Positions 1 to 64,000 of a DNA stretch of 64,000 nucleotides are shown one piece after another. Both the position numbers and the translations under genes were made by a program. A model generated the notes under the pieces. The model did no database searches, had not been told where the DNA came from, and was given only the letters and a program-made list of their open reading frames with translations. Every line of letters begins with the position of its first letter. Position 1 is the stretch's first letter. Source of the DNA: Prorocentrum cordatum. Lineage: Eukaryota > Sar > Dinophyceae > Prorocentrales > Prorocentraceae. The DNA is taken from positions 415,001 through 479,000 of the forward strand of contig CAUYUJ010017660.1 of the NCBI GenBank assembly GCA_963575745.1, given 5' to 3'.

Positions 1-1948
1 AGGAGAAATCGCTGGGACACTTAATCACGTGGCTTATTATGCAGAAGCGTGCTTTCATGGGTTATTCAGCGGACAGTCGTAATACTAGTATCTACCATTG
101 TTTCCGAAATTCGTGTGGATAGATCGGCCTTTTCCAAGGTTATCCGAAAAACTTCATCGCAGTCAGGTGGTGGTGCGATGCGCTGGGCTGGACATCAGAG
201 GTAGCTTGTGGCTCAGATTGCTGGTCGAACTTTGAAGCATCGTGCTTTGAGGCGCTACCGTGAGTTAGCATCGGGCCGTGGCTCGGTGGCCTTAGGATTT
301 GTGGTCATCGCTATTGTGCCGGACTCGGAGGGATTACGTACTGAAGCTGCCCGAATCGCTGTTGGACAACCCCTCGCAAACGGGCACGACCTCAAACGTC
401 CAGCACAACATTTTCGTTGCTCCGGGCATGGTGGCAGGCATCGACGAACCACGCAGTTGGCCAGACGACAGGCTTATGCACGAGGGCTATCTGCACAGAT
501 GTCTGCGTGGGGAAAAGACCATGATGACATATCATGCGCTCTTCGCGATCGTCGGTTGGAGAATCTTGCACGTGGTTTCGACACATCGCAGAAACATGGC
601 GAACAGACCCTGCACTTGCAGTGCATCTTGGGCGGTCCTTTCCGAGCAGTATATTCATGGTCCGCACAACGTTGGCATCGCAAGTCAGGGCAGCATGGAC
701 CCGTCAACGTTCACGATGTCAACCACACGATGCTTTTGATTAAGTACGCTTCTACCCCGGGGCATCCGACGCAGTGGGACCAAGCTATCCGAAATCGCGG
801 TGTTGCTCCAGATGTGATGTACAAATGGTTGGAATTGTGTGAACTTATTCCGCACTATCGTGACAAAGTGCGAGCGCGAACATCTATACAGACTCAGTTG
901 CGGATGTGGTCCATGCCGTCGTTGTCGCGAACTTGTTTGCGGGTTTCCTCCCCTTAGTGGTCATCTGCAGTACGACGATGGGCGCATACGATGCTGGCGC
1001 GACGGGCGCCTGATGATCCACATTGGTACGCTCGAGTGTCTGGTGCTGTTCGGCTGGTGCCCGGCGTCCGTCTGACGCGGCGGCAGCAGCTCATGGACGT
1101 CCAGCGGTTTGTCCGAGAGTACGACTGGAATTTCCACAGTGCGCCGAACTCCTAAGGGGAAAACCGCGCCTTCCATTTTGGCGGCGACATGGTCAGAGTG
1201 GCAGCGAACAGCAAAACCATCGTGAGCAGGTCCCCGACGGAGGAGCGCAGAACTCAGATTCGGGAGTGCCGGGATTGGCTCGCATGTGTTTGCGGGCCTC
1301 CTTCCCATCACATCTGTACCGTGCCAAATCTACCTATTGAGGCATGCAGTTGCCATTCTTTTCGAGAGGGGCCAAGTTCGGCATCCATCGCCGATTTCGA
1401 GGACCTTGACAGGGGCTTCTACCGCCAAGACAATTCTTTTCTTGAGCTTCGTAGCTTTGTTACGCTCTGCGAAGACAAAGGCCCGTCAATTCCGTGGCGT
1501 GTGCACGGTGGGTTCTTGATGCATCGTTGGCGCCAGCAACTTGCAGCAGCTGCTGATCGATGGGAGATTTTAGACGTCGCTCCTCTGAAGATCATCGGGT
1601 TGTGCAGGCGAACTCTTCGAGATGTACTCCCAAGCCGCCTCCTGCCAGCGAACGAGCCCAGAACCATTGAACATCTTCCATACGCTTACCCAAGTATCAA
1701 GAAGAAGTGTTTCCGCAACCGTGTAAATCTTCAACGTGGGCGTTTGCAGGAGGAGGGGCGGCAACAAGAGGGAGTGCGGTCATGCAAGAAACCTGGGCAC
1801 AGCTGCCTACGTACGATCATTTCGTTTTGCCGTATTCCAGGCCGGGTGATTTTTCGAAGAGTCGGCAGAGCGTTCAATTTTTTGATTGGCAAAGTATTTG
1901 GTGGTTATGAGGTTCCCGACCTTTCTTCGGCATCCTCTCACATAGAAG
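1..1948. other. left flank, no recognisable gene
   Basis: Open frames here (for example 208-957 and 1189-1986 on +) overlap one another, lack recognisable motifs and have uneven composition. Because a reverse transcriptase remnant begins at about 1949, this stretch may hold the decayed upstream part of the same retroelement. That is inference only. Confidence 0.4.
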
Positions 1949-2758
1949 TTGAAATCCAGAAGCAACGACACCGAAGCTCACCTTGAGAGTGCCGAGGCTG
2001 TGGCGCTGCGATGGGCCATGCAGGACGCGGCTCAAGCATGCGAGATGGTCACGACTGGTCACATCAACGCTGCTCTGGAGGAGTTGTTTTCCAGCGGGCG
2101 GAAACTATGCAAATGCAGCAAACCAACTGTGCAGGTTATGCGCGCAGCTAAGTCGCACGTTGAATTTGGTGGTCATGTCCAAGACAAGCTGAATGACCCG
2201 GTGATCTTCCAGTTCGCCACCATTGAGACATGCATGCGCCGATTACTTAAACTTCGTTGTTATCGTTTTGGGAACAGGTTCCTTTTCCAACGGAACGGCA
2301 TTCCAATCGGCGGGCCAGCGTCGGGGGCTGTGTTACGGTGTGTCTTATCGCGAGAGGAACGACGATTCGATGCTGACGGCTGGAAGCGATTCGCGGACGA
2401 ATGGGGTCGATCGCGCACCAGGAGTGAACGGATAATGTTTGCGAGGTATGTCGACGATTTGCTGACCGTGTCCAAGTGGCTATGCCCCGTTTGCGCCTCC
2501 AGGGTAGCACGTGCTCCCTACGAGGGTGTGGTCTCCTTTGACACCTGCAATGACGATGTGCACCAGCATGGCGAGTTTCGCATTAATAAGTTTCTCGATT
2601 TGTGGGTACTCTGTAGTTTCCAACACGTACGTTTTGAGCTTGTTGCCAAGAGTCTGAACTTCACTGCTACAGGGATCGTTGGCACCCTGGCCAACATCAT
2701 TACCCTTTATGTGTTGGACCTCGTGAGCACATCGATGCACGCCTCGAGTCGGATATGA
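1949..2758 (+). pseudogene. decayed reverse transcriptase, Penelope-like
   Basis: The frame encodes the palm of a reverse transcriptase. Visible motifs are GIPIGGPASGA at residues 117-127 (the fingers/palm 'GxPxGxxxS' box), RYVDD at 166-170 (catalytic Asp pair) and FLDL at 215-218. YVDD followed by FLD is the order seen in Penelope-like elements, which is why I prefer that family to LINE or Copia. The first codons are not a credible protein start, and the frame fades out after about residue 235. The continuation reads in another frame (HIDARLESDM, joining the frame at 2755), so at least one frameshift separates them. No endonuclease domain or terminal repeat was found. Assignment to Penelope-like is moderate; assignment as a reverse transcriptase is firm. 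Confidence 0.6.
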
Positions 2759-3252
2759 GAGCTCGCCTGGCTCGTTTCCGGCAGGTCGACGCCACCATCC
2801 TCCAGACCAAATTCCTTCTGCTCGTTGATTTTTGTGAGATGGCACGGTTGGGGTTTCCGTTGGCGCGCGTGCGGCAGGCCTGGGTGAGAGCGAGCTTGGG
2901 TCTGCCGCTGCACCGCGCAGGATTGAGAGTACTCCGGGGGGTGGCGTCAACGGCCGCGGGGAATGGGGCAAGGAACCACGACAATTTCAGAGGTATTGAG
3001 TTTGGTATTTTGATGGGGATCCGGCATTTGTGTCTGAACGGCCCGCTTGCGACCCAAGCGATCTGCAAGGTCCATGCTGGACACGCGAACGCAGCAATCT
3101 GGACCGAAATGGGCGCGTTGGGCGCCAGGCTCAGTACTCAGGCCCGCCAGCTGCAAAGAGAGTTGGAAGTGTGCGCAACGGGGCTCGCAGTTCTGATTGG
3201 GCGGGGGCGGGTCAGACTTGTAGCTTCCTCCCTGGCACAAGAAATCAGCTAG
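2755..3252 (+). pseudogene. downstream part of the same reverse transcriptase element
   Basis: This 165-codon frame is open upstream of its first Met; the preceding codons read ARLESD and connect to the reverse transcriptase frame after a frameshift near 2700. It is rich in Arg, Leu and Ala, with predicted helical stretches, as expected for a thumb or connection region behind the FLD motif. No catalytic motif is visible. It ends at the TAG at 3250 and is followed by about 220 bp without features before the GC-rich repeat. I treat it as part of one broken retroelement gene rather than a separate gene. Confidence 0.4.
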
Positions 3253-3475
3253 TAGCCGATAGATCCCGTGACCATTTATTTGTCTTGCTGCTGCCTCTTC
3301 TGTTCAATTCTGCGTTCGCTCTGCCGTTGCAGCACGTTCTCATTGCAGCCATTGTGGAAGGCGCTCAAGCACGCGAGGCTAGGTGTGACCGTTGCCGACT
3401 GGTCACGCACGATGGCTTTCCAGAAAACCGGGCCGGCGCGCGCGCCATGTGCTAGCATCAGCCTGTAGACTCTCG

Positions 3476-3935
3476 CCGGGCGGGCGGGCGGGCGGGCGGG
3501 CAGGGGCGGGCGGGGGCAGGCGGGGGCGGGCGGGGGCGGGCGGGGGCTGGCGGGGGCGGGCGGGCGCTGGCGGGGGCGGGCGGGCGCGGGCGGGGGCGGG
3601 CGTGGGCGGGCGTGGGCGGGCGTGGGCGGGCGGGGGCGTGCGTGCGCGTGCGTGGGCGTGCGTGCTTGGGCGTGCGTGGACGTGTGTGGGCGTGCGTGGG
3701 CGTGCGTGGGCGTGCGCGTGCGTGCGCGTGCGTGCGCGTGCGTGCGCGTGCGTGCGCGTGCGTGCGCGTGCGTGCGCGTGCGTGCTCGTGCGTGCGCGTG
3801 CGTGCGCGTGCGTTCGCGTGCGTGCGCGTGCGTGCGCGTGCGTGCGCGTGCGTGCGCGTGCGTGCGCGTGCGCCTGCGTTCGCGTGCGTGTGCATGCGTG
3901 TGCGTGTGTGCGTGGGCGTGGGCGGGCGTGCGCGC

Positions 3936-3989
<54 letters not shown>

Positions 3990-3990
3990 C
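3476..3990. repeat. GC-rich simple repeat grading from GGCG/GGGC to GCGTGC to GT
   Basis: About 515 bp of nearly pure G/C/T on the + strand. It starts as GGGC and GGGGGC runs, changes to a GCGTGC hexamer array, then to alternating GC and GT. The hexamer and dinucleotide parts are alternating purine-pyrimidine (Z-DNA prone); the first part has many G runs (G-quadruplex prone). All six frames are open because the units lack stop codons, so the long open frames here are artefacts. Confidence 0.9.
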
Positions 3991-4043
3991 CCTTGTTTCC
4001 ATTTCGCTGGAGCAGTCAACCTTTGCCCAGCCGCCGACGTAAA

Positions 4044-4083
4044 ATGTGTGTGTGTGTGCGTGTGTGTGTGTGTGTGCGTGTGT
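4044..4083. repeat. GT microsatellite
   Basis: Short TG/GT dinucleotide run with a few GC interruptions, 55 bp after the larger repeat. Confidence 0.85.
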
Positions 4084-4380
4084 GGCCTCTCCGGCTGTCG
4101 CGGTTTTTAAGCCTGCGACCTTCTCGCGGTACGTCCCCGCCTATGCTTCCAGGTCGTCCTTGGCTTCCTTGTCGCTCCATTTTGCTTCTTCGCTCCCCCC
4201 GCCTTCAGTCCCGGTCTCGTCCATCCATTGCTCCCTTCTGCCATGGGTTTGGCTGCCGGCGGCTGCGAGGCCTAAGTGGTCTGTGAGTGCTCGGGCGGGT
4301 CTAGACCCGCGCGCGCGATTTTTTTTTCCCCTCCGACCTTCTACGCCCTGTCGCTGCGCGCACGGCCGCGGCGCCAAAAA
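4084..4380. other. gene-free stretch between repeats
   Basis: C/T-rich unique sequence. No coding motif or RNA gene seen. Confidence 0.4.
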
Positions 4381-4527
4381 GTGCGTGTGTGTGGTGTGTG
4401 CGTGTGTCTGTGTGTCTATGTGTGTGTGTGTCTGTGTTTCTGTGTGTTTGTGTCTGTGTCTGTGTCTGTGTCTGTGTCTGTGTCTGTGTCTGTGTCTGTG
4501 TCTGTGTGTTTTTCTGTGTGTGTGTGG
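4381..4527. repeat. CTGTGT hexanucleotide microsatellite
   Basis: A TG-rich start leads into about nine near-perfect CTGTGT units at 4450-4505 and ends in imperfect GT. The open frames across it on both strands are repeat artefacts. Confidence 0.9.
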
Positions 4528-4730
4528 ATACCATGGCTGGGGCCACGGGATTTCCCGGCTTTCATGGCCCCATTTTTTTTCGTTTCCGCGCACCTGCCGT
4601 GGTCCATGTTGCGCTAGTTCCCCTCTTCCTGGCCCCCTTCGTCGGCGCATTCGCCCCCGCTTGGGATGCTTCGAGAGGCCCTTTCTGGAGCTCGGCAGCC
4701 CTGGCCGCAGCTGACAGGACCCGCGAGCGG

Positions 4731-4753
4731 GAGAGAGAGAGAGAGAGAGAGAG
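4731..4753. repeat. GA microsatellite
   Basis: Uninterrupted GA dinucleotide run of about 23 bp. Confidence 0.85.
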
Positions 4754-6029
4754 CAAGAAAGGAGGCACTGTCAGATTAGTGCCGTCTTTGCCTCGCTGGC
4801 TTGACCACCCGCTGGCACCGCTGACTCCTCTCTACCCCGCGGCAGGTTGCTCGCGAGCGTCTCCGCGAGCGCACCTTCACGAACATGGGCGAGTGGTCGA
4901 GGTGGACCGGGGCCCCAGTCATTCACCACCAGCGCTTCACTCCCCCTGACGGGTGTTGCCAGACGCGGTCCTCGGCCCAGGTGGTGGCCCCACATTTTTC
5001 GTGGAGGCCCAGATGGCCTCCAGAGCGCCCCTCACGAGTCCTGGAGTGCCCCTGGGTCTGCCAAGAACGGAGCATAAAGTTGCGGGCGCCCTGGGCCGGG
5101 GGCCACTTGTGGCAGTCGCCGGGCCTCCACATCGCCGGGAGGAGCCTGGAAAGCGCGCTGCCCTTGCGCGAGCCGATCCTGGCCGGGCCCGCCATCCCAG
5201 CTGGGGCGCATCTACGCGTCCAGGGCCCAGGGAGACGGCCTGGCCAGGATCCGTGCAGGCGAATGGTCGCGGTGCGTCCTCGGTCTTGCCGGGTGTCGGA
5301 GGTTGAGAGGTTGGCACCAACACAAGTATCGTCGGTCGCCTCCACCGATAGAAAGGTGATGCCGATCTCGGTGACGGTGGTAATGTTCGGGCTTCGTAGG
5401 TGGCCCAGAGATTACCACCAGCAGCCAGAATCCAGGATCCGCTTCCCCTGCTCGAGGCAACTCCTTGTCTTGGTGTTGGTGCCCATTTCCAGGCCCCTAA
5501 AGGTGGATGGACATCGTCGGTCAGCCCCAGGAGGCACTCGCCGATTGGCTCGGGCGGCTCTCGGCGGAGGAGCGCCTCGGGGCCTGCCAGGACCGGGGCC
5601 TCGCCGCGTGCTGTCACGGAGCGCCTGCCTCTCCTCAATGTGACGAACATTCCGAGTCCGAACATCCCGAGCGCTCTTTGTGGTTGGGTTCTTTACCGTG
5701 GGATGTTCCTCGTTTGGGGTATCTCCAAGAGGCCTCGGGCAGGCCCTGGGCCTCCGGTGAAGGGGCTCATGCTCGTGACACTCGATCTTGAAGCTTCATT
5801 TGATGTGACTGCAAGACGCACGCCAGGCACACCGGTGGTGCGTTGGCAGGAGCATTGACAAACACGTGCACCGCTACGCCAGCAGAGTGCAATGAAAGAC
5901 CAGCGTCCCCACGGTGGGGGGGCTGGAGCCTCGTGTCGGTCAGATGCCCTCGTCCTCCGCTTCTTCTTCGTCGTCCAGTCGTTTTCCGTGTCTTCTTGGT
6001 TGCCCGTGCAAGTCGTGGGAGCGTGCTCC
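4754..6029. other. GC-rich stretch without a recognisable gene
   Basis: Several overlapping open frames (such as 4885-5643 on + and 4937-5665 on -) are long only because stop codons are rare in GC-rich DNA. None shows a conserved motif or balanced composition. No RNA gene was seen. A host exon with unspliced introns cannot be excluded. Confidence 0.35.
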
Positions 6030-6175
6030 GAGGAGGAGGAGAAGGAGGAGGAGGATGCAGAAGAGAGCGGAAAAGGGAGGGGGGAGAAGGGAGGACGGAG
6101 CAAGAAAGAGAGCGGAGGAGGAGGAGGAGGAGGAGGAGGAGGCGGAGGAGGAGGAGGAGGAGGAGGAGGAGGAAT
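6030..6175. repeat. GGA triplet repeat
   Basis: Imperfect GAG/GGA tract, purest at 6115-6173. It translates as poly-Glu, poly-Gly or poly-Arg depending on frame, so frames through it are not evidence of a protein. Confidence 0.85.
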
Positions 6176-6734
6176 TCGCCGCTCAAACTTGTCGTCAGGA
6201 GGAGGACGAGGAGGACGACGAGGGCTGCAGGCTGGCCCCCGCGCGGACCTCTGGGGCACCGCCTATGCGCGTGCAGGATGGCCGGCCATTTCAGGATCGA
6301 GGGGAAAACATCAGTTCGACGTGCTGCGCAGTGCAAGAACCCACAGTTCGGGTCCACGCTGGCAACCATCAGCCGTTTGCGCTAAATGATGCAAGGAGTT
6401 GCGCAGGCGCGCGACATGTTCAGATCATGATACAACCAGTCAGCCCCGAGCCGGCGTCTTGAGCGGCTGCGGCTTCGTCCCAGGCGGTCGCCCTTGATTG
6501 CCCACCTGCGCACAAGGGCTGAGGCCGACCTGGCGGCACGCGACCTGCTCCGGTCTGATGAGCACGACGCGTTCGGCCGCGTGGGGGGGGCTCGGGCTCC
6601 GACCGACGTGAAGCAAGTCAGCTCGGCGGCGTTGGCCGCGCTGACGCCGCCATCCTCCTCCACGCGCAGAGCTCGATGCAGTCTCAGAAAGTATTGTCAG
6701 GACGCCCTATCTCGTGAAACTGGTACTCTTCCTC

Positions 6735-7058
6735 CCCAGGTGGCCAGGGATGAGTATTCCCCTGGACTGGGGACAGGCACTACGACGAGGGCCAGGTCTT
6801 CCTCGTCGGGGGCCGCGGCGAAGCAGCTGTCGCTCCATGGGAGCAGCGTTGGCCCTTGGCAGGCATGCCCTGTGCTCGGAGATGGTGGACTGCGACCGGG
6901 TGTGGCTGGGCGTGGTGATCCCAAGGAAGAAAGCAGGGGCCCGCTGGTTTCGTCCGCCCGCGCTGCTTGGGCCAGTTCGGTACGGCGACAACCTCAAGGC
7001 CGAGGTGGAGGTGGTGCACTGCCCCAGGTGGCCAGGGATCTGCACCCCCCTGGTCTGG
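6735..7058. repeat. short dispersed repeat, two copies
   Basis: CCCAGGTGGCCAGGGAT followed 10-12 bases later by CCCCTGG occurs near 6735-6770 and again at 7023-7058. A weaker version (GTGGCCAGGG with CCCCTGGG) is at about 7402-7430. The two clear copies are about 288 bp apart. The flanks between the copies are not similar. Confidence 0.5.
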
Positions 7059-7598
7059 ACCGCCAAGCGCCAGAACGGCAAGTCGCCCTCAGTGCTCATT
7101 GAGGGAGCTGCTGTGGCTGGCAGAGTACCCCGAGGCGGCCGCCAGGCACGTCGGGACGCGCAGCGACCCCCGCGTGGCCAGGGGTTAGGCCACTGCCTGG
7201 GCTGGGTACTGGAGAGCGCCAGCATGCGGACTGGAGGCACCGACGCCCAGTTGTGGAGGGAGCAGGCCATGGACATGGGGTGGATTATGGGCGCGCTATT
7301 GGCGCCGATGGCGGAGGAGGCGCATTCCCATCGGCGGCGCCTTTTTCATCCTTTTTCCTTGTGTGGGGATAGGGGTTCGGCTGCCTTTTCGTCGTGGGCG
7401 CCAGTGGCCAGGGTGCGCATCCCCTGGGCGGCGCGGGGGGTCCCCCCGCGTGGCAAGGGGGTAGGCCACCACGTCGCCCTCCGCTGAGGCCGCGGCCCAC
7501 CGTGGGCCCGCCGCGCGTCGCCGTGGCCTGCCCCGCGCGGGGTCGGGATCCGACCCCCCCGTGGAGGCGCGCTCTCCTCGCAGGCTGGCTCATCGTGG

Positions 7599-7643
7599 AA
7601 TTCAAGAAGTGAGTGTAATGTTCGCTGCGCAGCCCTTCCCTCC
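7599..7643 (+). repeat. short repeat shared with 28945-28989
   Basis: Starts ATTCAAGAAGTGAGTGTA and continues with a TGTTCG...GCAGC segment. The same block is in the spacer at 28945-28989 (and its copy at about 54318) with one indel and a few substitutions. It is probably a relic of a dispersed repeat. Confidence 0.5.
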
Positions 7644-8131
7644 AAGGGGAGGGGCTCCTGGGCGCTGGGGCGCGCATGGCTCTGGCGGTCTGCCCGCGGC
7701 ACGCCGCCGTCGTTGTTTTGGGTGTGGTGCTGATGCGCGGACGTTGCCCATCAGTCCGTGCTGCAGCATGCAGGCCTCTTGACAGGGGTGGGCGCGGCCG
7801 CGGCTGGCGCTGGGGCGGCTGCGGGGGCCGCCTGCGGCGGCTGCCGCGGCCGCCGAGGCGCTCGGGCAGGAGTGCCTGTCTCGGCCCGAGTGGCCCATGG
7901 AAGTCAAACCGCCGAGCTGCATCCAGGCGCTTTGCGCTCGCGCCTGCCTGGCGAGCCCGATGTCGCGCTGGGCGCCTGGTTGCTCGTCGAGGGCGCGATC
8001 GTGCATTCGTTGATCACGATGGGCGCGCACCTGCGCCCGCGCCGTCAGCAACGCGGCGGCCCAGCGCCAGCGCCTACCCCTCGGCGCGAGGAGCTCAGTG
8101 GATCCTCCTTCCCCGAGCGCGCCATTGAAGG

Positions 8132-8268
8132 GATCGGTTCGGTCCGCTTCGGGTCGGTTTTCGCTCTGGTTCGGTTTTGCTTGGCCGGCGGCCAGTTCAG
8201 TTTCGCCCAGTTCGGTTTTGGCTAGTTCGGCTTTCGAGCCAGTTCTGGTTGTCCGAACGGTTCGATTC
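8132..8268 (+). repeat. GTTCGG-rich degenerate repeat, insertion target of element A
   Basis: At least eight variants of GGTTCGG/AGTTCGG spaced 10-25 bp apart. The tract ends in the target duplication of element A, and another AGTTCGG occurs just beyond the right end of the element at about 25755. The element therefore inserted inside this tract. Confidence 0.6.
8264..8268. repeat. target site duplication, left copy (GATTC)
   Basis: GATTC directly precedes the TG of the left LTR and recurs directly after the CA of the right LTR at 25746-25750. A perfect 5-bp duplication is the usual Copia integrase signature and shows that 8269-25745 came in as one insertion. Confidence 0.9.
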
Positions 8269-8465
8269 TGTGAATAGAACCCGTGTAATACCCTCATATA
8301 TACTCCTTATCCTCACCTCTCCTGCGCCTGGCCGTTTGGGCTCAGGTATTGGGACAGATCGATCAGACCTTTGATCGTGCAGGAGGGAAAGACATCCATC
8401 TATCCCTCCTTCCCTCTACCAACGGATCAGGGGTTCTGTGCCCTTGTACTTCAACCCCATTCACA
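8269..8465 (+). repeat. left LTR of element A
   Basis: Begins TGTGAATAGAACC and ends CCCATTCACA, so the inverted termini are TGTGAATxG/CATTCACA. An ATATATA box is at about 8297. At 8331-8346 the sequence GCCGTTTGGGCTCAGG resembles the end of the dinoflagellate spliced leader. Differs from the right LTR at about 8292, 8319 and 8353. Confidence 0.97.
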
Positions 8466-8480
8466 GGTTATCAGCCCTTT
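8466..8480 (+). other. primer binding site region
   Basis: The sequence directly after the LTR is GGTTATCAGCCC in element A and GGTGATCAGCCC in element B. It resembles, with gaps, the initiator-Met tRNA site of plant Copia elements. A match to a particular dinoflagellate tRNA could not be tested here. Confidence 0.4.
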
Positions 8481-8530
8481 AAAGCTCACTGTTCATCGAA
8501 CCCCGCGTCGCGATCTCGCACGCGGCCTCG

Positions 8531-11500
8531 ATGGAACCCAAGCGGCGCATGCGCCGTAAGGGGTCCATCGGGGCCTCGCGTCCGAGCTCTCCGACGGCGC
8601 GACGGCTCGGTGACGAGTTGGAGAGCCTTAGTGCGGACTGTGTTGGTGTCCCAGGTACCCCCCCCCCCCAGCTCCGACGGACCCGAGGCGCGGCTAGCTG
8701 CTGAACTTCACCGCAGCGCCGCCCGCGGGGGGACAGGAGAAGGAGTAGGAACAGGTAGGAAGGAGTTTCACACGCCTACCTTCGATCCTCCATCTCCTCC
8801 TCAGTCGGGAGCAATCCCAACTGCGTCAGGCGAAAGCCTCGCTGGTCCTGATACTCCAGGGCGCTTTCGCGCTAACCGCCGATGGACCTCAGGTGCTGGT
8901 ACCCCCAGCCCTGCGACCGCTCCTGTTGCGGGGCGCGTAGCCACCTTCGAGGAACTCAGTAGACCAGTGGCGGCACAGCCGCAGACGCAGTACCCCAAGG
9001 TATCATCGGATGAGACACCACACACACACACGGTCCTAGCCGCAGCTCGTCCGCCCGCGCGCAACCGTCGTGGGGCCCCAGGCCCATGCGGCGAGAGGAG
9101 GTCGAGCCCGCGTGCAGCCTCTCAGAGGCCAAGCACTCCTCGCGAGAGGGGGCAGAGGGAAGCCTATGCTCCCCACCTCTCCATCTCAGACGACCAGCTG
9201 GCGGAAACGTCCGCCGCAGCTGAAATAGCTGAGCTCAGAGACCAGGTTGAAACCTGCGTGTCCAGGCAATACTCTGGACTACTACAGAGCGTTCAGACGA
9301 ACGCTGCCAACACTGCAGCCATGCGCCAAGATCTTGACGGCGCCTTAGGGATCATCGATTCCAGGATTGCCGAAGATCGACGCATCATAGGTGAGCTGCA
9401 GTACCAGGTTGATCGCGAGGTGTCACACTCAGGTGAACGAACGGCGATGGTCGAGAACCTGCGCAGCTACCTAGCGCAGATGGAGCAACAGCTTGTGCTC
9501 GTACGCGACACAGGCGTTTCAGCAGTCAGGATCCTCCACGATGAGATCCACGACCAGCTCCGCAACCGACCGCCACCAGCCGAGGCCACCGACCTCGGCG
9601 ACGTTCAGTCTCAGATAAATGATCTTCGATCCCACATGGACCACACTACGGCGACGCTTCGCAACGAAGCACACACCAACTCGTCGAACCTGATCGACAT
9701 GTTGCAACGTGCTGAGAGAGTCATCGCCCAAAGGCTTGATGCGACCAACGCTGTCGTGCAGCCACTTGCTAACCGGATCTCTGAGATCGAGCAGCGTTTT
9801 CCTGGCGTACAGGACGCCCTGGCAGAGTTGCATGTCGGACGAGCCCAGACTGGCCAGCTGGATTTTCCTCCCACGGGTTACGATTTCGCCCGTCTCACTG
9901 ACAGGTTGCAGGAGGTTGAGAAGGCGGCGGGCCACACGCAGTTGGAGCTCTCCCAGGTTATTCGTGAGAGAGATACTGAGAAGGTACGTGTCGAGGGGCA
10001 CCTCGCACGTCTGGAAAGTGAGTCGAGGCGCAAGGCGCCCGTCTCCGAGCCTACGAGCAACGACTTGATCGGTATTCACAACGTTCTCGGGATACTGATG
10101 AATACACACGCCAAAAGGTGGCCCATATACACGAAGACATGACGAGCTGGACAAATCAGCTGATCGACCACACCAACGACACCAGTCTGCACCTTCGACC
10201 TGCAACCGACCTGCACAGGCCGACGGCAGCGTCCGCCGAAGCACCACAAGCTTCTGCAGGACAACAACGACGTACGTCACCAGGAGCAGCCTCTGCGGCA
10301 GCTTCAGCACAGACACGCCATGTGTCTCCTGTGCGCGTAGAACCGACTACTGACGGTGTACCGATACCCTCACAACCATTGTCTGCGGTTTCGGTCAATA
10401 CTACTACTCCTATCAAGGAGTCAGACACCGTCCGAGTCCCTGTCTTGCCTAAGATTACGCAGCTGCTCGAGTGGCAGCAAAAAGGTACGGAAGAACTGTG
10501 GCGCCGCCTCAGGGCGACCATCCAAAGCATATGCCTTCCTATGCGTGGCTGAACAGCCCGAGTGTACCTTCGATGACTTACAAGACAGTGGAGATTTCGA
10601 GAGCATCGATTGCAAACTCGTTACCGCTCTGAGCGACATCTTATCCTCAGACTTGCGCTACCAAATCAGGCTCATCGAAACCAGAGAACACAAAGCAGGA
10701 CGCATGCGCAAAGGACGCCAGATATACTGGCACATCCTACAGTCCTACAAAGTGACAGAGGTTGATGACGACCTGCACGACTTCGAGCGCCTTAAAGAAC
10801 TGAGGATGAGAGATGAAGACTTGCAACGTTTCATTTCTGACTGGGACGCTTTACTATTGGAGTGCCGAGAAGCACCCGACCCAAAGATCTTGGAATCTCT
10901 GTTTCGTACACAGATTCGGATACATGCCTGGATGAAACAAGACATGTATGAGTACCAGCGCATGAAGATCAGCGACCCGAATCGTACCTATGATTGGCTC
11001 CGACAGCGCGTCCTGGACGTACTGGAGCTCAAACAGTTGGAAAATAATCAAAATAAGTTACGGTACGAACACGAGACACGTTCTCAAGTCAGTGTATGTG
11101 CTGCCTGGAAGAAAGGCAATTGTCGCAATGGTGAACGATGCAAGGCTTTGCATACATGTTCCAGGGATTGGAAGAACAATAGACCTTCCAGAGCATCGAC
11201 CGCTGGTGGCAACGCCCGCCGCAGCGTGTCAACCCCTGCGGATCACAAGAAGCCAGCATCGAAACCATTCTGCTTCGAGTTCGCCAAGCGCAACGCATGC
11301 AACAGAGGCGACAAGTGCAATTTTCCACACGTTGCACAGTGTAAAGACTTCGCACAGAACAAGTGCCCCAAGGGCGACAAATGCAAATACGCTCATCTTA
11401 CACCTGGCGCGAAGACTCCCGAGCGAAGCCCGAGTCGACCACGGACCTCCAGTCAGGATAGTCGTGGCCGACCACCATCCCGCGGATCAGGAAGCCAACG

Positions 11501-12107
11501 TTCTTCACAACGCGGGGGGTTCCGCTACGCAAATGACTCACGCCATGGACGTGACAACCGACGCCACTACGACCGATCTCGTTCATCCTCCAGGAGGTCT
11601 CCAGATTCCCGCAGTCAGTCGAGAAGTCGTTACGACAGATCTTCGAGATCTACCTCCCGAGGACGAGACAACCGTGGCGGCGGACGTGGCAGCCCACGCG
11701 GCCGTGATAGATCATGCGGTAGTGACAGAGGACGTGGCAGACGTTCCACGAGCCGTGGTTCGTCCCGTGGTTCTCCCCACGCCAGAGCACGTTCTCCAGC
11801 CAATTATCGACGTTCACGCCGTTCCGACCGCAGTTACGTCATTCGTGACAAGACCCTCATGGCCAACGCTAAGGTCACTACGACATCTACCAAACCACGC
11901 CGTCGGATACGCTTCGACACACATAATGTGGAATACTACCTACATACCGTACCTGGCAGGGCCAGATTGGACACGTGGAAGGAGATGCCGAACGAGGGTG
12001 ACATTGTCAATGTACCAGACCCGCTACCACAACGATGGTGGGATCAGAGTGCAGACGCTCTACGAGAATGTCAAACAGAGGCACAGCTGTGGCACAAAGA
12101 TCTATAG
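8531..12107 (+). pseudogene. gag of element A (coiled coil, capsid-like region, three CCCH zinc fingers, Arg/Ser-rich tail), frameshifted
   Basis: Gag builds the virus-like particle and binds the element RNA. The likely start is the ATG at 8531 (MEPKRRM). A 12-C run at about 8658 puts it out of frame with the main body (frame of 8349-10142). Order: Pro-rich start, coiled coil at about 9200-10020, a capsid-like helical region at about 10470-11040, CCCH fingers at 11097-11400 (spacings C-x7/8-C-x5-C-x3-H) and an Arg/Ser/Gly-rich tail to about 11850. Two more frame breaks are visible by comparison with element B: a one-base loss near 10025 and an extra A near 10480. A TAG at 12105 replaces a Tyr codon of the other copies. 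Zinc fingers here are CCCH instead of the usual CCHC knuckle. Confidence 0.85.
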
Positions 12108-12734
12108 GACTACCGACACAACAAGGAGTCGGTGGTCACACCAACTGCGATCCGATAATACGACGACGCTACCAAGCAGTCATCAAAGACAGCCCAGACG
12201 AAGACAACGACGATGCAAGTCGACCCACCACGCCCGACTGCTGCTTTGACACGATCTTGGGTTCTCGACAGTGGTTCTGCGCATCATATTCAGGGTAAAC
12301 ATGAACTGACGCAGACCGAATCGGATCGCATATCTTTTCGCGAAGAGCATATTCTGGAAACTGCCAATGGTGATCGCGCTGTCAACGAGCACTACGACAT
12401 ACGGCTACCCGAGGTTGGCTTACATAGTTCAGCCCATGCCTTGCCAGACTGTCCATCATTACTATCAGTTGGGAAATTGACTGAGGATGATGGCTTTCGG
12501 CAGCTTTGGGATCCCGAGCTGGGCTACTTGCTTCAGGATCCGGGGGGCCAATGGTATAAGATTCCAGTCAACAATAGAGCTCCAGAATTACGACTCGACG
12601 ACCTCACACTGATACCGCCACCACGTCTGTGCACTTCGTCAGCACCCCGACGTCGTCAGCGCAAGCGTTCATCCGCCCGCTGCAACGACATGTTGGCGCT
12701 GCAAAACTACAGAGCAGTCAACAACTGCAGATAA
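12108..12734 (+). pseudogene. aspartic protease of element A
   Basis: A Copia-type retroviral aspartic protease that would cut the polyprotein. The core reads WVLDSGSAHHI, with the catalytic Asp-Ser-Gly at 12267-12275. It is followed by the hydrophobic and LLSVGKL segments typical of the protease to pre-integrase region. The frame continues directly from gag; the TAG at 12105 cuts it off in this copy only. A two-base deletion near 12691, compared with element B, breaks the frame just before the Cys-rich end (CCKTTEQ in B). Of the three copies in the window this is the only one with an intact catalytic triplet. Confidence 0.8.
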
Positions 12735-12813
12735 GCTGCGGCCCCACATAGGGACCTGCCCCAAGAGACTACATGTCGGCGAGGGAGGAGGAGCACGGAC
12801 CGCCACGGTCGAA

Positions 12814-12816
12814 TAA
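12814..12816 (+). other. in-frame TAA between protease and integrase
   Basis: TAA in the context GAA TAA CCT lies in the same frame as the integrase. The identical codon is present in element B at 38196-38198 and 63573-63575, although A and B differ by several per cent around it. This is consistent with termination after Gag-protease and occasional readthrough to make the longer product. Confidence 0.5.
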
Positions 12817-14994
12817 CCTCACGACACAAATAATGCCGAGACCAATGTGGACACACCCACCGACTCGCTCAAGTCTCAGACGCAGTGTTCTCCTCCAACA
12901 TGCGGGGGGCTAGCATATACAGCTCAAGCAGATACCGACATACCGACGGAGACACTCACACTAGTGCACCACGACAATGATCGCGTTCTTCCAAACAGAC
13001 AGAAGAAGCCCATCGACCCTATGCACTACATGACTCACAGTCCAAAACATCCAGACTGTGAGATTTGTTCTCGCACGATGGCGCAGAATGCACCGTGTCG
13101 TCGACAGCGCAAACCACATCCACCGGCAGACCCCACCGACGAGGACACAGCCTACGAGGCTTTTATCCCGAAGAAGTTTGGGGAAGCTCTAACTGCCGAC
13201 CATGTCGTCTTGGCCAAAGACGATGCCGCCGACAAGCACGGCGACAAGTATGCACTTGTTGTCCTGGATAGATACACTGGCATCTTCATGGCCTACCCAG
13301 CACTACACAAAGACGCAGCTACCACAAAGGCATCCTTTCAACAGTTCATCGCCGCGAACGATGAGGTGAAGCATATCTACACAGACAATTCTGGGGAACT
13401 TCAGAAGGCTTGCCGTCAACTGGGATGGAGACACGACACTAGTACGCCGCATCGTCCGCAAACGAATGGATTGATCGAGCGCGTTGCCAAGATTGTCATT
13501 CTCGGTACGAGAGCTGTGTTGCATATGTCTGGTCTGGGACATGAATGGTGGAAAGAGGCCATGCAAGCCTTTTGCTGTGGACATAATTTTGTGCATCCAT
13601 CCACGGGCGTTGCTGCCCTCAGCGAGGATCACGTCGACAAGACAGCTCATGAAATACGTGTTGGCGAAAGTTTTCCCGGGCACTGCGTTCCATTTGGTGC
13701 TCGGATCTTCTGGAAATGCCTCAACCCCGAGATTAATAACGAGACTGCAAAGTTCAAAGAAAACACTCGGGAAGGGTTATTCATGGGTTACCATTTACAC
13801 TCTGGTGGACGATGGTCAGGTGATTATCTTGTCTTGGACACGGTTACATGCGCCAAGAACCCCGATGGGGAACTGTGTCACGTGCACAGAGTCAAAGACA
13901 TCATCGTCCCCGATGGCAAGTTCACCTACCCAGTGAAAGAAGGTACTCTGCGACACCACAACCCTGAGGCACACAACGAGGTCAAGGCATCTACCTCTCG
14001 CCCCTTGGGCGACAAACCAATGCCCGATCCTCCACTTTCCTACCCTAAAGAATGGGATGATCCCTCTATGATGACAACGGAAGACAACATCGCTGATATC
14101 CACGCATCGGCCTCTGAAGTTGCTGCACCAGCGCCGGAGCCCGACTACTGGGAACAGCGCGGATATTGCGCCATCAGACATATACGTACTCCACGCAAGA
14201 AGTTGTTCATACCGACGGACGACGTCATGAACATACCTGTACCTGTTGATCAGCTCGACGTGACACGAGATTTCGAGACGACCTCTACCTTTGAAGGAGA
14301 AAGTGTCTCTCGCGATGTTTGGGACGGTGTCAGCGCCAACGACCACAGGGAGTTGAGCGAGCCATGGACCGGCTTGGTTCGATTCTATGAGCTTCCAAAA
14401 ATAACGCCAGATGGCAAAATGGTGGTCCGTGGCCGCGAGACACGTGTACAGACTACTACGCGTCCTGATCACATTCTTCCCGAGCGTTGGAAAACCTTAT
14501 CTCGTGGACAGCAAAAGAAAGAAATCGAGCACGCCGAAGATGTTAAACGAGCTCGTGAGATTCGTGACCGAGCTGCGCTTCGAGCGTGGACAAGACAGTA
14601 CAAACAGGCCAACAAATTCCGTACCACTACAGCTGGCGGGCCCACATGGAATGCCGTGGAACGAAGGATTACGTACGATACCGACAACGGCGCGGTCATC
14701 CGTGACGAAAACGTCAAGGGCGTGACGAACAAAGAGATTTTGCATGCCAAACTACCTGGTGGGCCACGCGACATTACTACGGTACTACGTGCTTTGGTGC
14801 TTGTGGATAGTGAGGGGATCGACTTTGGGACCATGAGCCCGCTTATACGCCAGTTCACCCAGTCGGTATCAGTACCCACTAGTCCACGTGAGACGACCTA
14901 TACACCGGCACACAGAGACAAAATTCCCGATTCCTCGTGGGCACGCCCGGCCCTAGTTACCAGAAACCTGAGTAAGAAAGAAGTTGCCGCATAA
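12817..14994 (+). CDS. integrase (Copia type, DD30E) of element A
   Basis: Joins element cDNA to the host DNA. The frame is open from 12817; a GTG at 12847 would be the first start-like codon, but translation more likely comes from readthrough. Counting from 12847: a His/Cys zinc-binding segment (HYMTHSPKHPDCEIC) at about residues 59-73, then the catalytic core with D118 (LTADH), D180 (YTDNSGEL) and E211 (QTNGLIER), a D-x61-D-x30-E spacing. The Copia C-terminal signature with GLFMGYH follows at about 305-320. Residues beyond 370 are acidic and Arg-rich without a known domain. The frame ends at TAA 14992. Compared with the second copy, the left third belongs to lineage A and differs from B. 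Confidence 0.9.
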   Translation, partial: PHDTNNAETNVDTPTDSLKSQTQCSPPTCGGLAYTAQADTDIPTETLTLVHHDNDRVLPNRQKKPIDPMHYMTHSPKHPDCEICSRTMAQNAPCRRQRKPHPPADPTDEDTAYEAFIPKKFGEALTADHVVLAKDDAADKHGDKYALVVLDRYTGIFMAYPALHKDAATTKASFQQFIAANDEVKHIYTDNSGELQKACRQLGWRHDTSTPHRPQTNGLIERVAKIVILGTRAVLHMSGLGHEWWKEAMQAFCCGHNFVHPSTGVAALSEDHVDKTAHEIRVGESFPGHCVPFGARIFWKCLNPEINNETAKFKENTREGLFMGYHLHSGGRWSGDYLVLDTVTCAKNPDGELCHVHRVKDIIVPDGKFTYPVKEGTLRHHNPEAHNEVKASTSRPLGDKPMPDPPLSYPKEWDDPSMMTTEDNIADIHASASEVAAPAPEPDYWEQRGYCAIRHIRTPRKKLFIPTDDVMNIPVPVDQLDVTRDFETTSTFEGESVSRDVWDGVSANDHRELSEPWTGLVRFYELPKITPDGKMVVRGRETRVQTTTRPDHILPERWKTLSRGQQKKEIEHAEDVKRAREIRDRAALRAWTRQYKQANKFRTTTAGGPTWNAVERRITYDTDNGAVIRDENVKGVTNKEILHAKLPGGPRDITTVLRALVLVDSEGIDFGTMSPLIRQFTQSVSVPTSPRETTYTPAHRDKIPDSSWARPALVTRNLSKKEVAA

Positions 14995-15869
14995 CCACGT
15001 GCACAGGAAGCCCTGCGAAAATAATACGAGCGACTTGAAAAGAAACAAACGTGGATGTTGGAGACCGTTGCAGAGAAAGCTGATATTGAGTCACAAGCTA
15101 TTCGCACTGGGACGAAAGTTCATTTCTTCAATATCTTGGAGCTATCTTCAGTCAAACACGAGGAACTTCCGCCTGATCTACGTAAATTCAAGGGCCGAGT
15201 GGTGGTTCAGGGCAATACAGGCAAAGATGAAACTGGTTTGGCCGTCATATTCGCCGACGCCGCTTCCAGCGTTTCGCATATTGAGGCTTCCAAACTTTGT
15301 GCGATGCTACTGCATTATTGCCACACTATGCGGGCAAACAAAGTGATGCACCTGGAGCCTACACGCAAGCATTATTATACGGCCACGGACGAATCGATCC
15401 AGTTCATACATGGATTACCATACCCAAATGGCGCCAACCGGCATCCTGGTCAAAATACAAGAATCCAGTGTGCCGATTACGATTGGCACTATACGGACAC
15501 CCTCTTGCAGGTGTCTTTTGGGGAAGAAAGTGTCGCACATGCTTGGGAAGTGTTGGTTTCGAGCCTCTTCCAGGATGGGAATGCGTATGGAGACACAACA
15601 AACTGGGACTGCTACTTTCAGTATATGTGGACGACTTCAAATTAGCCGGACTGGCTAACAATCTACAAACTGGCTGGGATTATATCCGCAAGAGCGGTAT
15701 TGACTTGGATCCACCTACTCCATACTCGCAATATCTTGGCTGTGGACAACAGGCATACGATGTACCGCAGAACATGTTCGACAAAATAATGTCTACCATG
15801 CGACCTATGTTGCCCGCACACAGTGAGAGATTTCCATACAGCCAAACAAATTCGTGGAATCCGACATGA
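14995..15869 (+). pseudogene. reverse transcriptase of element A, frameshifted
   Basis: Copies the element RNA into DNA. It follows the integrase in the same frame after TAA codons at 14992 and 15022, and protein-like sequence (YERLEKKQTW) fills the gap. FKGRVVVQGN at about 15190 is the Copia fingers motif. The first catalytic Asp is in SDAPGAYTQ and the pair is in YVDD at 15624-15635, with ALYGHPLAGVFW between. The early part reads in the frame of 15055 and the later part in the frame of 15297, so there is a frameshift near 15300-15345. A second break near 15830 shifts into the RNase H frame. The copy at 40377 has the same lesions. Confidence 0.88.
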
Positions 15870-16614
15870 CATGCTTGGTTTTACTGATCAGTGCATTGAG
15901 CGGTGCCTGGAATGCGCTTCCAAGCGCGCCAAGGGACCAGGGTCACGTCGGAAACGGTCCGACTCGCCGAGGACTTCGCGATCCAAATCGCCTGTCTCCT
16001 CCGGATCGGTCGCCAGACCTACTAGCGTGCTCAACGCGCGGCCACGATCATCCAGCCCAGCAAGATCGGTCGATACACCATCTACTACAACAGAATCAAT
16101 ACCAGTCGCATACGATGACCTACCTGACGCCGAGACCCCTGGCATCGAGGACACCTCCTTCACCGATTCCGATTACTCCGACGAGGGCATCCTTGGCCAG
16201 GACGCGGCGAGTGTACTGATGAAGATGCTCTACCTGGCACGTTGCTGTTGTTTCGATCTTTTACATCCAGTATGTATGCTAGCCAGAGAAATTACCACAT
16301 GGAATACCACGTGTGATAAACGTCTACATCGATTGATACGCAACATCCAAACGACGCGCACACATTGTTTACACGGATGGATGGGCGATTCGTCAGACAA
16401 GTTATCCATCATGCTCTTCACTGACGCCTCGTTCGCCGACTGCATTACACCCTCCAAGTCCACTGCCGGCGTTTTCGCCGCGCTTGTTGGACCTAATACG
16501 TTTTTCCCGGTCAACGCTGTGCGTAACAAACAAACGGTTGTATCGCACTCATCTACATAATCAGAGATTGTTGCTCTTGACTCAGCACTACCACTACTCT
16601 CATTATGGGAAGCC
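15823..16614 (+). pseudogene. connection region and RNase H of element A, with Arg/Ser-rich insert
   Basis: RNase H removes RNA from the RNA-DNA hybrid. After a short linker there is an Arg/Ser/Pro-rich stretch (about 15935-16070) not usual between Copia reverse transcriptase and RNase H. LMKMLYLAR and DKRLHRLI at about 16220-16335 match the Copia connection region. RNase H begins with LFTDASFAD, its first catalytic Asp at 16423. The TAA at 16558 falls inside the SST-E-x-E motif of Copia RNase H, exactly where Glu is expected, and the frame continues SEIVALDSAL. The lesion is shared with the second copy. Confidence 0.82.
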
Positions 16615-19230
16615 GTGGTGGGAGTTGCCAACACATGCAATGAGAAGAATACTTGCCTGGGCTGCCAGGGACGCGCCGACACGGCGACGTATCCGACATT
16701 GGCCGCCAAAAAGAAGAGGCGCAAGCCATCGCCTCGCAAGGCGCCACCCACAAGGGGATCTTCTCCTAGCCGTAGGCTGCTACCGCTGAAGACGGAAATC
16801 TTACGTACAGAGAAAGAAAGATGGGGCGAGGTAGGTTCAGAATGCGGAATGCAGTGCGTTGGACAAGCCAATCACGAGGACATATGCGCATGCATGTACC
16901 ATATTGGTGCACCCGCTGCAGCTCCCCGTTCGCGCACACCTCGTTCGAGAGCACGTTCCCCGCGCGGTAGACAACCCCGCCATCCTCCCTCACCTCCACA
17001 GGATACAGAGAGGTCTAGGACACTCATTGTGCGTTCGTGCCGCAGCAATTTTACGACTCGAGCTACAAAGCTTACAAGCATCCTGTTCGCCGTGTGCGAG
17101 GCGCAAATAAGTGAGATCGGTTCTAATCCCGATGCCCTCATCCCCGAGATGGATCAGGCACAGCCGCCCCACCTCGTCGGCTGGCCCATCGGCTGCGACG
17201 CCGAGTACGACCCGAACGCCAAGGACGACGACCGCGTGGGCTTCACGTACCACGCTCAAACTGGTCGTCCTCGTGATCCTGATGATGGACACATATACAT
17301 ACATCAACGGCGCGCTGATCGCAGTGCAGATTTTGATCTCCGCGTACCCGACGAATCCACTATTCGAGAAGTTGCCCGCTCTGCGTCCGCTGACGTCAAG
17401 AGTTGGATCAGCGAAACTGGTGGAACAGTCGGCCGCGACGCCAACTACGAGTACATCACGATTACGGCTACACCATGGCTGTCTTTCATGAGGGCCATGT
17501 GCATGATCTCCAGCCTCTTCACTCGTAACTCGTCCGTACAAGAAAGTGTTCGTGGCTTACATGATCATTTGAACGCGGTGACCCCAGGAGCACACCGCAA
17601 GTGTCCGCCAATGGACCTCGCGACGGTGATATTGAAGACGGAGTGGATTATGATTCACAACGATTGGTCAAACATTGGCAGTGCAGTACTTGGACAATCT
17701 GCCGAGGACAGCGTTCAGGATACAAAATACTATTATGGAAATGGTATTTGCGCACCTTCCGACGTATACAGCAATGGATTGACAACTCCAAGCTACGCTC
17801 CTAAACTTGACCGTGGTACGATCAAGTTACCTACACGCCCACCTGGCTTAGCCAGGACATCAGATACTGCGGGACACATTGGCCACGTTGTCGAAGATAA
17901 TATTGTCACCGAAATGAGGGCATTTTCCGACATTAACCAGGCGAGCAATTTCCGCCGCAAGCTCAGTACATGGCTGACTGCACGCGGAGGCTTTGGAGGT
18001 ATCGGGTCATACCCCAAGACGGTGGTAACGCCATCGGATCACCCAGACGGCTGGCAGGCACTACCAGAGTACGACGAAAATATGACGAGTACTTATCGTT
18101 GGCAACCATACGACGAGGGCTCGGTATTCATTGGCGAGGCCCCCGCTGAGGTTGACCCTGGCCTTACTCCTGGTACTGATATTGACCCACTTGAGCTTGA
18201 ACAAGCAAAGTGCAGCGCGTTTTGTGGTGGTCGGTTGGTTTCTACTATTCTTTCAGACAACGGGTGGCACTCACTCGTACAGGAAGACCTGGGACTTCTT
18301 CTGCATCATGCCTTCGGTCCGTCAGGGCACGCATACAAATGGGCCAATTTGCACACCGGTTCAACATGGATTACGCAGCCCAAGAAAGGATCCAAGGCCG
18401 TCAAGCACAAGAAGTACCCAAGTCACTTCATCGACGAGCTCAACAGTCCACGAATGCGAGACCATCTCGCCAAAGTATCAAACGTTGGTCTTGTACCGTT
18501 ATTTATGCCGTGCCTCAATCGCGCGGAATGCATGGGTGGCGCTACCCTGGAGCATTTGTCGACCATTATCCGCGACGACATCATGATGTGGGCATTCCCC
18601 TTTGGCAATTACAAAGAATGGTTCAAACAGAACGACACGCCGATTGGCCAGGACTGCATTCAATTGCCAGAGGCTGGTGGAGACACCCGCTGTGATATGG
18701 CACAGCTCCGTGAACAGCGTACGCAGACACAGGAGAGCCGTACCACAGCTATTCTAAACAACAAGTTCGAGTCCACCCTCGAGCAGCGCAACATGATCAA
18801 CATGATCCGCGAGGCCAGAGGTCTGATGATAATGAGCGACAATGCCTCTATCAAAAAGTGGCGTGAATTAAACGAGGCCGTCTGGGAATATTGGGCTAAC
18901 GACTTTCCTGCATACGTGAAACAAAGGCACTATTGCAGAGGCGTCAATGCCATGGTGGCATGGAGCGCAAACGACATTGCATGTGCCAACCACGGACAGA
19001 ATACCGTGGACATGCGTCGCCACGAGAATCGTGCACCTACTTCTGTGCGCGAGCTCCAGAAGATGGAATGTGAGGGCGGCGTCCCGACGCTTATGCCAGT
19101 ACACGTACAAGTGGATGTACCACGCTTTATTGATGTGATGCAGTACTTCCGTTGCCCTACGGTTATGGGGCCAGGCAAAGCAGCGCAATGGGGCGTACAC
19201 CGAACTTCGATTACCACACGGACGATTTGA
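16615..19230 (+). CDS. orphan 871-codon frame downstream of RNase H, element A
   Basis: Not recognised as any family. The frame is in phase with RNase H and is open from 16561, so it is probably the polyprotein tail and 16615 (GTG) is not a real start. The first 110 residues carry a basic KKKRRKPSPRK segment and an Arg/Ser-rich run. The rest is soluble-looking with balanced composition, many Trp and conserved-looking motifs such as GWPIGCDAEYDP and ITATPWLSF, and no membrane segment. It overlaps the next frame by 79 bp. The second copy at 41997 is nearly identical with no new stop codons. Function unknown. Confidence 0.7.
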   Translation: MVGVANTCNEKNTCLGCQGRADTATYPTLAAKKKRRKPSPRKAPPTRGSSPSRRLLPLKTEILRTEKERWGEVGSECGMQCVGQANHEDICACMYHIGAPAAAPRSRTPRSRARSPRGRQPRHPPSPPQDTERSRTLIVRSCRSNFTTRATKLTSILFAVCEAQISEIGSNPDALIPEMDQAQPPHLVGWPIGCDAEYDPNAKDDDRVGFTYHAQTGRPRDPDDGHIYIHQRRADRSADFDLRVPDESTIREVARSASADVKSWISETGGTVGRDANYEYITITATPWLSFMRAMCMISSLFTRNSSVQESVRGLHDHLNAVTPGAHRKCPPMDLATVILKTEWIMIHNDWSNIGSAVLGQSAEDSVQDTKYYYGNGICAPSDVYSNGLTTPSYAPKLDRGTIKLPTRPPGLARTSDTAGHIGHVVEDNIVTEMRAFSDINQASNFRRKLSTWLTARGGFGGIGSYPKTVVTPSDHPDGWQALPEYDENMTSTYRWQPYDEGSVFIGEAPAEVDPGLTPGTDIDPLELEQAKCSAFCGGRLVSTILSDNGWHSLVQEDLGLLLHHAFGPSGHAYKWANLHTGSTWITQPKKGSKAVKHKKYPSHFIDELNSPRMRDHLAKVSNVGLVPLFMPCLNRAECMGGATLEHLSTIIRDDIMMWAFPFGNYKEWFKQNDTPIGQDCIQLPEAGGDTRCDMAQLREQRTQTQESRTTAILNNKFESTLEQRNMINMIREARGLMIMSDNASIKKWRELNEAVWEYWANDFPAYVKQRHYCRGVNAMVAWSANDIACANHGQNTVDMRRHENRAPTSVRELQKMECEGGVPTLMPVHVQVDVPRFIDVMQYFRCPTVMGPGKAAQWGVHRTSITTRTI

Positions 19231-20252
19231 TCAAGACGATGCAATCACGTGGTATTACAGTTCTTCCATCAGACCACTGGGTAGAAGCGTACGACAGAAT
19301 TACGCCTCAGGCCTGGCACGCAAAACAGAACAATCACAACCTTGCGATGTTTACAACGCAGTTCTGTGGCGCAGTACGCTATCGTAATTTCTGTGCTTTG
19401 ATCCAGTCACTGCCTTCTCAGCCGCATCCATTCAGACCTCCTATCATGACTCCCGTCACGGACGAGCAGGCCTATAGACAGGCCAAAGAGATCATGGAGG
19501 CTCTTGACTTTAGAGAGAGGATCACAAACGAATGGAAGAGAGATCTCAGCCTCACAACGCTGATGACACAGACAGCAGGTGAGATGGCTCATTGTGCTTG
19601 GATGGCATCATGTGCCGATGGTACGTTGCCAGAATCCATGCCAGCTGCCGCAGGTGATCCAGGCATACCTATTCCTGGAATCCCGGCATAGACACCAGCA
19701 CTTGATCCTCGCGAGCCGAACATGGCTATTCCTCAGAACGATCCCTTTAGTCCTGCATACGACGAGTTATTCAATTACCTCTTACTGCTGATCAACGACT
19801 ACCCTGGGGCATGGGCATCATGGGATTCAGTCGAGAAACAAGAGCTCCTCCGCCCCAAGATCATGACAACAGTTGAAGATGCACATGCTGTTGCTTGGGT
19901 TGTGTTTGAGCAGCTTCTACAGCAGATTACCGATTTGGACGGAGACGATGACGCGACCAAACCACGACTCATTGCAGAAGGCAACAGGTTGAACGCTCAC
20001 CGTATAGGCCCTGCTGCCGAGAACCAACAGACCATCGAAGCATGCAAAACATTCTTCAGACAGAATGCATTGGATCGAGTGGCATTGGGCCATGATCCTG
20101 ATGTTCCGACTGCCGTGTGGCGCGCGGCGGTTGAGGCGGACCAGCCAGCACCACCAGGCCCATTGCCTGAGCCACTACAGCCTGGCCCGCAGCCGATCGC
20201 CGTGCCCGAGCCATCAACGCCTGGCCCGCTCCCAAACCGCACGCCAGCATAA
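19152..20252 (+). pseudogene. orphan frame 2 of element A, split by TAG
   Basis: Not recognised. It overlaps the end of the 871-codon frame in the -1 phase, and the protein sense passes from one to the other, so a frameshift probably broke one protein. The TAG at 19689 is CAG in the second copy, where the frame is open for 366 codons. The C-terminal 60 residues are a Pro-rich repeat of PGPLPEP type. After the TAA at 20250 the same phase stays open for another 39 codons (TEQLPKAETV) to TGA at 20370-20372, which suggests that this TAA is also a mutation. Confidence 0.6.
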
Positions 20253-20385
20253 CCATTGCCAACAGAACAGCTCCCGAAAGCCGAGACAGTACCGATCCCC
20301 GACGACGGCACTGACTTAGATGCGATGGAGCTGGAGGCAATCCTGCCGACGACGACCTTTCTCCACACACGATGAATATATTATC

Positions 20386-22038
20386 ATGGCAGGACAGCTG
20401 CGAGCGTTCCATGTACGAGGACATCAGCCAGATCGGGACGTTCGACAACGCGTGCACTATTCGAGAGTACAAGCTTCAAGCAGGCATCGTGGATGACCAT
20501 CCGTACGTTTCTCTTGTATTGCGAGGTACGTCCGCGACCAATGGCTTGCGTGTCTGCAGAATGAGGATTGGTTCGATCAATTGCAACACGACGATTGTGT
20601 GATTGCTCATGCTCCCGATATTGCACAATCTGGTTGTTTTCCAGAATGGAAGTGGATATCGCTACCACATTACGACGATATACGTTATGGTCCTGAACTA
20701 CTTGATGAGTGGCTCGGAGATCCTAAATACATGAGCAAAGACATCACGACGATGTTACGCCACGAGATCCACTACAAGAAGATCCACATCAATCAATTTC
20801 ACGATCGACGCATCAACATATGGCCGAAGACAACGGATCGTGATTGGAAGATCCCAAGTAATTGGAATTCCTTTCAGGATATGGTCCAATGGAAATTTAG
20901 TGAGCGTCAAAACCACAACGGACCATCCAGCGATGCGGCCATCGCGCACTTCAAAAAGGATGGTGAGCAAGACGGGTATCCCGATTGGAATGATTACTAC
21001 CCGATCTTCATCATTCGCGCGTTCCAGAAACATATTGACCCGCAGAAGAATCGGATTGAGATATACGCCAAACCAATCCCCGACGCAAGCGACCCCAGCT
21101 GTTTCGATTGGAGCAGCGTTATTGCCATTCGATGTGTTGGAGGCCACAGTTGCGTCAATCCACTTTCCAAACCGTGGAACATGGGTTGGGAGAGCCTACA
21201 ATGGACAGACGTGAAATACCTCCACCACGGCACGACATTTCGTGCTTGGCGCAACATCCTTAAGTCAGGGATCGTTCCTGGCTATATCGATCCATCTTCT
21301 CAGAGAGACAAGTATTATAAAGGATCACCACTCACGGAGGCATTCTTCAGTTCCAGCACATACACAGACAATGTCCAGAATAATCCCCACAACTCGGTAC
21401 AATCATACAAGTTCAATCACTACAAGAACGAGGTCGAGCTGGTGATCAACATGGAGATTGCCACAAAAACTGGTTGCAGATTTTGGTTGGGCGCCCAAGG
21501 TGCTATTATGACAGAAGACGTGTTTCCCGCAGCGGCAGTTATTGCAATTCGCCGTCTCCAACCGCGCCACGAGCACGGCCGGCAGATATGGCCGGAGGGC
21601 CCGGCCTGGGAATATCCGCCATTGGCCGCGAGACAACCATTGAGCAAATGCGAAATTTGCGCCGTTCTTCCTGGGCAGGAGTTCATCGATGACCCTCTTG
21701 GGATTACACCAGCTGACATGGATCACGACATGGACCAGCAGCCAAGGACGCCGTCCGCATCAGCATCTTCGGCTCAGCGACCGATTGCCCCTCAGCTGGG
21801 GGCAACCCCTGCTGGCCGCATATCTGACGCCGACGCTCTGGATGAACAAATGGTCCGCGCTATGACCGACAATTGCGAGCACAATACAGAAGATAAAGAA
21901 TGGTCGATAGCTATGTCAAACTGCCGAGAGGCTCTTCGACCCAGGACTTCATTGTCACTAAGAATTGGGGATCTACCACTTGCTATCATTATGACAAGCA
22001 CTACCCCAAGGGCAATCACAACACCAAAGTGCTCATGA
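20386..22038 (+). pseudogene. RNA 2'-phosphotransferase (Tpt1/KptA)-like protein of element A
   Basis: Known Tpt1/KptA enzymes remove the 2'-phosphate left at RNA splice junctions, using NAD+. Numbered from 20581: MSKDITTMLRH at 51-61 matches the N-terminal LRH box; QKNRIEIY at 155-162 matches the basic strand before the active site; IRCVGGHS at 183-190 matches the IRAxQGHS box; HHGTTFRAW at 215-223 matches the HGT box; GCRFWLGAQGAIMTEDV at 298-314 matches the last conserved strand pair. The RxHxH box after HGT is not clear (replaced by EAFFSSSTY), so activity is uncertain. I chose the ATG at 20386 because the frame is open except for one TGA at 20494. The C-terminal 100 residues are Pro/Ser-rich and then leave the frame. 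Confidence 0.75.
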
Positions 22039-22223
22039 ACAAGGGCCACATATACGGCCCAATCATTCATTTCGGAGTCTTTGACAAGTTCTTTGCGGTA
22101 CAAATACCTATCCTGAACTACGGTTTACGATGGGTAAACATATGGTATTGCGACAAAACATGCCTCTCAAGGGAGTTGTCTTCGCTTTGCCAGTACGTGC
22201 CGACATCGACCCGAGAGATATGA
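21900..22223 (+). pseudogene. continuation of the Tpt1-like protein in another frame, element A
   Basis: Protein-like sequence (YVKLPRGSSTQDF, KNWGSTTCYHYDKHYPKG, IYGPIIHFGVFDKFF) resumes one frame over just where the Tpt1-like frame loses sense at about 21930. It fades at about 22110, where the next long frame takes over. I read 20386-24390 as one former protein cut by two frameshifts. The conserved-looking Tyr, His and Gly residues suggest a folded domain of about 70 residues. No family recognised. Confidence 0.5.
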
Positions 22224-24391
22224 ATACTGCGCTGGAAGGACCATCCTCATGCCGCGACAGAATACATCAGCATAAAACAGATGGTGATCTACCATATCTT
22301 GGAACGCCGAGCGTTTATAAGCCACGTATCCCACGTACGCCGACCAGACGGCCCGCTCCTCGGACACCCGATCCCGAACAGCTGGTGGCCACACCTGCCG
22401 ATGATACTGCTACCGCAGACGATGGACCCGAACAAAAGGCAGGCCAATCTGCTGACCCTCTGGTTACCGTCATCGTGGATATATCAAACATCCCACTCAC
22501 TGCCGAGGAAAAAGCAGCAAATGACAACATGAGAGCAGATTTATCAGCAGAGATCCAAGCAGATGAGGACGTCGACGCGAGCATCCTCGACAATATCATC
22601 GACCCGCCAGAGGACTTCCCCAACCATCCCGACTACGACCCAGACAACGATTCAAAGTGGATCACGCAATCCTACGACCACCGCATATACCGCCGGACGT
22701 CGGAGTTGTTGGTGGACGCACCTATGATAAACGTGAAACAAATCATTGAGGTGCATACTGGCAGGGAGAGGATTGCGGTGGATAAAGGACAGTCACACTT
22801 CCGATTTGAGATTCAATTTGGATCCAAAACGTGGAACGCAGAAACATACTATTTGGATTACAATCATACCCACAAATGGGCACGTGACTTACCGATTTGC
22901 AGTGCAGATCGCTTCTTTAAAAAGTTGGTACACTACCTGGACCCAGAGGCCATCGATGAATCAACTACAGGCGTCTTCCAATGGATTTCTAAGGTGTATC
23001 TCATCTTGCTGGACAGCATTGCGGAGCCTCGTGATTTCACAAAATATGCTACTCATCAGAACCATCCTGCACTCAAGACGTTACGTGATCTGTTTGCACA
23101 TTGTATCCAGACATTCGGCAACCCAGGCTTCCCCGCATGGAGGGAGCTGGTGGAAACACCTGCCGCGCCACATGAGGACCCAGGCGTGGAGCAGGACATT
23201 CCCCAGGACCCAGGCAGCGTTGCATCCGCAGTTCCAGATCAGGAAACCACGGTACGGCTCATAGCCCAGCAGAAGAGAATCGACCGCGAGGAGGGTGACA
23301 ACGAGTCCGCCTTGCAGGGAGAGGCTAACCGCATCCGTACAGAAAACGTATGCCACGGTGATACTGACAACGCGGGCAACGACACGACTGAGCGCGTAGG
23401 ACTGCCAGGGGAAAGATTCTCTAGGATCGAGATCGAGGGAATGAGCCGATCGATCGCTTCCCGTCCGACCGCCGAGATCAACCGCGATGCCATGGATCAG
23501 ATCGGCCGCAGTCTTGCTCGTGGTCGGGACACTCGCTGGGGATCCCGTGAGCACCTCACGATTGACGGAGCCCCAGAAGATATCCAGCATGATATCGCGC
23601 GATGTCGGAATTGCGGTCGCCTCTTGTCTCTAGGGATCGTTACAGATGAAGGTACCGTTTGTGACATCTGTTGGCAGTGCACTGTTGCCGTAGGTGCTGC
23701 GGGTAAAAGTACCGCTGTCGAGAGCGACCTGGCATGCCTCCAGAAGCTGACCCACTGGATCAAGACGACGCTCTCCCAGGACGACATCACAAGGTACATG
23801 AGAGACGGAACGCAGGTCATAATGATGGGCAAGCGCTCCATTTCAGGACATGAGAAAGACGTGCTGAGGAGATTGGCAAATGCTGCTAGGAAGAGGTATG
23901 AGAAGTGGGTCGCCGCTGGCTCCCCTCCTGCACACATGTGCAGATTGATGGGCGAGCGTGACGACGACAGACCTCTATACCATCCCTTTGCCAACCTCGT
24001 TCAGCGCTTTCTCAATGATTTGAAGTTCCACCACCAAATGACAGGCGCTCGTGTCAAAAAAGGCAAGAATGCATATACCATTGAAGACAGGCGCGACGCC
24101 TGTGAAATCCTCGAGACCAGCATCAGGACCGGCCAAGCTGGTCGGAAGAAGTGGTGGTTGAACGCAGGCAGACTCGACCGAAGCACGCGGCAGGCGCGCG
24201 GACTTGTCGCGATTGCCCGTCCCAGAGGGGATGGCGCCCGTGAGAGAGTCACGCAGCGCAAGCTTGCCGTGCTTGCTTCTGTTGAACCCGCCCTGGGTTC
24301 CACTGACCAGAGGGGGGTTGATTCAGGGATGAGAACCGATCCGATCGAACCTGATACATACTCCCAACACTCTGATGAATGCCATGGAGCC
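22130..24391 (+). CDS. long orphan frame with Cys-rich zinc-ribbon-like cluster, element A
   Basis: Not recognised as a whole. The open frame runs to 25087, but codons past about 24391 are Ala/Arg/Gln-rich shadow of the better-supported frame at 24375, so I end it there. A Pro/Thr-rich linker is at residues 65-95 and an acidic region (ADEDVDASILDN) near 145. Residues 200-340 look like a folded domain (FRFEIQFGSKTWNAETYYLDY). At 492-517 a cluster CRNC-x15-CDICWQC could bind zinc. The C-terminal third is basic (AARKRYEKW, GRKKWWLN) and could bind nucleic acid. It probably continues the Tpt1-like protein. The second copy is nearly identical. Confidence 0.6.
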
Positions 24392-24836
24392 ATGCCAGCC
24401 GCGGCACCCGCCGCCGCCGCCGCGCCCTGCCCCTGGCGACGCTGCAGGGTCCAGCGCCTCTGGCGCGCAGGACTACATGCCCGCGGGGCTGCGCGGCACT
24501 GCAGCGCAGCGGCAGGACAGCGACGACAGCCGCAGACCTGCGACACCTCCCCGCGCCAAGAGGGCGCGCACGACGGAGGACTACGCTACATGGTGGCGCG
24601 ACAACCTAGAGGACAGCCAGTGGGCCCCCAGATATTGGAGCTACTACATCAAATGCTGGATATACATCACGGACAACAACGACGAGTTCGTATACGTCCG
24701 CGACCTCCAGTACAACGAGTGGTTCCGCCACTGGATCCCGAGGGCGCCTTGGGAGACCTTCGCGACGAGCTACGTATCGCACGATGGCCGCAGGATGCGG
24801 GGCCGCAGGTTCTACGAGAGGGGCAACGCGCAGTAG
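24375..24836 (+). CDS. 153-codon terminal frame of element A
   Basis: Not recognised. It starts at ATG 24375 (MNAMEPCQ) and overlaps the previous frame in another phase. The first 55 residues are Pro/Ala/Gly-rich. KRARTTEDY at about 63 is a basic, nuclear-signal-like segment. Residues 70-130 are rich in Trp, Tyr and Asp (ATWWRDNLEDSQW, RYWSYYIKCW), with balanced composition unlike the Arg/Gln-rich reading of the other phase. That supports this phase as the real one. It may be the end of the preceding protein after a frameshift. The second copy differs by one residue. Confidence 0.55.
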   Translation: MNAMEPCQPRHPPPPPRPAPGDAAGSSASGAQDYMPAGLRGTAAQRQDSDDSRRPATPPRAKRARTTEDYATWWRDNLEDSQWAPRYWSYYIKCWIYITDNNDEFVYVRDLQYNEWFRHWIPRAPWETFATSYVSHDGRRMRGRRFYERGNAQ

Positions 24837-25548
24837 AGTCGGCCGCCGGGCCCACCGCTCGAAAGGTTAGAACTTTATCGTTACACAAGTTCGCCTCGAG
24901 CGGTGGCTATCATATTCTCTTAGGCCTCCTCACTATTCCAGAAAAGTGGCCACGCGCACATCCTTGCGATACCCAGGGCAGCCTCCTAAGGGGCAACGCC
25001 GACGGGAGTGGCCAAATACAGAATTCACATATGCAACTTTTCGTGTTTATCAACGCGATCTTGCGTCTGGCCAGACATTTGCTTTGATATTTAGACGTGT
25101 TTCTAAACGCGATCGTGTTCATCAGCACGAACCTAGACTGCATTTTTGTATCGTTTACTCTTTAGACTTTGCTTACATTGCGTTGAGAATGATCTGATGC
25201 CCAGCTCTCGACAGAGAGCTGGTGGCAACACCTGCCCCGCTCTGGCGCGGCAGATTCTGATGTTGCTTTAACTGGCTCAGATCCTCTTTCTCCGCCCACC
25301 CGTGTCTCATTTTTCTCCGCCCTCGAATGCCGAAGCGTTTTTGGGGGGCGCACCGAGGGGGCACCAAAGCGTGCTTGGCGAAGAAATTGGGACCCTGGGT
25401 GTTCCTTCTTACCTCACTCTGCAGCTGAAGCTACACAGATCTTACGCTCAGCTGCCTGACAAATTGAGGGTTAGAGGAGTAAAAGGGTGACGGGATCTTT
25501 TCCTCTGTTCCCGAGTCCTACCCTTACGGGCGGGATTCGGACGGGGTG
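24837..25548 (+). other. 3' untranslated region of element A
   Basis: About 710 bp without a convincing frame. CTCTCGACAGAGAG at about 25205 is a perfect short palindrome. The sequence just before the right LTR (GGGATTCGGACGGGGTG) is only weakly purine-rich, so the polypurine primer cannot be placed with confidence. Confidence 0.5.
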
Positions 25549-25745
25549 TGTGAATAGAACCCGTGTAATACCTTCATATATACTCCTTATCCTCACCTTT
25601 CCTGCGCCTGGCCGTTTGGGCTCAGGTATTGGGGCAGATCGATCAGACCTTTGATCGTGCAGGAGGGAAAGACATCCATCTATCCCTCCTTCCCTCTACC
25701 AACGGATCAGGGGTTCTGTGCCCTTGTACTTCAACCCCATTCACA
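25549..25745 (+). repeat. right LTR of element A
   Basis: 197 bp, TGTGAATAG...CATTCACA, three substitutions from the left LTR. It is identical to the right LTR of the second element at 50931-51127. Confidence 0.97.
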
Positions 25746-25834
25746 GATTCCACCAGTTCGGTCATGGGGATCACAGAGGTTATAGAGGGGGTCGACGTCG
25801 ACGGCAACGGCCGTCGACGGTGGCGACGATGACT

Positions 25835-26100
25835 GAGTTCGGGGGTCTTGGTGGGTCCGCGAGGGTCTGGGGGCGTCTGGGGGGAAGCGGTCCGGGGGGT
25901 CCGGAGCAGTGCGGAGGGGATCGGGGGGATCGGGGGGGGTTTTGGAGGGATCGGGGGGGTCCGGGGGCCCCAGGGGGCCCGTGGAGGGAGTTTAGAGAGG
26001 TCCGGAAAGGTCGGGGGGGGGCTTCCAGGGGAACCAGTGGGGTCTGGGGGGGGTCAAGAGGGGTCCGGAGGGGTTCGGGGGGGCGTGGGGGAGTCCGTCG
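25835..26100. repeat. G-rich degenerate repeat (GGGGGTC/GGGGTCC type)
   Basis: Runs of four to eight G separated by TC, ATC or TCC over about 265 bp. It contains many possible G-quadruplex tetrads on the + strand. Confidence 0.8.
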
Positions 26101-26429
26101 CCGTTGCCGCCGTCTTCGCATTCGCCGCCGCCGCCGACGCCGCCGACGGCGACGACGGCGACGCCGGCGGCGGCGCCGACGACGACGACGACGACGACGA
26201 CGACCTCTGCGTCAGCGTCACCGTCAGCGTCAGCGTAAGCGTTGACGACGACGACGACGCCGGCAGCGACGACGACGCCGGCGGCGACGACGACGACGTC
26301 GCCGGCGAGGGGGGCGGTAGGAGGAGGACGAGGAGGAGGAGGAGGAGGAGGAGGAGGAGGAGGAGGAGGAGGCGGAGGCAAAGGCGGAGGAGGAGGAGGA
26401 GGAGGAGGAGGAGGAGGAGGAGGAGGAGG
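26101..26429. repeat. GCC/GAC then GGA triplet repeats
   Basis: 26122-26318 is built of CCG, GAC and a short GTCAGC hexamer array; 26320-26429 is GGA with a few GGC. Frames across it read as poly-Asp, poly-Arg, poly-Ser or poly-Gly and are not genes. Confidence 0.9.
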
Positions 26430-26880
26430 TTGGGTTTGTGAAACCACGCACCTTGCACATACCCCTCACGTCCAACACGGCCCCAAACACCCAGCGCATT
26501 CCATGCGCTAGCAGCTACATGGCCACCTGCGCCCATGTTAGCCGACTTCAATGTGCACATAACCGACGCAGCATCACCAGGCATAGGCATCTCACTACCA
26601 CCTAGACCGCGCACCAAGGAAGGCGACAACGCAGCACAAGTAAGACCACTCACGGCAGTTTGCGACCGTAGGTGCATCATCAGTACGACTGAACACAAAC
26701 CAACACACGCGCTGACCAAGTAACGCAAGTACTTGATATTCAAATATCGCAACGACTAGATAGCCATCGCCAACGACTGGATACCATGCATCCAAGAGCT
26801 CTACATCGACTACCAGCACGATTCAGGAGCAAAGGACGGAGTATTACTGCCGCGCGAATCGGGCGGTTGCTGCCCGTAGG
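26430..26880 (+). pseudogene. possible protein remnant with two in-frame stops
   Basis: The frame of 26535-26723 (DFNVHITDAASPGIG, CDRRCIISTTEHKPTH) is followed in the same phase by two stretches separated by TAA at 26721 and TAG at 26757: RKYLIFKYRND and IAIANDWIPCIQELYIDYQ. The composition is balanced, unlike the repeats on both sides, and it ends at TAG 26878. No family is recognised. It may be the tail of another retroelement. Confidence 0.3.
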
Positions 26881-26979
26881 TGGGAGTGCACGCGCGTCCG
26901 CGTGAAAACGCAGTCGTACCGCGCTGGGTTGAGCCACGATGCTTGCAGTTTTGGGTAAGACGCGCGCTCTTTCGCGCCG

Positions 26980-27617
26980 GCGTCAAAGAGGCGCCACGCC
27001 TGCCACGCCTTGCGAGCCTGCAAGGCGTCGCGCCCCCACCCCCAGCGCACCCCGTGTGCCGTCGAGGAAATGCCTCGCCTGCCACGCCCTGCGAGCCTGC
27101 AGCGCGTAGCGCCTTCATACCCAGCGCACCGCCTGTGCCGTCGAGGAAATGCCACGCCTGCCACGCCCTTCGAGCTTGCATCGCGTAGCGCTCCCACCCC
27201 CAGCGCACCCCCTTGTGGCGTCGAGGAAACGCCACGCCCGCCACATCCTTCGAGCCTGCAGCGCATAGCGCCCCCAGCGCCAACGCACCCCCTGCGGCGT
27301 CGAGGACATTCCACGCTTGCCACGCCTTGCAAGCCTGCAGCGCATGGCGCCCCCACCCCCAGCACACCCCCTGTGGCGTCGAGGAAATGCCAAGCGCACC
27401 TCCCTCGACGTCGAGGACACATCCTCCTTCCCAGATTTCCGACGGCATGATTTCCCGCCGCGCGTTCCACACCCTGCGAGCCATGAGCGCATAGCGCCCC
27501 CACTCCAGCGCACCCCGTCTGGCGTCGAGAATGTCGCACGCTTGCCATGCCCTGTGAGCCTGCAGCGCGTAGCACCCCCACCCCCAGCGCAACCCTTGTG
27601 GCGTCGAGGAAATGCAT
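26980..27617. repeat. 79-80-bp minisatellite, about eight units
   Basis: Units begin GTCGAGGAAATGCC at 27061, 27140, 27220, 27299 and 27378, and again near 27525 and 27604. One unit (27378-27525) is enlarged by inserted sequence. The period is not a multiple of three, so each unit changes reading frame. This explains the long open frames on both strands. Confidence 0.85.
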
Positions 27618-27670
27618 GCCAGTGCCGCTCAGAGACCACCCCGCAGTACGTGCATCATTCCTGTCCAACC

Positions 27671-28090
27671 TGCGTGTGTGTGTGTGTGTGTGTGCGTGTT
27701 GTGTGTGTATGTGTGCTGTATGTACGATGTGTGTAGCTGTGCTGCGCGCGCGTGTTATATGCATGCGCGTGCGACTGCATGTTCGTTTGCATGTGTGTGT
27801 GTGTGTTTTGTGATGCGCTGTATACTGTTCTGCGTATGAGCATGAGGTGTGTGATATTATATGGTAACGTGCGTACCGTGTATGTGGTGCATACGTTTTG
27901 GATGCATGAGCAGTGAACGCGCCAGGTGTGCGGCCGTATGTGTTTGAATGTCTGATTGTTTGACGTATACGAGCGATCAGAAGTTTAACGCGCGCGCGGG
28001 TCTGATGTGCGTGTGCGAGCGAGATGGAGAGGGAAGAGGATGAGGAAAAGAAACGCGGGTGTATCTGATTGTCTGCTGCGCGCGCAAGTG
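27671..28090. repeat. GT/GC-rich low-complexity stretch
   Basis: GT runs at 27671-27695 and 27794-27807, then TGTG/GCGC-rich sequence. The two GT runs are shorter in the second spacer copy (53055-53070 and 53168-53180), which accounts for most of the length difference. Confidence 0.7.
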
Positions 28091-28806
28091 CAAGTGGGAA
28101 GGAAAAGGGAAGGAGGGAGGTGAGGGAGACGCGGATGCGACGCGGCAGGGAAGAAAAGCACAACCCTACCAAACATGTGGGGAATAAGACATCCAGACTT
28201 GGGCCAAACTCCCTCCCCCCCCCTTACCCCAGGCATCCCTGGTCATGACATCGTCCGGAACCCGTAACACGGTGACCGATTGTTGTGCCCATTTGCTGCA
28301 AATTGGTTGGGTACGTCGATGGGTGACATCGTTTCGCTGTCACTGCGCGCGCGCTTTGGAAGTAGTAGGTCGTGTAGTGAAATAAGCAAATACAAACATG
28401 AAACCCTTACCTGTTCTTTCGACCCCCCGCCCACCACCACCAATTCCACGCTCCCCCATCCTTCCTTCTGAACCCTTCTTCCAATCCCTCTGCGCTCCAT
28501 TTCCGCCCGACCTCACGCCCGACCCCTCTTGTTTCCTTTCGCGATATTGCATCCCCCGCCCCTCTTTCCCCCCTCGTCCTCATGAATCTGTTATCCAAGC
28601 TCGTCCGCGCCGTAACCTTCCGCCCAACCCCCTGACACGTGCCCCGCGCGCGCCATCCACCGCCCGCGCCGCGCAAATAACTTTCATCCGATGTCCAATT
28701 CCAATTTTCAGCCGCTGTTCAACATGTGTTCAACCAAATGATCCATCCTGGAACGCATACAGAAGCACACTAAATCATCTCAGCGCTAACGTGTTTTGCG
28801 AACTGT
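28091..28806. other. gene-free part of the spacer
   Basis: Purine-rich then C-rich unique sequence. Frames on both strands are short, Pro-rich or Gly-rich and lack motifs. No RNA gene seen. Confidence 0.4.
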
Positions 28807-29190
28807 GGTGGTTATTCTGCAGGCTTCGCCTCTCCACGGCCCCGCGACTGCTGCGCCTAGCCTCGTCTACGCTGTGTCGGATATGCAATAGATCTTGGCA
28901 CAAGAAGGTGGAACACCATGATTGATGGGTTTGCTCTGGACGGGATTCAAGAAGTGAGTGTATGTTCGGTACGCAGCTTTTCTCCCACCGTTTATAGATC
29001 CTTCCGTCGCCCGTGTGAGCTTCTGGGTTTAGTTGTTGTGCAGACCTCACCTTGGCACCATACAAGAGGGAGGGTGGTCATTCTGCAGGCTTCACGTCTG
29101 CACGACCCCGCGACTGCTGCGCCTCGCTTTGTTCTGCTGCGTGGGATATTCAACAGATCCTGGTGCTAGAGAATGAGGCGCCATGATTGG
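28807..29190 (+). repeat. 118-bp direct duplication
   Basis: 28807-28925 and 29073-29190 share about four fifths of their bases: both have GGTGGTyATTCTGCAGGCTT, CCCCGCGACTGCTGCGCCT and end CCATGATTG. The intervening 150 bp hold the block shared with 7599-7643. Confidence 0.7.
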
Positions 29191-29191
29191 C

Positions 29192-29246
29192 CCTCCTCCT
29201 CTTTCTCCTCCTCCTCCTCCTCCTCCTCCTCCTCATCCTCGTCATC
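29192..29246. repeat. TCC triplet repeat
   Basis: CTCCTC run beginning just after the duplication. It is poly-Ser, poly-Pro or poly-Leu depending on frame. Confidence 0.85.
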
Positions 29247-30138
29247 CTCTCCGCCGTCCTCGTGCTCGTCGCCGCCGCCGCCGCGTCCTCCCCGGCCCCT
29301 CGGCGAACGGCGCCGGTCAGGACCGTCTTCACTCCTTCGGCGGCGGCGGAGCCGCGGCGCCCCGCGGGGCGTGATCGCTGCGGCCCGCCGCGGCGCCCGC
29401 GGCGCCCGCGCGGTCTCGGGGAGACGTCCCAGCCCACGGCCTTCGACTCGGCGGCCCTCGGCGGCCCTCGGCCCGGCCGGGGACCCCGTGCGGACCGCTC
29501 GCGCTGCCGCCGCCCCCACGGCGCTCGTGTGGCGTTTCTGCACCCGCGCCGCCAGCAAAAAGAGGCAGGCGAGCGAGCGGAGGCCCGGCCGGAAGAGGTG
29601 CGCCAGGTTTCTTGCCGCATCGGCGCGTCGGCGGCCCTGGCGCGTGCGTTCCGGGTGGAGCGTTGAGCGCCGCCTGTTGCTTGGATCCGGCGGGCATGGA
29701 ACGATCCGCGCTGTGCGAAGATCGCGATCGTGTAGGGTTGAGCGGTCCACGCGGTGTCAAATACCGACGCCGACGTCATTGCGGCGTTCACCCTGTCGTA
29801 GTAGGAGTCAGCCCTGACGGTGGTTGACCCTTCTGATTCACTCTGGCTGACCTTGGCTTGGGAGCCACGTGAGGCCAGCCCTCCTAGACCCCCCCCCGCC
29901 AGCCCAGGTTTTGAAAACTACTTTTTGGTAGGCCTGGGTTCGCGATTTTGCCCTGGCTGACCATGGCTAGCGCTAACCTGGGTCAGCCGGGCCCTCAGGG
30001 GGGCCGAGGGCAGCGCGAGGAGGAAAGAACTCGCACACGCAGGAGTGCACTCGCATTGATACAGGCAGGGGTCTGAGCCAGGGGCCTGGGCAATACCAGG
30101 AGGGGGAAGGGGGTTGATGGACAGGAGTGTGAATAGGG
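29247..30138. other. GC-rich spacer, possible LINE 5' region
   Basis: No motif-bearing frame. CTGGCTGACC(T/A)TGGCT occurs near 29844 and 29953, and GCCCAGG/CCTGGG at 29902 and 29933 form a loose inverted repeat. It may be the leader of the LINE that follows. Confidence 0.35.
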
Positions 30139-31431
30139 ATGGAGGGGCAAGAGGGGGAAGAGGAGGAGGCGGAGGTGGACGAGGAGGAGGAGGAGGAAGA
30201 AGAGGAGCAGGAGGAGGAGGAGGAGGAGGAGGAGGAGGAGGAGGAGGAGGAGGAGGGGGGGCCTCCTTTCCCAGACATTGCATCCACGTGTTACCCGAGG
30301 CCATCATCTGCATCATTGTGCTCGTCCCGCAACGGAAAGAGTGGAGGGAAGGGTCGCGGTGGCAAGAGTCTTGGGCCTAATGGAGCAGCCCTTGCTGGCC
30401 GCACCACCCTCACGCTCACGCCTGACACGATCGCAGCCTACGCAGCCATGGCCATGGAATCATACGATGTCATCATGGAGGAACTTTCCAGGAACAGCAG
30501 GGACAAGGTCGAGCTGGCACGTCGCAAAGCAGCTGTTGGTGTCTTGGGCTCTGGGGCTCGGAAGCTCCCTCTTGCAGTTGATCAGACTTCGTTTGCCGTG
30601 GCCGACGCCAGTGCCAAGCGGGAACGGCTCCTGGAGAACTCTCGCAAGGCCTTGGAGGCGTTGGAAGAATCTGAGCGCACCCTTGCCCGGCGCAAGAGTG
30701 AGTTCGAAGAGGCCAAGAAACAGGCGGCAAAGCTCGACTCTGGCACGACGGCGGACGCGACGATTCGCACAGTCAAAGAGAAGGTCGCGGGCATCACCAC
30801 GGAGGGCACGGCGGGAGCTGAGGTTCTGGCCATTCTCTCCACTCTCCTCGACGAGCTTGCGGCAGCTGCTTCGCAGCCTCCAGTTGCGCCTGAGCCAACG
30901 CCTTCCGAGCCTTCTCCTGAAGGCCAAGGCGCTGGCGCTGGGGCAGCAGGCGCAGGAGACACCACCATGGGAGGTCAAGATGCCGACGACGACTTCGACG
31001 CGTTCATGGCAGGCGACGACCCTGGCGGGCCCCTGGGCAGCACCAGCGACGAGAACGAGATGGAAACAACAAAAAAAACACAAACAAAAAAACAGGAGGC
31101 GCTCGACACCCTCGGGGCGGCCAAGCGCTCCAAGACCGCGAGCGGGCAACCAGCTAAGCGCGGCCATCGGCGGCAAACTTTCGCCTCTGCTGCCCAGGCG
31201 GGCAGGTGCTCGGGCCTCGCCGTCGACAGCAACGCGTGGGCCTGTTTCGCTCAGCTTCTGGGCACGGCCGCAGTCCGGTGCCGCGACTTGCCGTCCAGGA
31301 GACGCATCTCGACAGCCGGCGAGCGCGTGACGTTCAAGGGCAGCTTCGGTGGCCTGGGTGGGTCACCGAAGCAGCGCCGGCCATCGATGCTGGCCCAGGT
31401 CGCATGGGCAGCGACGGGCTCGTCCAGATAG
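30139..31431 (+). pseudogene. LINE first frame, coiled-coil protein
   Basis: Probable RNA-binding first protein of the LINE. The open frame begins in a GGA repeat that reads as poly-Glu (residues 7-39), so the true start is probably an internal ATG such as 30448 (MAMESYDV). Residues 105-240 form a long Leu/Ala/Arg/Glu helix-rich region (ALEESERTLARRKSEFEE), likely a coiled coil. It is followed by Pro/Gly linkers and an acidic patch DADDDFDAFMAGDD. After the A-rich run at 31065-31090 the sense is unclear, and endonuclease sequence appears in another phase. The copy at 55513 has one extra A there and stops earlier. Confidence 0.5.
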
Positions 31432-32573
31432 CGCCTCAACATCTCGGGCCTGGACCGTTCGAGCTGCTCGGCAAGCCGTCAGTGCAGGTGCAGGGCCGAG
31501 CAAGAATCTTCCGCTTCAACGGCGTCTGCAGAGGCGGCATTGCGCGGGTCACTTGCGTCTGGAGGCCAACGTCGGGCTCGACAGAAGCAACGCTGATGCG
31601 CTCCGCGAGGCCCCCAGGGCCCTGCAGGCCGCCGACGGGCCTTTCGTTGTCTGCGGCGATTTCAACGTGGAGCCGCCAGTCCTTGCCGAGTCGGGCTGGC
31701 TGGAAGCGGCCCGATCAGCGGCCGCGGCCCCGACGGAGCCCGCCCGCGGGCCCGCCGGCAGGATCGCCGATTTTCTCTTGGTCCCGAGGCTCTTCCGAGG
31801 CCCCAGGGCCGCCGTCGCCCGCGGCCTCTACCTCGGCCCGCGCCGCCCTGTTGCGCCCGAGCTGCTCGGGCCAGGCACGCGCCAGAACGTTGGTGTCGCG
31901 CGCTCGGCGAAGCGCCTGCTTCTGCCCAGGCCTCTGGCGCGCTGCTCCAGGGGCCGCTCGCCAGCCGGGAGATCGGCGCGCGACCAGCTCGAGCAGACCT
32001 TCGAGTTGGACAGCGCGTGGCAGATCTCGGTCAAGCAAGCAGTGATCAACGTGGTCGACGCGCGCGGGCTCATTCGCGAGCTCGACAGCTATGTTGGGCG
32101 CGCTGATCGCCCTGGGCTCGCGGTCGCGTCTGCCGCGGCCCTGCCCCCGCCTGGGCTGCCGAGGGCCACGAGAGCGGCGACGCGGTGCCGGCCCATTGCC
32201 ATCGGTCTGAGGGGTTCCGCGCAGATCGACAAGCCTCCCTCCAGATTGGGGGCGCTGAAGGCCCACGAGCGACTGCCCAGCAAGCCGCCGCTTGACATTT
32301 CGGAGCTGCAGGGTGCGATCGGGGCGCTGGGCAGCGGCCGGCGCATCTGGGTTCGCGTTGCAGCAGCTAGGCATCTTGAGCGCCGCGTGCTTTGCCTGGT
32401 CAGAGGAGGTGGTCGAGCGCGATCTCGATCGGGCTCGGAGGAACTACAGCGACTGGGTGCTCCACTCAGTGGCTACAGGCTCGGGCGGCATCCACGCTGT
32501 TGCCAGGATGGCGCAGTCGTGGGGGGAAGAGCCTGCCGAGGCTGAGGGCGAGGCTCCGCTCGCTGTCCAGTAG
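31206..32573 (+). pseudogene. LINE endonuclease, frameshifted
   Basis: The endonuclease nicks target DNA to prime LINE reverse transcription. LAVQETHL at about 31285 matches the QE(T) metal-binding box, in the frame of 31206. The later box VCGDFNVEP at about 31650, with the Asp/Asn pair, and GRIADFLLV at about 31760 are in the frame of 31349, so a frameshift lies near 31550. From about 31900 the sequence is Arg/Ala-rich linker up to TAG 32571. A four-base block at 32338-32341 (GGCC) is missing in the second copy, which keeps one frame open to 57944 there. That favours the second copy as the undamaged version at this site. Confidence 0.7.
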
Positions 32574-32615
32574 AGCCTGCAGGTCCTTGTCAACGAGTGG
32601 AGTGTCTACTGGGAC

Positions 32616-33639
32616 GTGGTCGCGCCCGATGCCAGCCAGGTCGTCGCGCCCCCTACCGACGGGGCGAGACGGCCCGCCGTTCCGCGAGAGCCTGGGCCTG
32701 AGAGGCACCGTCTGCCCTGGCCTGAGGACCTCGGAGAGAGCCTTGATAGGCCCACTGTGGATGAGTTGCGGAAAGTGGTCTCGTCCTTCAGGCCGCAGTC
32801 TGCGTTCACTGTTGACAGCACGCGGCCGAGTGAGTTCGATTTGTTGGATGATCAAGGCATTGGGGCTCTCATCGGTTTGCTGATGGCCATCGAGCAGCAG
32901 GCCGACTGGCCTAGTTTCATCGCCAAGATGGTTTTCATTCCCATGGCTGGAGGCCTTCGGCTTATCGCGCTGCCGGCAGCGGTGGTCAGAGTCCACGGCA
33001 GGCTGTTGAGGCGGCCACTCATGCAGCAGTTGGAGAAGGCCAAGGACAGGCCGTTCTGGCGGGCTGGCTCGGGGCACCCATGTGACGGAGCGGCGCGGCA
33101 GCAGCGCGCTCGGTCAGAATGGGTTGCGACGATGGCCGGCCTTCATCCAGATCAAGAGTGGGGATCAAGCCTCCTGCTATACCTGTGGAAGGCCTTCGTG
33201 CAGGTGTCCCGCGCCTGTCTTGTCCAAGCAGCGATCAAGTGTTGCTTCCCGCTGTGGTTGGCGAAGCCCCGGATTTCGCTGTGTCGCGCGCCCCGGGTCC
33301 TTCGCCGTGACGGCCGTTGTCTCAGGAGTTGCCGGCGTTTCAAATTGCCCTGGCTGGAGACGATTTCGCCGAGGGCCCCATGAAGCTCGTGCTGCTGCGG
33401 CCGCTCGACGAGATGGTCGCCAGGTTTGGTGCAGTTGCCCCGGCCATAGCGGCTGGCGACCTGGTGCTCCAGCTTTGGGGCGGCGCAATAATGGTTGGGG
33501 GCGACCTCGCGGGGGCCGCGCGCGTCCGCCCCCGCGGGCCAGCTGAGGCGCGCCGAGCTCAATATCGCAGCAAAGAAGCCAAGAACCTTGGGAAACACAA
33601 CTGGCTTGCGACACGATTTCCAGGCGTCTACTCAAGGTC
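32616..33639 (+). pseudogene. LINE reverse transcriptase, decayed and cut off by LTR element
   Basis: Residues VFIPMAGGLRLIAL at about 32930-32972 and VVRVHGRLLRRPL just after match the LINE reverse transcriptase box (F-x-PK-GG-xRPI-L). ADWPSFIAK precedes it as in other LINEs. The frame ends at 33383. The next part reads in the frame of 33317 (MKLVLLRPLDEMVARF), and the place where the catalytic F/Y/V-x-DD should lie reads IAAGDLVLQL. The second catalytic Asp is thus out of place and the enzyme is dead. The coding sequence stops at the LTR at 33640 without a stop codon of its own. Confidence 0.7.
33635..33639. other. insertion site of element B (AGGTC)
   Basis: The five bases before the B LTR are AGGTC, both here and at 59006-59010. 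The right end of this element is followed by GATTC instead, so this element has no matching target duplication. Confidence 0.8.
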
Positions 33640-33857
33640 TGTGAATAGAACCCGTGTAATACCCTCATATAGTACTCCTTATCCTCACCTCTCCTGCGCC
33701 TGGCCGTTTGGGCTCAGGTATTGGGACTTCCCAAGTGCGCTTGGGACTGATCGATCATACCGTTGATCGTGCAGGAGGGAAAGACATCCATCTATCCCTC
33801 CTTCCCTCTACCAGCGGATCAGGGGTTCTGTACCCTTGTACTTCAACCCCATTCACA
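33640..33857 (+). repeat. left LTR of hybrid element (B type)
   Basis: Same termini as the A LTR, with about 20 extra bases after TATTGGGAC, an extra G in ATATAGTACTCC and several substitutions (GTACCC for GTGCCC, CCAGCGG for CCAACGG). The leader-like GCCGTTTGGGCTCAGG is at 33703-33718. Confidence 0.97.
33730..33745 (+). promoter_or_regulatory. hairpin insert specific to B-type LTR
   Basis: CCCAAG TGCG CTTGGG forms a perfect 6-bp stem with a 4-base loop inside the extra bases of the B LTR. It is also in the third element (59101-59116) and absent from both A LTRs. A regulatory role is conjecture. Confidence 0.45.
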
Positions 33858-33922
33858 GGTGATCAGCCCTTTAAAGCTCACCGTTCATCGAACCCCGCGT
33901 CGCGACCTCGCACGCGGCCTCA

Positions 33923-35362
33923 ATGGAACCCAAGCGGCGCATGCGCCGTAAGGGGTCCATCGGGGCCTCGCGTCCGAGCTCTCCGACGGCGCGACGGCTC
34001 GGTGATGAGTTGGAGAGCCTTAGTGCGGACTGTGTTGGTGCCCCAGGTACCCCCCCCCCCCCAGCTCCGACGGACCCGAGGCGCGGCTAGCTGCTGAACT
34101 TCACCGCAGCGCCGCCCGCGGGGGGACAGGAGAAGGAGTAGGAACAGGTAGGAAGGAGTTCCACACGCCTACCTTCGATCCTCCATCTCCTCCTCAGTCG
34201 GGAGCAATCCCAACTGCGTCAGGCGAAAGCCTCACTGGTCCTGATACTCCAGGGCGCTTTCGCGCTAACCGCCGATGGACCTCAGGTGCTGGTGCCCCCA
34301 GCCCTGCGACCGTTCCTGTTGCGGAGCACGTAGCCACCTTCGAGGAACTCAGTAGACCAGTGGCGGCACAGCCGCATACGCAGTATCCCAAGGTATCATC
34401 GGATGAGACACCACACACATGGTCCGAGTCGCAGCTCGTCCGCGCGCAACCGTCGCGGGGCCCCGGGCCCATGCGGCGAGAGTAGGTCGAGCCCGCGTAC
34501 AGCCTCCCAGAGGCCAAGCGCTCCTCGCGAGAGGGGGCAGAGGGAAGCCCATGCTCCCCACCTCTCCATCTCAGACGACCAGCTGGCGGAAACGTCCGCC
34601 GCAGGTGAAATAGCTGAGCTCAGAGACCAGGTCGAAACCTTCGTGTCCAGGCAATACTCTGGACTACTGCAGAGCGTTCAGACGAACGCTGTCAATACTG
34701 CAGCCATACGCCAAGATCTTGACGGCGCCTTAGGGATCATCGATTCCAGGATCGCCGAAGATCGACGCATCATAGGTGAACTGCAGCACCAGGTTGATCG
34801 TGAGGTGTCACACTCAGGTGAACGAGCGGCGATGGTCGAGAACCTGCGCAACTACCTCGCGCAGATGGAGCGACAGCTTGTGCTCGTACGCGACACAGGC
34901 GTTTCAGCAGTCAGGATCTTACACGATGAGATCCACGACCAGCTCCGCAACCGACCAACACCAGCCGAGGCCACCGACCTTGGCGACGTTCAGTCTCAGA
35001 TCAATGATCTTCGATCCCACATAGACCACACTACGGCGACGCTTCGCAACGAAGCACACACCAACTCGTCGAACCTGATCGACATGTTGCAGCGTACTGA
35101 GAGAGTCATCACTCAAAGGCTTGATGCGACCAACGCTGTCGTGCAGCCACTCGCTAACCGGATCTCTGACATCGAGCAGCGTTTTCCTGGTGTACAGGAC
35201 GCCCTGGCAGAGTTGCGTGTCGGACGAGCCCAGACTGGCCAGCTGGATTCTCCTCCCACGGTTTACGATTTCGCCCGCCTCACTGACAGGTTGCAGGAGG
35301 TTGAGAAGGCGGCGGACCACACGCAGTTGGAGCTCTCCCAGGTTATTCGTGAGAGATACTGA
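33923..35362 (+). pseudogene. gag N-terminal half of hybrid element (B lineage), frameshifted
   Basis: Starts MEPKRRM at 33923 as in the other copies. A 13-C run at about 34050 breaks the frame, and a TAG near 34484 interrupts the Pro-rich part. The coiled coil is open in the frame of 34403-35362 (ISDDQLAETSAAG to QLELSQVIRERY). A GA loss near 35352, compared with element A (RERDTEK), moves the rest of gag into the frame of 35121. The coiled coil probably mediates Gag self-association. Confidence 0.75.
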
Positions 35363-38198
35363 GAAAGTACGTGTCGAGGGGCACCTCGCACGTCTGGAAA
35401 GCGAGCTGGAGGCACAAGGCGCCCGTCTCCGAGCCTACGAGCAACGACTTGATCGGTACTCACAGCGCTCTCGGGATACTGATGGGTACACACGCCAAAA
35501 GGTGGCCCAAATACACGAAGACATGACGAGCTGGACGAATCAGCTGATCGACCACACCAACGACACCAGTCTCCACCTTCGACCTGCAACCGACCTGCAC
35601 AGGCCGACGGCAGCGTCCGCTGAAGCACCGCAAGCTTCTGCAGGACAACAACGACGTACGTCACCAGGAGCAGCCTCCGCGGCAGCTTCTGCACAGACAC
35701 GCCATGTGTCTCCTGTGCGCACAGAACCGACTACTGACGGTGTACCGATACCCTCACAACCATTGTCTGCGGTTTCGGTCCATACTACAACTCCTATCAA
35801 GGAGTCAGACACCGTCCGAGTCCCTGTCTTGCCTAAGATCACGCAGCTGCTTGAGTGGCAGCAAAAGGTACGGAAGAACTTTGGGGCCGCCTCGGGGCGA
35901 CCATCCAAAGCATATGCCTTCCTACGCGTGGCCGAACAGCCCGAGTGTACCTTCGAGGACTTACAAGACAGTGGAGACTTTGAGAGCATCGATTGCAAAC
36001 TCGCTACCGCTCTGGGCGACATCTTATCCTCAGACTTGCGCTATCAAATCAGGCTCATCGAGACCAGAGAGCACATAGCAGGACGCATGCTCAAAGGACG
36101 CCAGATCTACTGGCACATCCTACAGTCCTACAAAGTGACAGAGGTTGATGACGACCTGCACGACTTCGAGCGCCTTAAAGAACTGAGGATGCGAGATGAA
36201 GATTTGCAACGTTTTATTACTGACTGGGACGCTTTACTATTGGGGCGCCGAGAAGCACCCGACCCAAAGATCTTGGAATCTCTGTTTCGTACACAGATTC
36301 GAAGACATGCCTGGATGAAACAAGACATGTACGAGTACCAGCGCATGGAGATCAGCGACCCGAATCGAACCTATGGTTGGCTTCGACAGCGCGTCCTGGA
36401 CGTACTGGAGCTCAAACAGTTGGAGAATAAAAAAAAGTTACGGTACGAACATGAGACACGTTCTCAAGTCAATGTGTGCGCTGCCGGGAAGAAAGGCAAT
36501 TGTCGCAATGGTGAGCGGTGCAAGGCTTTGCATACATATTCCAGGGATTGGAAGAACAACAAATCTCCCAGAGCATCGACAGCTGGTGGCAACTCCCGCC
36601 GCAGCGTGTCAACTCCTGCGAATCACAAGAAGCCAGCATCGAAACCATTTTGCTTCGAGTTCGCCAAGCGCAACACATGCACCAGAGGCGACAAGTGCAA
36701 CTTTCCACACGTTGCACAGTGTAAAGACTTCGCACAGAACAAGTGCCCCAAGGGCGACAAATGCAAATACGCACATCTCACACCTGGTGCGAAGACTCCC
36801 GAGCGAAGCCCGAGTCGACCACGGACCTCCAGTCAGGATGGTCGTGGCCGATCACCATCCCGCGGATCAGGAAGCCAACGTTCTTCACAACGCGGGGGGG
36901 TCCGCGACGCAAATGGCTCACGTCATGGACGTGACAACCGACGCCAATACGATCGATCTCGTTCAACATCCAGGAGGTCTCTAGACTCTCGCAGTCAATC
37001 GAGAAGTCGATACGACAGATCTTCGAGATCTACCTCCCGAGGACGAGACAACCGTGGCGGCGGACGCGGCAGCCCACGCGGCCGTGATAGATCATATGGT
37101 AGTGACAAAGGACGTGGCAGACGTTCCCCGAGCCGTGGTTCGTCCCGTGGTTCTCCCCACGCCAGAGCACGTTCTCCTGCCAACTATCGACGTTCACGCC
37201 GTTCCGACCGCAGTTACGTCATTCGTGACAAGACCTTCACGGCCAACACTAAGGTCACTACGACATCTGCCAAAACACGCCGTCGGATACGATTCGACAC
37301 ACGTAATGTGGAATACTACCTACATACCGTATCTGGCAGGGCCAGACTGGATAAGTGGAAGGAGATGCCGAACGAGGGTGACATTGTCAATGTACCAGAC
37401 CCGCTACCACAACGATGGTGGGATCAAAGTGCAGACGCTCTACGAGAATGTCAAATTGAGGCACAGCTGTGGTGCAAAGATCTATATGACTACCGACACA
37501 ACAAAGAGTCGGTGGTCACACCAACTGCGACCCGAGAATACGACGACGCTGTTAAGCAGTCATCAAAGACAGCCCAGACGAAGACAACGACGATGCAAGT
37601 CGACCCACCACGCTCGACCGCTGCATTGACACGATCTTGGGTTCTCGACCATGGTTCTGCGCATCATATTCAGGGTAAACACGAACTGACGCAGACCGAA
37701 TCGGATCGCATATCTATTCGCGAAGAGCATATTCTGGAAACCGCCAATGGTGATCGTACTGTCAACGAGCACTACGACATACGGCTACCCGAGGTTGGCT
37801 TACATAGTTCAGCCCTTGCCCTGCCAGACTGTCCATCTTTACTATCAGTTGGGAAATTGATCGAGGTTGATGGCTTTCGGCAGCTTTGGGGTCCCGAGCT
37901 GGGCTACTTGCTTCAGGATCCGGGGGGCGAATGGTATAATATTCCAGTCAACAATAGAGCTCCAGAATTACGACTCGACGACCTCACACTGATACCACCA
38001 CCACGTCTATGCACTTCGTCAGCACCCCGACGTCGTCAGCGCAAGCGTTCGTCCGCCCGTTGCAACGACATTTGTTGGTGCTGCAAAACTACAGAGCAGT
38101 CAACAACTACAGATGAGCTACGGCCCCACATAGGGACCTGCCCGAAGAGACTACATGTCGGAGAGGGAGGAGGAGCACGGACCGCAACGGTCGAATAA
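35121..38198 (+). CDS. gag C-terminal part and protease of hybrid element (B lineage)
   Basis: 1025 codons, of which the first 78 are out of gag frame; real gag sequence starts at DTEKVRVEG (about 35355). Capsid-like region at residues 238-435. CCCH fingers start at residues 453, 511 and 534, with the last His at 552. The first finger has lost a Trp (AAGKKGNC; AAWKKGNC in the other copies). The Arg/Ser/Gly-rich tail spans about 560-700. The protease core reads WVLDHGSAHHI, so the catalytic Ser of Asp-Ser-Gly is His (residue 844) and activity is doubtful. A Cys pair (WCCK) lies near 993. It ends at the TAA shared with element A. Confidence 0.88.
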   Translation: MMRPTLSCSHSLTGSLTSSSVFLVYRTPWQSCVSDEPRLASWILLPRFTISPASLTGCRRLRRRRTTRSWSSPRLFVRDTEKVRVEGHLARLESELEAQGARLRAYEQRLDRYSQRSRDTDGYTRQKVAQIHEDMTSWTNQLIDHTNDTSLHLRPATDLHRPTAASAEAPQASAGQQRRTSPGAASAAASAQTRHVSPVRTEPTTDGVPIPSQPLSAVSVHTTTPIKESDTVRVPVLPKITQLLEWQQKVRKNFGAASGRPSKAYAFLRVAEQPECTFEDLQDSGDFESIDCKLATALGDILSSDLRYQIRLIETREHIAGRMLKGRQIYWHILQSYKVTEVDDDLHDFERLKELRMRDEDLQRFITDWDALLLGRREAPDPKILESLFRTQIRRHAWMKQDMYEYQRMEISDPNRTYGWLRQRVLDVLELKQLENKKKLRYEHETRSQVNVCAAGKKGNCRNGERCKALHTYSRDWKNNKSPRASTAGGNSRRSVSTPANHKKPASKPFCFEFAKRNTCTRGDKCNFPHVAQCKDFAQNKCPKGDKCKYAHLTPGAKTPERSPSRPRTSSQDGRGRSPSRGSGSQRSSQRGGVRDANGSRHGRDNRRQYDRSRSTSRRSLDSRSQSRSRYDRSSRSTSRGRDNRGGGRGSPRGRDRSYGSDKGRGRRSPSRGSSRGSPHARARSPANYRRSRRSDRSYVIRDKTFTANTKVTTTSAKTRRRIRFDTRNVEYYLHTVSGRARLDKWKEMPNEGDIVNVPDPLPQRWWDQSADALRECQIEAQLWCKDLYDYRHNKESVVTPTATREYDDAVKQSSKTAQTKTTTMQVDPPRSTAALTRSWVLDHGSAHHIQGKHELTQTESDRISIREEHILETANGDRTVNEHYDIRLPEVGLHSSALALPDCPSLLSVGKLIEVDGFRQLWGPELGYLLQDPGGEWYNIPVNNRAPELRLDDLTLIPPPRLCTSSAPRRRQRKRSSARCNDICWCCKTTEQSTTTDELRPHIGTCPKRLHVGEGGGARTATVE

Positions 38199-40376
38199 CC
38201 TCCCGACACAAACAAAGACGAGCCTAACGTGGACACACCCACCGACTCGACTACGTCTCAGACGCAGTGTTCTCCTCCAACATGCGGGGGGCTAGCATAT
38301 ACAGCTCAAGCAGATACCGACATTCCAACGGAGACACTCACACTAGTGCACCACGACACTGATCGCTTTCTTCTAAGCAGACAGAAGAAACCGATTGACC
38401 CGATGCATTACATGACCCACAGTCCAAAACACCCTGACTGTGAGATTTGTTCTCGCACGATGGCGCAGAATGCTCCGTGTCGACGACAGCGCAAACCACA
38501 TCCACCGGCAGACCCCACCGACGAGGATACAGCCTGCGAAGCTTTTATCCCGAAGAAGTTTGGGGAAGTTTTAACTGCCGACCATATCGTCCTGGCCAAA
38601 GACGATGCCGCAGACAAGCACGGCGACAAGTGCGCACTTGTTGTCCTGGATAGATACACCGGCATCTTTATGGTTTACCCAGCACTACACAAAGACGCAG
38701 ATACCACAAAGGCATCCTTTCAACAGTTCATCGCCGCGAACGATGAGGTGAAGCATATCTATACAGACAACTCTGGAGAGCTTCAGAAGGCTTGCCGTCA
38801 ACTGGGATGGAGACACGACACTAGTACGCCGCATCGTCCGCAAACGAATGGATTGATCGAGCGCGCTGCCAAGATTGTCATTCTCGGTGCGAGAGCTGTG
38901 TTGCATATGTCTGGTCTGGGACATGAATGGTGGAAAGAGGCCATGCAAGCCTTTTGCTGTGGACATAACTCTGTGCATCCATCCACGGGCGTTGCTGCCC
39001 TCAGCGAGGGTCACGTCGACAAGACAGCTCATGAAATACGTTTTGGCGAAAGTTTTCCCGGGCACTGCGTTCCATTTGGTGCTCGGATCTTCTGGAAATG
39101 CCTCAACCCCGAGATTAATAACGAGACTGCAAAGTTCAAAGAAAACACTCGGGAAGGGTTATTCATGGGTTACCATTTACACTCTGGTGGACGATGGTCA
39201 GGTGATTATCTTGTCTTGGACACGGTTACATGCGCCAAGAACCCCGATGGGGAACTGTGTCACGTGCACAGAGTCAAAGACATCATCGTCCCCGATGGCA
39301 AGTTCACCTACCCAGTGAAAGAAGGTACTCTGCGACACCACAACCCTGAGGCACACAACGAGGTCAAGGCATCTACCTCTCGCCCCTTGGGCGACAAACC
39401 AATGCCCGATCCTCCACTTTCCTACCCTAAAGAATGGGATGATCCCTCTATGATGACAACGGAAGACAACATCGCTGATATCCACGCATCGGCCTCTGAA
39501 GTTGCTGCACCAGCGCCGGAGCCCGACTACTGGGAACAGCGCGGATATTGCGCCATCAGACATATACGTACTCCACGCAAGAAGTTGTTCATACCGACGG
39601 ACGACGTCATGAACATACCTGTACCTGTTGATCAGCTCGACGTGACACGAGATTTCGAGACGACCTCTACCTTTGAAGGAGAAAGTGTCTCTCGCGATGT
39701 TTGGGGCGGTGTCAGCGCCAACGACCACGGGGAGTTGAGCGAGCCATGGACCGGCTTGGTTCGATTCTATGAGCTTCCAAAAATAACGCCAGATGGCAAA
39801 ATGGTGGTCCGTGGCCGCGAGACACGTGTACAGACTACTACGCGTCCTGATCACATTCTTCCCGAGCGTTGGAAAACCTTATCTCGTGGACAGCAAAAGA
39901 AAGAAATCGAGCACGCCGAAGATGTTAAACGAGCTCGTGAGATTCGTGACCGAGCTGCACTTCGAGCGTGGACAAGACAGTACAAACAGGCCAACAAATT
40001 CCGTACCACTACAGCTGGCGGGCCCACATGGAATGCCGTGGAACGAAGGATTACGTACGATACCGACAACGGCGCGGTCATCCGTGACGAAAACGTCAAG
40101 GGCGTGACGAACAAAGAGATTCTGCATGCCAAACTACCTGGTGGGCCACGCGACATTACTACGGTACTACGTGCTTTGGTGCTTGTGGATAGTGAGGGGA
40201 TCGACTTTGGGACCATGGGCCCGCTTATACGCCAGTTCACCCAGTCGGTATCAGTACCCACTAGTCCACGTGAGACGACCTATACACCGGCACACAGAGA
40301 CAAAATTCCCGATTCCTCGTGGGCACGCCCGGCCCTAGTTACCAGAAGCCTGAGTAAGAAAGAAGTTGCCGCATAA
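38199..40376 (+). CDS. integrase of hybrid element (B core, A tail)
   Basis: Same frame as gag-protease after one TAA (38196). The catalytic residues are kept: Asp in LTADH, Asp in YTDNSGEL and Glu in QTNGLIER, with the same D-x61-D-x30-E spacing. Up to 39042 the sequence is B type (for example RFGESF where A has RVGESF). From 39705 on it is A type. The crossover that formed the hybrid therefore falls behind the catalytic core and before the acidic C-terminal region, and it left the frame intact. It ends at TAA 40374. Confidence 0.9.
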   Translation, partial: PPDTNKDEPNVDTPTDSTTSQTQCSPPTCGGLAYTAQADTDIPTETLTLVHHDTDRFLLSRQKKPIDPMHYMTHSPKHPDCEICSRTMAQNAPCRRQRKPHPPADPTDEDTACEAFIPKKFGEVLTADHIVLAKDDAADKHGDKCALVVLDRYTGIFMVYPALHKDADTTKASFQQFIAANDEVKHIYTDNSGELQKACRQLGWRHDTSTPHRPQTNGLIERAAKIVILGARAVLHMSGLGHEWWKEAMQAFCCGHNSVHPSTGVAALSEGHVDKTAHEIRFGESFPGHCVPFGARIFWKCLNPEINNETAKFKENTREGLFMGYHLHSGGRWSGDYLVLDTVTCAKNPDGELCHVHRVKDIIVPDGKFTYPVKEGTLRHHNPEAHNEVKASTSRPLGDKPMPDPPLSYPKEWDDPSMMTTEDNIADIHASASEVAAPAPEPDYWEQRGYCAIRHIRTPRKKLFIPTDDVMNIPVPVDQLDVTRDFETTSTFEGESVSRDVWGGVSANDHGELSEPWTGLVRFYELPKITPDGKMVVRGRETRVQTTTRPDHILPERWKTLSRGQQKKEIEHAEDVKRAREIRDRAALRAWTRQYKQANKFRTTTAGGPTWNAVERRITYDTDNGAVIRDENVKGVTNKEILHAKLPGGPRDITTVLRALVLVDSEGIDFGTMGPLIRQFTQSVSVPTSPRETTYTPAHRDKIPDSSWARPALVTRSLSKKEVAA

Positions 40377-41251
40377 CCACGTGCACAGGAAGCCCTGCGA
40401 AAATAATACGAGCGACTTGAAAAGAAACAAACGTGGATGTTGGAGACCGTTGCAGAGAAAGCTGATATTGAGTCACAAGCTATTCGCACTGGGACGAAAG
40501 TTCATTTCTTCAATATCTTGGAGCTATCTTCAGTCAAACACGAGGAACTTCCGCCTGATCTACGTAAATTCAAGGGCCGAGTGGTGGTTCAGGGCAATAC
40601 AGGCAAAGATGAAACTGGTTTGGCCGTCATATTCGCCGACGCCGCTTCCAGCGTTTCGCATATTGAGGCTTCCAAACTTTGTGCGATGCTACTGCATTAT
40701 TGCCACACTATGCGGGCAAACAAAGTGATGCACCTGGAGCCTACACGCAAGCATTATTATACGGCCACGGACGAATCGATCCAGTTCATACATGGATTAC
40801 CATACCCAAATGGCGCCAACCGGCATCCTGGTCAAAATACAAGAATCCAGTGTGCCGATTACGATTGGCACTATACGGACACCCTCTTGCAGGTGTCTTT
40901 TGGGGAAGAAAGTGTCGCACATGCTTGGGAAGTGTTGGTTTCGAGCCTCTTCCAGGATGGGAATGCGTATGGAGACACAACAAACTGGGACTGCTACTTT
41001 CAGTATATGTGGACGACTTCAAATTAGCCGGACCGGCTAACAATCTACAAACTGGCTGGGATTATATCCGCAAGAGCGGTATTGACTTGGATCCACCTAC
41101 TCCATACTCGCAATATCTTGGCTGTGGACAACAGGCATACGATGTACCGCAGAACATGTTCGACAAAATAATGTCTACCATGCGACCTATGTTGCCCGCA
41201 CACAGTGAGAGATTTCCATACAGCCAAACAAATTCGTGGAATCCGACATGA
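40377..41251 (+). pseudogene. reverse transcriptase of hybrid element
   Basis: Same as the element A copy, including the TAA codons at its start and the two frameshifts. YVDD is at 41006-41017. One substitution near 41034 changes LAGLANN to LAGPANN. Because both copies share every lesion, these arose before the duplication. Confidence 0.88.
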
Positions 41252-41996
41252 CATGCTTGGTTTTACTGATCAGTGCATTGAGCGGTGCCTGGAATGCGCT
41301 TCCAAGCGCGCCAAGGGACCAGGGTCACGTCGGAAACGGTCCGACTCGCCGAGGACTTCGCGATCCAAATCGCCTGTCTCCTCCGGATCGGTCGCCAGAC
41401 CTACTAGCGTGCTCAACGCGCGGCCGCGATCATCCAGCCCAGCAAGATCGGTCGATACACCATCTACTACAACAGAATCAATACCAGTCGCATACGATGA
41501 CCTACCTGACGCCGAGACCCCTGGCATCGAGGACACCTCCTTCACCGATTCCGATTACTCCGACGAGGGCATCCTTGGCCAGGACGCGGCGAGTGTACTG
41601 ATGAAGATGCTCTACCTGGCACGTTGCTGTTGTTTCGATCTTTTACATCCAGTATGTATGCTAGCCAGAGAAATTACCACATGGAATACCACGCGTGATA
41701 AACGTCTACATCGATTGATACGCAACATCCAAACGACGCGCACACATTGTTTACACGGATGGATGGGCGATTCGTCAGACAAGTTATCCATCATGCTCTT
41801 CACTGACGCCTCGTTCGCCGACTGCATTACGCCCTCCAAGTCCACTGCCGGCGTTTTCGCCGCGCTTGTTGGACCTAATACGTTTTTCCCGGTCAACGCT
41901 GTGCGTAAGAAACAAACGGTTGTATCGCACTCATCTACATAATCAGAGATTGTTGCTCTTGACTCAGCACTACCACTACTCTCATTATGGGAAGCC
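41205..41996 (+). pseudogene. connection region and RNase H of hybrid element
   Basis: Same organisation as at 15823: an Arg/Ser-rich insert, the LMKMLYLAR connection motif, RNase H LFTDASFAD, and the TAA at the Glu position of the SST-E motif (41940). Two substitutions differ from element A (TTCDKRL to TTRDKRL, VRNKQ to VRKKQ). The Lys form matches the usual Copia motif better, so the Asn in element A is probably the derived state. Confidence 0.82.
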
Positions 41997-44612
41997 GTGG
42001 TGGGAGTTGCCAACACATGCAAAGAGAAGAATACTTGCCTGGGCTGCCAGGGACGCGCCGACACGGCGACGTATCCGACATTGGCCGCCAAAAAGAAGAG
42101 GCGCAAGCCATCGCCTCGCAAGGCGCCACCCACAAGGGGATCTTCTCCTAGCCGTAGGCTGCTACCGCTGAAGACGGAAATCTTACGTACAGAGAAAGAA
42201 AGATGGGGCGAGGTAGGTTCAGAATGCGGAATGCAGTGCGTTGGACAAGCCAATCACGAGGACATATGCGCATGCATGTACCATATTGGTGCACCCGCTG
42301 CAGCTCCCCGTTCGCGCACACCTCGTTCGAGAGCACGTTCCCCGCGCGGTAGACAACCCCGCCATCCTCCCTCACCTCCACAGGATACAGAGAGGTCTAG
42401 GACACTCATTGTGCGTTCGTGCCGCAGCAATTTTACGACTCGAGCTACAAAGCTTACAAGCATCCTGTTCGCCGTGTGCGAGGCGCAAATAAGTGAGATC
42501 GGTTCTAATCCCGATGCCCTCATCCCCGAGATGGATCAGGCACAGCCGCCCCACCTCGTCGGCTGGCCCATCGGCTGCGACGCCGAGTACGACCCGAACG
42601 CCAAGGACGACGACCGCGTGGGCTTCACGTACCACGCTCAAACTGGTCGTCCTCGTGATCCTGATGATGGACACATATACATACATCAACGGCGCGCTGA
42701 TCGCAGTGCAGATTTTGATCTCCGCGTACCCGACGAATCCACTATTCGAGAAGTTGCCCGCTCTGCGTCCGCTGACGTCAAGAGTTGGATCAGCGAAACT
42801 GGTGGAACAGTCGGCCGCGACGCCAACTACGAGTACATCACGATTACGGCTACACCATGGCTGTCTTTCATGAGGGCCATGTGCATGATCTCCAGCCTCT
42901 TCACTCGTAACTCGTCCGTACAAGAAAGTGTTCGTGGCTTACATGATCATTTGAACGCGGTGACCCCAGGAGCACACCGCAAGTGTCCGCCAATGGACCT
43001 CGCGACGGTGATATTGAAGACGGAGTGGATTATGATTCACAACGATTGGTCAAACATTGGCAGTGCAGTACTTGGACAATCTGCCGAGGACAGCGTTCAG
43101 GATACAAAATACTATTATGGAAATGGTATTTGCGCACCTTCCGACGTATACAGCAATGGATTGACAACTCCAAGCTACGCTCCTAAATTTGACCGTGGTA
43201 CGATCAAGTTACCTACACGCCCACCTGGCTTAGCCAGGACATCAGATACTGCGGGACACATTGGCCACGTTGTCGAAGATAATATTGTCACCGAAATGAG
43301 GGCATTTTCCGACATTAACCAGGCGAGCAACTTCCGCCGCAAGCTCAGTACATGGCTGACTGCACGCGGAGGCTTTGGAGGTATCGGGTCATACCCCAAG
43401 ACGGTGGTAACGCCATCGGATCACCCAGACGGCTGGCAGGCACTACCAGAGTACGACGAAAATATGACGAGTACTTATCGTTGGCAACCATACGACGAGG
43501 GCTCGGTATTCATTGGCGAGGCCCCCGCTGAGGTTGACCCTGGCCTTACTCCTGGTACTGATATTGACCCACTTGAGCTTGAACAAGCAAAGTGCAGCGC
43601 GTTTTGTGGTGGTCGGTTGGTTTCTACTATTCTTTCAGACAACGGGTGGCACTCACTCGTACAGGAAGACCTGGGACTTCTTCTGCATCATGCCTTCGGT
43701 CCGTCAGGGCACGCATACAAATGGGCCAATTTGCACACCGGTTCAACATGGATTACGCAGCCCAAGAAAGGATCCAAGGCCGTCAAGCACAAGAAGTACC
43801 CAAGTCACTTCATCGACGAGCTCAACAGTCCACGAATGCGAGACCATCTCGCCAAAGTATCAAACGTTGGTCTTGTACCGTTATTTATGCCGTGCCTCAA
43901 TCGCGCGGAATGCATGGGTGGCGCTACCCTGGAGCATTTGTCGACCATTATCCGCGACGACATCATGATGTGGGCATTCCCCTTTGGCAATTACAAAGAA
44001 TGGTTCAAACAGAACGACACGCCGATTGGCCAGGACTGCATTCAATTGCCAGAGGCTGGTGGAGACACCCGCTGTGATATGGCACAGCTCCGTGAACAGC
44101 GTACGCAGACACAGGAGAGCCGTACCACAGCTATTCTAAACAACAAGTTCGAGTCCACCCTCGAGCAGCGCAACGTGATCAACATGATCCGCGAGGCCAG
44201 AGGTCTGATGATAATGAGCGACAATGCCTCTATCAAAAAGTGGCGTGAATTAAACGAGGCCGTCTGGGAATATTGGGCTAACGACTTTCCTGCATACGTG
44301 AAACAAAGGCACTATTGCAGAGGCGTCAATGCCATGGTGGTATGGAGCGCAAACGACATTGCATGTGCCAACCACGGACAGAATACCGTGGACATGCGTC
44401 GCCACGAGAATCGTGCACCTACTTCTGTGCGCGAGCTCCAGAAGATGGAATGTGAGGGCGGCGTCCCGACGCTTATGCCAGTACACGTACAAGTGGATGT
44501 ACCACGCTTTATTGATGTGATGCAGTACTTCCGTTGCCCTACGGTTATGGGGCCAGGCAAAGCAGCGCAATGGGGCGTACACCGAACTTCGATTACCACA
44601 CGGACGATTTGA
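41997..44612 (+). CDS. orphan 871-codon frame of hybrid element
   Basis: Equal in length to the frame at 16615 with a handful of amino-acid differences (NEK to KEK near the start, KLDRG to KFDRG, RNMI to RNVI, VAWS to VVWS). It is in phase with RNase H and basic near the start. No family recognised. The absence of any new stop in either copy over 871 codons shows that little time has passed since duplication. It does not by itself show selection. Confidence 0.7.
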   Translation: MVGVANTCKEKNTCLGCQGRADTATYPTLAAKKKRRKPSPRKAPPTRGSSPSRRLLPLKTEILRTEKERWGEVGSECGMQCVGQANHEDICACMYHIGAPAAAPRSRTPRSRARSPRGRQPRHPPSPPQDTERSRTLIVRSCRSNFTTRATKLTSILFAVCEAQISEIGSNPDALIPEMDQAQPPHLVGWPIGCDAEYDPNAKDDDRVGFTYHAQTGRPRDPDDGHIYIHQRRADRSADFDLRVPDESTIREVARSASADVKSWISETGGTVGRDANYEYITITATPWLSFMRAMCMISSLFTRNSSVQESVRGLHDHLNAVTPGAHRKCPPMDLATVILKTEWIMIHNDWSNIGSAVLGQSAEDSVQDTKYYYGNGICAPSDVYSNGLTTPSYAPKFDRGTIKLPTRPPGLARTSDTAGHIGHVVEDNIVTEMRAFSDINQASNFRRKLSTWLTARGGFGGIGSYPKTVVTPSDHPDGWQALPEYDENMTSTYRWQPYDEGSVFIGEAPAEVDPGLTPGTDIDPLELEQAKCSAFCGGRLVSTILSDNGWHSLVQEDLGLLLHHAFGPSGHAYKWANLHTGSTWITQPKKGSKAVKHKKYPSHFIDELNSPRMRDHLAKVSNVGLVPLFMPCLNRAECMGGATLEHLSTIIRDDIMMWAFPFGNYKEWFKQNDTPIGQDCIQLPEAGGDTRCDMAQLREQRTQTQESRTTAILNNKFESTLEQRNVINMIREARGLMIMSDNASIKKWRELNEAVWEYWANDFPAYVKQRHYCRGVNAMVVWSANDIACANHGQNTVDMRRHENRAPTSVRELQKMECEGGVPTLMPVHVQVDVPRFIDVMQYFRCPTVMGPGKAAQWGVHRTSITTRTI

Positions 44613-45634
44613 TCAAGACGATGCAATCACGTGGTATTACAGTTCTTCCATCAGACCACTGGGTAGAAGCGCACGACAGAATTACGCCTCAGGCCTGGCA
44701 CGCAAAACAGAACAATCACAACCTTGCGATGTTTACAACGCAGTTCTGTGGCGCAGTACGCTATCGTAATTTCTGTGCTTTGATCCAGTCACTGCCTTCT
44801 CAGCCGTATCCATTCAGACCTCCTATCATGACTCCCGTCACGGACGAGCAGGCCTATAGACAGGCCAAAGAGATCATGGAGGCTCTTGACTTTAGAGAGA
44901 GGATCACAAACGAATGGAAGAGAGATCTCAGCCTCACAACGCTGATGACACAGACAGCAGGTGAGATGGCTCATTGTGCTTGGATGGCATCATGTGCCGA
45001 TGGTACGTTGCCAGAATCCATGCCAGCTGCCGCAGGTGATCCAGGCATACCTATTCCTGGAATCCCGGCACAGACACCAGCACTTGATCCTCGCGAGCCG
45101 AACAAGGCTATTCCTCAGAACGATCCCTTTAGTCCTGCATACGACGAGTTATTCAATTACCTCTTACTGCTGATCAACGACTACCCTGGGGCATGGGCAT
45201 CATGGGATTCAGTCGAGAAACAAGAGCTCCTCCGCCCCAAGATCATGACAACAGTTGAAGATGCACATGCTGTTGCTTGGGTTGTGTTTGAGCAGTTTCT
45301 ACAGCAGATTACCGATTTGGACGGAGACGATGACGCGACCAAACCACGACTCATTGCAGAAGGCAACAGGTTGAACGCTCACCGTATAGGCCCTGCTGCC
45401 GAGAACCAACAGACCATCGAAGCATGCAAAACATTCTTCAGACAGAATGCATTGGATCGAGTGGCATTGGGACATGATCCTGATGTTCCGACTGCCGTGT
45501 GGCGCGCGGCGGTTGAGGCGGACCAGCCAGCACCACCAGGCCCATTGCCTGAGCCACTACAGCCTGGCCCGCAGCCGATCGCCGTGCCCGAGCCATCAAC
45601 GCCTGGCCCGCTCCCAAACCGCACGCCAGCATAA
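44534..45634 (+). CDS. orphan frame 2 of hybrid element, uninterrupted
   Basis: 366 codons, with CAG where element A has TAG (45071). Overlaps the preceding frame by 79 bp in the -1 phase. N-terminal half mixed alpha/beta in character (NFDYHTDDLIKTMQSRG, HNLAMFTTQFCGAV), middle Leu-rich helix (YDELFNYLLLLINDYPG), C-terminal Pro/Gly repeat. No signal peptide, membrane segment or known motif. The first 25 codons belong to the overlap and are probably not part of the protein. Confidence 0.6.
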   Translation: MPYGYGARQSSAMGRTPNFDYHTDDLIKTMQSRGITVLPSDHWVEAHDRITPQAWHAKQNNHNLAMFTTQFCGAVRYRNFCALIQSLPSQPYPFRPPIMTPVTDEQAYRQAKEIMEALDFRERITNEWKRDLSLTTLMTQTAGEMAHCAWMASCADGTLPESMPAAAGDPGIPIPGIPAQTPALDPREPNKAIPQNDPFSPAYDELFNYLLLLINDYPGAWASWDSVEKQELLRPKIMTTVEDAHAVAWVVFEQFLQQITDLDGDDDATKPRLIAEGNRLNAHRIGPAAENQQTIEACKTFFRQNALDRVALGHDPDVPTAVWRAAVEADQPAPPGPLPEPLQPGPQPIAVPEPSTPGPLPNRTPA

Positions 45635-45767
45635 CCATTGCCAACAGAACAGCTCCCGAAAGCCGAGACAGTACCGATCCCCGACGACGGCACTGACTTA
45701 GATGCGATGGAGTTGGAGGCAATCCTGCCGACGACGACCTTTCTCCACACACGATGAATATATTATC

Positions 45768-47420
45768 ATGGCAGGACAGCTGCGAGCGTTCCATGTACGA
45801 GGACATCAGCCAGATCGGGACGTTCGACAACGCGTGCACTATTCGAGAGTACAAGCTTCAAGCAGGCATCGTGGATGACCATCCGTACGTTTCTCTTGTA
45901 TTGCGAGGTACGTCCGCGACCAATGGCTTGCGTGTCTGCAGAATGAGGATTGGTTCGATCAATTGCAACACGACGATTGTGTGATTGCTCATGCTCCCGA
46001 TATTGCACAATCTGGTTGTTTTCCAGAATGGAAGTGGATATCGCTACCACATTACGACGATATACGTTATGGTCCTGAACTACTTGATGAGTGGCTCGGA
46101 GATCCTAAATACATGAGCAAAGACATCACGACGATGTTACGCCACGAGATCCACTACAAGAAGATCCACATCAATCAATTTCACGATCGACGCATCAACA
46201 TATGGCCGAAGACAACGGATCGTGATTGGAAGATCCCAAGTAATTGGAATTCTTTTCAGGATATGGTCCAATGGAAATTTAGTGAGCGTCAAAACCACAA
46301 CGGACCATCCAGCGATGCGGCCATCGCGCACTTCAAAAAGGATGGTGAGCAAGACGGGTATCCCGATTGGAATGATTACTACCCGATCTTCATCATTCGC
46401 GCGTTCCAGAAACATATTGACCCGCAGAAGAATCGGATTGAGATATACGCCAAACCAATCCCCGACGCAGGCGACCCCAGCTGTTTCGATTGGAGCAGCG
46501 TTATTGCCATTCGATGTGTTGGAGGCCACAGTTGCGTCAATCCACTTTCCAAACCGTGGAACATGGGTTGGGAGAGCCTACAATGGACAGACGTGAAATA
46601 CCTCCACCACGGCACGACATTTCGTGCTTGGCGCAACATCCTTAAGTCAGGGATCGTTCCTGGCTATATCGATCCATCTTCTCAGAGAGACAAGTATTAT
46701 AAAGGATCACCACGCACGGAGGCATTCTTCAGTTCCAGCACATACACAGACAATGTCCAGAATAATCCCCACACCTCGGTACAATCATACAAGTTCAATC
46801 ACTACAAGAACGAGGTCGAGCTGGTGATCAACATGGAGATTGCCACAAAAACTGGTTGCAGATTTTGGTTGGGCGCCCAAGGTGCTATTATGACAGAAGA
46901 CGTGTTTCCCGCAGCGGCAGTTATTGCAATTCGCCGTCTCCAACCGCGCCACGAGCACGGCCGGCAGATATGGCCGGAGGGCCCGGCCTGGGAATATCCG
47001 CCATTGGCCGCGAGACAACCATTGAGCAAATGCGAAATTTGCACCGTTCTTCCTGGGCAGGAGTTCATCGATAACCCTCTTGGGATTACACCAGCTGACA
47101 TGGATCACGACATGGGCCAGCAGCCAAGGACGCCGTCCGCATCTGCATCTTCGGCTCAGCGACCGATTGCCCCTCAGCTGGGGGCAACCCCTGCTGGCCG
47201 CATATCTGACGCCGACGCTCTGGATGAACAAATGGTCCGCGCTATGACCGACAATTGCGAGCACAATACAGAAGATAAAGAATGGTTGATAGCTATGTCA
47301 TACTGCCGAGAGGCTCTTCGACCCAGGACTTCATTGTCACTAAGAATTGGGGATCTACCACTTGCTATCATTATGACAAGCACTACCCCAAGGGCAATCA
47401 CAACACCAAAGTGCTCATGA
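45768..47420 (+). pseudogene. RNA 2'-phosphotransferase (Tpt1/KptA)-like protein of hybrid element
   Basis: Same motif set as at 20386: LRH, KNR, IRxxxGHS, HHGT and the GCRFWLG strand. It also has the TGA at 45876. Substitutions from element A are few (DASDPS to DAGDPS, SPLTEA to SPRTEA, PHNSV to PHTSV, ICAVL to ICTVL). SPRTEA puts an Arg near where Tpt1 enzymes have an Arg/His box, which may be the ancestral state. Upstream neighbour ends at TGA 45754, so the two frames are adjacent without room for a promoter. Confidence 0.75.
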
Positions 47421-47605
47421 ACAAGGGCCACATATACGGCCCAATCATTCATTTCGGAGTCTTTGACAAGTTCTTTGCGGTACAAATACCTATCCTGAAC
47501 TACGGTTTACGATGGGTAAACATATGGTATTGCGACAAAACATGCCTCTCAAGGGAGTTGTCTTCGCTTTGCCAGTACGTGCCGACATCGACCCGAGAGA
47601 TATGA
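47282..47605 (+). pseudogene. continuation of Tpt1-like protein, hybrid element
   Basis: Copy of the segment at 21900, with YVILPRGSS where element A has YVKLPRGSS. It is in another frame from the segments before and after. It holds the same protein-like run (DKHYPKGNHNTKV, IYGPIIHFG). No family recognised. Confidence 0.5.
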
Positions 47606-49773
47606 ATACTGCGCTGGAAGGACCATCCTCATGCCGCGACAGAATACATCAGCATAAAACAGATGGTGATCTACCATATCTTGGAACGCCGAGCGTTTAT
47701 AAGCCACGTATCCCACGTACGCCGACCAGACGGCCCGCTCCTCGGACACCCGATCCCGAACAGCTGGTGGCCACACCTGCCGATGATACTGCTACCGCAG
47801 ACGATGGACCCGAACAAAAGGCAGGCCAATCTGCTGACCCTCTGGTTACCGTCATCGTGGATATATCAAACATCCCACTCACTGCCGAGGAAAAAGCAGC
47901 AAATGACAACATGAGAGCAGATTTATCAGCAGAGATCCAAGCAGATGAGGACGTCGACGCGAGCATCCTCGACAATATCATCGACCCGCCAGAGGACTTC
48001 CCCAACCATCCCGACTACGACCCAGACAACGATTCAAAGTGGATCACGCAATCCTACGACCACCGCATATACCGCCGGACGTCGGAGTTGTTGGTGGACG
48101 CACCTATGATAAACGTGAAACAAATCATTGAGGTGCATACTGGCAGGGAGAGGATTGCGGTGGATAAAGGACAGTCACACTTCCGATTTGAGATTCAATT
48201 TGGATCCAAAACGTGGAACGCAGAAACATACTATTTGGATTACAATCATACCCACAAATGGGCACGTGACTTACCGATTTGCAGTGCAGATCGCTTCTTT
48301 AAAAAGTTGGTACACTACCTGGACCCAGAGGCCATCGATGAATCAACTACAGGCGTCTTCCAATGGATTTCTAAGGTGTATCTCATCTTGCTGGACAGCA
48401 TTGCGGAGCCTCGTGATTTCACAAAATATGCTACTCATCAGAACCATCCTGCACTCAAGACGTTACGTGATCTGTTTGCACATTGTATCCAGACATTCGG
48501 CAACCCAGGCTTCCCCGCATGGAGGGAGCTGGTGGAAACACCTGCCGCGCCACATGAGGACCCAGGCGTGGAGCAGGACATTCCCCAGGACCCAGGCAGC
48601 GTTGCATCCGCAGTTCCAGATCAGGAAACCACGGTACGGCTCATAGCCCAGCAGAAGAGAATCGACCGCGAGGAGGGTGACAACGAGTCCGCCTTGCAGG
48701 GAGAGGCTAACCGCATCCGTACAGAAAACGTATGCCACGGTGATACTGACAACGCGGGCAACGACACGACTGAGCGCGTAGGACTGCCAGGGGAAAGATT
48801 CTCTAGGATCGAGATCGAGGGAATGAGCCGATCGATCGCTTCCCGTCCGACCGCCGAGATCAACCGCGATGCCATGGATCAGATCGGCCGCAGTCTTGCT
48901 CGTGGTCGGGACACTCGCTGGGGATCCCGTGAGCACCTCACGATTGACGGAGCCCCAGAAGATATCCAGCATGTTATCGCGCGATGTCGGAATTGCGGTC
49001 GCCTCTTGTCTCTAGGGATCGTTACAGATGAAGGTACCGTTTGTGACATCTGCTGGCAGTGCACTGTTGCCGTAGGTGCTACGGGTAAAAGTACCGCTGT
49101 CGAGAGCGACCTGGCATACCTCCAGAAGCTGACCCACTGGATCAAGACGACGCTCTCCCAGGACGACATCACAAGGTACATGAGAGACGGAACGCAGGTC
49201 ATAATGATGGGCAAGCGCTCCATTTCAGGACATGAGAAAGACGTGCTGAGGAGATTGGCAAATGCTGCTAGGAAGAGGTATGAGAAGTGGGTCGCCGCTG
49301 GCTCCCCTCCTGCACACATGTGCAGATTGATGGGCGAGCGTGACGACGACAGACCTCTATACCATCCCTTTGCCAACCTCGTTCAGCGCTTTCTCAATGA
49401 TTTGAAGTTCCACCACCAAATGACAGGCGCTCGTGTCAAAAAAGGCAAGAATGCATATACCATTGAAGACAGGCGCGACGCCTGTGAAATCCTCGAGACC
49501 AGCATCAGGACCGGCCAAGCTGGTCGGAAGAAGTGGTGGTTGAACGCAGGCAGACTCGACCGAAGCACGCGGCAGGCGCGCGGACTTGTCACGATTGCCC
49601 GCCCCAGAGGGGATGGCGCCCGTGAGAGAGTCACGCAGCGCAAGCTTGCCGTGCTTGCTTCTGTTGAACCCGCCCTGGGTTCCACTGACCAGAGGGGGGT
49701 TGATTCAGGGATGAGAACCGATCCGATCGAACCTGATACATACTCCCAACACTCTGATGAATGCCATGGAGCC
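47512..49773 (+). CDS. long orphan frame with Cys-rich cluster, hybrid element
   Basis: Copy of the frame at 22130. Cys cluster CRNC-x15-CDICWQC unchanged. Differences include QHDIAR to QHVIAR, GAAGKS to GATGKS, LACLQK to LAYLQK and VAIARP to VTIARP. The open frame continues to 50469, but I end it where the 153-codon frame takes over the protein-like reading. Confidence 0.6.
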
Positions 49774-50218
49774 ATGCCAGCCGCGGCACCCGCCGCCGCC
49801 GCCGCGCCCTGCCCCTGGCGACGCTGCAGGGTCCAGCGCCTCTGGCGCGCAGGACTACATGCCCGCGGGGCTGCGCGGCACTGCAGCGCAGCGGCAGGAC
49901 AGCGACGACAGCCGCAGACCTGCGACACCTCCCCGCGCCAAGAGGGCGCGCACGACGGAGGACTACGCTACATGGTGGCGCGACAACCTAGAGGACAGCC
50001 AGTGGGCCCCCAGATATTGGAGCTACTACATCAAATGCTGGATATACATCACGGACAACAACGACGAGTTCGTATACGTCCGCGACCTCCAGTACAACGA
50101 GTGGTTCCGCCACTGGATCCCGAGGACGCCTTGGGAGACCTTCGCGACGAGCTACGTATCGCACGATGGCCGCAGGATGCGGGGCCGCAGGTTCTACGAG
50201 AGGGGCAACGCGCAGTAG
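49757..50218 (+). CDS. 153-codon terminal frame of hybrid element
   Basis: Copy of 24375-24836 with one residue changed (RAPWETF to RTPWETF). Pro-rich start, basic KRAR segment, Trp/Tyr-rich C-terminal half. It stops at TAG 50216, followed by the 3' untranslated region. Function unknown. Confidence 0.55.
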   Translation: MNAMEPCQPRHPPPPPRPAPGDAAGSSASGAQDYMPAGLRGTAAQRQDSDDSRRPATPPRAKRARTTEDYATWWRDNLEDSQWAPRYWSYYIKCWIYITDNNDEFVYVRDLQYNEWFRHWIPRTPWETFATSYVSHDGRRMRGRRFYERGNAQ

Positions 50219-50930
50219 AGTCGGCCGCCGGGCCCACCGCTCGAAAGGTTAGAACTTTATCGTTACACAAGTTCGCCTCGAGCGGTGGCTATCATATTCT
50301 CTTAGGCCTCTTCACTATTCCAGAAAAGTGGCCACGCGCACATCCTTGCGATACCCAGGGCAGCCTCCTAAGGGGCAACGCCGACGGGAGTGGCCAAATA
50401 CAGAATTCACATATGCAACTTTTCGTGTTTATCAACGCGATCTTGCGTCTGGCCAGACATTTGCTTTGATATTTAGACGTGTTTCTAAACGCGATCGTGT
50501 TCAGCAGCACGAACCTAGACTGCATTTTTGTATCGTTTACTCTTTAGACTTTGCTTACATTGCGTTGAGAATGATCTGATGCCCAGCTCTCGACAGAGAG
50601 CTGGTGGCAACACCTGCCCCGCTCTGGCGCGGCAGATTCTGATGTTGCTTTAACTGGCTCAGATCCTCTTTCTCCGCCCACCCGTGTCTCATTTTTCTCC
50701 GCCCTCGAATGCCGAAGCGTTTTTGGGGGGCGCACCGAGGGGGCACCAAAGCGTGCTTGGCGAAGAAATTGGGACCCTGGGTGTTCCTTCTTACCTCACT
50801 CTGCAGCTGAAGCTACACAGATCTTACGCTCAGCTGCCTGACAAATTGAGGGTTAGAGGAGTAAAAGGGTGACGGGATCTTTTCCTCTGTTCCCGAGTCC
50901 TACCCTTACGGGCGGGATTCGGACGGGGTG
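50219..50930 (+). other. 3' untranslated region of hybrid element
   Basis: Near-identical to 24837-25548. No gene seen. Confidence 0.5.
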
Positions 50931-51127
50931 TGTGAATAGAACCCGTGTAATACCTTCATATATACTCCTTATCCTCACCTTTCCTGCGCCTGGCCGTTTG
51001 GGCTCAGGTATTGGGGCAGATCGATCAGACCTTTGATCGTGCAGGAGGGAAAGACATCCATCTATCCCTCCTTCCCTCTACCAACGGATCAGGGGTTCTG
51101 TGCCCTTGTACTTCAACCCCATTCACA
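50931..51127 (+). repeat. right LTR of hybrid element (A type)
   Basis: 197 bp, identical to 25549-25745, and lacks the hairpin insert of this element's own left LTR. It is followed by GATTCCACC exactly as element A is. Confidence 0.97.
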
Positions 51128-51216
51128 GATTCCACCAGTTCGGTCATGGGGATCACAGAGGTTATAGAGGGGGTCGACGTCGACGGCAACGGCCGTCGAC
51201 GGTGGCGACGATGACT

Positions 51217-51811
51217 GAGTTCGGGGGTCTTGGTGGGTCCGCGAGGGTCTGGGGGCGTCTGGGGGGAAGCGGTCCGGGGGGTCCGGAGCAGTGCGGAGGG
51301 GATCGGGGGGATCGGGGGGGGTTTTGGAGGGATCGGGGGGGTCCGGGGGCCCCAGGGGGCCCGTGGAGGGAGTTTAGAGAGGTCCGGAAAGGTCGGGGGG
51401 GGGCTTCCAGGGGAACCAGTGGGGTCTGGGGGGGGTCAAGAGGGGTCCGGAGGGGTTCGGGGGGGCGTGGGGGAGTCCGTCGCCGTTGCCGCCGTCTTCG
51501 CATTCGCCGCCGCCGCCGACGCCGCCGACGGCGACGACGGCGACGCCGGCGGCGGCGCCGACGACGACGACGACGACGACGACGACCTCTGCGTCAGCGT
51601 CACCGTCAGCGTCAGCGTAAGCGTTGACGACGACGACGACGCCGGCAGCGACGACGACGCCGGCGGCGACGACGACGACGTCGCCGGCGAGGGGGGCGGT
51701 AGGAGGAGGACGAGGAGGAGGAGGAGGAGGAGGAGGAGGAGGAGGAGGAGGAGGCGGAGGCAAAGGCGGAGGAGGAGGAGGAGGAGGAGGAGGAGGAGGA
51801 GGAGGAGGAGG
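51217..51811. repeat. G-rich and triplet repeats, second copy
   Basis: Counterpart of 25835-26429, with no visible change in tract lengths. Confidence 0.85.
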
Positions 51812-52262
51812 TTGGGTTTGTGAAACCACGCACCTTGCACATACCCCTCACGTCCAACACGGCCCCAAACACCCAGCGCATTCCATGCGCTAGCAGCTAC
51901 ATGGCCACCTGCGCCCATGTTAGCCGACTTCAATGTGCACATAACCGACGCAGCATCACCAGGCATAGGCATCTCACTACCACCTAGACCGCGCACCAAG
52001 GAAGGCGACAACGCAGCACAAGTAAGACCACTCACGGCAGTTTGCGACCGTAGGTGCATCATCAGTACGACTGAACACAAACCAACACACGCGCTGACCA
52101 AGTAACGCAAGTACTTGATATTCAAATATCGCAACGACTAGATAGCCATCGCCAACGACTGGATACCATGCATCCAAGAGCTCTACATCGACTACCAGCA
52201 CGATTCAGGAGCAAAGGACGGAGTATTACTGCCGCGCGAATCGGGCGGTTGCTGCCCGTAGG
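51812..52262 (+). pseudogene. possible protein remnant, second copy
   Basis: Counterpart of 26430-26880, with the same two in-frame stop codons. No family recognised. Confidence 0.3.
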
Positions 52263-52361
52263 TGGGAGTGCACGCGCGTCCGCGTGAAAACGCAGTCGTA
52301 CCGCGCTGGGTTGAGCCACGATGCTTGCAGTTTTGGGTAAGACGCGCGCTCTTTCGCGCCG

Positions 52362-52999
52362 GCGTCAAAGAGGCGCCACGCCTGCCACGCCTTGCGAGCC
52401 TGCAAGGCGTCGCGCCCCCACCCCCAGCGCACCCCGTGTGCCGTCGAGGAAATGCCTCGCCTGCCACGCCCTGCGAGCCTGCAGCGCGTAGCGCCTTCAT
52501 ACCCAGCGCACCGCCTGTGCCGTCGAGGAAATGCCACGCCTGCCACGCCCTTCGAGCTTGCATCGCGTAGCGCTCCCACCCCCAGCGCACCCCCTTGTGG
52601 CGTCGAGGAAACGCCACGCCCGCCACATCCTTCGAGCCTGCAGCGCATAGCGCCCCCAGCGCCAACGCACCCCCTGCGGCGTCGAGGACATTCCACGCTT
52701 GCCACGCCTTGCAAGCCTGCAGCGCATGGCGCCCCCACCCCCAGCACACCCCCTGTGGCGTCGAGGAAATGCCAAGCGCACCTCCCTCGACGTCGAGGAC
52801 ACATCCTCCTTCCCAGATTTCCGACGGCATGATTTCCCGCCGCGCGTTCCACACCCTGCGAGCCATGAGCGCATAGCGCCCCCACTCCAGCGCACCCCGT
52901 CTGGCGTCGAGAATGTCGCACGCTTGCCATGCCCTGTGAGCCTGCAGCGCGTAGCACCCCCACCCCCAGCGCAACCCTTGTGGCGTCGAGGAAATGCAT
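52362..52999. repeat. 79-80-bp minisatellite, second copy
   Basis: Same unit number and the same enlarged unit as at 26980-27617. The array did not change length after the duplication. Confidence 0.85.
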
Positions 53000-53054
53000 G
53001 CCAGTGCCGTTCAGAGACCACCCCGCAGTACGTGCATCATTCCTGTCCAACCTG

Positions 53055-54620
53055 CGTGTGTGTGTGTGTGCGTGTTGTGTGTGTATGTGTGCTGTATGTA
53101 CGATGTGTGTAGCTGTGCTGCGCGCGCGTGTTATATGCATGCGCGTGCGACTGCATGTTCGTTTGCATGTGTGTGTGTGTTTTGTGATGCGCTGTATACT
53201 GTTTTGCGTATGAGCATGAGGTGTGTGATATTATATGGTAACGTGCGTACCGTGTATGTGGTGCATACGTTTTGGATGCATGAGCAGTGAACGCGCCAGG
53301 TGTGCGGCCGTATGTGTTTGAATGTCTGATTGTTTGACGTATACGAGCGATCAGAAGTTTAACGCGCGCGCGGGTCTGATGTGCGTGTGCGAGCGAGATG
53401 GAGAGGGAAGAGGATGAGGAAAAGAAACGCGGGTGTATCTGATTGTCTGCTGCGCGCGCAAGTGCAAGTGGGAAGGAAAAGGGAAGGAGGGAGGTGAGGG
53501 AGACGCGGATGCGACGCGGCAGGGAAGAAAAGCACAACCCTACCAAACATGTGGGGAATAAGACATCCAGACTTGGGCCAAACTCCCTCCCCCCCCCTTA
53601 CCCCAGGCATCCCTGGTCATGACATCGTCCGGAACCCGTAACACGGTGACCGATTGTTGTGCCCATTTGCTGCAAATTGGTTGGGTACGTCGATGGGTGA
53701 CATCGTTTCGCTGTCACTGCGCGCGCGCTTTGGAAGTAGTAGGTCGTGTAGTGAAATAAGCAAATACAAACATGAAACCCTTACCTGTTCTTTCGACCCC
53801 CCGCCCACCACCACCAATTCCACGCTCCCCCATCCTTCCTTCTGAACCCTTCTTCCAATCCCTCTGCGCTCCATTTCCGCCCGACCTCACGCCCGACCCC
53901 TCTTGTTTCCTTTCGCGATATTGCATCCCCCGCCCCTCTTTCCCCCCTCGTCCTCATGAATCTGTTATCCAAGCTCGTCCGCGCCGTAACCTTCCGCCCA
54001 ACCCCCTGACACGTGCCCCGCGCGCGCCATCCACCGCCCGCGCCGCGCAAATAACTTTCATCCGATGTCCAATTCCAATTTTCAGCCGCTGTTCAACATG
54101 TGTTCAACCAAATGATCCATCCTGGAACGCATACAGAAGCACACTAAATCATCTCAGCGCTAACGTGTTTTGCGAACTGTGGTGGTTATTCTGCAGGCTT
54201 CGCCTCTCCACGGCCCCGCGACTGCTGCGCCTAGCCTCGTCTACGCTGTGTCGGATATGCAATAGATCTTGGCACAAGAAGGTGGAACACCATGATTGAT
54301 GGGTTTGCTCTGGACGGGATTCAAGAAGTGAGTGTATGTTCGGTACGCAGCTTTTCTCCCACCGTTTATAGATCCTTCCGTCGCCCGTGTGAGCTTCTGG
54401 GTTTAGTTGTTGTGCAGACCTCACCTTGGCACCATACAAGAGGGAGGGTGGTCATTCTGCAGGCTTCACGTCTGCACGACCCCGCGACTGCTGCGCCTCG
54501 CTTTGTTCTGCTGCGTGGGATATTCAACAGATCCTGGTGCTAGAGAATGAGGCGCCATGATTGGCCCTCCTCCTCTTTCTCCTCCTCCTCCTCCTCCTCC
54601 TCCTCCTCATCCTCGTCATC
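53055..54620. other. GT-rich, gene-free and duplicated segments, second copy
   Basis: Counterpart of 27671-29246: shortened GT runs, the gene-free part, the 118-bp duplication (at about 54181 and 54447) and the TCC repeat. Confidence 0.7.
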
Positions 54621-55512
54621 CTCTCCGCCGTCCTCGTGCTCGTCGCCGCCGCCGCCGCGTCCTCCCCGGCCCCTCGGCGAACGGCGCCGGTCAGGACCGT
54701 CTTCACTCCTTCGGCGGCGGCGGAGCCGCGGCGCCCCGCGGGGCGTGATCGCTGCGGCCCGCCGCGGCGCCCGCGGCGCCCGCGCGGTCTCGGGGAGACG
54801 TCCCAGCCCACGGCCTTCGACTCGGCGGCCCTCGGCGGCCCTCGGCCCGGCCGGGGACCCCGTGCGGACCGCTCGCGCTGCCGCCGCCCCCACGGCGCTC
54901 GTGTGGCGTTTCTGCACCCGCGCCGCCAGCAAAAAGAGGCAGGCGAGCGAGCGGAGGCCCGGCCGGAAGAGGTGCGCCAGGTTTCTTGCCGCATCGGCGC
55001 GTCGGCGGCCCTGGCGCGTGCGTTCCGGGTGGAGCGTTGAGCGCCGCCTGTTGCTTGGATCCGGCGGGCATGGAACGATCCGCGCTGTGCGAAGATCGCG
55101 ATCGTGTAGGGTTGAGCGGTCCACGCGGTGTCAAATACCGACGCCGACGTCATTGCGGCGTTCACCCTGTCGTAGTAGGAGTCAGCCCTGACGGTGGTTG
55201 ACCCTTCTGATTCACTCTGGCTGACCTTGGCTTGGGAGCCACGTGAGGCCAGCCCTCCTAGACCCCCCCCCGCCAGCCCAGGTTTTGAAAACTACTTTTT
55301 GGTAGGCCTGGGTTCGCGATTTTGCCCTGGCTGACCATGGCTAGCGCTAACCTGGGTCAGCCGGGCCCTCAGGGGGGCCGAGGGCAGCGCGAGGAGGAAA
55401 GAACTCGCACACGCAGGAGTGCACTCGCATTGATACAGGCAGGGGTCTGAGCCAGGGGCCTGGGCAATACCAGGAGGGGGAAGGGGGTTGATGGACAGGA
55501 GTGTGAATAGGG
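54621..55512. other. GC-rich spacer before the LINE, second copy
   Basis: Counterpart of 29247-30138. Nothing recognisable. Confidence 0.35.
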
Positions 55513-56532
55513 ATGGAGGGGCAAGAGGGGGAAGAGGAGGAGGCGGAGGTGGACGAGGAGGAGGAGGAGGAAGAAGAGGAGCAGGAGGAGGAGGAGGAGG
55601 AGGAGGAGGAGGAGGAGGAGGAGGAGGAGGGGGGGCCTCCTTTCCCAGACATTGCATCCACGTGTTACCCGAGGCCATCATCTGCATCATTGTGCTCGTC
55701 CCGCAACGGAAAGAGTGGAGGGAAGGGTCGCGGTGGCAAGAGTCTTGGGCCTAATGGAGCAGCCCTTGCTGGCCGCACCACCCTCACGCTCACGCCTGAC
55801 ACGATCGCAGCCTACGCAGCCATGGCCATGGAATCATACGATGTCATCATGGAGGAACTTTCCAGGAACAGCAGGGACAAGGTCGAGCTGGCACGTCGCA
55901 AAGCAGCTGCTGGTGTCTTGGGCTCTGGGGCTCGGAAGCTCCCTCTCGCAGTTGATCAGACTTCGTTTGCCGTGGCCGACGCCAGTGCCAAGCGGGAACG
56001 GCTCCTGGAGAACTCTCGCAAGGCCTTGGAGGCGTTGGAAGAATCTGAGCGCACCCTTGCCCGGCGCAAGAGTGAGTTCGAAGAGGCCAAGAAACAGGCG
56101 GCAAAGCTCGACTCTGGCACGACGGCGGACGCGACGATTCGCACAGTCAAAGAGAAGGTCGCGGGCATCACCACGGAGGGCACGGCGGGAGCTGAGGTTC
56201 TGGCCATTCTCTCCACTCTCCTCGACGAGCTTGCGGCAGCTGCTTCGCAGCCTCCAGTTGCGCCTGAGCCAACGCCTTCCGAGCCTTCTCCTGAAGGCCA
56301 AGGCGCTGGCGCTGGGGCAGCAGGCGCAGGAGACACCACCATGGGAGGTCAAGATGCCGACGACGACTTCGACGCGTTCATGGCAGGCGACGACCCTGGC
56401 GGGCCCCTGGGCAGCACCAGCGACGAGAACGAGACGGAAACAACAAAAAAAAACACAAACAAAAAAACAGGAGGCGCTCGACACCCTCGGGGCGGCCAAG
56501 CGCTCCAAGACCGCGAGCGGGCAACCAGCTAA
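55513..56532 (+). pseudogene. LINE first frame, second copy
   Basis: Same coiled-coil protein as at 30139, but one extra A in the A-rich run near 56445 shifts the frame and ends it at TAA 56530. Comparing the two copies shows that the A-run is where length errors accumulate. The poly-Glu start is again a GGA repeat. The protein-like part is residues 100-310. Confidence 0.5.
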
Positions 56533-56580
56533 GCGCGGCCATCGGCGGCAAACTTTCGCCTCTGCTGCCCAGGCGGGCAG

Positions 56581-57944
56581 GTGCTCGGGCCTCGCCGTCG
56601 ACAGCAACGCGTGGGCCTGTTTCGCTCAGCTTCTGGGCACGGCCGCAGTCCGGTGCCGCGACTTGCCGTCCAGGAGACGCATCTCGACAGCCGGCGAGCG
56701 CGTGACGTTCAAGGGCAGTTTCGGTGGCCTGGGTGGGTCACCGAAGCAGCGCCGGCCATCGATGCTGGCCCAGGTCGCATGGGCAGCGACGGGCTCGTCC
56801 AGATAGCGCCTCAACATCTCGGGCCTGGACCGTTCGAGCTGCTCGGCAAGCCGTCAGTGCAGGTGCAGGGCCGAGCAAGAATCTTCCGCTTCAACGGCGT
56901 CTGCAGAGGCGGCATTGCGCGGGTCACTTGCGTCTGGAGGCCAACGTCGGGCTCGACAGAAGCAACGCTGATGCGCTCCGCGAGGCCCCCAGGGCCCTGC
57001 AGGCCGCCGACGGGCCTTTCGTTGTCTGCGGCGATTTCAACGTGGAGCCGCCAGTCCTTGCCGAGTCGGGCTGGCTGGAAGCGGCCCGATCAGCGGCCGC
57101 GGCCCCGACGGAGCCCGCCCGCGGGCCCGCCGGCAGGATCGCCGATTTTCTCTTGGTCCCGAGGCTCTTCCGAGGCCCCAGGGCCGCCGTCGCCCGCGGC
57201 CTCTACCTCGGCCCGCGCCGCCCTGTTGCGCCCGAGCTGCTCGGGCCAGGCACGCGCCAGAACGTTGGTGTCGCGCGCTCGGCGAAGCGCCTGCTTCTGC
57301 CCAGGCCTCTGGCGCGCTGCTCCAGGGGCCGCTCGCCAGCCGGGAGATCGGCGCGCGACCAGCTCGAGCAGACCTTCGAGTTGGACAGCGCGTGGCAGAT
57401 CTCGGTCAAGCAAGCAGTGATCAACGTGGTCGACGCGCGCGGGCTCATTCGCGAGCTCGACAGCTATGTTGGGCGCGCTGATCGCCCTGGGCTCGCGGTC
57501 GCGTCTGCCGCGGCCCTGCCCCCGCCTGGGCTGCCGAGGGCCACGAGAGCGGCGACGCGGTGCCGGCCCATTGCCATCGGTCTGAGGGGTTCCGCGCAGA
57601 TCGACAAGCCTCCCTCCAGATTGGGGGCGCTGAAGGCCCACGAGCGACTGCCCAGCAAGCCGCCGCTTGACATTTCGGAGCTGCAGGGTGCGATCGGGGC
57701 GCTGGGCAGCGGCGCATCTGGGTTCGCGTTGCAGCAGCTAGGCATCTTGAGCGCCGCGTGCTTTGCCTGGTCAGAGGAGGTGGTCGAGCGCGATCTCGAT
57801 CGGGCTCGGAGGAACTACAGCGACTGGGTGCTCCACTCAGTGGCTACAGGCTCGGGCGGCATCCACGCTGTTGCCAGGATGGCGCAGTCGTGGGGGGAAG
57901 AGCCTGCCGAGGCTGAGGGCGAGGCTCCGCTCGCTGTCCAGTAG
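56581..57944 (+). pseudogene. LINE endonuclease, second copy
   Basis: Same QET and GDFN boxes as at 31206, with the same frameshift between them. Here the block GGCC near 57713 is absent, and the frame of 56724 stays open through GASGFALQQLGIL and CFAWSEEVVERDL to TAG 57942. That gives a better reading of the linker between endonuclease and reverse transcriptase than the first copy. Confidence 0.7.
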
Positions 57945-57986
57945 AGCCTGCAGGTCCTTGTCAACGAGTGGAGTGTCTACTGGGAC

Positions 57987-59010
57987 GTGGTCGCGCCCGA
58001 TGCCAGCCAGGTCGTCGCGCCCCCTACCGACGGGGCGAGACGGCCCGCCGTTCCGCGAGAGCCTGGGCCTGAGAGGCACCGTCTGCCCTGGCCTGAGGAC
58101 CTCGGAGAGAGCCTTGATAGGCCCACTGTGGATGAGTTGCGGAAAGTGGTCTCGTCCTTCAGGCCGCAGTCTGCGTTCACTGTTGACAGCACGCGGCCGA
58201 GTGAGTTCGATTTGTTGGATGATCAAGGCATTGGGGCTCTCATCAGTTTGCTGATGGCCATCGAGCAGCAGGCCGACTGGCCTAGTTTCATCGCCAAGAT
58301 GGTTTTCATTCCCATGGCTGGAGGCCTTCGGCTTATCGCGCTGCCGGCAGCGGTGGTCAGAGTCCACGGCAGGCTGTTGAGGCGGCCACTCATGCAGCAG
58401 TTGGAGAAGGCCAAGGACAGGCCGTTCTGGCGGGCTGGCTCGGGGCACCCATGTGACGGAGCGGCGCGGCAGCAGCGCGCTCGGTCAGAATGGGTTGCGA
58501 CGATGGCCGGCCTTCATCCAGATCAAGAGTGGGGATCAAGCCTCCTGCTATACCTGTGGAAGGCCTTCGTGCAGGTGTCCCGCGCCTGTCTTGTCCAAGC
58601 AGCGATCAAGTGTTGCTTCCCGCTGTGGTTGGCGAAGCCCCGGATTTCGCTGTGTCGCGCGCCCCGGGTCCTTCGCCGTGACGGCCGTTGTCTCAGGAGT
58701 TGCCGGCGTTTCAAATTGCCCTGGCTGGAGACGATTTCGCCGAGGGCCCCATGAAGCTCGTGCTGCTGCGGCCGCTCGACGAGATGGTCGCCAGGTTTGG
58801 TGCAGTTGCCCCGGCCATAGCGGCTGGCGACCTGGTGCTCCAGCTTTGGGGCGGCGCAATAATGGTTGGGGGCGACCTCGCGGGGGCCGCGCGCGTCCGC
58901 CCCCGCGGGCCAGCTGAGGCGCGCCGAGCTCAATATCGCAGCAAAGAAGCCAAGAACCTTGGGAAACACAACTGGCTTGCGACACGATTTCCAGGCGTCT
59001 ACTCAAGGTC
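57987..59010 (+). pseudogene. LINE reverse transcriptase, second copy, cut off by LTR
   Basis: Same as 32616-33639 with one change (ALIGLL to ALISLL). FIPMAGGLRLIAL box present, catalytic Asp pair disrupted. It is interrupted at the same base by the B-type LTR of the third element. Confidence 0.7.
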
Positions 59011-59228
59011 TGTGAATAGAACCCGTGTAATACCCTCATATAGTACTCCTTATCCTCACCTCTCCTGCGCCTGGCCGTTTGGGCTCAGGTATTGGGACTT
59101 CCCAAGTGCGCTTGGGACTGATCGATCATACCGTTGATCGTGCAGGAGGGAAAGACATCCATCTATCCCTCCTTCCCTCTACCAGCGGATCAGGGGTTCT
59201 GTACCCTTGTACTTCAACCCCATTCACA
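59011..59228 (+). repeat. left LTR of third element (B type)
   Basis: 218 bp, no difference from 33640-33857 seen by eye. The hairpin insert is at 59101-59116. Confidence 0.97.
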
Positions 59229-59293
59229 GGTGATCAGCCCTTTAAAGCTCACCGTTCATCGAACCCCGCGTCGCGACCTCGCACGCGGCCTCA

Positions 59294-60739
59294 ATGGAAC
59301 CCAAGCGGCGCATGCGCCGTAAGGGGTCCATCGGGGCCTCGCGTCCGAGCTCTCCGACGGCGCGACGGCTCGGTGATGAGTTGGAGAGCCTTAGTGCGGA
59401 CTGTGTTGGTGCCCCAGGTACCCCCCTCCCCCCCCCCCCCAGCTCCGACGGACCCGAGGCGCGGCTAGCTGCTGAACTTCACCGCAGCGCCGCCCGCGGG
59501 GGGACAGGAGAAGGAGTAGGAACAGGTAGGAAGGAGTTTCACACGCCTACCTTCGATCCTCCATCTCCTCCTCAGTCGGGAGCAATCCCAACTGCGTCAG
59601 GCGAAAGCCTCACTGGTCCTGATACTCCAGGGCGCTTTCGCGCTAACCGCCGATGGACCTCAGGTGCTGGTGCCCCCAGCCCTGCGACCGTTCCTGTTGC
59701 GGAGCACGTAGCCACCTTCGAGGAACTCAGTAGACCAGTGGCGGCACAGCCGCATACGCAGTATCCCAAGGTATCATCGGATGAGACACCACACACATGG
59801 TCCGAGTCGCAGCTCGTCCGCGCGCAACCGTCGTGGGGCCCCGGGCCCATGCGGCGAGAGTAGGTCGAGCCCGCGTACAGCCTCCCAGAGGCCAGCGCTC
59901 CTCGCGAGAGGGGGCAGAGGGAAGCCTATGCTCCCCACCTCTCCATCTCAGACGACCAGCTGGCGGAAACGTCCGCCGCAGGTGAAATAGCTGAGCTCAG
60001 AGACCAGGTCGAAACCTTCGTGTCCAGGCAATACTCTGGACTACTGCAGAGCGTTCAGACGAACGCTGTCAATACTGCAGCCATACGCCAAGATCTTGAC
60101 GGCGCCTTAGGGATCATCGATTCCAGGATCGCCGAAGATCGACGCATCATAGGTGAACTGCAGCACCAGGTTGATCGTGAGGTGTCACACTCAGGTGAAC
60201 GAGCGGCGATGGTCGAGAACCTGCGCAACTACCTCGCGCAGATGGAGCGACAGCTTGTGCTCGTACGCGACACAGGCGTTTCAGCAGTCAGGATCTTACA
60301 CGATGAGATCCACGACCAGCTCCGCAACCGACCAACACCAGCCGAGGCCACCGACCTTGGCGACGTTCAGTCTCAGATCAATGATCTTCGATCCCACATA
60401 GACCACACTACGGCGACGCTTCGCAACGAAGCACACACCAACTCGTCGAACCTGATCGACATGTTGCAGCGTACTGAGAGAGTCATCACTCAAAGGCTTG
60501 ATGCGACCAACGCTGTCGTGCAGCCACTCGCTAACCGGATCTCTGACATCGAGCAGCGTTTTCCTGGTGTACAGGACGCCCTGGCAGAGTTGCGTGTCGG
60601 ACGAGCCCAGACTGGCCAGCTGGATTCCCCTCCCACGGTTTACGATTTCGCCCGCCTCACTGACAGGTTGCAGGAGGTTGAGAAGGCGGCGGACCACACG
60701 CAGTTGGAGCTCTCCCAGGTTATTCGTGAGAGATACTGA
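59294..60739 (+). pseudogene. gag N-terminal half of third element
   Basis: MEPKRRM start at 59294. Here the C-run is C6-T-C13, which restores the frame from the start Met through SSDGPEARL to a TAG at 59861; the other two copies are out of frame at this point. A one-base deletion at about 59894 (GGCCAGCGC, GGCCAAGCGC in the hybrid) adds another break. The coiled coil resumes in the frame of 60020-60739 and ends at the same GA loss as in the hybrid. Confidence 0.75.
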
Positions 60740-63575
60740 GAAAGTACGTGTCGAGGGGCTCCTCGCACGTCTGGAAAGCGAGCTGGAGGCACAAGGCGCC
60801 CGTCTCCGAGCCTACGAGCAACGACTAGATCGGTACTCACAGCGCTCTCGGGATACTGATGGGTACACACGCCAAAAGGTGGCCCAAATACACGAAGACA
60901 TGACGAGCTGGACGAATCAGCTGATCGACCACACCAACGACACCAGTCTCCACCTTCGACCTGCAACCGACCTGCACAGGCCGACGGCTGCGTCCGCTGA
61001 AGCACCGCAAGCTTCTGCAGGACAACAACGACGTACGTCACCAGGAGCAGCCTCCGCGGCAGCTTCTGCACAGACACGCCATGTGTCTCCTGTGCGCACA
61101 GAACCGACTACTGACGGTGTACCGATACCCTCACAACCATTGTCTGCGGTTTCGGTCCATACTACAACTCCTATCAAGGAGTCAGACACCGTCCGAGTCC
61201 CTGTCTTGCCTAAGATCACGCAGCTGCTTGAGTGGCAGCAAAAGGTACGGAAGAACTTTGGGGCCGCCTCGGGGCGACCATCCAAAGCATATGCCTTCCT
61301 ACGCGTGGCCGAACAGCCCGAGTGTACCTTCGAGGACTTACAAGACAGTGGAGACTTTGAGAGCATCGATTGCAAACTCGCTACCGCTCTGGGCGACATC
61401 TTATCCTCAGACTTGCGCTATCAAATCAGGCTCATCGAGACCAGAGAGCACATAGCAGGACGCATGCTCAAAGGACGCCAGATCTACTGGCACATCCTAC
61501 AGTCCTACAAAGTGACAGAGGTTGATGACGACCTGCACGACTTCGAGCGCCTTAAAGAACTGAGGATGCGAGATGAAGATTTGCAACGTTTTATTACTGA
61601 CTGGGACGCTTTACTATTGGGGCGCCGAGAAGCACCCGACCCAAAGATCTTGGAATCTCTGTTTCGTACACAGATTCGAAGACATGCCTGGATGAAACAA
61701 GACATGTACGAGTACCAGCGCATGGAGATCAGCGACCCGAATCGAACCTATGGTTGGCTTCGACAGCGCGTCCTGGACGTACTGGAGCTCAATCAGTTGG
61801 AGAATATAAAAAAGTTACGGTACGAACATGAGACACGTTCTCAAGTCAATGTGTGCGCTGCCTGGAAGAAAGGCAATTGTCGCAATGGTGAGCGGTGCAA
61901 GGCTTTGCATACATATTCCAGGGATTGGAAGAACAACAAATCTCCCAGAGCATCGACAGCTGGTGGCAACTCCCGCCGCAGCGTGTCAACTCCTGCGAAT
62001 CACAAGAAGCCAGCATCGAAACCATTTTGCTTCGAGTTCGCCAAGCGCAACACATGCACCAGAGGCGACAAGTGCAACTTTCCACACGTTGCACAGTGTA
62101 AAGACTTCGCACAGAACAAGTGCCCCAAGGGCGACAAATGCAAATACGCACATCTCACACCTGGTGCGAAGACTCCCGAGCGAAGCCCGAGTCGACCACG
62201 GACCTCCAGTCAGGATGGTCGTGGCCGATCACCATCCCGCGGATCAGGAAGCCAACGTTCTTCACAACGCGGGGGGGTCCGCGACGCAAATGGCTCACGT
62301 CATGGACGTGACAACCGACGCCAATACGATCGATCTCGTTCAACATCCAGGAGGTCTCTAGACTCTCGCAGTCAATCGAGAAGTCGATACGACAGATCTT
62401 CGAGATCTACCTCCCGAGGACGAGACAACCGTGGCGGCGGACGCGGCAGCCCACGCGGCCGTGATAGATCATATGGTAGTGACAAAGGACGTGGCAGACG
62501 TTCCCCGAGCCGTGGTTCGTCCCGTGGTTCTCCCCACGCCAGAGCACGTTCTCCTGCCAACTATCGACGTTCACGCCGCTCCGACCGCAGTTACGTCATT
62601 CGTGACAAGACCTTCACGGCCAACACTAAGGTCACTACGACATCTGCCAAAACACGCCGTCGGATACGATTCGACACACGTAATGTGGAATACTACCTAC
62701 ATACCGTATCTGGCAGGGCCAGACTGGATAAGTGGAAGGAGATGCCGAACGAGGGTGACATTGTCAATGTACCAGACCCGCTACCACAACGATGGTGGGA
62801 TCAAAGTGCAGACGCTCTACGAGAATGTCAAATTGAGGCACAGCTGTGGTGCAAAGATCTATATGACTACCGACACAACAAAGAGTCGGTGGTCACACCA
62901 ACTGCGACCCGAGAATACGACGACGCTGTTAAGCAGTCATCAAAGACAGCCCAGACGAAGACAACGACGATGCAAGTCGACCCACCACGCTCGACCGCTG
63001 CATTGACACGATCTTGGGTTCTCGACCATGGTTCTGCGCATCATATTCAAGGTAAACACGAACTGACGCAGACCGAATCGGATCGCATATCTATTCGCGA
63101 AGAGCATATTCTGGAAACCGCCAATGGTGATCGTACTGTCAACGAGCACTACGACATACGGCTACCCGAGGTTGGCTTACATAGTTCAGCCCTTGCCCTG
63201 CCAGACTGTCCATCTTTACTATCAGTTGGGAAATTGATCGAGGTTGATGGCTTTCGGCAGCTTTGGGGTCCCGAGCTGGGCTACTTGCTTCAGGATCCGG
63301 GGGGCGAATGGTATAATATTCCAGTCAACAATAGAGCTCCAGAATTACGACTCGACGACCTCACACTGATACCACCACCACGTCTATGCACTTCGTCAGC
63401 ACCCCGACGTCGTCAGCGCAAGCGTTCGTCCGCCCGTTGCAACGACATTTGTTGGTGCTGCAAAACTACAGAGCAGTCAACAACTACAGATGAGCTACGG
63501 CCCCACATAGGGACCTGCCCGAAGAGACTACATGTCGGAGAGGGAGGAGGAGCACGGACCGCAACGGTCGAATAA
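60498..63575 (+). CDS. gag C-terminal part and protease of third element
   Basis: 1025 codons like the copy at 35121, with the same out-of-frame first 78 codons. The first CCCH finger keeps its Trp (AAWKKGNC). Other changes are LKQLENKKK to LNQLENIKK and GHLAR to GLLAR. The protease again reads Asp-His-Gly (63024-63032), so that change came before the duplication. It ends at the shared TAA. Confidence 0.88.
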   Translation: MMRPTLSCSHSLTGSLTSSSVFLVYRTPWQSCVSDEPRLASWIPLPRFTISPASLTGCRRLRRRRTTRSWSSPRLFVRDTEKVRVEGLLARLESELEAQGARLRAYEQRLDRYSQRSRDTDGYTRQKVAQIHEDMTSWTNQLIDHTNDTSLHLRPATDLHRPTAASAEAPQASAGQQRRTSPGAASAAASAQTRHVSPVRTEPTTDGVPIPSQPLSAVSVHTTTPIKESDTVRVPVLPKITQLLEWQQKVRKNFGAASGRPSKAYAFLRVAEQPECTFEDLQDSGDFESIDCKLATALGDILSSDLRYQIRLIETREHIAGRMLKGRQIYWHILQSYKVTEVDDDLHDFERLKELRMRDEDLQRFITDWDALLLGRREAPDPKILESLFRTQIRRHAWMKQDMYEYQRMEISDPNRTYGWLRQRVLDVLELNQLENIKKLRYEHETRSQVNVCAAWKKGNCRNGERCKALHTYSRDWKNNKSPRASTAGGNSRRSVSTPANHKKPASKPFCFEFAKRNTCTRGDKCNFPHVAQCKDFAQNKCPKGDKCKYAHLTPGAKTPERSPSRPRTSSQDGRGRSPSRGSGSQRSSQRGGVRDANGSRHGRDNRRQYDRSRSTSRRSLDSRSQSRSRYDRSSRSTSRGRDNRGGGRGSPRGRDRSYGSDKGRGRRSPSRGSSRGSPHARARSPANYRRSRRSDRSYVIRDKTFTANTKVTTTSAKTRRRIRFDTRNVEYYLHTVSGRARLDKWKEMPNEGDIVNVPDPLPQRWWDQSADALRECQIEAQLWCKDLYDYRHNKESVVTPTATREYDDAVKQSSKTAQTKTTTMQVDPPRSTAALTRSWVLDHGSAHHIQGKHELTQTESDRISIREEHILETANGDRTVNEHYDIRLPEVGLHSSALALPDCPSLLSVGKLIEVDGFRQLWGPELGYLLQDPGGEWYNIPVNNRAPELRLDDLTLIPPPRLCTSSAPRRRQRKRSSARCNDICWCCKTTEQSTTTDELRPHIGTCPKRLHVGEGGGARTATVE

Positions 63576-64000
63576 CCTCCCGACACAAACAAAGACGAGC
63601 CTAACGTGGACACACCCACCGACTCGACTACGTCTCAGACGCAGTGTTCTCCTCCAACATGCGGGGGGCTAGCATATACAGCTCAAGCAGATACCGACAT
63701 TCCAACGGAGACACTCACACTAGTGCACCACGACACTGATCGCTTTCTTCCAAGCAGACAGAAGAAACCGATTGACCCGATGCATTACATGACCCACAGT
63801 CCAAAACACCCTGACTGTGAGATTTGTTCTCGCACGATGGCGCAGAATGCTCCGTGTCGACGACAGCGCAAACCACATCCACCGGCAGACCCCACCGACG
63901 AGGATACAGCCTGCGAAGCTTTTATCCCGAAGAAGTTTGGGGAAGTTTTAACTGCCGACCATATCGTCCTGGCCAAAGACGATGCCGCAGACAAGCACGG
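63576..64000 (+). CDS. integrase of third element, N-terminal part
   Basis: Same frame as gag-protease after TAA 63573. The window contains the His/Cys zinc-binding segment (HYMTHSPKHPDCEIC) and the first catalytic Asp in LTADH, then ends in the DKHG segment. B-type bases (CEAFIPKKFGEVL) are present as in the hybrid. The second Asp and the Glu lie outside the window. Confidence 0.88.

What the first reader, a model, noticed from the sequence alone, without database searches (positions are those of the whole stretch)
20386..22038. Tpt1/KptA-like RNA 2'-phosphotransferase carried inside a Copia-type retrotransposon
Seen: boxes LRH, KNR, IRxxxGHS, HHGTT and GCRFWLG in the correct order, between RNase H-linked orphan frames and the right LTR. 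Established: Tpt1/KptA removes splice-junction 2'-phosphates or modifies phosphorylated RNA ends with NAD+. Inference: the element may have captured a host gene, possibly to repair cleaved RNA (its own genome or its tRNA primer) or to counter a host RNA-cleaving response. I know of no described Copia element with this cargo.
Basis: partly seen in the sequence, partly recalled or inferred. Interest (0 to 1): 0.82.

Follow-up and report, generated by a model that had tools for sequence, protein, structure and literature searches.

The report
RNA-end enzyme inside Copia retrotransposons
A jumping gene of the Copia type in a very large, dinoflagellate-like genome carries its own relative of an enzyme that trims or caps phosphates on RNA, and a second Copia family in the same genome carries one too, at a different place in its proteins, which suggests the enzyme helps these elements copy themselves.

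Summary
Window 20497-22038 encodes a divergent Tpt1/KptA domain (PF01885, 28.9 bits, cut-off 26) inside a Copia-like LTR element: 197-bp LTRs at 8269-8465 and 25549-25745, TSD GATTC, order Gag-INT-RT-RNase H. It is no one-off passenger. A second insertion 50 kb away (TSD AGGTC) carries it. The genome search scored 84 full matches (82-100% identity); all 18 on a contig with a listed LTR/PBS junction have it upstream on the same strand. One copy has RT and RNase H boxes and Tpt1 in a single 2849-aa frame. [quoted passage not shown] A second, distinct Copia family has a full-length Tpt1 match (84.8 bits, tetrad 13 of 13 rows) in a Gag-type frame beside a RING finger. My searches of open PMC papers listed no Tpt1-bearing retrotransposon; KptA in viral polyproteins and DNMTs in dinoflagellate retroelements are known. 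Best reading: an element-encoded, NAD+-dependent RNA-end enzyme used in replication. Its substrate is unknown.

The parts
8269..8465 (+). Left LTR of element X (starts TGTGAATAG, ends CCATTCACA); preceded by GATTC
   Evidence: 194 of 197 positions identical to right LTR
8466..8477 (+). Primer-binding-like stretch GGTTATCAGCCC directly after the LTR; 744 LTR/PBS junctions of this kind in the genome (up to 2 mismatches)
   Evidence: 373 + 371 matches; reversed-pattern control 0 and 1. Primer tRNA not identified
10341..12107 (+). Gag-like frame with three CCCH zinc fingers
   Evidence: PF00642 43.6 bits, three stretches
12159..12734 (+). Frame with a retropepsin-like VLDSGSAHH motif (probable protease)
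   Evidence: motif by eye; no Pfam match
12817..14994 (+). Integrase frame
   Evidence: PF00665 rve 31.2 bits, E 2.8e-7, just under cut-off 32.6
15025..15869 (+). Copia reverse transcriptase, split over two frames in this copy (YVDD box)
   Evidence: PF07727 RVT_2 24.5 bits, E 2.4e-5, under cut-off 31.6, for 15285-15866
16400..16640 (+). Copia RNase H boxes (LFTDASFAD ... VVSHSST / SEIVALDSAL), approximate limits
   Evidence: motifs by eye; same boxes in the 2849-aa frame of copy C16263
16561..20252 (+). Frames of unknown function between RNase H and Tpt1
   Evidence: 16561-19227 has no Pfam match; most of the equivalent region of copy C16263 (L033:6445-9998) has none in Pfam, NCBIfam, PHROGs
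20497..22038 (+). Open frame with the Tpt1/KptA-like domain
   Evidence: PF01885 28.9 bits
20731..20763 (+). N-lobe motif MSKDITTMLRH (first two tetrad residues Arg, His)
   Evidence: R and H 20 of 20 rows
21046..21054 (+). KNR box (third tetrad residue Arg)
   Evidence: R in 19 of 20 rows
21121..21516 (+). NAD+ lobe matched by PF01885 (IRCVGGHS, HHGTT, TEAFF, GCRFWLG)
21331..21333 (+). Codon at the fourth tetrad position: Leu here, Arg in 19 of 20 related rows
   Evidence: column placed against the second family's GRSHIH by hhalign (weak score)
22085..25087 (+). Frame downstream of Tpt1, unknown function
   Evidence: no Pfam match
25549..25745 (+). Right LTR of element X, followed by GATTC
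33640..51127 (+). Second copy: chimera with element Y's 5' part and element X's 3' part, with Tpt1 frame at 45879-47420
59011..64000 (+). Third copy (element Y), runs out of the window; its left LTR is preceded by AGGTC and its right end, at contig position 491943, is followed by AGGTC; its Tpt1 match is at contig 486647-488095

Best explanation
The stretch is a resident gene of a Copia-type LTR retrotransposon family and encodes a divergent member of the Tpt1/KptA group of NAD+-dependent ADP-ribosyl transferases. In one copy with a long open frame it lies C-terminal to the RT and RNase H boxes in the same frame; in a second Copia family of the same genome a closer relative of Tpt1 lies inside a Gag-type frame upstream of a protease motif. 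Shown: element membership, conservation of the tetrad, purifying selection, two different placements. Inferred: the domain is delivered with Gag/Pol into the replication particle and acts there on phosphorylated RNA ends or 2'-phosphates (element RNA, primer tRNA or cleaved host RNA), either removing a 2'-phosphate through a 2'-phospho-ADP-ribose intermediate as Tpt1 does, or ADP-ribosylating a 5'-phosphate as TRPT1/KptA do in vitro. I favour RNA-end clean-up or protection in support of reverse transcription. The window's own copy is a mutated, probably dead example.
For: PF01885 above cut-off. Place in the element: 18 of 18 with the junction upstream, 13 of them at 12.0-12.9 kb. Two independent insertions with their own TSDs carry it. 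VDD box (residue 219), TDAS box (484) and Tpt1 lie in one 2849-aa frame at C16263. dN/dS median 0.28 over 188 of 190 pairs; 0.23 for changes shared by two or more rows against 0.64 for singletons, as expected if selection acts while elements replicate and stops after insertion. First Arg and His 20 of 20, third Arg 19 of 20, fourth Arg 19 of 20. Second family: 84.8 bits, tetrad 13 of 13 rows, dN/dS 0.25, 13 of 131 scored matches in open frames of 2935-2946 aa. The tetrad is required both for 2'-phosphate removal (PMC6333775, passages) and for 5'-end ADP-ribosylation (PMC6582358, passages).
Against: No activity or expression data. The class A match covers the C-lobe only; NCBIfam gives only E 0.064, the copy in C16263 scores 18.4 bits, under the cut-off, and hhalign against Tpt1-like sequences and class B is weak. 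The RxHIHL box reads RTEAFF in class A, so His-x-His is lost there. In class B the Arg of TRPT1's SGMR box is Asp. No ligase, kinase or 2H domain was recognised in the neighbouring frames scanned, so a complete repair pathway would need host enzymes. The class B PBS begins TGG, as for an ordinary CCA-ended tRNA primer, so a special primer end is not a shared reason.
Confidence: 0.6

Rival explanations
1. The domain acts on the host, not on the element's own RNA: an element-carried ADP-ribosyl transferase that caps or repairs host RNA ends cut by a defence RNase, or modifies host factors (in the second family beside a RING finger, a ubiquitin-ligase type module).
For: KptA in phages and a few RNA viruses is read as an answer to RNA-cleaving host attack or RNA-end processing (PMC9503650, passages). 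RING finger PF17123/PF13639 above cut-off in the same frame of the second family. TRPT1 ADP-ribosylates 5'-phosphorylated RNA and DNA (PMC6582358, passages).
Against: No RNA-cleaving defence is known to me in dinoflagellates (recall, not searched); nothing in the data points to a host target; position in the same frame as RT-RNase H boxes or Gag-type domains suggests an action inside the replication complex.
Confidence: 0.25
2. A catalytically altered Tpt1 fold kept as an RNA-binding or structural part of the polyprotein, with little or no transferase activity, at least in the window's family.
For: Class A is strongly divergent, lacks His-x-His after the fourth Arg, and matches profiles weakly.
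Against: All four tetrad residues and HGT are kept in nearly all 20 rows, which a purely structural role would not require; the second family keeps them in 13 of 13.
Confidence: 0.12
3. Chance resemblance, or a host gene fragment swept along once and without function.
For: The window copy is broken by stops and frame changes and lacks the fourth Arg.
Against: Pfam above cut-off; 0 of 100,000 shuffles for the N-lobe motif; junction upstream in 18 of 18; purifying selection; a second family with an unmistakable Tpt1.
Confidence: 0.03

Closest known systems
Tpt1 / KptA / TRPT1 RNA 2'-phosphotransferase (PF01885; yeast Tpt1, human TRPT1, bacterial KptA)
   Same: Arg-His-Arg-Arg tetrad positions, SK-x6-[LC]RH N-lobe motif, HGT box, order of boxes
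   Different: Element-borne, inside retrotransposon frames; longer stretch between the RH and KxR boxes (94 residues in class A, 82 in class B, 42 in the TRPT1 chain 7yw3; counted); class A lacks His-x-His
DNMT-bearing retrotransposons of Symbiodinium and the charophyte K. nitens (de Mendoza et al. 2018, PMC5890265; passages read)
   Same: Captured nucleic-acid enzyme in the coding frame of algal retroelements, several independent acquisitions, purifying selection on the domain
   Different: Those are LINE, DIRS and Gypsy elements with a DNA methyltransferase; the paper says the Copia elements lack any DNMT domain. Here: Copia, and an RNA-end/NAD+ enzyme
KptA domains embedded in viral polyproteins (Beihai picorna-like virus, Botrylloides leachii nidovirus) and in phages (PMC9503650, passages read)
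   Same: Tpt1/KptA domain inside a selfish element's polyprotein, proposed to process RNA ends
   Different: RNA viruses and phages, not reverse-transcribing elements; words beginning 'retrotranspos' do not occur in that main text
Other accessory domains in retrotransposon polyproteins: chromodomain, DnaQ-like exonuclease, SF1 helicase (PMC6338049, part 1 of 4 of the text read); RNA demethylase in orchid Ty3/Gypsy (PMC9289625, search listing only)
   Same: Extra domain fixed in a retroelement polyprotein
   Different: None of those named there is an ADP-ribosyl transferase or 2'-phosphotransferase, in what I read

Membership tests
Tpt1/KptA (PF01885) | Profile match above the curated cut-off | tested here: met
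   28.9 and 30.9 bits against 26 for the window; 84.8 bits for class B. One class A copy (C16263) falls below, at 18.4
Tpt1/KptA (PF01885) | Arg-His-Arg-Arg tetrad | tested here: met
   Class A family 20/20, 20/20, 19/20, 19/20 rows; class B 13/13 each. Not met by the window's own copy at the fourth position (Leu). Class A third position placed by motif, fourth by a weak hhalign alignment
Tpt1/KptA (PF01885) | N-terminal winged-helix RNA lobe fused to the NAD+ lobe | tested here: inconclusive
   Motif SK-x6-LRH present but no profile match to the N-lobe in class A; class B matches model 4-177
Tpt1/KptA (PF01885) | HGT motif contacting NAD+ | tested here: met
   H and G 20/20, T 19/20 in class A; 13/13 in class B
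Tpt1/KptA (PF01885) | Three-dimensional fold | tested here: inconclusive
   Two-row AlphaFold model failed, mean pLDDT 29.7
Tpt1/KptA (PF01885) | NAD+-dependent 2'-phosphotransferase or RNA-end ADP-ribosylation activity | not testable with these tools
   -
Copia (Ty1) LTR retrotransposon | LTRs with inverted TG...CA ends and 5-bp target duplication | tested here: met
   TGTGAATAG...CCATTCACA, 194/197 identical; GATTC on both sides
Copia (Ty1) LTR retrotransposon | Integrase before reverse transcriptase | tested here: met
   rve in 12817-14994 (just under its cut-off), RVT_2 in 15285-15866
Copia (Ty1) LTR retrotransposon | RVT_2-type reverse transcriptase | tested here: met
   Window copy E 2.4e-5 but 24.5 bits, under the cut-off 31.6; second family 35.1 bits, over it; the RT piece of C16263 (L033:4345-6444) gave no Pfam match
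Copia (Ty1) LTR retrotransposon | Primer-binding site matching a host tRNA | tested here: inconclusive
   Conserved GGTTATCAGCCC; two tRNA patterns found no matching tRNA

The most novel reading that the evidence does not exclude
Two architecturally different Copia lineages in one genome recruited a Tpt1/KptA enzyme separately, one C-terminal to RNase H and one in the Gag-type frame. NAD+-dependent processing or capping of RNA ends would then be a recurrent part of the Copia replication cycle in this lineage, a step I know of for no reverse-transcribing element.
Probability: 0.3. Interest if true: 0.82.

Novelty: new variant of a known kind. Interest (0 to 1): 0.64.

Why it matters
Tpt1/KptA is widespread, yet what it does in organisms without a fungal-type RNA ligase is not obvious (PMC6333775, passages). 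A selfish element that keeps the active site under selection gives a defined RNA-replication context in which to look for a substrate. It also adds an NAD+/ADP-ribose enzyme to the functions that LTR elements have taken on, in two placements and in at least 84 + 131 scored copies, so comparative and biochemical tests are directly possible.

Tried and rejected
Structure prediction of the window domain (two rows, the only inputs clearly allowed) gave no usable model, so no fold search was run. phmmer of the window frame against PDB sequences: none at E up to 1. Protein search with the window frame in 5.8 billion proteins: none at E up to 0.001; with the class B domain: one relative, P0001, 190 aa, 73% identical over 61% of the query, labelled Pyramimonas sp. 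AAC in EukProt, which may be a related element, a transfer or a contaminant and was not resolved; with part of a class B Gag-type frame: none. IMG/VR scans with both domains: none confirmed. Profile-profile comparison of class A with this genome's Tpt1-like sequences and with class B was weak (probability 4.1 and 0.4), whereas class B against Tpt1-like sequences was strong (98.8, E 6.5e-17). A PDB search with the C16263 region before Tpt1 gave only chance-level hits (best E 0.034).

Idea that the primer is a tRNA half, as recalled for Drosophila copia (from memory, no call): the PBS begins GGTTAT, like the copia PBS as I recall it, and its complement GGGCTGATAACC looks like an anticodon arm. 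A tRNA with that arm and a T-arm was not found (one match, whose surroundings I did not examine further; an initiator-tRNA pattern, 0 matches, so the pattern itself may be wrong for this genome). The class B PBS begins TGG. Not supported; kept only as a possibility for class A.

Assembly artefact or simple tandem copies as an explanation for the 25-kb repeat: rejected, because the three copies show two different TSDs and a crossover point.

Searches returned 0 papers but used a phrase that cannot match 2' with its prime, so they count for little. Searches are the informative ones (34 papers, 20 listed; 248 papers, 30 listed). By titles and abstract starts none reports a retrotransposon with Tpt1/KptA; papers that hold both a Tpt1 word and 'retrotransposon' (PMC9498494, PMC3558436, PMC5124317, PMC4053983, PMC3549820) were not opened. 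The library holds open-licence PMC papers only.

Full report
WHAT WAS CHECKED. The window is contig C16811:415001-479000 of a 4.13-Gb assembly with 21,875 contigs. The size fits a dinoflagellate such as Prorocentrum cordatum (about 4.15 Gbp in the abstract listed for PMC10449503); the identity is inferred, not given. PF01885 (RNA 2'-phosphotransferase, Tpt1/KptA) scores 28.9 bits for the frame and 30.9 for the trimmed domain, above the curated cut-off of 26, over the NAD+ lobe. Ten of ten class A rows scanned (two from the window; ten of the eleven stop-free rows, one near-duplicate left out) match PF01885 at E up to 1, best 3.2e-7. PHROGs and NCBIfam also put RNA 2'-phosphotransferase first, but only at E 0.0018 and 0.064. 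The N-lobe is supported by the motif MSKDITTMLRH, which 0 of 100,000 shuffles gave.

THE ELEMENT. The domain lies in a 17.5-kb LTR element, X, at 8269-25745. Its 197-bp LTRs differ at 3 positions, begin TGTGAATAG and end CCATTCACA, and GATTC flanks both sides. Inside are a Gag-like frame with three CCCH zinc fingers, a VLDSG protease-like motif, an integrase (rve, just under its cut-off), an RVT_2-like reverse transcriptase (under its cut-off, E 2.4e-5) and RNase H boxes, then about 8.5 kb of further frames in which the Tpt1 frame sits. This copy is broken: RT and the following frames are split by stops and frame changes.

THE TANDEM ARRAY. The window shows the element two and a fraction times at a 25.37-kb period. 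The flanks explain it. X has TSD GATTC. Another element, Y, starts at 59011 after AGGTC and ends at contig position 491943 before AGGTC. The middle copy (33640-51127) has Y's left flank and X's right flank; it is 94-95% like X over its first 5 kb, 98.5% over the next kb and 99.2-100% afterwards, and its left LTR is identical to Y's. So X and Y are two separate insertions, and the middle copy is best read as the product of unequal crossing-over within the integrase frame. X and Y differ by 6-7% in the first 7.5 kb or so, by 9-12% in most of the rest and by 17% in the last kb, and both carry the Tpt1 frame.

OTHER COPIES. The own-genome search with the window protein scored 84 full matches (87 rows, three of them short fragments, left out here; 2299 candidates at first look, so a lower bound) at 82-100% identity, the window's own copies included. 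The LTR/PBS junction pattern, with up to 2 mismatches, occurs 744 times (373 + 371; reversed control 0 and 1). Of the 84 matches, 18 lie on a contig that also holds one of the 100 junctions listed; in all 18 the junction is upstream on the same strand, 13 at 12.0-12.9 kb and 5 elsewhere between 7.5 and 14.9 kb (three of the 18 are the copies of this array). At C16263 the RT box VDD (residue 219), the RNase H box TDAS (484) and the Tpt1 domain are in one 2849-aa open frame; the domain of that copy scores only 18.4 bits and its RT piece has no Pfam match.

A SECOND FAMILY. A search of the genome with PF01885 scored 150 places (2877 candidates). Seven score 96-186 bits; of these L001 (186 bits, full tetrad), L002 and L004 look like ordinary Tpt1 sequences, L003 has a stop and L005-L007 are more divergent. 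The other 143 score 71-92 bits in open frames of 287-4482 aa. One of them, at C10113, is a 16-kb LTR element with 252-bp LTRs (6 differences), GGGGC on both sides and a PBS-like TGGTAGCGGAGC directly after the left LTR. It has a 2941-aa frame with a CCHC zinc-knuckle match just under its cut-off, Tpt1 (84.8 bits, model 4-177), a RING finger and a retropepsin-like DVGS motif (by eye), then a stop, an integrase-like region (by eye; no Pfam match) and RVT_2 (35.1 bits, over its cut-off). With its domain as query 131 matches scored, at 93-100% identity, 13 of them in open frames of 2935-2946 aa (3469 candidates). So two Copia families in one genome bear Tpt1 at different places. Class B aligns with a TRPT1 chain in the PDB (7yw3, E 3.6e-12) and with this genome's own Tpt1-like sequences at 29% identity, so it is not a recent copy of those.

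SELECTION AND ACTIVE SITE. Twenty class A rows (the 20 loci supplied, of 84; some near-duplicates among them) and 13 class B rows (12 fetched of 131, plus the C10113 copy) were compared. Median dN/dS is 0.28 (188 of 190 pairs, those with dS above 0.01) and 0.25 (78 of 78). Reading the same rows in the other frames gives 1.1-1.7, except for one antisense frame (0.37 and 0.31), which I take to be the one whose third positions coincide. Changes shared by two or more rows have a ratio of 0.23 (A) and 0.19 (B), singletons 0.64 in both, as expected for selection during replication and decay after insertion. Human TRPT1 needs R40, H41, R86 and R150 for ADP-ribosylation of RNA 5' ends (PMC6582358, passages), and the same tetrad serves 2'-phosphate removal (PMC6333775, passages). 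Class B residues align with these positions of 7yw3, the first two in a stretch of score 0. Class A keeps the tetrad in 20, 20, 19 and 19 of 20 rows; class B in 13 of 13 each. The class A third and fourth positions rest on box matching and a weak hhalign alignment. The one class A row without the fourth Arg is the window's own copy; the one without the third is L027.

MECHANISM. Shown: a resident, selected, Tpt1-type domain in two element families. Inferred: it acts on phosphorylated RNA in the replication particle. Tpt1 chemistry offers two outcomes, removal of a 2'-phosphate with release of ADP-ribose cyclic phosphate, or ADP-ribosylation of a 5'-phosphate end, and the tetrad does not tell them apart. 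KptA in phages and in a few RNA-virus polyproteins is read as an RNA-end repair function (PMC9503650, passages). No ligase, kinase or 2H domain was recognised near the domain, so a full repair route would have to use host enzymes. Counter-defence or host targeting is a serious rival, more so for class B with its RING finger.

NOVELTY. Retroelements that capture enzymes are known, also in dinoflagellates (DNMT in LINE and DIRS elements, PMC5890265, passages; that paper says Copia lacks any DNMT domain). The literature searches that ran listed no paper whose title or abstract start reports a retrotransposon with Tpt1/KptA; three of them were badly worded, matching papers were mostly not opened, and the library is open-licence PMC only. 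I rate it a new variant of a known kind. The least certain points are the membership of class A at fold level, whether the two families took up Tpt1 separately, and the substrate.

Noticed in passing
window 8269-25745, 33640-51127, 59011-64000: A three-unit array best explained by unequal crossing-over between two separate insertions (TSD GATTC and AGGTC), with the exchange in the integrase frame: a clean natural example of a chimeric LTR element.
   Followed up: yes
window 10341-12107 (also L033:390-2147): The Gag-like frame carries three CCCH (C-x8-C-x5-C-x3-H) zinc fingers instead of the usual CCHC knuckle.
   Followed up: no
L031:4372-9999 with L032:3-3194 (C10113): Second Copia family with zinc knuckle, Tpt1, RING finger and protease motif in one 2941-aa frame; TSD GGGGC, PBS-like TGGTAGCGGAGC.
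   Followed up: partly
window 16561-20252 and 22085-25087; L033:6445-9998: Long element-encoded frames on both sides of Tpt1 match nothing in the libraries they were scanned against (Pfam; also NCBIfam and PHROGs for the C16263 copy); function unknown.
   Followed up: partly
P0001: A 190-aa predicted protein labelled Pyramimonas sp. AAC in EukProt is 73% identical to the class B Tpt1 domain over 61% of the query: transfer, wide distribution or contamination.
   Followed up: no
L029:3117-8576 and L036:4781-9999: Long stretches open in most or all six reading frames (about 1700 codons), probably stop-free tandem repeats.
   Followed up: no
window 8466-8477: Conserved PBS-like GGTTATCAGCCC lacks the TGG expected for a CCA-ended tRNA; its complement resembles an anticodon arm, but no such tRNA was found.
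   Followed up: partly
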